From: Arthonia radiata | Taxonomy: Eukaryota; Ascomycota; Arthoniomycetes; Arthoniales; Arthoniaceae | Direction of reading: 5' to 3' | Assembly (NCBI GenBank): GCA_002989075.1 | Contig: PSQN01000005.1 | Location: 1,377,241-1,441,240, forward strand | DNA length: 64,000 nucleotides | Shown here: one piece after another, positions 1-64,000 of the stretch | Numbering within the stretch: position 1 is the first letter of the stretch | Layout: every line of letters begins with the position of its first letter | Notes under the pieces: generated by a model | Told to the model about the DNA's origin: nothing | What the model saw: the letters and a program-made list of their open reading frames with translations, nothing else | Databases searched by the model: none | Program-made: the position numbers and the translations under genes

Positions 1-590
1 GGTCGTCGATAAGTAATACACCCTTTTAGGTTAATTTTAAACGAAATTCTACCTTATAGTACGACGTAGGTGTAACTACGGCAAACTTAGAACGAGCATT
101 TAAAATTTTATAATATAAAGAAGTAGTTTATAACTACCTCTGTTAACAGTTACAGTAGAATTTAGAAAGAATAAGAGTATAAGCTAATAAGTTATAGTCT
201 GTAGAACCAGACCTTAAGGAGGGGGATACAGTTTACCTTCGTTAGAAATACGTTAAAACTAAACGACCTTGCAACAAGTTAGACTATACAAAACTCGGAC
301 TATTTAAAATTTCTAAGGTACTTGGACTAGTTACCTTTAGATTAAAACTACTACAAGCAATATACATATACAACGTCTTTTATAAATTACTCCTAAAACT
401 AGCATTAAAGGATGTACTACGACTAAAACCCATCGAACTATTAGACAAGAACTAAGAACTAGAATATAAAGTTAAATAAATCCTTATATATCGCCAATAA
501 GGTAGGATACGTAAGTATCTTATTAAATAAAAAGGATATTTGGAAATAGAGAACATATAGGAACTAATTAAGAACTTGTTTTATTGCTAG
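1..590 (+). pseudogene. 3' end of a chromovirus pol (integrase C-terminus plus chromodomain), element E0
   Basis: Reading one frame through scattered TAG/TAA codons gives a Ty3/gypsy integrase tail. Seen: the GDxVYLR core followed by KTKRP.NKLDYTKLGPFKI-like residues, the VFY..LL block, then a chromodomain-like stretch (YKVK.IL.YR...RKYLIK.KGY) ending at TAG 588-590. In-frame stops sit where Trp or Gln is expected, for example the Trp of the chromodomain WKGY motif, as RIP produces. The 5' part lies outside the window. It is clearly a different, more diverged element than E1/E3/E4/E5. Non-functional. Confidence 0.8.
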
Positions 591-1136
591 CAACTGCTAA
601 AATACTATTAGAGCTAGTGTTAGAAACAACATCAAAACCACGAACCTTCCCGGAAGTCTTAGAAGAATTAAGACTAATAGAACGTAAAGCATTGTCTTAA
701 CTATTAGTAGTAAAACCGGTACCACCTAAATCCGATAAATCGAAAGCAACGTCTTCTGTAGCGAAACGCTTAGGAACGCCAATAGACATACTCTCAGCTA
801 AGTTCTACCGAAACAATATCTCCTCCTTACAAGTAAATATCTTACTTTACCGACTCTTAGCTTTAATAGTCTCTGTAAATATCTCTACTAACTTTCTCTT
901 TAATAACTTCTTCTTTCTCTTTAATAGGTTAATTTGCTTAGAAAGGTTGTTAACTGCGAGAGTATTAGAGAGGAAGGTAAGGGACCTAAGTTATATTACG
1001 AATACTCGTCCTCGTTAAGAAGGGCGTCGCATTTTTCTAGATAAGAGCTTTGAGTATAGCGCATACAAGAGCGAGACAGGAAAGAAGCTACGAGGCACCT
1101 TATGCTAACGCAGGAATAGCTAGAACATGGAGGCAT
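568..1136 (-). pseudogene. E0 antisense Cys-rich/coiled-coil accessory gene remnant
   Basis: On the strand opposite E0 pol, an ATG at 1136 opens a frame starting MPPCSSY. Six positions are spaced C-x2-Y-x6-C-x9-C-x2-Y-x8-C; the two Tyr are probably RIP-mutated Cys (TGY to TAY). The spacing is within the Zn2Cys6 range. Downstream, in a shifted frame, a lysine-rich heptad-like segment follows (LLKRKKKLLKRKLVEIF) and then a Ser/Thr-rich tail, ending at a stop at 568-570 that overlaps the end of pol tail-to-tail. The shift may be an intron: a CTAAT branch-like site and CGCAG acceptor lie between the two parts, but no donor fits the frame. The open frame may extend upstream of the ATG. Same position, order and domain layout as in E1/E3/E4/E5. 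Confidence 0.6.
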
Positions 1137-1286
1137 ATTGGAAGCGGCGCGAGATTCGATTTAGTTGGCACGTCTATTACGAAGCTTAGCACGTATTAGA
1201 AGTAGACGACTAGATATAGTTAAAGACTTACAGATTAGAACAATAGCGAGACACCGTACTTATAGTTAATTGAGAACGACTTAACC

Positions 1287-1300
1287 TAGAGAGGGGCTAA
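1287..1300 (+). other. Candidate polypurine tract and start of E0 3' LTR
   Basis: A purine-rich run (tagagaggggctaa) directly precedes tattaagacg at 1301, which would be a RIP-altered TGTTAAG LTR start. Same arrangement as the polypurine tract/TGTTACG junction in E5. The LTR end was not found; a CGTACA near 1732 is possible but unproven because the partner LTR lies outside the window. Confidence 0.45.
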
Positions 1301-1411
1301 TATTAAGACGCACGTACAGACTAACTAATAATTGAATAGAAGCACGTTCTTTTATATACGTTATACAGGATTATATAATAAAACAAAGGTTATATAATAT
1401 AATCATAGAAA

Positions 1412-1539
1412 ACGTAGCGTTATTAGCGTTACTAACCGTCTACGACGCAGCGTTACTAGCGTTACTAACCGTCTACGACGTAGCGTCGCTAGCGATCCTC
1501 AATATAGCCGACGCAGCGGTAACAGCGGTCGCTATAGAC
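1412..1539. repeat. 33-bp tandem repeat, ~3.9 copies
   Basis: Units start at 1412, 1445, 1478 and 1511 (last one partial) with the pattern acg(t/c)agcg..., rich in CpG compared with the surroundings. They lie inside the presumed E0 LTR, so they are probably a U3 repeat array. Confidence 0.75.
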
Positions 1540-1739
1540 TATATAGCAAGGATAGATATCTACCTTAGTAAATAAATATCTGTAAATTTAAATTTAAAAT
1601 TAATATTATCGTTTAATATTAACTCTAAGATATTGAACTTAATTAGTTTATCTTGCTGTAACGCAACTAGTAAGCTACAAGCAATTCTTGTAAGTATTGG
1701 TACGAGGTAGAACCCTACAGCTACGACGGCGTACAAATA

Positions 1740-4700
1740 GAGCGACCGTATCCTAAAAGAGCTTTTTTGTACGGCCTTAGTGCATCTCCTGGCTTATTTA
1801 TATTACCGGCTGAGTTCTTCGTTTAAAGACTTATAGTTTGTTTCTTGCTTTCTTAACCTCCTCTTCCGAGTTAGATACCTAGACAATAGACCCGGCCTTA
1901 GTCTTCCTCGTCTTAGTTAGATTACCCTTGATATAGAATAAGACCAAGCAAAGCGGTTACGGCCGCCTAGCGTTACAATTAGGTTATTAGTTCTAGCGCT
2001 AATACTAATACTAGCCTTATTCTAGCGGCTATATCCTTAGAACGCGGTATAAATAGCTATTTATATTAGAAAGTATAGTATAGTAGCGCGCGTTAGATAT
2101 TAGATACTCTATAGTTAGAGTATAGAGCGTAGAGATAGAAGATAGAATATAGAAGATAGAATATAAAAGATAAAGAATAGTAAATAATAGATATATCTAG
2201 TATTATAGTTATATTAGCCTATATCTATAATAATATTAATTAGTACTAATATTAATAGCGTATACTAAGATTAATAAGGGACTTACCTATCTTCTCCTTT
2301 CTAATTAGATTATAAGAGTTAGTTAGTAGTATACTAGTTATTATAATATAATTCCTACTAGAGCTATCTTATCTATAAAGTACTATCTAGGCTATTTCTT
2401 CTATATAAACGCTAGTAGCTACTCTATACTCCTAACGTATCCTAATTACCTTCTAAGTAGTATAGCTTCTCTTCCTTTAACCCTACTAAGTATACTATAT
2501 AGCCTGTTCTTTTATAACTCTCTTATAGAATACTTTACTTATAGCTTATATTAGTATAGATACTAATAATATTACTATATGTATCTATTAATTATATCTA
2601 ACTACTACTAGATTAGCTTATACTCTATAGATCTACCTTATATAAGTACCTTATATATAGCTAGTACCTACTCTATAGGACTACGCCTACTTCTATACCT
2701 ACAATACTACTTATAATATTATTACCTCTAGCTTATAAAGACTTATCTTAGTTTTACTATACCTAACTACTTGTCTAATAAACTATATAGAGGTATAAGT
2801 CTCTTATTAGTAACTCCTCTTAAGACTTATCTATAGGAGCCTAAGCTTCTATAAAAAGTAAGAAAGAGATAAGACTTAATTTAATAAGAGAAATAAATAT
2901 AGAAATAGTTAAATAAATAAGTATATATAAGAAGAGGATAGAAGAAGGTAATAATAGATAAATAAGAAAAATAAAAGAGATATAAAAGGGGTAAACCTTA
3001 GTATACGCTAGCGTTCTTAGGCGTTACTTAGTTACTATTAAAAGGCCTTAAGAGGATTATAATAATATAATTAGGTTAAATAACTAGTAGAGATTGTTAT
3101 TATTTATAGAGAATACTTCTAGGTTCCTTACATTTTCCTTTATAGTAGTAATTACTTATATTGCCCTTTATATTATTTATAGAGGATACTTCTAGATTCC
3201 TTATATTTTTCTTTATAGTAGTAATTACTTATATTATCCTTTATATACTTATTTATAGATAAGGCTTCTAGGTTCCTTATATTGTCCTTTATATTATTTA
3301 TAGAGGAGACTTCTAGGTTCCTTGTATTTTCCTTTATATACTTGTTTATAGAGGTTACTTCTAGATTCCTTGTATTTTTCTTCGCTCTAAGAGGCTAAAG
3401 GTTAATATAAAGAGGTTCTATAATTATTAGTACTATATAGAGGCTATAAAATAGAGAAGAATGTTGCTATATAAATAAAATTAGCTAGTTAACTTCTAGT
3501 AGTTTATTAGTATTATTATTATTCTTAGTAAGCGTTCTTTAGTCGCTATAGCCTAAATATATTAGTATAATCTAGACTCGTTCTCTAAAGATTAAAGATA
3601 GACCTAATATAACCGTTAGAGCTATACTAGTTTTATCTATTATCGTTAATTAGTAAAGAGGTAGCCTAAGAAGCTTATTAGAGGTAGCCTCCCCTTTATA
3701 GCGCTAAATAACAAGGAAGTATTACTTTATAGAAAGTAACTTATATATAAAGATAGACTTAATATATCTAAGTTAAGGCTTAATAGCTACTAGTTAGTAA
3801 TATATAAATATACGATAGTAGAATATTATATAGCGTTATAATAGTATATTATTAAAGCTTATACTATTAAACTAGACTAGTAGAGCTAAGCTAAACTAGT
3901 ACATATTTAGCTAGTTATAGTTATACTTATATACTTTAGTAAGTTACTTATAGAATAGAAAGTACTCTACTAATAAAAGCTTAGTAGTAGAGACTAGTAA
4001 AGTTAACTTTAAATAAACTTTAGTTGCTTAGATTTTACTAAGAATAGAGAGATAGCTATATAAGTTATTACTCTAGATAGTAGATATATCTCTATCTAGA
4101 CTTAATATAAGGCTTTACTCTAACTTAGATAGTACTTACTTAAAGAGCTTAGAATATTTACTAGTAATCTAATAGATCTACTATATAAGTACTAGCTAGC
4201 TAGTTTTATATATACTATATAATAGTAGTTAGAGAGTAAGGTTAACGTTCTTATAGTATAGTAAGTCTCTCTTAGTATTCTAATAGTTTATTTAGTATAT
4301 AATTAACTTAAAGAAATAATACTTATCTTTACCTTATAGTATATATATGTTTAATAGTAGCGTATATTTATTAATAATCTCTATAAAGTATATTCTAATA
4401 TATATATTAGGCTACTATTCTACTCTTCTTAACTTATAAGAATAATATATAATATATTTAGAGTTAGAACTAGGAGTACTAGTAGGAATAGGGCTTATAG
4501 ATAATATACTATCTTAGCTATAACCTTATTTATCTTGTATACTAGCGCTAGTACGGCTTCTTAATAATAATAATAAGGCTCTTAATTATAAGAATAAGGC
4601 TATAGATATAGTACTACTTAGTAGTAATAGTATTAGCTTAGTACTTAGAATAATTGAAGTAACTTGTTAGCTTTATAGGTTTACTAATAAAGCTTAGGCG

Positions 4701-7700
4701 CTATATTTAATAAGATATTAGAATAAATTATAAGCAGTATAAATTGTAGTATTAAGAAATTAATAATTCTAAGCTAATATTTACTCTACTAGTAATAGAG
4801 AGTTTACCTTTATAACGCTACTAAATACTTAAATAATTATCTTAATTAGATTAAATTAAATTGATATATCCTATATAAAGATATAAGGTACTATATTTAG
4901 TAGTAATCTTTTATCTTATTATTTTTAAGCTAGATATATAAAAGAACTAGAATAATAATTAACTACCGCCTATACTTAGAGAGAGGATATAAGCTAAGGT
5001 AGTTAATAGGCAACTAGAGGCGACTCTAGTACGCTAGATTAGAAAAACGCTATAAAGCTAGTATATATATAGCTTTACTCTCTTTAGTAAGGATAGAGTT
5101 AAGAAGTAGGTTATAGAGCTAGTTAGTAATACCTATAAACTTAGAGTAAGTAGGGTTACTAGGTTAGAATAGAATAATATCTAGTATTAGGGAAAGATAG
5201 AGTAATACTAGTATCTATAGGGTAAGACTAAGCCTTTATAATTACTTATCTTATTATTTAGTAGAGAGGCTAGATATCTCTATATACTACTAGAGTATCT
5301 TATTATAGTAGTATCTATAGTTTTAAATATTATACCCTGTATCTTTATACTAATTAGTAGGTACAAGATAGAAGTAATAGCTTATATATACTAATAAGGC
5401 TTTAATTCTACTATTTTTATTCTACTATAGAAAGTTATCTATATAGTATAAGATAAATACTAGTAAGAAAACCTTAGTACTATTATTTAGCTAAAGTAGT
5501 ATTCTACGTTTAAGCTAGTAGAGGACTTAGATTATATATATAATATCTTCTATATTAGATTTATATAGGCTAAGAGTAAAGAGAAGAATATTTACTCTAT
5601 AGGCCCTTTTATAGGCTAGAAAGGCTACTATATTAAAATAGAACCCTATTAATAACCTATATATATTATAGTATAGTCTAAAGCTATTAATAAAGATAAG
5701 TAGAGGGACTAAAATAGTCTACTTAGTATTAAGCTTAATAAAGTATTAGCGTAAGTACTTCTTAATCTCTAATTTAGCGTAGTAAGGGTAGCTTTTAGTA
5801 AGAGTATAAATATTACTAGATAACGTAGTATAGATATATTAAAGTGAAAAGTAACCTAGTACTACTAGTAGAGACTCTAGATAGTATATAGTACTATTCT
5901 AGGTATAATTAAGTAGAGAGCTTAGAAGACGCTTAATAATATTAGACTCTAGTAAGTAGTAGTATATATTATTAATAAGTAGAATCTTATTAGTAGCAAA
6001 TAGGATTATCTAAGATAAGATATTATAGTTTTAGAGCTCGTGCTAACGCTATATAGCTTATACTTAGATAATAATATTACCTATATTCTAGATAAGAGCG
6101 GGTTTTAAATACTAATTATAACTAATAGTAACTACTTAGCTAAGATATAGACTATTAGGAGATATACTATAATATATATAGAAAGAAGCGGTATACTAAA
6201 AAGTAATAAAGTCAAATAGAAAGAGTAGCTCTATATTAGTATAATATATAAATTAACTAGAGATTATATATACTAAGTATAGCTAACTATATAAGTATTA
6301 AAGCTCTTTAGGCTTATCTATAAATTTACCTAGACCTATAAATATTATCTTATAGATAGGTCTAATAGATAGAAGCTATATAAATAGCCTTAGCAGATTA
6401 AAGAACTAGATATCTTCTATAGAAGGCCTAGAATTATTATTTACTTATTAGGTTAGTAGCTTTTCTTATATAAGAGAAATTTTAGTCTTTCTTATAGGTA
6501 GGAGTAGAAGAGCTAATACTATATTAGACTCAAGAGTAGATATAGTATTAGAAAGAATATAAGTATCTCTTATACTATATAATATCTTATAGAAGCTACT
6601 ATACGCTTATTAACTTATACTATATTAAAGATACTATAGCGTCTACTTTATATAGAAGTTCTAGTAGCGACTTAGATTTAATTACTAATAAATAACTAGT
6701 TAAGAAGGATTAGACTATAAAGTAAGATATATTAAATATAGTTTTAAGCTAGATACTAGCTAGATATTAGGCTAGATAAAAGTAGACTCGCTAGATAAGG
6801 ATATTAAGGCTATAGTAGTAGGTATAAAAGAAGTAGACTCTACTAATAGTATAATAGATAGTATAGACTTAAAGGTAGTCTCTAATATTAAATACTTTAG
6901 ATATATCTTCTATATTCTCCTCTTACTTATATATAGGCTCTTTAGTAGATATCTAGTAAGCTACTTACTATTATAGTTACTTAAGCTCTACTAATATAGA
7001 AAGCTTAATAAAGTAGCTATTAGACTGTATATTAAGAGCTTTAACTTTAGTAAGCTACTTATTAAGTTAATCTTTTATAAGAGTACTATCTAGAACAGTC
7101 TAGTTGCTAAGAAGTTTAAAAAAGAGTAAGAGGGTAGGAGAGAGAGGAGGAAGGGCTATATTATTATTATTATTATTATTAGAGAAGTTCTTATACTTAG
7201 TCCTTTATTGCTTTTAGGTACTAGATAATAAAGGCTCTACGCTACTTAAAGGAGAGAGGGCTTAATAGCTTACTTCTATCTAAGCTTGTAAGTAAGTAAG
7301 TTTACTACCTAATAGTTAGCTAGATGTTATATATATAATAGAGAAAATTAAGAGTATAGAGGGGGTTAGAGGGAAATAAAGAGAGAAAATAAAGAAAAGT
7401 TAAAATAAAGGAGAGAAGAAGGTACTTAGATAGTAGAAGAAAGCTCTATATAGCCTATATATAGAGTAAAGAGTAGATAGAAAAAAGAATTATAAGAGAA
7501 TATTAAACGATAAGTAAGTATAGAATTAAAAACTATTTAAAAGACCTTATATATAGAGTCGTTACTATAATAACGTATATTAGTATAATAACTTTTATAA
7601 GCTAATAATATTAAATTAGATAATAGAGATAGTAAGCTAATTGTTTATAGATTATAATATCTAGACTAGTATCTAATATAGTACTATTTATATTTATCAA

Positions 7701-8868
7701 ATTAAGTCTCTAATATACCTCTAATATACCTATCTCTCAATATTCTCTAATACCTACAGCCCTATATAGAACTTCTATATATATATATACCCTATACCTA
7801 CTATTATATCTATTAATATCTATCTTATAGTATTATTAACTATAATATAGAAGATTAAGAAGCCCTTTAATAGACTAGTATTATTAGCGTATAAAAGATA
7901 GTAGAAGGCGTATATAGCGTCTATAACTTATCTACTATATTAAAGCTAACCTAAAGCTAACTAGAAGATTAAGTTAGAGTATATAGTCTACTATTTATAC
8001 CTTTATTACTTATATAGTTATTATTATAATTAATGTTAAGATTAGAATCTAGAAGAGTAAGTAACTATTATAGACTATAAGGAAGGATAGGTATAATAGG
8101 TAAGTTATTAGGTAATAGGTCTTAGCTATATAGTAGTTAATATATTACTAAGTAGATCTTAAGTATCTACTAAGATATTAGATACTATTAGTATCTATTA
8201 GTAAATATTAAGTAAGGATATAAGCTTACTAGTTTATTAAGATAAAGTAGATTACCGCATATTTTTTTATAAAAATTTAAAAAATAGTAGTAGTAGATAT
8301 ATAACGCTATAATACTATAATACTATAACCTATCTATCTACTTACTAACCTTAGATTAGAGGCGGGGGGGGGCCCTAAGACAAGTATACGCTCTCTTATA
8401 GCTATATTAGGCTGCTTAGACTTATACTAAGAGTACTTTATTACTTGCTATATAACTTATTAGTACTACTAAAGACTATAGGAGATATATATCTAAATGA
8501 TATAGACTCTAAACTAGTAGGATAGACTATATACTATAAATAGAGTAATAAATTGTCTTATAACATATTATATCTTATAATAGATAAAGGAACTAGATTA
8601 AGAAACTCTTTTACTTATAAAGCTAAGTAGTGGAGGTAAGTAGTATCTAAACGTATACTAGTAAGTAGTATATAGTATAAGAAGAACTTATCTAGATCTT
8701 ATAGAACTCTTTCTCTAAGATAAATATAAAGTTGTTATAATATATAACTTAGTTATAAAAATTTAGTAGGCTCTATATATCTATTAGTATATAGTACTAA
8801 CTAGAGAGTAATACTATTAGTTAATATAAAAAGAATAGTAATATACCTAGTAGACATTATAGTCTTTA
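1740..8868. other. RIP-saturated AT-rich DNA without a recognisable gene
   Basis: About 7 kb dominated by TA steps (tatag, ctatag, ttagta words). I tried to read long frames allowing TAG/TAA as former Gln/Trp codons, especially around 4900-7100, but could not recognise a family with confidence. It is probably one or more heavily RIPed transposons. Short tandem structure occurs at ~2130-2175 (agatagaatata-like units) and an ATT run near 7160-7182. Confidence 0.6.
3100..3385. repeat. Degenerate tandem repeats (cttctaggttcctta units)
   Basis: Five imperfect copies of a unit centred on acttctaggttccttatatt followed by tcctttata spacers. Spacing alternates between roughly 85 bp and shorter units. 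The copies differ mostly by C/T and G/A, as in RIP-mutated arrays. Function unknown. Confidence 0.65.
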
Positions 8869-8873
8869 CCCTT

Positions 8874-9323
8874 TATTACGATCTTACTATATCCGGCTAG
8901 TACAAGGCTAAGCACAACCAGCCTTATTAGAGTATTACATAGGATACCCAATAACTTCGATATAGCAATATTAGTAACGTCGCTATATTGTAGTAGAATC
9001 TCGATAACGTAATAGAGAAATTATTAAAACCGTTAAATATAGAGGAATATACTTATATGCCTTAAAATATATAGTTAAACTAATAACTAACTTTAAGATA
9101 AACTTTAGTTTATTAACTTAATATTTAAATATAAGTTCTTTAAACTATATTTAAGTAATATACTTTACTTTCTACTTACTTTAGTTAGCCTCTCTTATCT
9201 TTTATAATTTATTTTACTTCTCCTATCTTTTAGTCTTTAGTATACAAGATACTTACTACTAAAGTTAACAAGTATATAAAATACATAAGCCTTAGTTTAG
9301 TTTGTCTAGCGACCAACGTTATA
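8874..9323 (+). repeat. E1 5' LTR
   Basis: 450 bp, starts tattacg and ends cgttata (RIP-altered TGTTACG / CGTTACA). Aligns by eye with the LTRs at 19879, 26718, 30957, 45887 and 52727. Confidence 0.9.
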
Positions 9324-9365
9324 CTTTAATAGACTCGCTACGAAAGTAGAGAAAGTAGATTAATT

Positions 9366-9521
9366 ATATCTACTACTTTAGTATCTAACAGCCGTAATGC
9401 AACAAATAGGTTAGCCAACAGAATAGCTAGTACAAATAAAATATTAAACGTTAATACTAAGATAAAAAAAAAGCTTCTTAAATAAACGTTTTAAAGTTAC
9501 TTTATTTTTAATATGCCTAAT
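9366..9521 (+). pseudogene. E1 gag, N-terminal piece
   Basis: Equivalent of the intact gag start seen in E4 (MFTTSVPNS...). The start codon is ATA here (ATG in E4). The piece runs to the E2 insertion at 9521/9522; gag resumes at 17535 after the duplicated CTAAT. Confidence 0.75.
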
Positions 9522-9717
9522 TGTAATCTAGATGTAGAGCAGAGAGCAGTTAGATAGCAAAAAGGGTCTAAATAGGCTTTACTAGTGTTTAAGCTAATTA
9601 TTAAGAAGAAAAGAAAGGGATACGTCTACTAGACAAAAGATATTCTTCTAAGATTGCAGCCTTTCTAAATAGTTAATATTTTATCTTAATTTGCTATCGA
9701 GACGTTTATATATTACA
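9522..9717 (-). repeat. E2 LTR (left, 3' LTR)
   Basis: 196 bp beginning tgtaatc and ending attaca; same length as the right copy at 17334-17529. Confidence 0.88.
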
Positions 9718-11700
9718 ACTACCTTCCTTCTTAAGAAGAATCGCCTTTAATCCGAGTATAGTTTGCTATATCTATCGTACCTTCTATCTCTTATATTATG
9801 TAAAGCAATAACCTCGTTAAAAACCTACTAGCTTATATTTACGTTTAGTCAGAAAAAGAGTAATGTTACTTACTATTATTTTATACGTCGTTTAGTACTA
9901 GTTTTCTATAATACTAAGTTATAGTACTAAACTTTAATTTTAATTTAAAGCTCTCGAGCTTAAGTTATAAGCTTAATAGTAAGATTTTATATTATTTTTA
10001 TTTAATTTTACGTTCTTTTATATACTCTTATATACGCTTTTACTAATTAATTGCCTCTATAGATAGTAGTAATCTACGTAAATAGGCTTCTATACTTCTA
10101 AATTAGTATTTATAGGCGAAAGCTTTGTTATTAGTATCTAACAATAGGTATAAAATAAGACTTCTGCTCTTTTAAACTTTCTTCTTCTTTCTTTAATATT
10201 ATTATACTCTTTTACTTAGTATATAAGCTTCTCTTCTTTAGTAAGCCTTTACTTCTCCTTTTAAGTAAGAAGTTTATAGCTAATTTAGTATTAAATTGCC
10301 TCTAATTTGCCTTTATAATTTCTACTATATTGAGTTTTAACCCTATTAATAAAACCGCTGCTAAAGTAAGCTCTCTTAAAGCGCTAACTTGCCGCTTAAC
10401 TCGCAGCATTAAGGACTTTAAAGCCGCTATTAATCTTAAAGCTTTTTTTTATAACGCTCGTAAGAAAAAAGCTTTTAAAGTTACTTTACTAATTTCTAAA
10501 TTATCTACAGCTTCTTTTATTCTACGCTCTTTTAAACTAAGTAGCGTATCTCTAACTCTTATAACTTTTTATAAGTCTTTTATCTTTTATTACTTTATTT
10601 TAGTCTAACTATTAGCATTTTAGCTTATTAAAAGCGTTACGTCCGTAAAAATAACTCTAACGATAATAAAATTATCTATTCTCTTTATTACTGCGGTACT
10701 ACCTATAAGTCTAAGTCGCTTATAAAGTTTTGTCGGTTTATCTCCTCGAATCCCGCTTTTTGCGCCGTATTTATGTTAATTTAGCCTTAGCTAAAGACTT
10801 ATATCTTAGTATACTGCCGTTATATAAAGACCTTATTTAGCGATATAGCTATATATAGTAGTCCTTCTATAAACTCTAACTTTAAGTATTATAAAAACTA
10901 GACCTATAAGTAGCCTAAAAAATAGTACGCTAAGTATACTCGCTATACTAATATTAAGAGGTTAAAAGATAAGTATAAGATAATAAGTCCAATACTCTCT
11001 GTTTTAGATACTAATTAACTCTATATTAACGTATACTAGGTTTCTGCTTAGTAAAGACGTATCTATAATCTTCTTATACGCGCTAACTTCTTCTTAACCT
11101 CTAATAAGAACGTTTAAAATAATAAAGAGTCTTTCTGTAACGACTATCTTACTCTACTTTGTATCTTTTACGTTTAGCTATAGGTTTAGTAGCGTAGTCT
11201 AAGCACTAAGTCGGTTGAGTAGGTCAATACTAACAATTTTAAGCGTATTAAGGCGCTATACTAGAGCTTTAATTCTAGTATAGAGTTGTACGGCCCTTAG
11301 CCGTCTACAAATAAGACTCTTTACGAGCTAACTATAATAAGTCTAGTTAATTAGATTAAGACCGCGTCGATAATAGCTGCGGCTAGGTTAAGTAGTATTA
11401 TACCGCCGATCTATACTAACTTCGGCGCTAGTTTAGATAGTCTTCTTATAGTTTTCTGTCTTCTATTTAGCTAGGGTCTTAGTTTATATAAGTAGTTTTC
11501 CTTAGCTTATCGGAATAGTTCTGTATTTTCTTCCTATATAAATTTTATTTTAGCTTTTTTATAGCTTAAGCTTTATAATTATATATAAATAGTCTTAAAG
11601 TTTAATACTATACTAATTCTATGTTCTAAACTATACTCGAGGTATTTTACCTTCTCTTTAGTATTATATTATAGACTAATTATATAAGCTTATAGCTCTT
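9718..11700. other. E2 region between pol end and 3' LTR, coding strand unresolved
   Basis: About 2 kb of E2 downstream of the integrase C-terminus. It holds a stop-free plus-strand frame of 92 codons (10330-10608, Lys/Ala/Ser-rich, no recognised motif), and the opposite strand over the same stretch is also largely open with Lys/Leu-rich composition. From ~10680 to ~11490 both strands can be read as long frames broken only by TAG/TAA. I cannot decide which is real. By position it could be another accessory gene. Confidence 0.35.
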
Positions 11701-14700
11701 TCTTATTTACGTTACTTAGTTTATCTTAAACGCTTACTTTTTAGCTTAACGTCTTTACGCTTCTTAAATTTCTTAAGAGTATTAAAGTCTTTAAAATATA
11801 CCTGCGGCTCTATTATATTATTTGCCTCTAATTACCTCTGCTACTTAGTCTAATACTAGTCTTTATTTTTAACTTTAAAGTAAATCGCCTTAATAAGCTA
11901 TTCCTTACTACTATTAACTTCAATCGGACTAGACGGTTCTATACCGGGTCGACGGCGATATAGCTCTAGTAAGTATATATAAAAGATTGAGTAAATATAG
12001 TAGAAATCTAGTAGTGCTAGCTAATAAGCTTGTTTACTTACTTTCTTAAGGATTCTAAACAGTCTTAAGCTTCGATTATTAAGCTTCTTTATTGGTCTCT
12101 TTGTTTTAAGATTCTTTAACAACACTAGTACTAAATTATCTACTATATAGTATTTTAGTATATACTTAGTATTATACTATTTTATTTATAAATACTAAGC
12201 TTTCTCTAGCTACTACTTTATTTCTTATTAGCGGAGAAGACGTTTTTTTATATACTTAACTACTATAGAGTATTCTAGCTTAAGCTACCTTTCTTCTTAA
12301 CACAAGATATTTTTACCAATAGAAAGGTTATTTAGCTTAACTATAGTACGGTACCGATCTAGCGGCGGTATACCGTCTAGTACGTCTATAATAAGACCGA
12401 ACGTATATTTAATCGGCAATATCTTTGTTAATAAATAAATTTTTGAGTTGTACGTAAAAGTAGCTTCTTTTAGATACTTATACTAATTAACTTAATCTTA
12501 AGAGATATAGACATACAGATAGTTTTTAAGCTTCTAGTTTTAACGCTCGGTTTAACTATTAGTTTAAGAGTAAAACACTATACTTAATCTTTGTTTTACG
12601 GCTAAATATTAGTAAAAGGTACTTTAATATAAGCTAATAAATATAGATTCTCTATTAAATAAGAGGCTTCTTAAAAATCTTAATGTTTTTGTTTAGTGCT
12701 TATAAAGTACTTCCGCCAGCTTTATAGTATCTATAGTCTTTCTAACTAAAATATAGCTTATAAACTTTAAGAAGCGGTTAACGACTATAAAAATTAAATG
12801 AACAATATTTTTATTCTTTAAGCGCACTATTAGCAATTTAACAATAAAGTCTAAAGATAAATCTTTAAAAAAGCCAATCGAAACTAATATTGCTGCTATT
12901 TTTCTATATAGCTTATATCTTTTTATAGCAGTACGCTGACATACATTATATTTAGTAACAAAGTTTTTAATGTACGTTACTATATTCTCTTATATATATT
13001 TACGCTTTAAAATCTTTAGAGTCTTTTTAATCTTAAAGTAACTAGCAAGCTTATTATTATAATTCCGACTTATAAGTTTTAGCTTTAATATAGAGTATTC
13101 TAGTATTTAAATCTTGTTACCTTGATATAATAACTTGTAGCTATCAACTAACTATTTTATATACTTTAACGACTCGAAGTTTAAGTTAGACTCTATTAGA
13201 ATATTTAAGTTAATTCGACTTGTACAGCGCTTTCTTATACTAGCTTAATAGCGATTTGCTGCCGTTTTATTGCTATATTAACCTTTAGGCTTAGCTAATA
13301 ATTTTAACTCTAATACTTTCTACTTTATAAAGGCGTCCCCTTATTAAGCTTCTAGGATTAAGGCTGCGAGACCTTAAAGAGTATTATTATAAGCTATTTT
13401 AAGAGCGGTAGCTGTAACTACCTTAACTTATAATACAAAAGCTACTAAAAAGGCTCTATATTAGTAGAGAAAGACGAACGCGTTTCTCGCTCTTAGATAT
13501 TCTATATAAAGTCTGTATTTAACTCTAATTTATCTCTGACTTAAGCTATAGTCGCGTTTAGAATTTTAAGTCGGTAGCTAAACTACTAACAGTATTTAAA
13601 CTAATCTTTAAGTAATATAACTAAAGTAGTAATTATATCTTCTTTTAAGCTAAGAGGCTTCTTTTCGGTACTAAGTAAAGTAGTACCTTTTCTAAGCTTT
13701 TACTATAAACTCAGCAACATTTTATTAGCATTATCTTTCTTTACTCTATATAGGTTCTTATAATTTAAACGGTGCAACAGCGCGTCTATTAGGTTCTTAC
13801 TACTTATACAATATAGTATTTTAAAGTTAAATACTAACAGGTCTTTTGTTTAGCGTATCTATCGGCAAAACAATACTTTTATTGTTATAAAATACTATAG
13901 ATTATTATAGTCTGTTACAACCTTTATTAAGTACTATATATTAATAAGGTAATAGCGCTAGTACTTAAAGCTAGTCTATATTGCTATAAGCTCTTTATTA
14001 TAGATATTATATTTTAGCTTAGCGTCTATAAATTTCTTTAAAAAGAACGCTATTAGATATAAATATTTATCTACCTTATTATTAATACTAGTTCAAGCAG
14101 TATCTACTATATTTAATATAAATAAGTCTAAGTTAATATTTAACAGCAATGTTAATTAGCTATCTCTTCTTAGCTAAAGTAAGATACCTACTATTATAAA
14201 CTCTAATGCGTTAGTTATTAAAACGATCGATAGTACTAGATTAAAGTATATTAGTACTAGTATATTTATAAAGGCTTACTTTAGCGCTTTAAAAGCTTTT
14301 TATTAAGCTTTGCTTTAGACAAACTTAATGTCTTTTGTTAGTATATTTATTAGTGCTACGATACGGCTAAATTTATAGATAAATCGCTGGTAAAAGTTTA
14401 CAAATCCTAAAAAAGATAGAATCTGCTTTATAATAGTAGAAACTAGCTATTCGGCTATAATCTGTATTCTTTTTAGATTTATTTCGATATTATTAACTTT
14501 TATAGTAAACTCTAAGAAAGAAACCTTAGTAGTATAAAACTAACACTTAAACAGCTTTATAAATAATTCTATTTATAAAGCCTTTGTAGAACTTCTTTAA
14601 TATAGTCTTTATAGCTTTCCTTATTTTTAGAGAAAATTAAGATATTGTCTATATAAATAATATATACAGTATTAATAAGATTACTTATAGCTTTATAGAT

Positions 14701-17194
14701 ATATATCTAGAACGTAGTAGAGGCGTTTACTAGTTTAAAAGGTATTATTAAGTATTTATAGTACCTATATTAAATATAAAACGCTGTTTTTTACTTATCT
14801 CCTTTATAAATATAAATACGGTAATAGGTATCGTAAAGATTAAGCTTTATAAATATCTTTAAGCTTTATAAGCGATTAAGAATCTTAGAGACTAGCGGTA
14901 ATATATAGCAATTCTTTACAGTTATATTGTTTAAACTATAGTAGTTAATATACAGTCTCAACAACTTATCTACCTTAAGTATAAATAGAACCGAGATATC
15001 CGCTAAACTAGTAGAGAGTTATATCTATTCTTTCTTAATTATTGTATCTAAATACTTTTGAAGCGTCTTTAGCTTATTCTATAATATAGAGTAAATTAGC
15101 TTATATAGAGGTTTTATACTATTCTTAAGCTTAATCTTATAAGTATACTTATTAAGCGGCGTAAGCTTACTTAATAGTTTTTTAAGAAAGATATCTTTAT
15201 ATTTAGTGTACTAAGAAGAAAGCTTATCTCGCTTCTCTACTTTCTTAAGCTCGCTATTTAGAGTTTAGTTTAGCGGCAAACTAACGTTTAATAAGACCGC
15301 TATTTAATATTTATAACGTTTATCTACTCTTATTTATAAAATTGTAGAGTAGTACTATTCGTTTCTTTATAAATATACTAAAATTACGTCTCTACTAATA
15401 ATTTTAATAAATTTAGCTCTTGCTATCCGTTCTTTAGGTATAGAGAGGTTTTCCCAAGTAATTGTTCTTATCGTCTAGCTAATTTAAGACTTAACTTACT
15501 TAAGCTATAAATATTTTAAGACGAGACTATATTCTATAAAGTTGGCCGAATATAGATAGAGTTAGTAATACTATTTCTCCTTATATATGTCTCTTACAGT
15601 TATATTTACGTTATACGCGCTATAAAGCTACAGCTTATTTTTATTAAGGAACTTAGTATACAGAAGCTTTAGTCTATACAATTTTTACTATTCTCTTTTA
15701 AGTATAATACAATAATTAATAAGGTTTATCTCTATACTAAAATTTACTAGCGCAAGAACCTCTTACGGCGACTTATCTAGCTGTACCGAGACTTTAATTT
15801 GTCTTTGCCGTTAATTAACAGCCTTAAGCTTTAAAGATACGAAGCTTATTCTTAAGACCTATCGTTTTTCTATTTAATTAGCGTTAAATTAATATTAATT
15901 TAGAGCGTAGTATATTTAGTAATATAATACCCTTTCTAATTATATATAAAGTAGATAATATTTATCTTACTATATATTAATTTTAGTTGCTCTTATACGG
16001 TAGAGCTATTATCTCTTTATTAAACTAGTAAGTTGCCTTGTTCTCGGTATAAACCGTCTTGTCCGTAGCTCGACCCCTGTAAAGATACTCTAGCATTATA
16101 ACTACTACAGTTTATATCTAATTTGCTATTAAAGCGATTTCAATTTATATTAGTGTTATAGACGTTCTGCAATACACTACGATTAATATTTATATATTAA
16201 TAAACTTTCTTTAAAAGCTCGTTTATATCTTTAAGTAGATTTTTTAAGAGACTTTATTTAATTAGCTTTACCTTAATTTATAAAGATAAGCGTATATAGT
16301 AAAATACAGTCTAATTTAGGTTTAATATCTTACTATTTAACAACTTAGTTTCTTTATTTTATAAAAAGCTTAGAAAGTCTTTAAGCTTCTATATTAAACT
16401 CTATATTAACGTAAAGAACTTTTTTATGTTAGCTATAGTAGCTGTAGCTAAGTTAACGATATGTTTTATTATCTATCCTTTAAAGTACGCTTATACGTAG
16501 AGCGACGTCTTTTCTTTATTCTTTTCAATATAAGTTCGCTATCTATCTACTAAGTTTTTAAGAAGTTTTTAAACGTACTAAATAATAATATAAACGTTAT
16601 TAAAATCTAATACGTTAGCTATTTAAAATCTTTCTTTAATAGTTTAAGTTTATCGAGTGTCTATAGAGTTTATAACTCTCTTAAGCTTAGACGCCTCTTT
16701 CTTAAAAAGCTTGTTAATTTAGCTTTAAAGACTTAAATTATTTTATAACTACTTACTATTAGCCTTCAAATTACAGATAGACTAAAGCTTAACTTTAAGT
16801 ATTCGCTTTTTAAGCTTAAGCTTCTTAATAATATACTGCTACTACTATACTAGTAGTTTTTGTCTTAGCTTTCGTATCTTAACGCTTAAAAAGACGCTAA
16901 AGAGGGATTCTTTATAGTTAGAGCCTTAGTAAGTCCCTTTATTGTCGTTATTATTTAGTTTAAACTATCGTTCTTCTTAGTTTACAATCTACTTAACGTC
17001 TGTTTGCGGGCTTATAAGCCCTCTTACTTATCGTTGTCGCTAAATTTTATATAAGGGTTCTAGTCTTCTTTAACGTTAGTTATATTTTACTACGATTTAT
17101 ATTCTACTTATACAGCGGATATAAAGCGACTACTGTCGCGTACTTAGTTTCTTGCTTGTTCTCTTCGAATACGGTACTTGCTAGTATTAGCCAT
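11700..17194 (-). pseudogene. E2 gag-pol remnant
   Basis: Minus strand, RIPed. Gag starts at ATG 17194 (MANTSKYRIRREQARN). Around 14630-14665 the reverse-transcriptase active-site block reads YIDNILIFSKN (canonical YxDD, second Asp now Asn). The integrase core (SLDFIVKL, ...IVVNRF) lies near 12780-12880, and the integrase C-terminus (KTKRPIKKLNN...GKQAYQLAL-like, ...LLELYRRRPG) near 11940-12130. No chromodomain was recognised. Stops are almost all TAG/TAA. The gypsy assignment follows from the integrase-last order and motif style. Protease and zinc knuckle were not located. Confidence 0.75.
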
Positions 17195-17333
17195 CAATTA
17201 ATTTTAATATTATTTATTTTAACGTATATATAGAGTCTCAGCTATACTCAGTTATACCGAGTTAATCCTTAAGCGACGTTAATAAGGTATCTAACTGCCG
17301 GCCGCCCTCCTCGTAGGTTTAAAATAATTAGAA

Positions 17334-17529
17334 TATAATCTAGATATAGAGTAGAAAGCAGTTAGATAGTAAAAAGAGTCTAAATAGGCCTTACTAGTAT
17401 TTAAGCTAATTATTGAGGAGAAAAGGAAGGATTGCGTCTACTAGACGAAAGATATCCTTTCAGAATCGCAGCCTTTCTAAATAGGCAATATTTCGTTCTA
17501 ATTCGCTATCGAGACGTTTATGCATTATA
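17334..17529 (-). repeat. E2 LTR (right, 5' LTR)
   Basis: 196 bp, tataatc...attata (RIPed TGTAATC...ATTACA), followed by the target duplication CTAAT at 17530-17534. Confidence 0.87.
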
Positions 17530-17534
17530 CTAAT

Positions 17535-19878
17535 TGTATACTTTAAAACTTATAAAGACTAGTTTTTAAACCATACTATTATAGTTCTATTCGCTACCTT
17601 TTATATAGACAGAGATACTTATAAATAGGTTGAGTACTATCTCAACGACTTCTTATTTACCCTAATAAAAGGAAGATATAAGGATACTAATAAATTCTTT
17701 GTTAGCTTCGTTTTCTTTTAGAAAAAGCTTTAAGAGATTTTTAGATAAACTAACGTTAGACGCGTCGCTACTAGAAAACTTTAAAATCTTAAGTAAATAG
17801 GACTAATAAGTAGGTATACTGCTAAATTTATATAGTATGCTAATTAAATAGAATAGAACAAGAAACCCCTTATCGAGATCTTTTATAAATAACTTAAAGA
17901 CTATATTAAGAAAATATTCTATACTTATAGAAAAAAGTTTAATAATCTTAATAGCTTTATATAACGAGTAAAGGAGATTAACAATAGTAACTTTAAAAGA
18001 TAGATAAAAAAGAAGAGTAACTTTATTAATAGGTTCTATAAAATAAAGAATCGAGTAAATATACAATAAAACTAAGGCAATTTAATAGAGTTAGATTTTA
18101 TAAAGCCTTAAGAAAAACTAAATAATTAGAAAAAGGAATATAGAATAAAGAATAAGCTATACTTATATTACAAAAAACTAGAATATTAAGTTAGAAAATA
18201 CTATTTTAAGAAATAATAGTTTAATAGTACCGAACGAAGCGAGTATAGCAACAATCGACTATAAAAACTCTACTCGCTATAATAATAGTTTAATATAATA
18301 AGTTTAGTTACTATAGCTAAAGAACGACTTAATTAACGTTTAAATTAGATAGACTTACTTATACATACAGAAGACTTTTAGCTAAAATATCTTACTAGCT
18401 TAAGTTCTCTATAGAAACGAGCGTTTAAGTACCTAAAGTTAGAAACAGATCTACTCTAACTAATCTTAAAAGACTTAAGAGAGAAGAACCGACTAAATTT
18501 ATACAAACTTTATTGGAATTAGGATACCGACAATAAGTTATAGAGAGAAGTAAAAGAACGACAAACAGAACAGAAACAATAGAATCTATAGGACTAAAAT
18601 AACATTAACTATACTATTCTAAGGCAATAGGTATTAGAAACCGTTATACTATATAAAATACTATTCTAAACCGCGTACTATAATAACAATTATACGATTT
18701 ATAAATCCAATAAACTAGAGTTAGAATAGTAACTAAAGAAACTAACAACCTTAAAACAAGGTTTAATATAAGAACTAGACCTTATTTAAGGACAATCTAA
18801 GTTACCTTATTTAAAAATCTAAGGAAAATTCAAGAAAGAACAGACTATAAAAGCTAAGTAAGATAGTATTTACGATACATTATAGATAAGATAACGACTC
18901 GAAGACAAAAATATAGATTTTAATAGTACAGAATCCTTACTTAAGAACAATACTAACTAAAAAGAATAAACTCTAATCTGTTAGAAAGGAATAATATAAA
19001 GACTTTATTAAATAGCCTTTTATAAGAGAAAGTTAAGCGCTAATAAAGATATTAATAATATTCTAAATTATATTTATTTACACTTACGACGATTAATAAA
19101 CTACCTTATTAGGGATCTAGAATTGTATAGTTAGTACTAATACCTTTAATCGACAATATATAACTTATAAACACAATAAGTTCTAACTAGCGATAGTTAT
19201 ATAATTAAAGCAAAAATTATAGATAATAAACTAAACTTTATAATAAAGGCGGTACTAGAGTATTTAATATAGAAATTTTTATAGTAAATTAACTAACAAT
19301 AGATTTTAGTATCTAAGATACTCTAGAGCGTACACAATTAATAGAAAAAAGACTAAGCTAACTACTTTAAGGGTAGTAATACTAATCTATTTAACGGTTA
19401 GACTCTTTAAAAGCCTAGCTCTGCGCGAGCTTAGCTGTTTATAGAATATATTTATATACTTAGGTAACAATAAATAACAGAAATATTAAAATTATAATCG
19501 ATTTAGACGCAATAAGTAACTTTTATTTTAATACGCTGCGTTAAAGAGTACTAAATATAAATATAAAAAAAAAGATTAACTTACACATTATTTAGATTTT
19601 AAGGGGCAGAGAAAAGAGTTAACTACAAAACTTTACTAATAGAAATAATAATTAGGAACTATTAGAAAGAAATTACTTATAATATTATAAATATTAACTA
19701 GTACTATACTGTACTAGGTATACTTTAGTTATAACAATATAATTTAAAAGTAAATTAGAGAACTAAAAAACTTCTTTTTGCTAAATATAAGTACTTTAAA
19801 TAAGAGTCGTTTTACAAAATAAATACTCTATAAGCTGTTTTTAGTACTAAAAATAAGAAGTATAATAAAGAACTTACG
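17535..19878 (+). pseudogene. E1 gag C-terminal part and start of pol
   Basis: Continues E1 after the E2 insertion. The sequence aligns base for base with E5 55240-57640. The zinc-knuckle region at ~18150-18200 is destroyed (Cys codons now Tyr, His lost). The aspartic protease site near 19498-19515 reads D-L-D-A instead of D-S-G-A. The segment is cut at 19878 by the E3 insertion after the duplicated TTACG. Confidence 0.8.
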
Positions 19879-20328
19879 TATAACGCCGGTCGCTAAGAGA
19901 ACCGAACTAAGGCTTACTTACCTTATATACTTATTGACCTTAGTAATAGGTATCTTGTGTGCTAGAGACTAAAAGATAGGAGAGGCGAGACAGATTATAG
20001 AAGGTAAGAGGGGCTTAACTAAAGTAAATAGAAGATAAAGTACGTTACTTAAATATAATTAAGAAACTTATATTTAAATATTAAGTTAATAGACTAAAGT
20101 CTATTCTAAGGTTAGCTATTAGTCTAGCTATATAGTTTAAGGTATAAAGATATATTTTTTTATATCTAACGGTCTTAATAGTCTCTTTATCGCGTAGTTA
20201 GAATTCTATTACAATATAGCAACGTTACTAACATCGCTATATTAAAGTTGTCGGGTATACTATATAATACTTTAATAAGGCTAGCTACGCTTAGCCTTGT
20301 ACTAGCCTAATATAGTAAGATTGTAACA
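19879..20328 (-). repeat. E3 3' LTR
   Basis: 450 bp, reads tataacgcc...gtaaca on the plus strand (complement of TGTTAC...GGCGTTATA). Confidence 0.9.
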
Positions 20329-20423
20329 CAAGGTTCCCTTTTTAAGGCTAGTTGTCTTTAACGGCCCTAGAGACATTAAAACCTTGTTGTTGCTCTATAG
20401 TAGATTTAGTTCTATAAGTTATT

Positions 20424-20998
20424 ATATTTAAAGTTAAGAAGGTTTCTAACGCTAACAAAGCGCTTAAGATTAATACTGTTCTTACTAAAGTCTATAGTTA
20501 AGAGATGCCTTCGTATTTCTATTGCTCTTATATAGATAAGAAGTATATTCTAAAGTCTAGAAAGATATCGTATTTTATGTATATTCGCGATAAGAAGTTG
20601 TATAACGTTCGTCTATTGTTAGAGGACGGTTAGTTTCTATCTTACGTCTAATTTTTATATTAGTTTAACTTATTTTAGCTTAAAGTATCTATTCTTAGTA
20701 CTTATAGGTATCGGATACCCTTTAAAGATAACGTAAGCGTTTAGCGAAAGAGAAGAAAGTTGTTTGTACAGCAAAAAGGTAGCGCGAAGCTATTAAAGCG
20801 GCGGTTATAGATTTAAAGAAGAAGCTTAAAAAGTTGCGCGTCTAAACGTAAAATAAAATAGATTAGAATAATATATTGTTCGAGGAAGAATAGCTAACGG
20901 CTATATTTAATAGTAATATTATAGATATACTAAGTAGTCTAAGTATAGATTTTTGTAATAATCTATATCTAGAGTTAGGTAGTAGGCTACTAATATAG
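20424..20998 (+). pseudogene. E3 copy of the antisense Zn2Cys6-spaced accessory gene
   Basis: Exon 1 is 20424-20628 (205 nt; start codon now ATA), the intron 20629-20678 (50 nt, gttagt...taacttattttag), and exon 2 20679-20998 (320 nt), ending at the same TAG as the other copies. Several of the six Cys codons are RIPed to Tyr. Coordinates reproduce exactly the exon lengths of E4 and E5, which supports the gene model even though this copy is dead. See the E4 copy at 46432 for the description of the protein. Confidence 0.75.
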
Positions 20999-21071
20999 TA
21001 AGCTAGTTTATTTATAAATAACTTAAATGCCAATAAGGCGTACTAAATAGTAAATTAGAGTATTAGTACTG

Positions 21072-24000
21072 CTACAACTAATTAATATTCTAGTTTTAAT
21101 ATCGTTAAATAGTGTCTTTATAGTTAGTTAGGTTTCGTTCCGATTTCTATTAATTTTTGTATTTAGAATATTCTTTCTATTTAATAAGATACTATCGTTT
21201 GTCTTAATATTGTCTGTAAGCTTAAATCGTTTTAACCTTATACTCGGGTTCTTAGTTTTTAGAAAGGGTTTCTAAGTTAGATTGTTCTGCTTCTTAAGAG
21301 TAAGCTAGCTTTAACAGCGCTATATAGAATATAGAATATATTCTTATTATCTTTAAGAGTTTAAGTTTAAATATTACGGATTCTAATTGCTGTAAGATTT
21401 TAAATAGTTTTGTCTTAGTATAGTTAAGTTTTTTGCTTAGTTTAATAGTTTTTATATTTCTTATAAATAAGTAAGCTCTTCCCCCTTCTTTTATACTTAT
21501 ATTTAGGGTAGTTCTTAACTTATTATACTATTTCCTTGTTTATTCGTTAATAAACTCGCTGTTAGACTTTAACTACTAGTATAGGGTTTTTATACTTGTA
21601 GCTATTCGTATAGCTAATTTGTTTTCTATATTATTTTATAGTTATCTTCTTTAAAGAGGGTAATAGCTATATAAGGTATAAAACGGAGTTATCTTAGTTA
21701 TATTGTTTTTTATATTATTGTGCGTAGCTTACGCTACTAGTAGTAATTATACCTAGTTGTTTTGCTAGTAGTTAATATATACCTAGAGATACTATTCTAG
21801 TGTTTAATTTGTTTGTTCTATTTATCTGTCTGTTTATAAATAGAACGACGTAAATATCTTCTATTTCGTTTCTAGTTGTTGTATTAGAGATATTTAAAAT
21901 CGTAAGACGAATTTTTAGTCTCTGTCTAAGACAATTCTGTGTAGCTAACTATAGTTTGTTAGGATAATCTAAAGAAATGTGTATACTAATTGTTCTAAAT
22001 TACTAGCTTTCTTATAAGATACAAAGTATACGTACTTTATTAGTTTATTGTATATAACGAGGATAGCGTCGTAAGCTACTTCTATAAGTAAATCCTTAGA
22101 TATTAGTAGCTTAGTAATAAAGTCTAGTAAGACTGTATACTATAGTCTCTTAGGTATCTTTAGTAGCTGTAGTTTATCGTATAGTAAATACCTTGGGTGC
22201 TTAATTCTTGCGTATACGTCGCATTCTTAGATATAATTCTCGACGTAGTGTCGGATTCTTAAGATATAGTAGATTCTCGTAATCTTTTCTATAGTGTTAT
22301 TAATACCTTTATATTCTTTTATTGAGTTATCGTAGAAGTTACTAATAATATATCGAATAAGATTTCTTGAGATATAGATTTTACCTTAAAATTCGTAATA
22401 ACCCTTGTTGTTCTTAGTTAGTTCTAGGTGTCGTTTCTTGTTTATCTAGTAGGTTTTAGAGTCGTTTAAAATGTTTAAGATTCGGCTGTCTAGTTCGATA
22501 ATAAACTCGGTTGTTATAGCTAATTAATTGTATCTAATCTTATTATTGTGTTCTCGAAAGATTGCGTGCTCGACGTATTCCTTATTATTAAGGTAATTAG
22601 AACGTCGGCTTAAAGCATCGGCTCTATCGTTCTCGAAACCCTTCTTGTAAGTAATAATAAAGTTGTATAGAGCTATAAGTTTTTACTTATCTAACTTATC
22701 TACGATTAAGTTTCTTTATCGTTGTAAAGTAAGTTAAGTTCTTATAGTTTATATATACTATAATTATATAGTTTGCTTCTTTTAGGTAAGCTTACTATAT
22801 TTCAAATACTGCTATAATAGCTAAGAGCTCTTTATTGTAAATATTATAGTTTTGTTCTGTAGGTAATATCTTTCTTAAGTAGAAAGCTACTAGTCTAAGC
22901 TTTCTTTCCTTATTGTTTTAACTTATATATACTTTAATCGTATAGTTTAACGCGTCTATTTCTATAATAATTAGTAGATTAGGGTTAAATATTGCTAATA
23001 TAGACTCAATCTTAAAAGCTTCTTTAAGCTCTTTAAATACTAATTGTTCCTTTTACGTCTCGAAGAATTCTATCAATTGTTTTGTCTATTAAGACAGTGG
23101 TACTATAATTCGACTAAAGTTAGATATCTATCGCCTATAGTAGTTAGCAAAACTAAGAAACTATTGCAATTATTTTATATTCTCTAATATAGATTAGATT
23201 AGAACAGATTAGATCTTTAAATCTTTTATTTAAAGATTATGCTCGGTAATTATAAATCTAAGAAATTCGACGGATTGTTAATAAAACTAGATTTTCTTGA
23301 TATCGATTTGTAAATCGGTACGCGCTAATCTTTTTAATACCTTCTTAATATATTTCTTATATTCTTCTAGTATACAGCTATATACTAGGATATTGTTTAG
23401 ATAAGTAGTTATAAATATATCTAGATAATTACTAAGTATATTATTAATTAGCTTCTAAAATAATACTAGTGCGTTTATTAGTCTAAAGAGTATAACGCAA
23501 TACTTAAAAAGTCTGTATCTAGTATAGAAGGCCGTTTTCTATTCTTCGCCTTTCTTTATATAGATTAAGTTATAGGCTCTTTGTAGGTTAAACTTAGTAA
23601 ACTATTATACGTTATATAATTAATCTATTATTTTGTCGATATATAGTAAAGAATATCGGTTTTTAATAGTTACTTTGTTTAATTGTCTATAATCTACGTA
23701 AAGTTATAGTTTACTATTCTTCTTTGGTACAAAGAGTATTAGATATCTAGCTAATAATGTTAATTTTTAGATAAATCCTTTCTTAAGGTTTTTGTTGAGA
23801 TAGTCGCAGAGCGCTTAATTTTCTACTTTCAATAGAGAGTATATTAAATTGAATGTTAGCGTCTTGCTTTCTTATAAAGATATTGTATAATTCTATAGTT
23901 TGTATTTTAGAAGAGCTAAGTCTAGCTTAGCTTTCTTAAACAGGTATTAGAATTAATTGTATTTCTTAGGTATCTTAGTAATTAACTAAGTACTTGTTAT

Positions 24001-25400
24001 TGTATAGAATCGTTAACGTGCAGTCGTCTCTTATTTATACTTACGTATAGTTAGTTATAAATAAGATACTATATTAAACTTCTTTTATAGAATGTCTAAG
24101 TATCAAAGTATAGTAGTACTAACCTGTATAAGTTCTTTATTGAGCTCCTTATTCTTACTACTAAAAATAGCTTATAGAGTATCTGTTCTATAGAACGACT
24201 CTTGTTTAGAGTACTTATATTTAGTAAAGAGGAGTTTCTTAGTTCTTTAATTTACTTTTAGGTTATGTTATTGTAACTAAAGTATACTTAGTATAAAACA
24301 GTACTGGTTAATATCTACAATATTATAAGTAATTTCTTTCTAATAGTCTCTTATTATTATATCTATTGATAAAGTCTTATAGTCGACTCTTTTCTCTGCC
24401 CCTTAAAATTTAGATAGTATATAGGGTAATTTCTTTTTTTGTGTTTATATTTAGTACTTCTTAACGTAGCGTATTGAAATAAAGTTACCTATTACGCTAA
24501 AATTAATTATAATTTTAATGTTTCTATAGTTTATTGTTGCCTAAGTGTATATATATATTCTATAAGAGATCGAGATTATATAAAGCTATGCTCTTAGAGG
24601 GTTTAACCGTTAGACGGGCCGGTACTACTGCCCTTAAAGTAGTCGGTTTAGTCTTTTTTCTATTAATTATATACGTTCTAAAGTATTTTAGATACTAAAA
24701 CCTATTATTAGTTAATTTACTATAAGAATTTCTATATAAAGTATTCTAGTACTGCCTTTATTATAACGTTTAGTTTATTGTTTACAATCTCTGTCTTAAT
24801 TATACAACTATCGCTAGTTAAAACCTGTTGTATTTATAGATTGTATATTGTTAATTAAAGATATTAGTACTAACTATATAATTCTAGACCTCTAATAAGG
24901 TAGTTTACTAGTTGTTATAGACGTAAATAAATATATCTTAGAATATTGTTAATATCTCTGTTAGTGCTTAACTTTCTCTTATAAAAGACTAACTAATAAA
25001 GTCTCTATATTATTCCTTTCTAATAAATTGAGGTTTATTCTTTCTAATTAATATTGTCTTCGAGCAAGAATTCTGTACTGTTAGAATCTGTATTTTTGTC
25101 TTTAAGTTTTTGTCTTGCCTATAACGTATCGTAGTTACTATCTTACTTAGCTTCTACGGTCTATTCTTCCTTAATTTTCTCTTAAGTTTCTAAATAAGGT
25201 AACCTAGATTGTCCTCGAGTAAGGCCTAGTTCTTATATCGAATCTTGTTTTAGAGATATCGGTTTCTTTAGCTACTATTCTAATTGTAATTTATTAAATT
25301 TATAAATCGTACAATCGTTATTGTAGTACGCGGTTTAGAATAGTGTTTCGTGTAGTATAACGGTATTTTATATCTGTTGCCTTAGAATAGTGCGGTTAGT
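21072..25400 (-). pseudogene. E3 pol remnant
   Basis: Minus-strand protease/reverse transcriptase/RNase H/integrase/chromodomain frame, RIPed. The reverse-transcriptase active site near 23380-23410 reads YLNNILVYS. The DNA aligns throughout with E4 and E5 pol. Stops are TAG/TAA at former Trp and Gln codons. The left end is taken from the pol stop aligned to E4 and E5. Confidence 0.8.
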
Positions 25401-25406
25401 ATTATT

Positions 25407-26676
25407 TCAGTCCTATAAACTTTATTGTTTCTATTTTATTTATCGTTCCTTTGTCTCTTTCTATAACTTACTGTCTGTATTCTAGTTCTTATATAAATTA
25501 AATAAGTTTAGCTCGTTGTACTTCTCGTTAGAAGTAACCTAGTAAGTATCTTTCTAGTTATAGAAGACACTCTAGTAGGTATTCTTCTGCTCTTTAGTTA
25601 ATTTAGTAACGTACTTATACTAGTTCTAATTAATCTTAGATAGAAGTTCTAACGCTTAAAGAAAACGACTCTTAGTTAAGTTTATATACTAGCGGTCGAA
25701 AAAGGCTGCTAGCAATTCTATCGCCTTATTGCAACTGTCGTTCTTCTATATCTAAGTAGTTATATTAAACTATTGTCGTAGAAAACAGAGTTTCTAAGAT
25801 CGATTGTTGTACTCGTTTCTGCTAGTACTATTAAACTGTTATTTTTTAAAACGGTATTCTTTAACTTAATGCCCTAGTTTTCCGCAATATAAGTATAGCT
25901 TATTCTTTATTCTATGTTTTTGTTTCTAATTGTTTAATTTTCTACGGAGCTTTATAAAGTTTAATTTTATTAAATTACCTTAGTCTTGTTGTAAGTTGTA
26001 CTTACTCTAAGTTTAAATAAACTTATCTAAGTTAGTTTCTTTCTTCTTTAATTGTTATTTAAAGTTGCTATCGTTAATTTTCTTGGCTTATTTTATAAAC
26101 TTTTTTAGTTCAGTAAACTTTTCTCCGCGGATATAGATAATTTCTTTAATATAGTCTTTTAAGCCTTTATAAAAGGCGTTAACTAGAGGTTCTTTATTTT
26201 ATTCGGTTTAGTTAGTATATTGCAGAAACTTAGCGGCGTATCGGCTAGCTGGTTCTATCTGTCGGAGTATCTTAAGTTTATATACAGCAGTACGTTTAGA
26301 ATCTATATTTCTGTACATCTATCGAAGCTTTTGCTAAAACGCAGTAAAGCTAGAGAAGAGCTCGTTAGTCTCTTTCTATCGTTTATTAGGTACCTTATAA
26401 AGGTAGTCGTTAAGATAAAAGTTAAACTATTTATATACCTCGCTATTTATATAGGATACAGCAAACAAAACTATAATACTATTATTTAAGAACTAATCTT
26501 TATAAGTTTTAAAGTATACGGCTAAGTATATTAGAAATAAAGTAAGTTTAAAACGTTTATTAAAAAAGCTTTTATCTATTTTAGTGTTAATATCTAATAT
26601 CTTATCTATAGCGGCTATTTTGCTAGTTAGTCTATTCGTAGTATTACGGCTATTAGGTGCCGAAGTAGTAAATATA
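25407..26676 (-). pseudogene. E3 gag remnant
   Basis: Homologous to the E4 and E5 gag; the start codon is ATA at 26676. The end is taken from the position equivalent to the E5 gag TGA stop. A plus-strand open frame at 26220-26489 is only the shadow of this gag. Confidence 0.72.
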
Positions 26677-26717
26677 ATTAATCTACTTTCTCTACTTTTG
26701 TAGCGAGTCTATTAAAG

Positions 26718-27167
26718 TATAACGCCGGTCGCTAGAAGAACTAAACTAAGACTTACTTGCTTTGTATACTTATTAACCTTAGTAATAGATATCTTGTATA
26801 CTAGAAACTAAAAGATAGAAGAGGCGAAATAAACTATAGGAGGTAAGAGAGACTTAACTAGAGTAGATAGAAAGTAAAGTATATTACTTAAATATAGTTA
26901 AGAAACTTGTATTTAAATATTAAGTTAATAAACTAAAGTTTATTCTAAGGTCGGTTATTAGTTTAGCTATATAGTTTAAGATATAAAGGTATGTTTCTCT
27001 GTATTCGATAGTCTTAATAGTCTCTTTATCGCATAGTTGGGATTCTATTGCGATATAGCGACGTTACTAACGTCGCTATATTAGAGTCGTTGGGTATACT
27101 GTATAATACTCTAATAAGGCTGACTGCGCTTAGCCTTATACTAGCCTAATGTAGTAATATCGTAATA
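26718..27167 (-). repeat. E3 5' LTR with a perfect 29-bp palindrome
   Basis: 450 bp. Positions 27053-27081 form a perfect inverted repeat: arms of 14 nt (atatagcgacgtta and its complement) around a single C. The element's gag starts to its left on the minus strand. Confidence 0.9.
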
Positions 27168-27172
27168 TTACG

Positions 27173-30100
27173 TAAATTAGTATTACTATACTTTAACACC
27201 TAAATATCCTATAAAAGAAGTTTAACACAGTATTTTGTTTATAGCTAGCTATACGTAAGTATAAATAAAAAACGACTGTACGTTAACAATTCTATATAAC
27301 AATAAGTACCCAGTTAATTACTAAGATACTTAAGAAATACAATTAATTTCGATACTTATTTAAGAAAGCTAAGCTAAACTTAGCTCTCTTAGAATATAAG
27401 CTGTAAGATTATATAATACCTTTATAAAAAGATAAAACGCTAATATTTAGTTTAATATACTTTCTATTAAAAGTAGAAAATTAAGCGCTCCGCAACTATT
27501 TCAAAAAGAGCCTTAAAAAAGGCTTTATCTAAAAGTTAATATTACTAGCCGAATACTTAATACTCTTTATATTTAGATAGAATAGCAAACTACGACTTTA
27601 TATAAACTATAGACAATTAAATAGAGTAACTATTAAAGATCGATATTCGTTACTATATATCGACAAAATTATAGACCAATTGTACGACGCATAATAGTTT
27701 ACTAAGTTTAATCTAAGAAAAGTATATAATCTAATCTATATAAAAGAAGGTAAAGAATAAAAAACAGCCTTTTATATAAAATACGGACTTTTTAAGTATT
27801 ACGTAATATTCTTTAGACTAATAAACGTACCTATATTATTTTAGAAACTAATTAATAATACACTTAGCGACTATTTAGATATATTTATAACTACTTATTT
27901 AAACAATATTCTAGTATATAGCCGCATACTAAAAGAATATAAGAAACATATTAAAAAGGTATTAGAAAAATTAGTGCGTACCGATTTACAAATTAATATT
28001 GAGAAAACCTAATTTTATCAATAATTCGTCGAATTTCTTAGATTTATAAATACCGAGTATAAACTCTAATTAGAAGATTTAAAGATTTAATCTATCTTAA
28101 TATAGCTTATACTAAAGAATATAAAATAATTATAACAGTTTTTTAGTTTTATTAACTACTATAGGTAATAAATATCTAATTTTAGCTGAATTATAGCACC
28201 GCTGTCTTAATAGACAAAATATTCGATAGAATTTATTCAGAGGTAAAAAGAATAATTAGTATTTAAAGAACTTAAAGAAGCTTTTAAAATTAAGCCTATA
28301 CTAACAATATTTAACCTTAACTTACTAACTATTATAGAAATAGATACGTTAGACTATATAATTAGAGTATATATAAGTTAAAAGAATAATAAAGAAAAGC
28401 TTAAACTAGTAGCTTTTTACTTTAAAAAATATTACTTATAGACTAAAATTACAATATTTATAATAAAGAGCTCTTAGCTATTATAGCAGCGTTTAAAATA
28501 TAGTAAGCTTATTTAGAAGAAGCACGATATACGATTATAGTATATATTGACTATAAGAACTTAATCTACTTTACTACGATAAAGAAACTTAATTAAAGAT
28601 AGGTCCGATAGTTAGAAACTATAGCTTTATACAACTTTATTATTATTTACAAAAAAGGCTCTAAAAATAATAAAGTAGATGCTTTTAGCTAATAACTAGA
28701 CTACATTAACAACAAGAAGCACGTTAAGTACACAATATTCTAAAAATATAACAATAAAATTAAATACAATTAACTAGCTATAACAACTAAGTTTGTTATA
28801 GAACTAAATAGCTAAATTCTAAATATCTTAAACGATCTAGAAATATACTAAGAAAACGAAATACAATACTTAGGACTAATAAAAAATAATAAAGGCTACT
28901 ACAAATTTTAAAGAAAAATCTATGTTCCGAGAAATCTAATCCAATATATTATTAGTAACTTCTATAATAACCTAATAAAAAGATATAAAGGTATCGATAA
29001 TACTATTAAAAAAATTATAAGAACTTATTATATTCCAAGAATCCAATACTACATCAAAAATTATATTCGAGAATACAATATTTGCGTACAAATAAAGTAT
29101 CTAAAGCATTTATTCTATAGTAAACTATAACTACTAAAGATACTTAAGAGACTATAGTATATAGTTTTACTAAACTTTATTACTATGTTACTGTCTTCTA
29201 AGGATTTACTTATAGAAGTAGCTTATAACGCTATCTTAGTTATATATAATAAGCTAACAAAGTACGCATACTTTGTACTATATAAGAAAGCTAGTAATTT
29301 AGAATAATTAGTATATACCTTTCTTTAGATTATCTTAGCAAACTATAGGTAACTACAAAAAATTATCTTTAACAGAAACAGAAAATTTATCTTACAATTT
29401 TAAATATCTTTAATACAATAACTAGGAACAAGATCTATATTATTTTACCTACAGACAGACAGATAAATAGAATAGATAAACTAAACTCTAAAATAGTACC
29501 TCTAAGTATATATTAATTACTAGCAAGATAACTAAATACAGCTATTGCTAGTAGTATAGGCTATATATAATAATACAAAGAACGATACTACTAAAACTAC
29601 TCCGTTTTACGTCTTATATAGCTACTACCCTCTTTAGGGTAAACAACTCTAAAGTACGACGGATAACGAAACAGCTATACAAATAGCTATAAATATAAAG
29701 ACCTTATATTAGCAGTTAAAATCTAACAGCGAGTTTATTAACGAATAAACAAAAAAATAGTACAATAAGTTAAGAACAACCTTAAACACAGAAATAAAAG
29801 AGAGAAAAAGAGCTTACTTGCTTATAAGAAACTTAAAAACTACTAAATTAAGCAAAAAACTCGACTATATTAAAACAAAACTATTTAAAATTCTATAGCA
29901 ACTAAGATCTATAACATTTAAACTTAAACTTCTAAAGATAATAAGAATACACTCTATATTCTATATAGCACTTTTAAAATTAGCCTACTTTTAAGAAGCA
30001 GAACAATCTAACTTAGAAATTCTTTCTAATAATTAATAATTTAAGTATAATATTAAGATAATTTAAGCTTATAAACAATACTAAGGTAAATAACAGTATC

Positions 30101-30216
30101 TTATAAAGTAGAAAGGATACTTTAAATATAAAAACTAGTAGAAACTAGAACAGAGTCTAACTAACCATAAAGATACTATTTAATAGTATTGAGACTAAAA
30201 TATTAGTTGTTTATAA
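27173..30216 (+). pseudogene. E1 pol, C-terminal two thirds
   Basis: Resumes E1 pol after E3. Recognisable although RIPed: reverse transcriptase with YLNNILVYS at ~27893-27920, RNase H (D.LDYIIRV...[10 protein letters not shown]-like) ~28320-28500, integrase ~28960-29990 including the KNLKTTKLSKKLDY block, and a degenerate chromodomain before the TAA at 30214-30216. Trp codons are consistently TAG. It lies tail-to-tail with the antisense gene, whose stop is at 30290. Confidence 0.82.
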
Positions 30217-30289
30217 CAGTACTAACGTTCTAATCTACTATCTAGTATACCCCGCTAGTATCTAGGTTACCTTTAAATAAACTAGTCTA

Positions 30290-30861
30290 TTATATTAGTA
30301 GTCTACTATCTAACTTTAGATATAGATTATTACAGAGATTTATACTTAAACTACTTAGTATGTCTACAATATTACTATTAGATATAGCCGCTAGCTATTC
30401 TTTCTTAAATAATATATTGTTTTAATTTATTTTGTTCTATACTTAGACGTACAATTTTTTAAGCTTCTTTTTTAAACTAACAACCGCCGCTTTAATAGCT
30501 TTGCGCTACTTTTTCGCTATACAAACAATTTTATTTTCTTCTATTAAACGCTTATACTGCCTCTAAAGGGCGTCTAATACTTATAAGTACTAAGAATAGA
30601 TACTCTAAGCTAAATAAGTTAAAACTAGCTAAACGAACGTAAAGATAGGAACTAACTATCCTTTAACGATAAATGAACGTTACACAACTTCTTATTGCAA
30701 ATATATACAAAGTACGATAAATTTCTAGACTTTAAGATATACTTCTTACTTAAATAAGAGCAATAAAAATATAGAAGTATCTTTTAACTATAAACTTTAG
30801 TAAAGATAATATTAATCTTAAGCGCTTTATTAGCGTTAAAGGCCTTCTTAACTTTAAGTAT
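30290..30861 (-). pseudogene. E1 copy of the antisense Zn2Cys6-spaced accessory gene
   Basis: Exon 1 is 30861-30657 (205 nt, start codon now ATA), the intron 30656-30610 (47 nt, gttagt...acttatttag), and exon 2 30609-30290 (320 nt, stop TAA/TAG). Exon lengths equal those of the other three copies; only the intron is 3 nt shorter. Cys codons are partly RIPed. Confidence 0.73.
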
Positions 30862-30956
30862 AACGACTTATAAAACTAAATTTATTACTAAATAACAACA
30901 AGGTTTTAACATTTTTAGAGCCGTTAAGAACAACTAGCCTTAAAGAGGAAACCTTG

Positions 30957-31407
30957 TATTACAATCTTACTACATCTAACTAGTATAAAGCGAAGTATAA
31001 CTAGCCTTATTAGAGTATTATACAGAATACTTAATAACTTCGATATAGCGACGTTAATAACGTCGCTATATTGTAGTAGAATTTTAATAACGCGATAGAG
31101 AAATTATCGAAACTATTAAATATAGAGAAATATATTTATATACCTTAAACTATATAATTAAACTAATAATTAACCTTAAAATGGACTTTAGTTTATTAAC
31201 TTAATATCTAAATACAAGTCTTTTAAACTATATTTAAGTAATATACTTTACCTTCTACTTACTTTAGTTAAGCCCCTCTTATCTTTTATAATCTATTTTG
31301 CTTCTTCTATCTTTTAGTCTTTAATATACAAGATACTTACTACTAAGGTCGATAAGTATATAAGGTACGTAAGCCTTAGTTCGGTCTACCTAGCGATCGA
31401 AGTTATA
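30957..31407 (+). repeat. E1 3' LTR
   Basis: About 450 bp, preceded by the polypurine-like run aaagaggaaaccttg and followed by the duplication CCCTT at 31408-31412. Its 29-bp palindrome (near 31040-31070) is also intact. Confidence 0.9.
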
Positions 31408-31412
31408 CCCTT

Positions 31413-33370
31413 ACTATTAGATAAAGCTATAGTAGCGATAGTATATATATTAAGTATAAGCTTAGTCTCCGTATATAGGTTATTATATACTTCTATATAC
31501 TATTTAGCCTATATATAAGTATATACTTACTAGATAGTCTAGATAATATAGCTAAAAAGATTATAAAGAATAGAAGAGAGTAAAAAAGGAAGACAAGATT
31601 CTAAACTAGGCTAGATACTATATACCTTTTATATAGTACTACTCTAATATAGAACTCTTATCTATATTAATAATACTCTTAAGATAGTAAAAGTAATATA
31701 GATAACTAGAGGTACTAAAGGTTTTCTAAAACTTCTTAATCAGAGAATTAGGGTTAGAAACATTCTATAGGTTTAGAATCTCTTTAAGTAACGTTTTAAT
31801 ATAGCTTTAATATTAGAATTTATTAGTAATAAAATATATAACCGCTAGACTATTAGTCTAGTCTAGGACTTTAAGTAGATAAAAATAAGATAGAATATAT
31901 ATAGATATAAAGATAAGTAAAAAGATAGTTCTAGCGGCGCTAGAGGGAGAAAATATACCTTAAATTTCTTTAATATAATAGACTTAAATAAGCGTATATT
32001 ATTAAAAATCTTCTAGTAACCTTAACTATATTTAATACTAGTATATTTAATACTAGTATAGATAATATTATTATTATATATAGCTTTTAGAGTGTCTAGC
32101 TTTTAGAGTGTCTAGCTAATTAATATTACTATAGAAGAGTAATACTATCTATCTTATTTTTTAGTTAAGTAGGTATAAAGCCTAAGTATCTTTAATAGAT
32201 ATATCCTCTACTTTAGAATTATACTAGCGGTAGCGTTACTTTCTAAGCTATATAACTTATTTAGTAGTTTATTTATAGAATTTAATAATAGTACTAAGCG
32301 CCTATTTCTATTAGCTAAGCTTATTACTACTATACTATAGGCGCTACTAGAACTATAAGAGTTTATAAAGTAAATATATAATATTAATAAGTACTATAAT
32401 CTAATACTAGAGTTTAACTTCTATATATATTAGAATATTATATTATTCCTATAATCTAATATCTTAATTTTACTTATATCTTACCTACTACGTCTATTAC
32501 TTTTATATCTATTACTTTTATATATCTTACCTACTATATATCTTACCTTATACTATATATTCTACTTTTATAGTTTAGATGTTTTACTCTTATAGTTTAG
32601 ATTTTTACTCTTATAATCCTTACTATAGCGGTTTAAGAGTCTAGCTCTTAGAGTTTAAGTATTTTACTTTTAGAATTTAGATATTTTACTCTTAGAATTT
32701 AAATATTTTACTCTTAGAGTTTAGACTTTTATAGTTTTAGAGTCTAGCTCTTTCTACGCTCTTATATTTTAAGTATCTTACTTATATAAGTCTTACTCTT
32801 ATAGTTTAAACAACTAACTCTTAGAATTATAGTTGTATTTAACTCTTATAGTTCTTACTTATACGCTTTAGATATCTAGCTCTTAGAATAGATATCTTAC
32901 TCTTAGAATTTAGGCTCTTAGAGTTTAAGTATCTTATAATTAGAATTTAGATATAAAGAAACCTACTAGATTAATATTATTAGAGTTATAGTCTAATACT
33001 CTAATACTCTTCTATATAGTATATATATAGTTAGACTTATATATAATAGAAGATACTATATAAAACTTATATATAATAAATACTAGGATTATATATAGGG
33101 TTAGCGTATAGGCTAAGTATACCTAAATTACGTAAAAGTAAGTAGTATAGTCTAGATATAGTATATATATAAGAATATTGTAATACTGTATATATCTTAT
33201 AAATTTTGCTTTATATATATTATTAAGCGTTTATATTAAGTATGTAGTATAAGAAAAATATAGTAAGATCGGCGTTATATTAAGATATATTAATATAATC
33301 AAGTCTATACAGGAATTGTCTTTATATAGCGAATTTACTGTGGTATTGATAGTACTGTATTCACACCATT
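31413..33370. other. AT-rich RIPed DNA between E1 and the gene island
   Basis: No gene recognised. Contains short direct repeats (cttttagagtgtctag twice at ~32083-32115) and a degenerate array at 32560-32950. Base composition changes abruptly to normal at about 33370-33390, next to a run of nine C. Confidence 0.65.
32560..32950. repeat. Degenerate ~23-bp tandem repeat array
   Basis: Repeated tactcttagagtttagatatt-like units, more than ten imperfect copies with insertions of ctagctcttagag. Low-complexity and AT-rich; looks like a decayed minisatellite. Confidence 0.6.
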
Positions 33371-33386
33371 ATTTTGGCCCCCCCCC

Positions 33387-34117
33387 TCACCCTAAGGTCC
33401 GGAACGACAAAGTCGACGCTAATCTCGAAATGGACAGCCTCTTAGCGTCTACGTCAGGATAGGATGCCTGCCGTCGGTAAGATACACATAAATGAGAACC
33501 TCGTGTGGCACTACAAGTCCAGCGATAATGTCAACAGTTGCTTGAATAGCTCGCTTGCGCTCTAACAGTCCGCAGAGAAATTCAAACGCCTGGGCTATAT
33601 GGGATGTTCAACGTTGTAGGCGTCTCCGCAGGCGGCATCCCTTCCTGCTCTGCACGGGAAAACTAGCGCAGAAACGTTACGGAGCGGCCAATGACCAAAG
33701 CCTGCGCTTCTTCTTCATCACCCACGCGCGTCCAAGAGATGACCTCCCTTCAGCGTCCAGTGTCCAGTGTTCGGTCAAGGCATCCCTGCTCGTGCTGCCG
33801 TCTTACACAATAACGATGCTCGGCTCGGAACGTGCTAGCTTGAGGCTTAGAGCTGCCGGTTTGCTATTTTTTCGACACATTGGTGACGGTGTCCCCTGGC
33901 TCAGCTGTAGCTCCTATCTTCCTCGATGCTGCAGCCTTGGTGGTTACAGCGCTGCCGGATCTCAGCAAACACACTACAGTGGCCTAGAGCTGGCCTCAAC
34001 AAGTGCCAGTAATGACGATGCAGGCGCGGGGCTAGCTCGACGATATCATGACATCCTCGCCGAACTTGCTGCACGTTGATACATTGGTCCCTGCTGGTCA
34101 AGCCCCTTTTGGCGATC
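33387..34117. other. Upstream region of the Zn2Cys6 gene, no confident gene
   Basis: Normal base composition. A plus-strand frame of 174 codons (33555-34079) and a minus-strand frame (33901-34215) are open, but neither shows a recognisable domain. I treat the stretch as promoter/5' UTR of the regulator starting at 34118, leaving open a lineage-specific exon. Confidence 0.45.
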
Positions 34118-35750
34118 ATGCTGCTCGCAATTGACCATACCAGGCATGATTCGCAAAAGCCAAAGCGACGACGTGCGGGCGGCCCAAAGGTCAAAACGGG
34201 TTGTGGTACATGCAAGATCAGGTTTGTATTGAATCGATGTCTGCTATAACACGCAGCAGCCTCTTCTGATGGCTTGTCCTGACCCGATCGAACGCAGGCG
34301 AGTCAAGTGCGACGAATTGAAACCAATTTGCCAGGAGTGCCAGCGCAAAGGGCTTACATGCGAAGGCTACGTCGTCTCGAGGTCCACATCGTCCTCGAGG
34401 TCGAGATCTCACTCGCCTAGTCAGGCCACCGATGTAGTCGGCGGCCACCAGAGCTTAGCCTCAATCAATGGCTGTACCACGCTGCTAGTCCTTCCCGGAC
34501 GGCGCGTCTTTGCATCAGATGACGACTATCAATCATTCACCGCTTTCGAAAACGGCATGGCACGACAGCTGTACGCTTCTATGCCGTGCGAACTGTGGCA
34601 CGTATTTGCTCTCCAGCTCTCTTACTCTAACGAGGCCGTGAGCAAAGCTGTCATGTGTCTTGGCGTGCTCAGCCGAGGATTGCAGATTCATAAGACAGCA
34701 GTGCGCTTGGGTTCCAGTCAAGATGCGAACGCGGCGCAGACGAGAAAGCTTGCGATTTCTTATTACGGAGGAGCACTTTACCACCTTCGCGAAGACTTGC
34801 TCAGCTCGCCTGAACGACCATCCGAAAAGATGCTGCAAGGATCCCTCTGCTGTCTCCTTCTGGGCACTTTTGAGTTTCTTTGTGGCAATATTGCTCAGCT
34901 TCGATTGCATGTTCAGGCATCCTCCCGCATACTACGTCTCTTTGGATCCACCTGCAACGATGCAAACAGCGCCAATGGATCATCAGCATGGCGCACCTCT
35001 TCAACGATTAGTAAAATGCATCAGCAGCTGGCTCGCATCCACAACATGTTTGCCATGATGGCAACCCACATCCTCGGCATTCCTTTACCGACGTGTGGGG
35101 ATAGCGGGCTCGATCTCAACATGCTATACACTGCACCGCTGCCCACACAAACATCTAGGAACTTATTCGATATTGACGACGAGCTGGCTCTGCTCAGGCT
35201 GGCGCACAGAAACCTCGGTAAGCATTCCACCGCCGCTGTCGACGACGACGACGATATATGTCCGCAGGAAGCAGAGCAAATTGCAGCTTTAACACGACGC
35301 CTGGAGCTCATCAATACCCAAACCGACGCTATCGTGTCCAAGACAAAGCACAGCTTGGACAGGCTGATGCACAAGCTGGTGAAAGTCAACATCTGGCAGG
35401 CAAAGGTCGAATTGACAAATGACGACCTCAGCAACGTCGACTATACCTACGTCCTCGATATTGCCGAGGAAGTACTGACCGAAGAGCATCACCAAGATTT
35501 GTTGGACCGAATCTTCTTCGAGCGCCCGCGGTATCACATCAAGGACTATATTGGAGAGCTGGAGCCGCTGTTCAACTTTGTCACCATCCTGATTGAGCTC
35601 CTGTTCTTCGTTGCCACCCACAGCGCCGATCGCGCTGCCCAAAGCCGAGCCATTGATCTATTGAGCAGTAGATCATGGCGTGAAGGCGGATGGGATAGCG
35701 CGGTTATGGCGAACATCGCACGGACTAAGATGGGGCTAGAAACGGCGTGA
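34118..35750 (+). CDS. Zn2Cys6 fungal-type transcription factor
   Basis: Model: exon 1 34118-34221, intron 34222-34297 (76 nt, GTTTGT...CTGAC...CAG), exon 2 34298-35750; 518 aa. Splicing joins CGTCKIR to RVKCDELKPICQECQRKGLTC, giving a complete binuclear zinc cluster C-x2-C-x6-C-x6-C-x2-C-x6-C at residues ~29-55, preceded by a basic KPKRRRAGGPK segment. A Ser/Arg-rich linker follows (~residues 60-80). The rest resembles the fungal-specific regulatory domain (Fungal_trans_2 style: ISYYGGALYHLREDL, LLGTFEFLCGN, HVQASSRILR). An unspliced reading starting in the intron would lose the first two cysteines, which is why this start was chosen. Predicted nuclear, DNA-binding. Target unknown; the dehydrogenase gene 800 bp downstream on the same strand is a possible one (inference). 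Confidence 0.88.
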
Positions 35751-36555
35751 GGCGGGCGTAATCTCTGAATGTCTCCTAGACAAGCCGACTTATGAAGTCA
35801 TGAGGCTCTTGGGTAGAACGTCGGCCCATAGCAATGTGATGCATAATGGCTTCGCCGAGCAGGACTACGCTAGCCATAACAAAGCAGACGACGAGGGCGA
35901 GACGCTACGTATCGCTCCACGGTGTGACATCTGTACAAGGCTTCGGTACACTGCGTACAGGGTCTGCTACAGGCCGTCTGCAGACCTTGACCTCGTGTAG
36001 GTTGGAAGGCTCACGATTCGATTCCAGAAGAGCCATGTATTTGAGGCCTAACTCACAACAATATTTCGTTAACAGCGTTGCCAAGAGTACAACCTGACCA
36101 GTGCGAGCTGCATGCATCTTACCAAACTGCAGCGGTAGGCCCTCCCTAGTAGTTACAGACTAACGATTATACAAGCCACGTAGAGTAATCTGGTATCTGA
36201 CGATGACGCCAATGCGACTCTGATTTGGAATCTGACGGGCTGCTCGCAAGATTCGTAAGCCCTTCCTGGTAGTCGGAGAGACAGCTGGCTAAGAGCACCG
36301 ACGGACGCGTCCCATCCGAAGCGGATGGGGTGGGGATGCCGGAATTAATAACCAGGTATCCCCTTCATTTATAATACTGAAGCAACTGCTTAAGACCGCC
36401 GCCCGGCGATTGCTGCAGACCGTGGCCGGTCCTGGCTTCACTATAAAAGTATAGCACACGCACGTCACGACTATGGCTCCAACGCTCGGTTTTTCAAGCG
36501 TGCCAACACGTTCTCGCTCCAGCTCCAGCAAGCCACACCACTTTGAGCAAGCACC
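35751..36555. other. Intergenic region, promoter of the dehydrogenase gene
   Basis: About 800 bp, no convincing gene. Small open frames on both strands lack recognisable content. Contains a TATA-like box at 36442-36449 and a pyrimidine-rich leader before the ATG at 36556. Confidence 0.6.
36442..36449 (+). promoter_or_regulatory. TATA box of the SDR gene
   Basis: TATAAAAG 107 bp upstream of the ATG, followed by a C/T-rich leader. The spacing fits a short fungal 5' UTR. Confidence 0.5.
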
Positions 36556-37311
36556 ATGTCCTCCTCTCACAAACCCCTCATCCTCATCACCGGCGCCAAC
36601 CAAGGCCTAGGCTACCACACAGCGCAACAGCTCGCTTCTTCCGGTTCCTATCACGTCCTCCTCGGCAGCCGCTCCTCTGAAAAGGGCGCCGCAGCCGTCC
36701 AATCTCTCATCAACGACGCCTCACACTCAATCCCAACCGACGCCCTGACTCCTCTCACCATCGACATCACCTCTGACGCCTCCATCACTGCCGCTGCCTC
36801 CGAAGTACAAGCCCAGCACGGCCACCTCGACATCCTCATCAACAACGCCGGCATCTTTCTTCCCGGCACCAGCCGCGAAGACTACACCACCGTCTTCAAC
36901 GCTAATGTCTTTGGCGCCGCCGCCGTGACCGAGGCGTTTCTGCCTCTCCTCCGCACGTCCACATACGCGGACCGCCGCATCGTGAATATCAGTAGCGGGC
37001 TCGGGCTGCTCGCACTCGCCCTCAGCGACAGGCCGTATAATGCGACGGACGTGCCTGCGATAGTCTACCGGACCAGCAAGGCGGCATTGAACATGCTCAC
37101 GGTGACTCAGGCGAAGCTGTTTGAGGGCGAGGGGATCAGTGTGGTGTGTTGCTCGCCGGGGCACTGTCAGACTGCGATGAATGGGTATACGGGGACGAAG
37201 ACGGCGGAAGACGGCGCGAAGTGTATTGCCAGAGCTGCAACGGAGGGGAAGGGGGCGGATGTGACGGGGACGTACGTGAGTGACGAGGGAGAGGGCGGGC
37301 TGGGTTGGTGA
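36556..37311 (+). CDS. Short-chain dehydrogenase/reductase (classical SDR, carbonyl-reductase-like)
   Basis: Single exon, 251 aa, ATG in good context (caccATG). A Rossmann-fold NAD(P)-dependent oxidoreductase with all classical SDR signatures: TGANQGLG at residues 12-19 (cofactor loop), Asp70 of the DIT adenine-site motif, NNAG at 96-99, Asn117, the VNISSG strand with catalytic Ser146/147, YRTSK with Tyr171 and Lys175, and a C-SPG-H-T-AMNG motif after strand 6. Arg39 after strand 2 (GSRSSEKG) suggests NADP(H) preference. The length is normal. No targeting signal, so probably cytosolic. The ILITGANQGLGY / VVCCSPGHCQTAMNG pattern is that of carbonyl-reductase-like fungal SDRs; the substrate cannot be told. 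Convergent with the RA-PH gene (223 bp between stops). Confidence 0.93.
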   Translation: MSSSHKPLILITGANQGLGYHTAQQLASSGSYHVLLGSRSSEKGAAAVQSLINDASHSIPTDALTPLTIDITSDASITAAASEVQAQHGHLDILINNAGIFLPGTSREDYTTVFNANVFGAAAVTEAFLPLLRTSTYADRRIVNISSGLGLLALALSDRPYNATDVPAIVYRTSKAALNMLTVTQAKLFEGEGISVVCCSPGHCQTAMNGYTGTKTAEDGAKCIARAATEGKGADVTGTYVSDEGEGGLGW

Positions 37312-37534
37312 TGGATTGGTGATAGGGGTGTGGAGCTTGAGCGTGTGTGGTTTTGTAGAAGGTGGACTTGAAGGCCTGAAATCTGGCGATATGCCTGGAT
37401 GTCATGGCTTGACTCAGACGTGGCCTTTGGACCTGCTGTGCAAGCTCACTCTAAGAGCTTGGTCGTCTTAACCTGTATGCAAGCCCATCGAGATCCGAGC
37501 CGCTTAAGATAGCTGTAGCGCTTGTCCATGAGTA

Positions 37535-40258
37535 TTACGCTGCTTCACCATAGGCAACGGTGCGTTCTTCTGCCCTGCTGCGATCCCACTTCAGACCTGC
37601 AGGCCCCTCACTGAAGTGCTCCTTGCCCTGCTTTTGCACCTGGTCCAGCAAGCTTCCTGCTTGGAAGCCCATGCCCATCGCGCTTTGCCGCCACGCGTTA
37701 TCGACCCTGGTCCCGCCTCCAGATCTTTTCACACTCTTTCCACGCGCGAGATTGTTCATACCATTGGGGCTTTCTGCACTGCTTCCATTCGCAGCACTGG
37801 TCGTTGGCCGCTTTACCGTGTTGGTGCGTCTTTGCCAGTCAGTGCTCGGCGGCACAGGCACCGCCTCTTCCGGGCTGGTCGCAGCGTCCACGAGACCGTT
37901 TGCTCCGATGGCGTCTGGCAGATGTCCTTTCCCCCTGGTCGCATATTGCGGGGGCTCTCTATATTGCGGTGTCAGATCAACCAAGGGCTTGATCGGTCTC
38001 CGCTGAGAGCTCGAGCGCTTGAGCGTCGGGTCTGAGGAGGTGTTGAGGCCTGTGTTATCGATGGATCTACGTCGTAGAGGTTCAAGCGTATGAGACGGTC
38101 CGGCGGTAAAGGCGTTGAGCTGACGGTCACCATCGCGAGCCTGCGCTTCGGCTTGGCGTTTCGAGTAAGTGCGTCCGAGAAGGCCAGTGGGTGCGAAAGC
38201 TGCCTCGTCGGATGGCGAAGTGGGCTTTGATTCGGCATGTGCTGTAGTCGAGTCATTGTTCCTCGTAGAAAGATGTGCAGGAAAGGCCGATGGCGGAGCG
38301 TTTCTACGTTCGCCAGAAGCGCGTGTCTGGCCAGTGGCAAAGCTGAAGCCCTGTCCTCGCGTGCCGGAGAACGAGCGCGAGCGTCTACGTGAGCCGCCAG
38401 CAGGAGTCCCGCCATTCTCATTTGACGTATCGAAGCCATCAAGGTCGATCAAGGGCTTGAAGGATCCAATTTGATAGTGTGAATCATTACTTGCTACGCG
38501 ACCGTGCATGTGGGCGTCGCCATTAGATGCGTTGCGGTTAGCCGTATTGTTCGACACCCTTCGCTCGTGGGCATCCGGCTTCGTCGCCGTCTTCTGACCT
38601 TCACCTAAGACATTGACAAGATACCAGCTACGCCAACTCTGGACGGCGCAGTAGAACGAGGAAGCAGCTTTCTTGTCGTTCGAGCAGAAGAAGTGTACGA
38701 AGCTCTCCATGCTCATGAATAGGTTGCTCTTCTGTTGCGACTTGATCGCAAAGCAGTGCTTCTTCGGCGGCCGGATCTTCCGCGCAAGCTGCTTGGGCAT
38801 AGGCGTATAGATGTCGAAGTCAGAGAGATGGCAGACGTTGGTCTGATCGCTCTGCTTTGCCCCATGCTTTTTCGCCACAGTGACTTGACCGTCTTGGCGC
38901 AGGGTGATCCATCGTTTGTCCCACTTGCCTGGTCGTTGAGAGTAGCTGAGCTGGCAGGTGAATTCTTCTGGCTGTGCGGATGGCACGCTCGACGCTTCCA
39001 GCTCATGATCTTGGCCACCTGTTGCAGATGGGACGAGCGCAAGGCTGTTCTGTCGATCATCGTCCCAAGAATTGATGACATCGCGGACGTGCTCATATTT
39101 GCGCAGAGGCCGCTGGACACCGACCTTGCCGAAATTCTCCATCAAGACGGAGGAGCGAGGGTCGATGTTTCCGCCGAGGCAGTTCGCTGCTGAGCGCAAG
39201 AGCTGTATGGGCGTCGTAGTCGGCGTCACCGGCAAGCAAATCGAGCCACCTTGAGCGTCGATCTGCACCTGACGATCTCCTGCATTGACAGCTGAGACAG
39301 GCGCGTCGATACCTCGGGAGGCATTGGGAGGAGCAGGTTGGTCTTGAAAGGGCGTCGAGTACGCAAGGGGTCTCGATGGGTGTTGAGTAGTAGCATTGTG
39401 TGCTTGGGGTGCTGTTTCGCCGCGCTTGCGTTTGAACATGCCAAAGAGCTCTCTCGATCCTGCAGACTTCACACCCTGTTCGAGTTGCGCGGCAGAGGAC
39501 TGACCATGCCTCTCCCAACTATTCTGTCTACCATTGTGATGGTCGTCTCTGTCATGTCTGCTGCGTGACAATTGCTGTCGCTGTCGCGCAATGCTCTCTT
39601 GCGCCTGGCGCTTTGCCTCTTCCTCCTGCAAACGCTTTGCTTCGGTAGCCTCCTCTGCATCACGCTGTCTTGACTCATCCACCTGACGTTGTCGAACCTT
39701 CTCCCGTTCTTTCTGCGCCGCTAATGTCTCCTTGAGCTTGCGCTGCCTCGCCGCTTCTTTTTGCATCAGCCGCTTGGCGTCTAACCGGGCGCGCTCGTCT
39801 GGGCTGGCGATCTGCTCGGGGCGGAGAGCATCGCGTGAGGTCTTGGTGCGAACCGGTAAAGCGCTGTCTGGCTGTAGTCGAGGACTTGCAGCGTGCGGCG
39901 GGGGGGAAGGGCGTGAACATTCTTCCTGCCCAGCCTGCGCAGCTTGCGCAGCCTGCGAGCGTTTCAGAGGTGCTGGATCACCATTGGCCAGGCGAGGAGG
40001 CTGATCGGGTTGCCCCGCGCGACTGAATGCAATCTGTGCAGCCGCATTCGTAGGAAGAGCGGGGTTGCTGGTAGTATTTGCCTTTGTGCGGCGGTAGCGA
40101 GAACGACTGCGCTGAATGCTGTTGACCTCCGTGGGAGCTGGCCCAGCAAAAGACGATGGTGGGACCGTTGACGGAGCGCTTGATTGCGGACCAGCTTTCT
40201 GGCGCGCGGAGCGGTAACGGGATAGATTCTGTGTTGCCTCGGGCATAGGTACTGCCAT
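37535..40258 (-). CDS. RA-domain and PH-domain protein (fungal signalling/scaffold protein)
   Basis: 907 aa, single exon. The open frame continues upstream to a TTG codon at 40519, but the first in-frame ATG is 40258 (MAVPMPEATQNLSRYRSAR), taken as start. Domains: disordered Pro/Ser/Arg-rich N-terminus; charged coiled coil ~154-231 (DERARLDAKRLMQKEAARQ...); short ELFGMFKRKRGE motif ~270-281; Ras-association/ubiquitin-like domain ~329-410 (ICLPVTPTTTPIQLLRSAANCL); PH domain ~431-545 (WDKRWITLRQDGQVTVAKK ... FYCAVQSWRSWYLVN); long disordered Ser/Arg-rich tail. The RA-PH tandem recalls the Grb7/MRL arrangement of animals; such proteins bind small GTPases and phosphoinositides at membranes, which I infer for this one. 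Conserved across Pezizomycotina by style, so a core gene. Confidence 0.88.
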   Translation of the reverse strand: MAVPMPEATQNLSRYRSARQKAGPQSSAPSTVPPSSFAGPAPTEVNSIQRSRSRYRRTKANTTSNPALPTNAAAQIAFSRAGQPDQPPRLANGDPAPLKRSQAAQAAQAGQEECSRPSPPPHAASPRLQPDSALPVRTKTSRDALRPEQIASPDERARLDAKRLMQKEAARQRKLKETLAAQKEREKVRQRQVDESRQRDAEEATEAKRLQEEEAKRQAQESIARQRQQLSRSRHDRDDHHNGRQNSWERHGQSSAAQLEQGVKSAGSRELFGMFKRKRGETAPQAHNATTQHPSRPLAYSTPFQDQPAPPNASRGIDAPVSAVNAGDRQVQIDAQGGSICLPVTPTTTPIQLLRSAANCLGGNIDPRSSVLMENFGKVGVQRPLRKYEHVRDVINSWDDDRQNSLALVPSATGGQDHELEASSVPSAQPEEFTCQLSYSQRPGKWDKRWITLRQDGQVTVAKKHGAKQSDQTNVCHLSDFDIYTPMPKQLARKIRPPKKHCFAIKSQQKSNLFMSMESFVHFFCSNDKKAASSFYCAVQSWRSWYLVNVLGEGQKTATKPDAHERRVSNNTANRNASNGDAHMHGRVASNDSHYQIGSFKPLIDLDGFDTSNENGGTPAGGSRRRSRSFSGTRGQGFSFATGQTRASGERRNAPPSAFPAHLSTRNNDSTTAHAESKPTSPSDEAAFAPTGLLGRTYSKRQAEAQARDGDRQLNAFTAGPSHTLEPLRRRSIDNTGLNTSSDPTLKRSSSQRRPIKPLVDLTPQYREPPQYATRGKGHLPDAIGANGLVDAATSPEEAVPVPPSTDWQRRTNTVKRPTTSAANGSSAESPNGMNNLARGKSVKRSGGGTRVDNAWRQSAMGMGFQAGSLLDQVQKQGKEHFSEGPAGLKWDRSRAEERTVAYGEAA

Positions 40259-41139
40259 ATGGCGGAACGCTCGCGATTCCAATGGGTTGTGGAGGGCGGA
40301 TACGGGAGTGGGAAATGGCGGGAGCGTCGCGGAGTCGAAGAAGTTCAGCGATGGCCGCTCATGCGTAGAAGTGTGAAGAGTGAGGTAGGAAGTGCTTTTT
40401 GGAGGCGTCGCGAGGTGGAAGAAGTGACTGAGTGGCTTCAAGAGAGCGCGTTTGCTAGAGGCGGCGTGGTGGCAGGGGGTGATACAAGCAAATCGCCGGG
40501 GGCGGAAACGATTGGCCAAGGCGGCGTCTTGTCGCTAGCGTCCGAACCACGCCATAAGATCGCCGTCCTGAAACATTCCCATTCCCTTTCCAATGCGCTG
40601 GTGGCAGAAGAGCTCCTCAGTAGTGTGGAGAGACTGCACGTAGCGAAAGATGACACGAGGTAAATGAATGATCTTGCGCTATATGACAGTACGTAGCAGG
40701 ATCAACCACTCGTCCACAGTGCCGCGAAGACCGCGACCAAAGTCCCTTGTGCGTTGATCCCCCTCTTCCTCGAGTTATCATCACCTCAGCCTGCTGTATG
40801 AGTTCACAAATAGACCGTGTTCAAGCCAGACCCCCAGCGCCACGCTACCCATCGCATCTGCAAGCGGTGCAAAAAATAACGATTCATGGTCGATGCAAGC
40901 GAGGCCGTGTCCATATGCTTGCCAATTCTGCCGTCAAGCCTGTCTCTGCCCGGGTATACAATTCCTTCCCTCTTGGCTCCTGCGCTATGCGAGCATGCAC
41001 CTCATCGCTCCGAACTTGTTGGAAAATGAACTAGAAAATATGTCAATGGCGTACAATTTGGCGTTTCGGGTGGGATGCTGGTAGCTGTGCTGATGTGAAG
41101 TCTGGTACGCTATCAGCGATCTGGCGCTGAAGCACTGCA
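40259..41139. other. Intergenic region, promoter of the RA-PH gene
   Basis: About 880 bp of normal composition. The stretch to 40519 is open in the RA-PH frame but has no ATG. Other small open frames (40259-40663 plus strand, 40747-41034 plus strand) show no domain. I see no separate gene. Confidence 0.55.
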
Positions 41140-43224
41140 TCACTGTGGCGACTTGGAGTTGTTCGCGGCACCGTTGCGACGATTCTCTTCATTGATGTTC
41201 AAGCTGCCAATGCCCGACGACAGGAAGGAGAAAGGATCTGTTGCGTGTCCCTCAAAGCCACCGTAGCCACCGCCATTCGACATGCTTGGTCCCATGGTTG
41301 ACGGTGTCTGGCCGGCGGAAGTGAAAGCGCTCTCAGCGCGGCTATCGAATCCGCCTGACGGTGGAGCACCAGGCGCGTTGAACTGATTGCCCATGGGCGG
41401 GTAGCCGCTAGTTGCCGCACCAAGTCCCGATGGCATGGCATAGCTGCTGGGCGGTGCTCCATATTGCTGGCCGTGGAAGTCACCGGGGGCGCCGTAACCG
41501 GCTGTCGGTGGAGGAAATTGACCGGGTGTACCTGCCATCTGAGGCGCTGGTGGGTGCATGCCATATCCAGAAGGAGGTGCGTTCATGGTTTGTGAGAATG
41601 AGTTGTCAGCAACCAACATCGCGTTCGCACGGCTGGCTCCACAACGCAGACAACTGACGTTCTTAGCGAAGTTATGGTAGCCACAATTTTCTGAGCCACA
41701 CTTCCAGTCACCTGCACGGAATGGGATAATAGCGCCACCACCACCACCACCGCGACCGTGATGTCCGTGGTGCCCGTGGCCATGACCTCCCATCGGACCA
41801 CCCATCATACCATAAGGCCCGTGATTACCGTAGCCATAACCCATGCTGCCGTCATGTCCGCCGCCAGCACCCATCGCAGGATACGAGCATCGGAAACACG
41901 CTGTCCGCCGTTGGAAATTGGAGAATCCGCATGATGGGCAAGTCCAGTCGCCGGGGCGAGGTCGATTCTTGCTGGGTGGAAATGGGGTGAGGATGTCGGC
42001 CGCTCGATCAAGGACTCGAGCAGAAGATGGGGAAACCTCAATGGCCTTCTCATTCAAAGCACGGCCGTTCATACACAAGCTCTCGGCCGCCTGCGGTCAT
42101 CGATTAGCGAAATTTTCGAGGAAGACGGATGTGACTCACCTCTTCGTGCGACGAGAAACAAGCGAAACCTGTGCCGGTTGGCTTATGTTGGTCGGGAGTG
42201 CGCAAAGTCCAAAATGCGATAGGCCGACCGCCGAACTGGGTGAACCAGCTTTCAAGCTCAGACTGCGTGGTATCGTGCGGCAGGCCGCTCATATGCAGAA
42301 CTTTGCTCTTCTCGGTTAGGAAAGCTCGTACGTCAGCGTTTGCATCCAACGGGCGAGATAGGACGTCGGGATGTTTCTCGGGTGGCTGTGATTTCCGAAT
42401 GAGGCCTTTGAGTACACGTGAGAGTGTGATGGCCTCTTCCATAGCACGGCGAGGAGATGCAGGTGCCAACGCCTGGAGGTGAAACGGCAAATTATGCTTT
42501 ATAGGCGCCGACGCCTGCACGGGCTCCACCTCCAGGGCTGCACAGATATTGGAGACGGCGCTTGAGGCGAAGGGCAAAGATTCCGGATGGTACGCCTGCC
42601 ATCTTTGATATTCAGTCCTCAGGTCAAACGTGCGCGAGTGTTGCAAGTACAGCGGCAGCACGACGTGTTTGTCTCTGGCCTCGCGCGGAAGCTGAACTCG
42701 TAGGTCCCACGAGTCTAGTGTCACAAAAGCCCATTGCAACTTCTCGTCACCAAGGTGTCTCTGTTTGAAGGTCTCGAATGCGTGGATGGCTGCTCGGAAA
42801 TCGCCAGCGTTCCGGACATGCTCCCAAGTGAGGGTGGTGAGGCTGGCTAGAGATCGTGTCAATTGCTGTTGTCATAGGCAGGGGAGGTAGGTTTGGCTGA
42901 CTTACTGCACAGGGGAGTGATTGGCGTATTGACGGGCTTGACGAGGACGCTTTCGCGGGCGAGCTGGTTCGGAGTCAGCCACGTGTCGATGCAAGTTCCC
43001 TAGCAAACGGCCAGCGGAGTCGGAGGCGGCACGGAAGGAGCGTTTGCTAGACCAGACGAACGCACCTCATCCAGAGACTTGGCGTCTACCAATATCCAAC
43101 CAATCTCAATCACTTCCGCCGAGTCTTTGGTGACATAGACGCCGTGCTCGTCGCAAGTTGTGGCCACGTGGATGACTATATATCGGTCAAGCTTTTGCCC
43201 GCCTGGCTGTGAGACGGCGGCCAT
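41140..43224 (-). CDS. Nrp1/ARP-type RNA-binding protein: degenerate exonuclease fold, RRM, two RanBP2 zinc fingers
   Basis: Four exons: 43224-43066, 42963-42906, 42846-42140, 42090-41140; introns 102, 59 and 49 nt, all GT-AG with good donors (GTGCGT, GTAAGT, GTGAGT). 624 aa. The N-terminal ~190 residues have an ERI1/3'hExo-like fold (YIVIHVATTCDEHGVYV, IEIGWILVD, PLCTSLTTLTWEHV, TLDSWDL), but the first catalytic D-x-E is H-V-A, so it is probably not an active nuclease. RRM at ~254-330 (KVLHMSGLPHDTT...GTGFACFSSHEEAAESL). RanBP2-type zinc fingers: C359-x2-C362-x10-C373-x2-C376 and C439-x4-C444-x10-C455-x2-C458, separated by a Gly/His-rich linker; the C-terminal part is Pro/Gly/Ala-rich. Matches yeast Nrp1 and the Aspergillus asparagine-rich ARP family, proteins linked to stress-granule RNA. 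Splice sites were chosen because they restore family-conserved blocks. Confidence 0.93.
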
Positions 43225-44480
43225 GACGTGGTGAAAAGTAGGTGGCTGTGTGCTAGGCGCGACTATTCTCGAGTCAAGGCGTGAGAACTTTTAAGGGCAG
43301 AGCAAAGAAGCTGTCCAGAGGAGTCAGCAACTCGAGCAAAAGCCAGAAAGAAAGGAAAAACTCGAGCAGGATGATGAGATAAGGTGTACAAGGGAGTATT
43401 TGCGGTGGGAGGAGGTGGTGCAGTGAGCGAGAGTGGATGGTCGAGTAGTAGCGTGTGCAGGAAAATCATCAGGTTCCGATTGCTTGGCATTCTGAAGAGC
43501 GATCGCCCCGACGACGTCATCCAATTGCTCTGCTTCTTTCCTTCCATCTCAATCAATAATACCTACTCTTTGCATCTGATCCCTCCTATACCGACCCTTT
43601 GTCTCTATCAATACCCTCCTATAATCATGCACTCGTCGCCTCTATGCACGCATGACGGGCAGGCGGTTTGCACGTGCGTCCAAATTTAGGTTGTTGCAAG
43701 TATTGATGCCGAAATGAAGCAAATGACGCTCTGCCGCTTCTGCATCGCGGAATGCCTCCCTTCTTCCGTCGGACAATATCCGCTGCCATGTGCGCCTTGT
43801 AAGTTGTCAGTTCAGGCTGCTGTGATATCGTCCGAGGTGTTGGAGGCTTTGAGATTATCATGCTCGTCGAAGTCAAGCTTGTTGGTCACCCCAAAACCAA
43901 AGGTCGATGATCACTTGGACCGCCAAAAGGACGCCCCAATGAGAAAGCCGTTCCTGTACATCCCCCGTCTCCAGTCATCCACGCTATGTACGTGGTTACA
44001 CTGCAAGCATGGTTCGGGCATCCTCACAGGTGTATGCTGCTCGTTCATCTTGCGCTGTCAATGGCTGCACGTCCGGAGTCTCTCTGGATCAGACGTGCCA
44101 TTGGCCCCAGTCGCGCGTCTCACAGGCGAATGTTGATGGACCGTCAAAGGACATTCCTTTGTACACACTGCCATAGCACACCGCACCCTCGACATAGCAG
44201 TCTGCTATCTGACGTCCGCGTGTGCAAATACGGATCATACATCTCATGGACTTCGGAAATTGTCCACAGTCCAGGACGATATCAGATACAGAGTATGTTT
44301 GAAAGTAGTCTCAGCCCGCTCAGACCCTTGGGCGCCCGTGCGTGTTTACCACGCTATTCCCCTTTAGGAAGTAGACGCCTGAAGGGTCTGAGGCCCGATA
44401 GCAGCTTTTTTAGTCTCATCAACCAAACATTATTCTAATCGTTGAAATTTGATCAAAAAAGCGTGTCAACTAAGTTAACA
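43225..44480. other. Upstream region of the Nrp1-type gene and island edge
   Basis: About 1.25 kb of normal composition up to ~44440, then a rapid fall in GC. Several 80-150 codon frames on both strands lack recognisable content. On the minus strand near 43840-43910 a short frame ends in VTNKLDFDEHDNLKASNTSDDITAA, which could be a terminal exon, but I found no supporting upstream exon. Confidence 0.45.
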
Positions 44481-45886
44481 ATGCCTCGCGTTTCTAAGCG
44501 TACAAAAATTCCGACCAAAAAGGCTCAAAAACTGCCTCAGTCGCGTGCAGCAACGCGTATGCACGCTAAGGACGCTAATGCAGCGTCTGCTACCAATACT
44601 ATTTAACTAACCCGCCCGTCTTCTACCTTCGTACAGTCAATTAAATAGCTGTTTAGTATTTAATAGGTAAGAGTTAAGCAGCTTAAAGCTTTAAAGACAT
44701 TAAAAGCCTAGTAAGACGTTATATTGGTTGTAAAATGTAGGTTTAGAAAGACACTTATCTTTTAAGTATTTGGCCTACTTTATGTACTAAACTTAAGCAT
44801 TACACTAATTATTAGCCTCTTAAAGGCGATTAAGAATAATTAGTATAAGGCGATACAGCAGCTTTAAGGGGTACGGCCGTTTATATTAAATAGTTTAACT
44901 AATAGCGAAAAGAGCTATTAATAGATTATAGATAGAGAGTATATATACGTATAGCTTAGTTCTAAAATTATATTAAGTAATATTTTCTTTTAAGACGTAA
45001 TTAAGCAGTCTTCTTTTTATAAAGCTGTTTGCCTTCTTGCTATTAACAAACTATATGTCTGTAGTAAATAGAGAGAGTCCTTTTGTTCTAAGTTTCTTAA
45101 ACTTAGTACGCTTCGACGTTCGTTACTAAACTACGTTATTCTCTTTATAACTACGGCTACACTTCTAATTTTAATGTTTTATAAGTTAAAGCCTAAGCTT
45201 ACGTTTAAGAACAGTATATATGCTATTTAAACGTTAATTAATTTAAGTAATGTTAATCTATTCTTTAAGAAGAAGCTTAATATAAGCCTTTTAACTGTCT
45301 AGCGACGCGTTATTTAACTACTATACAATATAGCTTAACAACAAGCTAATAAGCGGCTACTAAAGATAATTATTTATATATAGAAGGTATTAGAAGTTAT
45401 TGTTCTTGTTGCTTAAATTTAAGTGTAGTTAATATAGCTTAAATTACTAGTTTAGTTAATAAGTAGTATTATCTAGCTATATTACGGCTAACTATAGAAC
45501 GATACGTAGGAGGCTATTTTAACCGTATTTAATAGCAATTAATGCTTAGTAATCTGTACAACGGTTACATTTAGCTTTAGCGTCAATCCTCGCGATATTA
45601 ACTATATTTTCTAAGTTGGACGAGACAGTCTAGTTAATATTTAGTAGAAGCTCGGTCGGATAGACTGTAACGGGCGTATAGACTACTTCTATACGGTTAC
45701 TAAGGCTAAGTTAGTTGAACCACGGCTTAAAGACCTTAATAAATAGCAGCGGCGGAAGTTAATAAAACCCTGCAAGCAGCAACGCGGCCAGTTAAGTCTA
45801 GCTATTAAGGTCTTTTAAGATACTCTAAGCGATACTAATAGCGAGCAATCGAGCTAAGATAACGAGTAGGTTAATTTAACTTATTA
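44481..45886 (+). pseudogene. RecQ-like DEAH helicase, N-terminal and helicase-core part, RIPed
   Basis: A single frame from ATG 44481 (MPRVSKRTKIPTKK) runs 468 codons to the E4 insertion, broken only by TAG/TAA. All superfamily-2 motifs occur in that one frame and in order: ALKTLKA..DVILVVKC.FRKT (motif I, ~44680-44755; Gly codons RIPed), ITLIISLLKAIKNNQ (Ia, ~44800), LLAINKLYVCSK (motif II, ~45036; a DEVH-type box now NKLY), FITTATL (III, ~45144), AT..FSFSVNPRDINYIFQVG (V, ~45565) and QQKLGRIDCNGR (VI, ~45640). The RecQ family follows from motifs V/VI and the zinc-binding part beyond E4. The first ~60 codons are scarcely mutated. Telomere-linked or transposon-carried fungal helicases are candidates for its origin. 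Confidence 0.78.
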
Positions 45887-46336
45887 TGTAACGCCGGTCG
45901 CTGGGAGGACCGAACTAAGGCTCACTTACCTTGTATGCTTATCGACCTTAATAATAGGTATCTTGTGTGCTAGAGACTAAAAGGTAGGAGAGGCGAGACA
46001 GATTATAGAAGGTAAGAGGAGCTTAACTAAAGTAGATAGAAGATAAAGTACATTATCTAAATATAGTTAAGAAACTTGTATTTAAATATTAAGTTAATAG
46101 ACTAAAGTTTATTTTAAGATTGGCTATTAGTTTAACTATATAGTCTAAGGTACAAAGGTATATTTCTCTGTATCTAACGGTCTTAATACTTCTTTTATCG
46201 CGTAGTCGGAATTCTATTGCGATATAGCGACGTTGCCGACATCGCTATATTAAAGTCGTCGGGTATACTATATAATGCTCTAACGAGGCTAGCTGCGCTT
46301 AGCCCTGTACTAGCCTAATATAGTAAGATCGTAACA
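45887..46336 (-). repeat. E4 3' LTR
   Basis: 450 bp, tgtaacgcc...gtaaca on the plus strand. Terminal TG/CA are intact here. Confidence 0.92.
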
Positions 46337-46431
46337 CAAGGTCCCCTCTTTAAGGCTAGTCGTCCTCGACGGCCCTAAAGATATTAAAATTTCGTTGTCT
46401 TTCTATAGTAGATCTAGTTTTATAAGTCGTT

Positions 46432-47006
46432 ATGCCTAAAGTTAAGAAAGCCTCTAACGCTAATAAAGCGCTTAAGATTAATACTGTCCTTACTGAGGTC
46501 TATAGTCGAGAGATGCCTCTGTGTTCCCGCTGTACTCTTCTAGACGAGAAGTGTGTTCTAAAGTCTAGAAAGGCATCGTATTTTGTGTATACCCGTAATA
46601 AGAAGTCGTGCGACGTTCGCCTGTCGTTAAAGAATAGTTAGTTCTTATTCTACGTCTATTTTTAATATAAGTCTAACTTATTCTAGCCTAGAGTATTTGT
46701 TCTTAGTACTTGTGGGTATCGGATACTCTTTAGAGGCAACGTAAGCGTTTAGCGGAAGAGAAGAAAGTCGTTTGTAAGGCAAAAAGGCAGCGTAAAGTTA
46801 TTAAAGCGGCGGTTATAGATTTAAAGAAGAAGCTCGAAAGATTACGTATCTAGGCGTAAAACAAAATAAATTAGAATAACATATTGTTCGAAGAAGAATA
46901 GCCGGCGGCTATGTCTAGTAGTAATATTATAGATATACCGAGTAGCCTAAGTATAGATTTTTATAACGATTTGTTCTTAGAATTAGATAGTAGGCTACTA
47001 ATATAG
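46432..47006 (+). pseudogene. Antisense accessory gene of E4: Zn2Cys6-spaced, coiled-coil protein (best start)
   Basis: Exon 1 46432-46636 (ATG intact, 205 nt), intron 46637-46686 (50 nt, GTTAGT...CTAAC...TAG), exon 2 46687-47006 (320 nt); 174 codons. Residues C31, C34, C41, Y50, Y53, C60: with the two Tyr read as RIPed Cys the spacing is C-x2-C-x6-C-x8-C-x2-C-x6-C, that of a binuclear zinc cluster, but the loop after C34 (TLLDEK) is not basic as in typical DNA-binding members. Exon 2 encodes a Lys/Arg/Glu-rich coiled-coil-like segment (RQRKRLAEEKKVVCKAKRQ..., AAVIDLKKKLERL) and a Ser/Asp-rich end. It runs opposite to pol, with 75 nt between the two stops, and its start faces the 3' LTR ~95 bp away, so that LTR could supply its promoter. 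Exon 1 is stop-free; exon 2 has TAG/TAA codons. Function unknown. Confidence 0.72.
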
Positions 47007-47081
47007 TAAGCTAGTTTGTTTATAAATAACCTAGATACCGGCGCGAGGTACACTAGATAGTAAATTAGAGTGTTAGTGCTG

Positions 47082-50000
47082 CTACGACCGATTAATATTC
47101 TAGTCTTAATATCGTTAAATAGTGTCTTTATAGTTAGTTAGGTTTCGTTCTAGTTTCTATTAATTTTTGTGTTCGGAATATCCTTTCTATTTTATAAGGT
47201 ACTGTCGTTTGCCTCGGTATTGTCTATAAGCTCGAATCGTTTTAACCTTATACTCGGGTTCTTAATTGTTAGAAAGGATTTCTAAGTTAGATTGTTCTGT
47301 TTCTCGGAAGTAGGCTAGCTTTAATAGCGCTACGTAGAATATAGGATGTATTCTTATTGTCTTTAGGAGTTTAAGTTTAAATGTTACGGGTCTTAATTGC
47401 TGTAAGATTTTAAATAGTCTTGTTTTAATATAGTCGAGTTTTTTGCTTAGTCTGATAGTTTTTAAGTTTCTTATAAGCAAGTAAGCTCTTCCCTTCTCTT
47501 TTATACCTGTGTTTAGGGTCGTCCTTAACTTATTATACTATCTTTTCGTTTGTTCTGTAATAAACTCGCTGTTAGACTTTAACTGCTAATGTAAGTGTTT
47601 TATGTTCGTAGCTATTCGCGTAGCTAATTTGTTGTCTGTAGTAGTTTGTAGTTGTCTTCCCTGAAGAGGGTAATAACCGTATAAGGCGTAGAACAGAGTT
47701 GTCTTAATTGTATCGTTCTTTGTATCGTTGTACGCTGCTTGCGCTACTAGTAGTAACTATACCTAGTTGTTCTGCTGGTAGTTAATGTATACCCAGAGAT
47801 ACTGTTTTAGTGTTTAATTTGTTTGTTCTGTCTATTCGTCCGTTTATAAATAGAATAATGTTAATATTTTTTGTTTTGTCTCTAGCTATTGTATCAGAAA
47901 TGTCTAAAATTGTAAGACGAATTTCTAGTCTCTGTCTAAGACAATTCTTTGTGGTTGGCTATAGTTTGCTAAGATAATCTAAAGGAAGGTATATACTAAT
48001 TGTTCTGAGTTGCTCGCTTCCTTGTAAGGTACGAAGTACGCGTACTTTGTTAGTTTGTCGCATATAACTAAGATAGCGTTGTAAGCTACCCCTATAAGTA
48101 GATCCTTGGAGGTTGGTAACTTAGTAACAAAGTTTAGTAAGACTGTATACTATAGTCTCTTAGGTATTTCTAGTAGTTGTAGTTTACTATATAATAAATG
48201 CCTCGGGTGCTTAGTTCTTACGTATATATTGTATTCTTAAATATAATTCTCGACGTAGTGTCGGATTTTTGGGATATAGTAGGTTCTTATAATCTTTTCT
48301 ATAGTATTGTCAATACCTTTATGTCCTTTAGTTAGGTTATCGTAGAAGTTACTAATAATGTTTTAGATTAGATTCCTTAGAACGTAGATTTTACCTTAGA
48401 ATTTGTAATATTTCTTGTTGTTCTTAGTTAATTCTAAGTGTCGTTTCTTGTTTTCTTAGTAGGTCTTAGGGTCGTTTAGGATGTTTGGGATTCAGCTGTC
48501 TGGTTTAATAACAAACTCGGTTGTTATAGCCAATTGATTGTATCTAATCTCGTTATTGTGTTCTCGGAATATTGTATGCTCAACGTGTTCCTTATTATTG
48601 AGGTAATCTAGTCGTCGGCTTAGAGCGTCGGCTCTATCGTTCTTAGAACCCTTCTTGTAGATAATAATAAAGTTGTATAAAGCTATAGTTTTTAACTATC
48701 TAACTTGTCTGCGGTTAAGTTTCTTTGTTGTTATAAAATAAGTTAGATTTTTATAGTCTATATATATTATAATCGTATAGTTTGCTCCTTCTAGGTAAGC
48801 CCGCTATATTTTAAATGCTGCTATAATAGCTAAAAGCTCTTTATTGTAAATATCGTAGTTCTATTCTGTAGGTAACATTTTTCTTAAGTAAAAAGCTACT
48901 GGTCTTAGCTTTTCTTCTTTATTGTTTTAACTTATACATACTTTAATTGTATAGTCTAACGCGTCTATTTCTATGATAATCGGTAGGTTAGGGTTAAATA
49001 TTGCTAGTACGGGCCCAATCTTAAAGGCTTCTTTAAGTTCTTTAAATACTAATTGTTCTTTCTACGTCTAGAAGAATCCTATCAATTACTTTATCTATTG
49101 AGACAGCGGTGCTATAATTCGACTAAAGTTAAATATCTATTACCTATAATAGTTAGTAAAACTAAGAAACTATTGTAACTATTTTATATTCTTTAATATA
49201 GGCTAGATTAGAACAGATTAAATCTTTGAATCTTCTATTTAAAGACCGTGCTCGGTAATTATAAATCTAAGAAATTCGACGGATTGTTGGTAAAACTAGA
49301 TTTTCTCGATATTAATTTGTAAATCGATACGCGTTAATCTTTCTAATACCTTCTTAATATATTTCTTATATTCTTCTAGTATACGGCTATATACTAGGAT
49401 ATTGTTTAGATAAGCAGTTATAAATATGTTTAGGTAATTACTAAGTATATTGTTAATTAGTTTCTAAAATAATGCTGGTACGTTTATTAGCTCAAAACGT
49501 ATAATACAATACTTAAAAAGTCTGTGTCTAGTATAGAAGGCCGTTTTCTATTCTTTGTCTTTCTTTATACGGATTAGGTTATATGCCCCTCGTAGATTAA
49601 ACTTAGTAAACTATTGCGTGTTATATAATCGATTTATTATTTCGTTAATATATAGTAAAGGGTATCGGTTTTTAATAGTTACTCTGTTTAATTGTCTATA
49701 ATTTATATAGAATCGTAGTTTACTATTCTTCTTTGGTACAAAGAGTATTAGGTATCTGGCTAGTAATATTAATTTTTAGATAAATTTCTTCTTAAGATTT
49801 TTATTAAGATAGTCGCAGAGTACTTAATTTTTTACTTCTAATAGAAAGTATATTAGACCGAATATTAGCGTTTTACCTTCTTGTAAAGGTATTGTGTAAT
49901 CCTACGGTTTATGTTCTAGGAGAGCTAAGTCCGGCTTAGCTTCTTTAAATAGGTGTTAGAATTAATTATATTCTTCAGGTATCTTAGTAATTAACTAAGT

Positions 50001-51410
50001 ACTTGTCGTTGTATAGAATCGTTGATATATAGTTGTCTCTTGTTTATACTTGCGCGTAGTTAGCTATAAACGAGATACTGCGTTAGACTTCTCTTGTAGA
50101 ATGTCTAAATATTAGAGTATAGTAGTACTAACCCGCGTAAGTTCCTTATTGCGCTCCTTATCCTTACTACTAAAAATAGCTTGTAGGGTATCTATTTCGT
50201 AGAACGACTCTTATTTAAAGTACTTGTATTTAGTAAAGAAGAGTTTCTTAGTTCTCTAATCTACTTCTAGGTTATATTGTTACAACTAAGGTATACTTAG
50301 TATAGCGCAGTGCTAGTCAATATCTACGATATTATAAGTAATTTCTTCTTAATAGTTTCTAATTGTTATACCTATTAGCGAAGTCTCGTAGTCGACTCTT
50401 TTCTCTGTCCCTTGAAATTTAGACAGTATGTAGGGTAATTTCTTCTTTTGTGTTCGTATCTGATACTCTCTAACACAGCGTATTAAGATAAAGTTGCCTG
50501 TTGCGCCTAAATCAATTATAATTTTAATGTTTCTATAGTTTATTGTTGTCTAAGTGTGTAAATATGTTCTATAGGCAGCCAAGCTCGCGCAAAGCTAGAC
50601 TTTTAGAGGGTCTAACCGTTAGACGGGCCGGTACTACTGCCCTTAAAGTAGTCGGTTTAGTCTTTTCTCTGTTAATTGTATACGTTCTAGAGTATTTTAG
50701 ATACTAAAACTTATTATCGGTTAATTTGCTATAAAAATTCCTATATAAGGTATCCTAGTACTACCTTTATTATAACGTCTAGTTTGTTGTTTACGATCTC
50801 TACTTTAATTATATAACTATCGCTAATTAAAACTTATTGTGTCTATAAGTTATATATTATTAGTTAAAGATATTAGTACTAACTATATAATTCTAGATCT
50901 CTAATAAGGTAGTCTACTAGTTGTTGTAGACGTAAGTAAATGTATCTCAGAATATCGTTAATATCTTTATTAGCGCTTAACGTTCTATCGTAGAAGGCTA
51001 ATTAACAAAGTCTCTATATTATTCTTTCCTAACAAATTAGGGTTTACTCTTTCTAATTAGTATCGTCCTCGAGCAAGGATTCTGTACTATTAGAATCTAT
51101 ATTTTTGTCTTTAAGTCGTTATCTTACCTATAACGCATCGTAGCTACTATCTTGCTTAGCTTCTACGGTCTGTTCTTTCTTAAATTCCCCTTAAGTCTCT
51201 AGATAAGGTAACCTAGGTCGTTCTTAGGTAAGGCCTAGTTCTTATATCAAACCTTGTTTTAGAGATATCGGTTTCTTTAGCTACCATCTTAACCCTAGTT
51301 TGTTAGATTCGTGGATCGTACAATCGTTATTGTAGCACGTAGTTTAGAATAGTGTTTCGTATAATGCAACGGTATCTTATATCTACTGCCTTAGAATAGT
51401 GCGGTTAATG
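47082..51410 (-). pseudogene. E4 pol remnant
   Basis: RIPed protease, reverse transcriptase (YLNNILVYS near 49390-49425), RNase H, integrase (stop-free C-terminal stretch at 47262-47480: LLIRNLKTIRLSKKLDY...IRIHPIFYVALL) and chromodomain (ending ~47090). Colinear with E5 pol. The last codon is a TAG at 47082-47084. Confidence 0.83.
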
Positions 51411-51415
51411 TTGTT

Positions 51416-52684
51416 TTAGTTCTATAGATTTTGTTGTTCTTATTTTATTTGTCGTTTCTTTGTTTCTTTCTATAACTCGATGTCTGTATCCCAGTTTTTA
51501 TACAAGTTAAATAAGTTTTACTCATTGTGCTTCTTGTTAGACAAGACCTAATAAGTATTTTTCTAGTTATAGAAGGCGTTCTAGTAGATATCCTTCTACT
51601 CTTTTATTAATCTAGTAACGTACTTATACTAGTTCTAGATAGTCTTTCGTAAGAGACCTAATTCTTAGAGAAGACAACCCTTGGTCGGATTCTTCTGCCA
51701 GCGGTCGAAGAAGGTTGCTAATAGTTCTATTGCTCTATTGCGACCGTTGTTCTCTTTTGTCTAGATAGTTATATTAAACTATTGTCGTAGGAGACAGAGT
51801 TTCTAAGATCGATTGTTGTGTTCGTTTCTGCCGGTACTATTAAACTGTTGTTTCTTAAAACGGTATTCTTTAACTTAATGCTCTAGTTTTCCGTAATATA
51901 AGCATAGCTTGTTCTTTATTCTATATTCTCTTTTCTGGTTGTTTAGTTTTCCTCGAGACTTTATAAAATCTAACTCTATTGGATCGCCTCGGTCTTATCG
52001 TAAGTTTGCTCGATTCTTTGTTCTATAGAACCTATTAGTAGGATTACCCTTCTTCTTTATTTATCTTTTAAAGTTGCTGTCGTCAATCTCCTTCGCTCGT
52101 TGTATAAAGCTGTCGAGGTCGTTAAACTTCTCTCTACGAATATAGATTATTTTCTTAATATAATTCTTAAGTTCTTTATAAAAGGTCTCAATAAGGGGTT
52201 TCTTGTTCTATTCTATTTAATTAGCGTACTATATAAATTCGGCGGCGTACCTGCTTGCTAGTTCTATCTGCTTAAGGTTTCTAAGCTTTCTAATAGCAAC
52301 GCGTTCAGCGTCGGTCTATTTAAAGATTTTACGAAGCTTTCTCTAAAAGAAGGCGAAGCTAACGAAGAACTTATCGGTATCCTCGCGCCTACTCTTTATT
52401 AGAGTAAACAAGAAGTCGTCGAGGTAGTACTCGACCTACTTATAGGCATCTCTATTTATACAAGAGGTAGCGAATAGAATTATAGTAGTATCGTTCGGAA
52501 ACTAGTCTTTATAAGTTCTAAAGTATACGGCTAGGCGTATTAAGAATAAAGTAACTTTAGAACGTTTACTTAAGAAGCTTTTTTCTATTTTAGTGTTAAC
52601 GTCCGATATCTTACTTGTGTTGGCTATTCTATTGGTTAACCTGTCCGCTGCGTCGTAGCTGTTAGGTACCGAAGTAGTAAACAT
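51416..52684 (-). pseudogene. E4 gag remnant with intact N-terminus
   Basis: ATG at 52684 followed by 60 stop-free codons (MFTTSVPNSYDAADRLTNR...FLIRLAVYFRTYKD) and then TAG at a former Trp. The zinc knuckle region at ~51880-51920 reads CLYYGK..., with one Cys lost to Tyr. This copy fixes the gag start for the family. Confidence 0.8.
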
Positions 52685-52726
52685 AATTAATCTGCTTTCT
52701 CTACTTTTATAGCGAGTCTATTAAAG

Positions 52727-53176
52727 TATAACGCTAGTCGCTAAAAGAACTAAACTAAGGCTTACTTATCTTGTGTACTTATTGACCTTAATAGTAGGTA
52801 TCTTGTGTGCTAGAGACTAAAAGGTAGGAGAGGCGAGACAAATTATAGAAGGTAAGAGGGGCTTAACTAAAGTAGATAGAAAGTAAAGTACGTTACTTAA
52901 ATATAGTTAAGAAACTTATATTTAAATATTAAGTTAATAGACTAAAGTCTATCCTAAGGTCGGCTATTAGTTTAGCTATATAGTTTAAGATATAAAAGTA
53001 TATTTTTCTGTGTTTAACGGTCTTAATACTTCTTTTGTCGCGTAGTCGAGATTTTATTGCGATATAGCGACGTTGCCGACATCGCTATATTAGAGTCGTT
53101 AGGTATACTGTATGATGCTTTAACGAGGCTGGCTGCGCTCAGCCCTGTACTAGCCTAATATAGTAAGATCGTAACA
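52727..53176 (-). repeat. E4 5' LTR
   Basis: 450 bp, tataacgct...gtaaca on the plus strand. Immediately to the left, on the minus strand, lies the primer-binding region ctttaatagact. Confidence 0.92.
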
Positions 53177-53900
53177 AATTAACAACAGCCCTTAAAGTTA
53201 ATAAAGAACAATTTTATATTTTAACAGCGGCTTTTTAAGGCTAATCCTTAGGAATATCGGGTCTAGAATAGCCTCTGCGTACGTATAGGTATGCTAGGCT
53301 ACTTTAACGAAAAGCTTTATTAAGTGCAGTGTAATTTAATGTGTTTTTATTGCAATTTTCGGCTACTTAAGCTTCTAAAAGTATACAATATGTAGTACCG
53401 TAATGTATCTACCAACATACAAGCTTAATTTATTGAATAGCTTAAGGTTTAACGGCAGACGGTTCTTATCCGGCTGCAGAGGTCTGTATTTAACTTCGTT
53501 AAAGGTCTATATAACGAGCTAATGCTTCTTAAAAAGCAGATATATAGCTTAGTATTATTAATCTATACTATTGCTAAAGGTTAGTTTAACGGCTAGATGT
53601 AGGCGGTTAAGTACGATAATAAAGTCTCTGCTATTATAAAATATATTCTCGCTTAGAGATTATATTAACTACTATTAACGTCTGCTATTTAACCTACTTA
53701 GGTATCTTAACTCCTATTAACCCTAGTACAGCCTATTCTATGCGAGCTACAATCTTTATCGCTAAACATACGAGCAAACAACGAGGTCTAGATTAAGCAG
53801 AGAACGTTAGTACGCTCTATATTTAAGAAATTAAGTAGCAAACGCTTATTAAAATAATAAAGGCGCTGCTAATTGATGCTAGCTATAATTATTGTTGAAG
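53177..53900 (+). pseudogene. RecQ-like helicase, C-terminal part after E4
   Basis: Skipping E4 and one 5-mer copy, the frame of the 44481 helicase continues. It encodes a RecQ zinc-binding-like block: C-VRIGMLGYFNEKLY-x3-C-x3-C-x2-C at ~53276-53353 (canonical RecQ: CRR...YFGE...C-x2-C-x2-C), then a helical stretch (FVKGLYNELMLLKKQIYSLVLLI, KYDNKVSAIIKYILA) to ~53650. The 3' limit is uncertain because natural and RIP-made stops cannot be told apart. The continuity of frame and domain order shows that E4 split one gene. Confidence 0.7.
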
Positions 53901-54569
53901 CTTTAACTCTATACAGCTGCCTTATAGGTACTATAACTTAATTAAGTAGACGCTAATAAGGTAGTATATAGCGTATCTACTTAGCCGTATAGCTACTTAT
54001 ACTTAAACGTTTTCTACCCTTGCTTGTCTTTCTTTTAACATTCTTTTTTACTATCTTAATCTTTTTTTAACCTTTGAACTCCTCTTTTAATCTCTATAAA
54101 CCTTCTTTAATATTAACATTAACGTTAATATAGCTATACAAGTATAGCCGTTCGCCGATTGTACTGCTTAAGACGCTTTTTATAAGTTTGCTACACGTTA
54201 AAACTCAGAAACTTAATATTGAGCTAACACTATACAGTTAATATAGACGTTCTATAGACTATAGCTCGTGTTTATAGAATCTATATCTATATTTAAGACA
54301 ACAACGGCCCGTATTTTAGTATCTCTAGTTGCATTGCTTAGGCTATTTAATAGCGCGTCCTTACTCTTTCTACCGTTAACAACGACGTTCGACTCTAGAT
54401 TAACGTTAGTATAGCTCCTTCTGTCCGTTTTAACTTAAACAACTATATATTTAAGTCTTTTATAATTTAAGCTGCTAACGAATTTATTATCTGTATATAT
54501 ATTCGCTACCAACAGAATCTAGATAAGTTTATAACAGAAAGAATCGCTCTTATTTACCGACAGTACTAC
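53901..54569 (+). other. Unclassified RIPed DNA between helicase remnant and E5
   Basis: Long plus-strand frames broken only by TAG/TAA. The frame reaching the E5 insertion (AANEFIICIYIRYQQNLDKFITERIALIYRQYY) continues beyond E5 at 61918 with a Ser/Ala/Pro-rich segment. Not recognised. Confidence 0.45.
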
Positions 54570-55041
54570 TGTTACGGGCACCAGCCCCAGACGGCCTAGC
54601 GTGCACCCAAGCATCAACCACCGCCAGTTATCTCAGTCCTACCAGCATTATTCCCGACTAAGCCTACAAACCCGCCGTAGGCATTATCGAACAAGACGGC
54701 TTTGAGAGTCTACGTTCCCTACAAACCCGATATAGGCATTGTCAAAATTGACGGACATAGAGGAACTTCCCTATATACCTTAGATTATATAGCTAAACTA
54801 ATGGCCGACCTTAGAATAAACTTTAGTCTATTAACTTAATATCTAAATACGAGTTCCTTAACTATATTTAGGTAACGTACTTTACCTTCTGTCTACTTTA
54901 GTTAAGCCCCTCTCACCCTCTATAATCTGTCTCGCCTCTCCTGTCTTTTAGTCTCTAGCACACAAGACACCCACTACCAAGGTCAACAAGCACATAAGGT
55001 AAGTGAGCCTTAGTTCGGTCTTCCTAGCGACCGGCGTTACA
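54570..55041 (+). repeat. E5 5' LTR
   Basis: 472 bp. By hand alignment it differs from the 3' LTR at about 34 sites, all transitions, no gaps. The upstream part contains a ~36-bp direct repeat (starts 54664 and 54719, ctacaaacccg...taggcatt). The U3 part is unrelated to the 450-bp LTRs; the last ~290 bp are related. Confidence 0.95.
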
Positions 55042-55043
55042 CT

Positions 55044-55053
55044 TTAACAGACT
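55044..55053 (+). other. Candidate self-priming primer-binding site of E5
   Basis: ttaacagact, two bases after the 5' LTR, is the exact complement of agtctgttaa inside the LTR (61696-61705; RIPed by one base at 54825-54834). This is the arrangement of Tf1/sushi-type chromoviruses, whose mRNA 5' end primes itself. Confidence 0.6.
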
Positions 55054-55083
55054 CGCTACGAAAGTAGAGAAAGCAGATTAATT

Positions 55084-56352
55084 ATATCTACTACTTCGGC
55101 ACCCAACAGCCGCGACGCTGCGGACAGATTAGCCAACAGAATGGCCAGCACGAGTAAGATATCGGACGTTAACACTAAGATAAAAAAAAGTTTCTTAGAT
55201 AAACGTTCCGAAGTTACTTTATTCTTGATACGCCTAGCCGTGTACTTCAGAACTCACAAAGACTAGTTCCCGAACGATACTACTATAGTTCTATTCGCTA
55301 CCTCTTATATAGATAGAGATGCCTACAAGTAGGTCGAGTACTACCTCGACGATTTCTTGTTTACCTCGATAAAGAGCAGGTGCGAGGATACCGACGAGTT
55401 CTTCGCCAGCTTTGCCTTCTTTTAGAAGAAGCTTCGCGAAATCTTTAGATAGACCGACGCTGGACGCGTCGCTACTAGGAAGCTTAGGAACCTTAAGTAG
55501 ATAGGACTAGCAAGCAGGTACGCCGCCGAATTTATATAGTATGCTAATTAAACAGGATAGGACGAGAAACCCCTAATCGAGACCTTTTACGAAGGACTCA
55601 AGGATCATGTTAAGGAAATAATCTATATTCGTGGAGAAAAGTTTAATAATCTCGATAACTTTATACAACGAGCAAAGGAGATCGACGACAGCAACTTCGA
55701 AAGACAAATAGAAAAGAAGAGCAATCCCACTAACAGGTTCTATAGAACAAAGAATCGAGCAAACTTACGACAAGACCGAGGCGATCCAATAAAGTTAGAT
55801 TTTACAAAGCCTCGAGGGAAACTAAACAACCAAGAAAGAGAACACAGAATAAAGAACAAGCTATGCTTATATTGCGGAAAACCAGGGCATCAAGTTAAAG
55901 AATGCCGCTCCAAGAAATAACAGTTCAATAGTACCGGCAGAAACGGGCATAACAATCGATCTTAGAAACCCCGTCTCCCACGACAACAGTTCAATATAAC
56001 TATTCAGACACAGGAACACTACGGTCGCGATAAGGCAATAGAATTACTAACAGCCTTCTCCGACCGCTAGCACATAAACTCAACTAGGGACCGTCTACTT
56101 CAAGCGTTTGGACTCCCACCTAAGATCAACCAGAACTGGTGTAAGTACGTTACCGAACTAACCAAGGAGCAGAAGGACACCTACTGGGGTGCCTTCTGTA
56201 ATCAGGAAGACACTCGTTCAGTTACTTCCGATAAGAAGCACAACGAACTAAACTTGTTTAATTTACACAAAAACTGGGATACAGACAGTGAGTCATGGGA
56301 AGAAACAAAGGAACGACAAATAAAACAGAAACAACAAGACCCACAGGACTGA
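55084..56352 (+). pseudogene. E5 gag with CCHC zinc knuckle
   Basis: Starts at 55084 with ATA (ATG in E4), continues STTSAPNSRDAADRL..., and ends at TGA 56350-56352: 422 codons. The retrotransposon-gag region (EYYLDDFLFT...FYEGLKDHVKEII) is followed by an intact zinc knuckle CLYCGKPGHQVKEC at ~55864-55905. In-frame TAG/TAA replace conserved Trp/Gln (for example after RTHKD). Gag forms the particle and binds the RNA. Pol follows in another frame, so a frameshift or processing step was needed in the active ancestor. Confidence 0.85.
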
Positions 56353-59300
56353 AACAACATTAACCGCACTATTCCGAGGCATTAGGTATAGAGTACCGTT
56401 ACACTACACGATACACTATCCTAGACCGCGTGCTACAATAACAATTGCACGATCCACGAATCCGACAAACTAGGGTCAGGATGGTGGCCGAAGAAACCGA
56501 CATCTCTCAAACAAGGTTCGACACAAGAACTAGGCCTCACCCGAGGACGATTTAGGTTACCTTACCTAGAAACTCAAGGGGAATCTAAGGAAGAACAGAC
56601 CGTAGAAGCTAAGCAAGATAGCAGCTACGATGCGTTACAGGCAAGACAACGACTCGAAGACGAAAACATAGATTCTGATGGTACGGAATCCTCGCTCGAG
56701 GACGACACTAACTAGGAAGAACAAACCCCAATCCGTTGGGAAGGAATAATATAGAGACTTTGTTAGTTGGCCTTCTACGATAGGAAGTTGAGCGCTAATA
56801 GAGACATTAACAATATTCCGGGATACATTTACTCACACCTACGACGACTAGTAGACTACCTTATTAGGGGTCTAGAATTGCGCAGTTAGTACTAATATCT
56901 TCGACTAACAATGTACAACCTACAGACACGACGAGTTTTAACTAGCGATGGTTGCATAATTAAAGCAGGGATCGTAAACGATAAACTAGACGTTATAATA
57001 AAAGCAGTACTAGGATACCCTACACAGGAATTCTTACAACAAATTAACCGACAATAGGTTCCGGTACCCAAAATACTCCAGAACGTATACGATTAACAGG
57101 GAAAAGACTAGGCCGACTGCTTCGAGGGCAGCAGTACCGGCCCGTCTAACGGTTAGACCCTCTAGGAGTCTAGCTCTGCGCAAGCTCGGCTGCCTATAAA
57201 ACATACTTATATACTCGGGCAACAGTAAACCACAGAAATATTAAAGTTATAATCGATTTAGGCGCAACAGGCAACTTTATCTTAATACGCTGCGTTGAGG
57301 AGTGCCAGATACAAACACGAAAGAAGAAATTACCCTACGTACTGTCCGGATTTCAAGGGGCAGAGGGAAGAGTCGACTACAAGACTTCGCCAATAGGTAT
57401 AATAATTGGGGACTATTAAGAAGAAATTACTTATAATATCGTAGATATTAACTAGCACTACGCTGTGCTAGGTATACCTTAGTTGTAACAACATAACTTA
57501 GAAGTAAATTAGAAAACTAAGAAACTCCTCTTTACTAGGTGCAAGCACTCTAAGCAAGAGTCGTTCTGCGGAACAAATACCCTACAAGCTAATTTTAGTA
57601 GTAAGAATAAGGAGCGCGATAAGGAACTTACGCGGGTCAGCACCACTACACTCCGACATTCAGACATCCTACGAGAGGAGTCTAACGTAGTATCTCGTCT
57701 GTAGCCAACTACACGCAAGTATAAACAAGAGACGACTGCACGCTAACGATTCTATACGACGACAAGTACTCAGTTAATTACTAAGATACCCGAGGAATAC
57801 GATTAATTCTGACACCTGTTTAAAGAAGCTAAGCCGGACTCAGCTCTCCTAGAACACAAACCGTGGGATCACACAATACCTTTACAAGAAGGCAAAATGC
57901 CAATATTCGGTCTAATATACTCTCTATTAGAAGTAGAAAATTAAGCGCTTCGTAATTATTTTAACGAGAACCTTAAGAAAGGATTTATCCGGAAATTAAC
58001 ATTACTAGCCGGATACCCGATACTCTTTGTATCCAAGAAGAATAGTAAACTGCGACTCTACGTAGATTATAGACAACTGAACGGGGTAACTATTAAGAAT
58101 CGATACCCTTTACTACGTATCGACGAAATAACAGACCAATTGTATAACACGCAATAGTTTACTAAGTTTGACCTACGAGGAGCATACAACCTAATCCGTA
58201 TAAAGGAGGGCGAAGAATAGAAAACGGCCTTCCGCACCAGACACGGACTTTTTAAGTATTGCGTTATGCCCTTCGGGCTAACGAACGCTCCAGCATTATT
58301 TCAGGAACTAATTAACAACACACTCAGCGATTACCTAGACATATTTACAACTACTTATCTAAACGATATCCTAGTGTACAGCCGTACACTAGAAGAATAT
58401 AAGGAATATATTAAGAAGGTATTAGAAAGATTGGCGCGTACCGATTTACGAATCGATATCGAGAAAACTTAGTTTTACCAACAATCCGTCGAATTTCTTA
58501 GATTCATAATTACCGAGCACGGTCTTTAAATAGAAGATTCGAAGATCTAATCCGTCCTAACCTGGCCTATACCAAAGAATGTAAAACAATTACAACAGTT
58601 TCTTAGTTTTGCCAACTACTACAGGCGATAGATATCCAACTTTGGCCGAATTACAGCACCGCTGTCTTAACAGACGAAACAATCGATAGGATTCTCCTGG
58701 ACGCAAAAAGAACAATTAGCATTTAAAGAACTTAAAGAAGCTTTTAAGATTGGGCCTATACTAGCAATATTTGACCCCAACCTACCGATCATTATAGAAA
58801 CAGACGCGTCAGACTATGCAATTGGAGCATGTATAAGTTAAAACAACAAAGAAGGAAAGCTTAGACCAGTAGCTTTCTACTTAAGGAAAATGTTACCCAC
58901 AGAACAGAACTACGACATTTACGACAAAGAGCTTTTAGCCATTATAGCAGCATTCGAGACATAGCGAGCTTACCTAGAAGGAGCAAACTATACGATTATA
59001 GTATATATAGACCATAAAAACCTAACTTATTTCGCGACAACAAAGAAACTCAACCGCAGATAAGTTAGATGGTCAGAAACTATGGCTCTATACAACTTTA
59101 TTATCACCTACAAGAAGGGTTCCAAAAACGATAGGGCCGACGCTCTAAGCCGACGACCGGATTACCTTAATAACAAGGAACACGTCGAGCATGCAATATT
59201 CCGAGAACACAATAACGAGATTAGATACAATTAATTGGCTATAACAACCGAGTTTGTTATTGAACTAGACAGCCGAATCCCAGATATCCTGAACGACCCT

Positions 59301-60686
59301 AAAACCTACCAAGAAAACGAGAAACGACACCTAGGATTAACTAAGAACAACAAGGGATATTACGAATTCTAAGGCAAAATCTACGTCCCAAGGAATCTAA
59401 TTCGGAACATTATTAGTGACTTCTACGATAACCCAACTAAAGGACATAAAGGCATCGATAATACCATAGAAAAGATTACGAGAACCTACTATATCCCGAG
59501 GATCCGACACCACGTCGAGAATTATATCCGAGAATGCGACATATACGCAAGAACCAAGCACCCGAGGCATTCACTATACGGTGAACTACAACTACTAGAG
59601 ACACCCGAGAGACTATGGCACACAGTCTTACTAAACTTTATTACTAAGTTACTAACTTCCAAGGATCTATTTACAGGAGTAGCTTACGACGCTATTCTGG
59701 TTATATGCGACAAACTAACAAAGTACGCGTACTTCGTACCTTACAAGGAAGCTAGCAACTCAGAACAGTTAGTATATACCTTCCTTCGGATTATCTTAGC
59801 AAACTATGGCCAACCCCAAAGAATTGTCTTAGACAGAGACCGGAAATTCGTCTTACGGTTTTGGACATCCCTGATGCAACAGCTAGGAACAAAACAAAAA
59901 ATATTAATATCATTCTATCCACAAACAGACAGACAGACAGAACGAACAAATTAAACACTAGAACAGTATCTCCGGGCATACATCAACTACCAGCAGAACG
60001 ACTAGGTACAGTTACTACCAGTAGCGCAAGCAGCGCACAACGATACAAAGAACGATATAACCAAGATAACTCCGTTCTACGTCTTATATAGCTATCACCC
60101 TCTTTAGGGAAGACAACTACAAAATACCACAGAGAACGAATTAGCTACACGAATAGCTACGAACATAAAATACCTGCACCAGCAGTTAAAGTTTAACAGC
60201 GAGTTTATTAACGAACGAACAAGAAAGTAGTATAACAAGTTAAGAACAACCTTAAACACAAGCATAAAAGAGGGGGGAAGAGCTTACTTGCTTATAAGAA
60301 ACTTAAAAACTATCAGACTAAGCAAAAAACTCGACTACACTAAGACAGAACCGTTTAAAATCTTACAGCAATTAGGACTTATAACATTTAAACTCGAACT
60401 CCCGAAGATAATAAGAATACATCCTGTATTTTACGTAGCGCTGTTGGAACCAGCCTACTTCCGAGAAGCAGAACGACCTAACCCAGAAATCCTTTCTGAC
60501 AATTAAGAACCTAAGTATGAAGTCGAAGCAATTCGAGCTCATAGACAACACCGAGACAAACGACAGTATCTTATAAAGTAGAAAGGATATCCCGAACACG
60601 AAAATCAATGGGAACCGGAACGAAACCTAACCAACTATAAAGACACCATTCGACGATACTGGGACTAGAATATTAATCGGTCGTAG
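56353..60686 (+). pseudogene. E5 pol: protease, RT, RNase H, integrase, chromodomain
   Basis: One frame, stops only TAG/TAA. Order: acidic N-terminal region; aspartic protease with IIDLGATGNFI at 57249-57281 (catalytic DSG now DLG, a TCA to TTA change); reverse transcriptase 57990-58530 with [14 protein letters not shown] and YLNDILVYS (58356-58382); RNase H 58795-59165 ([38 protein letters not shown]); integrase 59440-60130 (HKGIDNT..., DRDRKFVLRFW, the second Cys of the zinc site RIPed to Tyr); KLSKKLDY/HPVFYVALLEP block; chromodomain ~60515-60640 (KYEVEAIRAHR...YLIK-KGYPEHENQWEPERNL). The chromodomain places it among chromoviruses, which target heterochromatin. Confidence 0.88.
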
Positions 60687-60759
60687 CAGCACTAACACCC
60701 TAATCCACTACCTAGTGTGCCTCGCTAGCACCCAGGTCACCCTCGAACGAACCAGCCTA

Positions 60760-61335
60760 CTATGTTATAGGACTACTACCCAACACCGGGTAGGGGTCAC
60801 TCCGAAAGTCAACGGATAACCCGCTCGGACATTTAAATGTATTACCACCAGCCATCGACGCAGCAAATTCTTTTTGCTCCAACAACTTATCCCGAGCTAA
60901 CTTTGCTGCTGCCCGCGCACGAGTCTTCTTAACCTCCTTTTTCAACTTCCGAACCTCAAATCGGTCACGCTGTACAGCCGCAACCAACGCTGCTGCCTGA
61001 GCCTTTGACGCACGCAATTGGCTCTTCGCGCGCTGAAGGGCAGCCGACTAAGAGGAATATTGAGAATGAACCGAACGCGCTACAATTAAGTTAGTTCCAG
61101 TCACCACAAAAGGACACTAAAAAGGCATACCATCTGCCATCGACACCCGTAAATTACAACTCTTTCTATCTCGAGTACACACCGAACACATCGCCTTCCC
61201 GAACTGAACCACACACCTTTCCTTAGTCGACACATATCTAGAACAAGGAGGCATCTCGATACCGTAGGCTTCAATTAACAGGTATTAGCTGTACTTTTTA
61301 TCAGGACCCGCAGCAACGGACTTTATGCGAGGCAT
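60760..61335 (-). pseudogene. Antisense accessory gene of E5: Zn2Cys6-spaced, coiled-coil protein, divergent allele
   Basis: Exon 1 61335-61131 (205 nt, ATG intact: MPRIKSVAAGPDKKYS), intron 61130-61080 (51 nt, GTATGC...CTAAC...TAG), exon 2 61079-60760 (320 nt, TAG); 174 codons, the same exon lengths as in E1/E3/E4. C31, Y34, C41, C50, C53, C60 occupy exactly the cluster positions of E4; Y34 is a RIPed Cys. Shared anchors are EMP.CSR, the TR..KSC.(L/V)R.S end of exon 1, and SLSIDF-like/GLSVDF near the C-terminus; the rest is diverged. Exon 2 has a long Ala/Lys/Arg coiled coil (SQLRASKAQAAALVAAVQRD, VRKLKKEVKKTRARAAAKLA). An 85-codon stop-free stretch (61017-60762) remains. Stops are two in exon 1/exon 2 plus one inside the intron. 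The ORF faces the 3' LTR (105 bp away). Function unknown. Confidence 0.75.
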
Positions 61336-61424
61336 AGCGACTTACAGATTAGTTACGAAAGGAGGAACGAAACGTAACTTATAGGTGTTTAAAAGGCTAA
61401 GGGTCAATCGAGGACGATTTAACT

Positions 61425-61440
61425 AGAAGAGGGGGGATTG
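61425..61440 (+). other. E5 polypurine tract
   Basis: agaagaggggggattg abuts the 3' LTR; it fixes plus-strand orientation for E5. The equivalents in E1, E3 and E4 read aaagagg(g/a)(g/a)accttg. Confidence 0.85.
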
Positions 61441-61912
61441 TGTTACGGGCACCAGCCCCAGACGGCCTAGCGTGCACCCAAGCATTAACCACCGCCAGTC
61501 ATCTTAGCCCTACCAGCATCATTCCCGACTAAGCCTATAAACCTGCCGTAGGCATTATCGGACAAGACGGCTTTGAGAGCCTACGTTCCCTACAAACCCG
61601 ATATAGGCATTGTTAGGATTAACGGACACAGAGGAACTTCCCTATGTACCTTAGATTATATAGCCAGACTAATGGCCGACCTTAGAATAGACTTTAGTCT
61701 GTTAACTTAACATCTAAATACAAGTTTCTTAACTATATTTAGGTAACGTGCTTTACCTTCTGTCTACTTTAGTCAAGCCCCTCTTACCCTCTGTGATCTG
61801 TCTCGCCTCTCCTGTCTTTTAGTCTCTAGCACACGAGACACCCACCACCAAGGTCGACAAGCACACAAGGCAAGTGAGCCTTAGTTCGGTCCTCCCAGCG
61901 ACCGGCGTTACA
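61441..61912 (+). repeat. E5 3' LTR
   Basis: 472 bp, TGTTACGG...GGCGTTACA, followed by ACTAC. Slightly less RIPed than the 5' LTR; it retains agtctgttaa, the complement of the primer-binding site. Confidence 0.95.
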
Positions 61913-61917
61913 ACTAC

Positions 61918-64000
61918 GGTTCTTGTACTGTCTCTAGCTATTCTACCTAGTATAGTCTTAATACTAGTGCTAGCCCTGCTCCTAGTAGTCCTAGTTCTGC
62001 TGTTTCTACTGCTCCAATTACTTTTATTGCTTCTATTGCTCCTAGTTCTTAAGGTATATTAATAATTTAATCTTGCTTCAACTTAATACTAATATACATT
62101 AAAACAGCTTTCGCTTAACTATCTGCTAGCCCTATTGTAGTTATTTCTCCTCTAATTCCGTCTATTTAGCGCTAGCAAGATACCTACCTATAGTTCTAGT
62201 ACGGACTATAGCCGAGTCCGGTTAACATCTATATTCTAGTTAACCTAACTATCGTTGGCAACATTCATTCTAGCGAAGAAGGTAATTTAACGTAGTCTAA
62301 CAACGATGCTCGGGTATAGATTTAGTAGGCTCGGTATAGAATCGACTTCTTTATGCAGCAGCTTAATAATAGTAACTATCTTTGTCCTTAAGTTAGATAG
62401 AACAATAACAATTTTAATAACTGTACTGCTTAATATATAGTTAATAAACAGTTAATAAGTACTTAACGCCTATATAAAGCTACTTTTACCCTAATAATAT
62501 AATTAATGTATATATTGCTATATACCTATTTATCTTTGTCTTTGATACCTTATTTAAAAGTACTGTTTAAATTCTATTAAAACTTATGCTGCAAGCTGTA
62601 TTACAGCAAATCTAAAGTAGACTCAACGTCTTAAAAGCTTTGCTCGGTACATCGAAAGAACTTACAGTCCTCTGTAGTATCTTCGTCTATCTATTAAGCG
62701 AGGTTCTTAAGTACAGCTTTATTCTTAATATAAGCTAGCTTAAGACGTATTAAGAGTCTATTAAACTACGTAATCTTATCGCTAAGGCGCTAGAGACCTA
62801 GTTAAATATAGTCTAGAGACTTGTTTAAGACTATTAAATTAGCCTCTAGAGTATTCTATACTACTAGCAAGGATCTAATAGCTACAAGAAAGATATTCTA
62901 GTCTCTACGCGTAGAAGGATATATATTAGACCGGTATAGTAACAGCTGCTTTATAAGCCGCTCGTTAAGCGGATTAAGAAATAGCTTCTTAATAGTTCTG
63001 TACTCTGTAACGTCTTTAAACGTCTAGCGGCTATTACGTCTATTGAGCTAGATTTACTTAATAAGGCCGTTAAAGTGCTTATTTGTAAGATTAACTAAAA
63101 AGAAGCTATTAATATGTTCTTCGGTATTAATAAGCATTATCGAAAGTAGAAGGTCTCGTATAAGCGAATTAATATACTTAGTAGTAAAGATACGAAGAAA
63201 GTAAAGCGATTCAATCGTATAGTTGTACGCGCCGACGCCGTAGAAGAGGACGTAGTAGCAGCGTATATATTTAATAATTATTCTAACGTTGCTGTACTTA
63301 ATAGCCTACCGTAGATTAAAAAACGTTCCGGCGTTTTGAAAGAAGCCTATAAAGTACTAAAGCTCTTAGTTAGTATCTTTACTACGGACTTAGTTATTAA
63401 TATACTTTACCGTTAATTTAATTAAATGTTTAAACCGCTTAACTCTAAGGCTTTAAATTAAGCTTAAGATTTACTATATTGTTATTAATTAATTAAGCCC
63501 TTAATTAACTAGCTAGTACGTAAGAAATTGTCTATTCTAAGTATCTGTTAAAAAGTCCTTAAGCGCTTAATAGTTACTCTCCTTACTGAAGACGCCTTTA
63601 CGTTTAAGCTTCTCTGGGATCTACTGTAGGCGTCCGAGAGAGTTAGAGGTTAAATTTAGGCCGTAATATACCTTTATTAGATTGCGAGTAAGGTTTATTT
63701 ATAAATAAAAGAGGCTAAGCATTAAAAATAGATACTAAAACTAGTCCTGCTTATAAACGTTCTTAGTATATATTATAATAATTAAATAGACTTGCTGAAG
63801 AGTCTTTTAGTCTCTAAAGACAATATAAACGGGCTTAGTATTAAAATACTCGTTAAGAAAGCTAAGTATCTTATTAATCTTATGTTAAATCTTAATGTTT
63901 CCCTTATTTATACTTTTATTAATATTTATTAAGAGAAGTAGAAGAGAATTAAACTTAAAAGAAGATAGAACGTTAACTAGTTGACGGTAGATTGCAATAT
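61918..64000 (+). other. Unclassified RIPed coding-like DNA to the window end
   Basis: Continues the host sequence split by E5. Long plus-strand frames broken by TAG/TAA; first a Ser/Ala/Pro-rich segment then a Val/Leu-rich run (stop-free part 61874-62062 straddles the LTR end and is partly artefact). Further on, basic/helical stretches such as KKVKRFNRIVVRADAVEEDV (~63195-63255) look protein-like. I recognise no family. It may belong to the same large element or gene region as the helicase at 44481. Confidence 0.4.

What the first reader, a model, noticed from the sequence alone, without database searches (positions are those of the whole stretch)
60760..61335. Conserved two-exon antisense gene in chromoviruses encoding a Zn2Cys6-spaced coiled-coil protein
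Seen: in four elements (E1 30861-30290, E3 20424-20998, E4 46432-47006, E5 61335-60760) the strand opposite pol holds a gene with exon lengths exactly 205 and 320 nt and a 47-51-nt GT-CTAAC-AG intron in phase 1. E5 is strongly diverged from the others in this stretch, yet exon lengths, intron position and cysteine positions 31/34/41/50/53/60 are identical, which implies protein-level constraint rather than chance. The gene ends tail-to-tail with pol and starts ~100 bp from the 3' LTR. The spacing C-x2-C-x6-C-x8-C-x2-C-x6-C is that of fungal binuclear zinc clusters, although the usual basic loop is missing. Inference: an accessory protein made from an antisense transcript driven by the LTR, perhaps regulating the element, binding its RNA/DNA or countering host silencing. 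I know of no described function; similar Cys-rich hypothetical proteins may already sit unnamed in fungal databases.
Basis: partly seen in the sequence, partly recalled or inferred. Interest (0 to 1): 0.88.

Follow-up and report, generated by a model that had tools for sequence, protein, structure and literature searches.

The report
Antisense regulator-like gene in fungal retrotransposons
Mobile elements in this fungal genome carry, on their back strand, a small spliced gene for a cysteine-rich protein, and in the copies compared that gene is always inherited together with the neighbouring control region of the element, as if protein and switch belonged together.

Summary
The antisense gene is real, but its 3' end was misread. 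E5 (54570-61912, flanked by ACTAC) is a full-length, RIP-damaged chromovirus. The gene starts at 61335(-) and has a 205-nt exon and a 51-nt intron. It runs past a damage-made TAG (60760) to codon 204, a stop in 60 of 62 copies, so the protein is about 203 aa. A RIP-proof test (transversions only) gives K0/K4 0.43-0.48 for this frame and 0.75-2.35 for the other five. All six cysteine codons are TGY or TAY in 62 of 62 copies.

New here: (1) E5- and E4-type elements share pol and R-U5 but differ by about 25% transversions across one block: gene, spacer and U3. Gene type and U3 type agree in 62 of 62 copies, while pol haplotypes mix between types. One pair from a second family repeats the pattern; a third cassette's LTR could not be matched. 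(2) Similar six-cysteine antisense genes lie in a second chromovirus family (HMM E=4e-4) and probably a third.

[quoted passage not shown] I found no report linking them. Best reading: a self-specific regulator of its own U3. Expression and DNA binding are untested.

The parts
54570..61912 (+). element E5, full-length chromovirus copy damaged by RIP; LTRs 54570-55041 and 61441-61912 (472 nt each); 5-bp duplication ACTAC on both sides
   Evidence: LTR comparison and flanks
61131..61335 (-). antisense gene exon 1, 205 nt, with the six-cysteine stretch
61080..61130 (-). 51-nt phase-1 intron (GTATGC...CTAAC...TAG)
60516..60665 (+). chromodomain at the end of pol (PF00385, 53.3 bits)
   Evidence: converted from C11:1437756-1437905
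60693..60695 (+). shared pol stop; pol and the antisense gene overlap by 23 nt at their 3' ends
61441..61650 (+). U3 part of the 3' LTR, belongs to the exchanged block
61651..61912 (+). R-U5 part of the 3' LTR, not exchanged (no transversion against E4 over 61651-61890)
46432..47006 (+). E4 copy of the gene (type 4), 7 stops, tail shifted by an indel
20424..20998 (+). E3 copy of the gene (type 4), ATG changed to ATA, 11 stops
30290..30861 (-). E1 copy of the gene (type 4), ATG changed to ATA
560..1250 (-). antisense gene of another chromovirus family at the left end of the window, approximate limits; cysteine stretch 1136-1029

Best explanation
The gene is a conserved third gene of chromoviruses in this genome. 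A spliced antisense mRNA, started in the U3/spacer region, makes a protein of about 203 aa with two zinc-binding knuckles (C-x2-C-x6-C-x8-C-x2-C-x6-C) and a coiled-coil-like second half. Most likely the protein works as a dimer that binds sequences in its own U3 and controls transcription or silencing of its own kind of element. I think activation or anti-silencing a little more likely than repression, because a target found only in its own kind keeps the benefit with that kind. Gene and U3 are inherited as one block. When two different element RNAs are packaged together, the first strand transfer at R can go to the other RNA, and a later switch back inside the gene or pol then moves U3 and gene together onto another pol. 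Shown: gene, intron, purifying selection, cysteine conservation, block exchange, gene-U3 linkage. Inferred: transcription, zinc and DNA binding, dimer, action on U3, sign of the effect.
For: Purifying selection in this frame only. Second positions change least and third most between types, and again for a third cassette's exon 1 against type 5: 0.323, 0.149, 0.414. Six cysteines kept in 372 of 372 cells as TGY/TAY, while only 20 of 68 exon-1 columns keep the same majority residue in both types. Length changes among type-4 copies fall mostly in the intron: 42 gaps, against 4 in exon 1 and 3 in exon 2. Exchange block = gene codons 1 to about 174 + spacer + U3, with pol, gene tail and R-U5 unchanged. 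Gene type = U3 type in 62 of 62. Pol haplotypes occur with both cassettes (RRYYR 21 and 22, YYRRY 8 and 5). The same pol/gene-U3/R-U5 pattern in one pair of a second family. Zn_clus-like score. A long inverted repeat in the type-4 U3 (score 18-20, 0 of 200 shuffles, 0 of 92 control segments) and long direct repeats in the U3 side of the window-left element (score 35, 0 of 200, 0 of 92).
Against: Gene and U3 are neighbours, and the two cassettes are too different inside for template switching, so 62 of 62 linkage is expected even without a functional tie. The type-5 U3 direct repeat (score 12-13) is not special: 5 of 92 control segments reach 12. The L079 inverted repeat (16) is reached by 7 of 200 shuffles and 1 of 92 controls. 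The part of U3 seen for the third cassette shows no notable repeat, and its LTR could not be matched to either type, R-U5 included. Pfam cut-off not reached. The predicted structure is poor (pLDDT 57) and finds no fold match. No homologue in the protein collection or PDB. No RNA data.
Confidence: 0.4

Rival explanations
1. The protein acts on RNA or particles (chaperone, packaging or export, like small retroviral accessory proteins) and has nothing to do with U3. The block is exchanged as a unit only because strand transfer at R and low internal homology make it so.
For: Adjacency and the R-U5/U3 boundary explain the block without function. Double C-x2-C knuckles can also bind RNA (recalled). 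Only some U3s show unusual repeats.
Against: Does not explain why gene and U3 diverge this far together (about 25% transversions) on a nearly identical pol, nor why one pair from a second family does the same.
Confidence: 0.3
2. The protein is a repressor of its own U3 (copy-number control or superinfection immunity, as with phage repressor and operator). New gene-U3 pairs escape the resident copies.
For: Matched gene-U3 pairs on a shared backbone are the pattern of phage immunity regions (recalled).
Against: Sign of regulation unknown. RIP-damaged residents make little intact repressor: 1 of 62 copies has no stop in the first 174 codons.
Confidence: 0.17
3. The gene only adapts to host factors (for example escape from host silencing or RNAi); U3 follows by hitchhiking.
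For: Fast protein change with a few fixed sites: 20 of 68 exon-1 columns shared.
Against: K0/K4 is below 1 overall; no sign of positive selection was tested site by site.
Confidence: 0.1
4. Chance open frame opposite non-coding sequence.
For: All window copies are broken. No family in Pfam above cut-off.
Against: Frame-specific constraint, intron, fixed cysteine codons.
Confidence: 0.03

Closest known systems
brtn, antisense gene of Boty-like elements (Zhao et al. 2011, Virology; not held, title seen in reference lists; described in passages of PMC8365987, PMC7264820, PMC4227169)
   Same: Antisense gene between pol and 3' LTR of a fungal chromodomain element; present in many copies; function unknown. 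A Monilinia transcript matches truncated Pol and BRTN (63% identity, E=2e-29; one passage of PMC5987419).
   Different: I could not compare sequences: the BRTN sequence is in none of my collections. Whether it has the six cysteines, the intron or the U3 linkage is unknown to me.
crapaud of Podospora (PMC10787394; abstract, sections 8 and 12 and passages read)
   Same: Chromodomain element with diverged U3 subfamilies (14), conserved R-U5, and internal regions that do not follow the LTR subfamilies. The authors suggest template switching and promoter selection and leave the cause open.
   Different: The main text has no mention of 'antisense'. The figure legend shows two ORFs. No gene linked to U3 type is reported in what I read.
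VANC anti-silencing proteins of VANDAL elements (PMC5735166, PMC10398659; abstracts)
   Same: Element-encoded protein and its non-coding target diversify together; targets often form tandem repeats.
   Different: DNA transposons of plants. No sequence similarity was tested or claimed. Here the tie to the target is only genetic linkage.
Retand antisense ORFs with TRP28 (PMC11963269; passages)
   Same: Antisense ORFs between pol and 3' LTR, suggested to bind DNA.
   Different: Plant non-chromoviruses; the TRP28 domain (PF04195) was not found here.

Membership tests
Chromovirus (Ty3/Gypsy with chromodomain) | Chromodomain at the C-terminus of integrase | tested here: met
   PF00385 at window 60516-60665, 53.3 bits, cut-off 25.1; integrase zinc domain PF17921 in the same pol
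Antisense additional ORF between pol and 3' LTR (brtn type) | Position and orientation | tested here: met
Antisense additional ORF between pol and 3' LTR (brtn type) | Sequence homology with BRTN | not testable with these tools
   paper not held; no fungal homologue returned by the protein search
Fungal Zn(2)-Cys(6) binuclear cluster (PF00172) | Cysteine spacing C-x2-C-x6-C-x5-12-C-x2-C-x6-8-C (spacing rule recalled) | tested here: met
   C-x2-C-x6-C-x8-C-x2-C-x6-C in L078
Fungal Zn(2)-Cys(6) binuclear cluster (PF00172) | Pfam curated cut-off, 21 bits | tested here: not met
   best copy L078 exon 1: 20.3 bits, E=6e-4; so not filed as a member
Fungal Zn(2)-Cys(6) binuclear cluster (PF00172) | Fold with two zinc ions; DNA binding | tested here: inconclusive
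   model pLDDT 56.8, no PDB match at E<=0.001
VANC-like self-specific anti-silencing factor | Protein and target diversify together | tested here: inconclusive
   gene and U3 linked in 62 of 62, also expected from adjacency
VANC-like self-specific anti-silencing factor | Binding to own target and loss of silencing | not testable with these tools
   needs bench work
Retand TRP28 antisense ORF | PF04195 domain | tested here: not met
   not among Pfam matches

The most novel reading that the evidence does not exclude
Fungal chromoviruses carry exchangeable specificity cassettes: an antisense gene for a six-cysteine DNA-binding regulator together with the U3 it recognises, swapped as one unit between pol backbones, much as phages swap repressor and operator. 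Such cassettes would make elements with the same pol regulatory strangers to each other and would explain the unexplained U3 subfamilies of elements such as crapaud.
Probability: 0.3. Interest if true: 0.87.

Novelty: new variant of a known kind. Interest (0 to 1): 0.66.

Why it matters
The function of antisense genes in LTR retrotransposons is an open question, and the cause of U3 subfamilies in fungal elements was left open by the crapaud study. If gene and U3 are a matched pair, both questions become one that can be tested by binding and reporter assays, and by checking in Podospora whether each U3 subfamily has its own antisense allele. It would also show a eukaryotic retroelement using a matched regulator-target cassette.

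Tried and rejected
Protein search with the one copy that has no stop (726 candidates, none at E<=10) and with the antisense protein of a fourth chromovirus family (4077 candidates, none): no homologue returned, and no fungal protein either, so the absence says little. PDB sequence search: 3 weak matches, E 0.83-4.5. Structure prediction of exon 1 from 12 rows: pLDDT 56.8, not used; Foldseek best E 1.1. The Zhao 2011 paper is not held. I considered that the shared stop at codon 204 might also be damage: one copy, L042, reads CGA there, but 8 of 30 type-5 copies read TGA and 52 of 62 TAA, so I keep it as the real stop with some doubt. L079 (third family) was not found by the exon-1 HMM at E<=10, and the window-left gene only at E=0.0079; both rest on cysteine spacing, position and the following frame, judged by eye. 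No coiled-coil predictor was run; Pfam gives only sub-threshold hits to coiled-coil families. The two type sets (30 loci each) are the best matches of two searches (291 and 191 matches; 150 candidates scored in each), not a random sample. Of the 20 other element stretches that I asked for, 8 were fetched, most of them shortened; 8 further stretches downstream of pol hits were fetched. No antisense six-cysteine gene was seen in L080 and L081 (L081 looks deleted there) or in L085, L086, L087 and L089-L092; L087 and L090 gave partial scores to the type-5 gene. Nine paper searches ran; none showed a link between an antisense gene and U3 type in fungi. Several of these lists were capped.

Full report
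THE ELEMENT. The window lies in an unnamed fungal genome of 33.5 Mb in 16 contigs. E5 is a full-length element: two 472-nt LTRs at 54570-55041 and 61441-61912 with ACTAC on both sides. Its pol contains an integrase zinc domain and ends with a chromodomain at 60516-60665. The copies in the window are heavily changed by C-to-T/G-to-A mutations, as RIP makes them; GC falls to 22-30% in the most damaged copies.

THE GENE. On the opposite strand, a frame opens at 61335, 105 bp from the 3' LTR. Exon 1 has 205 nt and the intron 51 nt. The frame goes on to codon 204, which is a stop in 60 of 62 distinct copies (TAA 52, TGA 8); L042 reads CGA and E4 is out of frame. The protein is about 203 aa, and its stop overlaps the pol stop by 23 nt. 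All window copies are broken; one of the 62 copies has no stop in the first 174 codons and none up to codon 203. The intron is supported by donor GT in 58 of 62, acceptor AG in 61 of 62, and by length changes that fall mostly in it (42 gaps, against 4 in exon 1 and 3 in exon 2 among type-4 copies); a CTRAY branch motif is seen in 43 of 62. Exon ends were fixed from the gene ends in these counts.

CONSTRAINT. RIP makes transitions only, so I counted transversions. Between E5-type and E4-type copies they hit codon positions 1, 2 and 3 at 0.289, 0.178 and 0.357 in exon 1, and at 0.297, 0.263 and 0.345 in exon 2 (960 pairs). The ratio of non-degenerate to fully degenerate sites, K0/K4, is 0.48 over 81 pairs of the less damaged copies and 0.43 in the frame table; the bootstrap over codons gives 0-0.80 with P(>=1)=0.007; the five other frames give 0.75-2.35. 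Each of the six cysteine codons is TGY or TAY in all 62 copies, whereas only 20 of 68 exon-1 columns keep the same majority residue in both types. A third type of the gene, in L088, keeps exon 1 of 205 nt, a 51-nt intron and the same six positions, and matches the exon-1 HMM at E=2.4e-12.

THE BLOCK. E5 and E4 differ in pol almost only by transitions: transversions are 0-1.6% per 250-nt window, except 6% at 56069-56318. From about 60800 to 61600 identity is about 50-57% with 22-26% transversions. The gene tail, codons 175-203, is again nearly free of transversions (1-4.5%). In the LTR, 61651-61890 has none, while the U3 part has 8-32%. So one block, gene codons 1-174 plus spacer plus U3, differs between the types. 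Of 62 distinct copies, 30 of 30 with the type-5 gene have the type-5 U3, and 32 of 32 with the type-4 gene have the type-4 U3. In the adjoining pol, only one of 272 variable purine/pyrimidine columns is nearly fixed between types (28 of 30 against 31 of 32, right beside the breakpoint), and pol haplotypes occur with both cassettes: block RRYYR 21 and 22 copies, YYRRY 8 and 5, others 1 and 5; sites 670/671 YR 20 and 10, RY 10 and 21, RR 0 and 1. All four combinations exist, so cassettes and pol backbones have been exchanged at least once after both existed.

OTHER FAMILIES. The window's left end has an antisense gene at about 1250-560(-) with spacing C-x2-C-x6-C-x9-C-x2-C-x8-C (C or Y), as in L079. 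Between these two copies pol has 0-3% transversions, the gene and the stretch behind it 9-35%, and the next stretch (1564-1863) 0-2%. This is the same pattern in another family, from one pair and with LTR limits not determined. L082 holds a similar two-exon gene opposite another chromovirus (exon-1 HMM E=4e-4). Pol C-terminal amino-acid identity to E5 is 41% for the L079 element, 37% for the L082 element and 29% for the L077 element (damaged copies with X at stops). L077, a GC-50% element, has a different three-exon antisense gene with C-x2-C groups that does not match the exon-1 HMM. The third cassette type (L088) sits on E-type pol (L095, transversions 0-4%), but its LTR could not be aligned to E5 or E4, R-U5 included; this is unexplained.

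U3 SIGNALS. The type-4 U3 has an inverted repeat (score 18 and 20 in two copies, 0 of 200 dinucleotide shuffles each; none of 92 control segments reaches 18). The window-left element has direct repeats (35; 0 of 200; 0 of 92). The type-5 direct repeat (12-13) is matched by 5 of 92 controls, and the L079 inverted repeat (16) by 7 of 200 shuffles and 1 of 92 controls. Support for binding sites is therefore uneven.

WHAT IT DOES. A protein with two zinc-type knuckles and a helical second half, made in antisense from the edge of the LTR and never separated from its U3, fits best with a dimeric DNA-binding regulator of its own U3. That is inference: I have no RNA, binding or usable structure data (pLDDT 57). 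The linkage itself is also expected from position and from how template switching works, which is why I hold this at 0.4.

WHAT IS KNOWN. Antisense genes between pol and the 3' LTR are known in plants and in Boty (brtn) (PMC7264820, first third of the text and passages; PMC8365987, PMC4227169, PMC5987419, passages). Diverged U3 halves with conserved R-U5, and internal regions that do not follow LTR subfamilies, are known for crapaud (PMC10787394, abstract, sections 8 and 12, passages). Sequence-specific element proteins that diversify with tandem-repeat targets are known for VANDAL elements (PMC5735166, PMC10398659, abstracts). In nine searches I saw no paper that ties a fungal antisense gene to U3 type. 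I therefore call it a new variant of a known kind.

Noticed in passing
window 1250-560 (-): An antisense six-cysteine gene of another chromovirus family, not mentioned in the finding.
   Followed up: partly
L077 (C2:38600-41100), minus strand 1553-461; L084 (C7:723500-725800): A GC-50% chromovirus with a different three-exon antisense gene (CCRC...KCARC...KCEM); two copies 98% identical, each with single damage stops.
   Followed up: partly
window 56069-56318: A second short patch where E5 and E4 differ by 6% transversions, probably in gag.
   Followed up: no
just upstream of the antisense ATG in E5, E4 and L088: A shared string TAAGTCGYT directly before the start codon, with GTAAGT in E5 and L088; it could be a start context or a splice signal on either strand.
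   Followed up: no
L097/L088 (C13:1205600-1207300): The third cassette's LTR matches neither type, even in R-U5, though its pol does.
   Followed up: partly
window 33500-44400: GC-normal island with host genes between RIPed elements: a Zn2Cys6 gene (34233-35750), a PH-domain gene (40534-37535), RanBP-type zinc-finger and RRM genes (42096-41140, 42871-42104).
   Followed up: no
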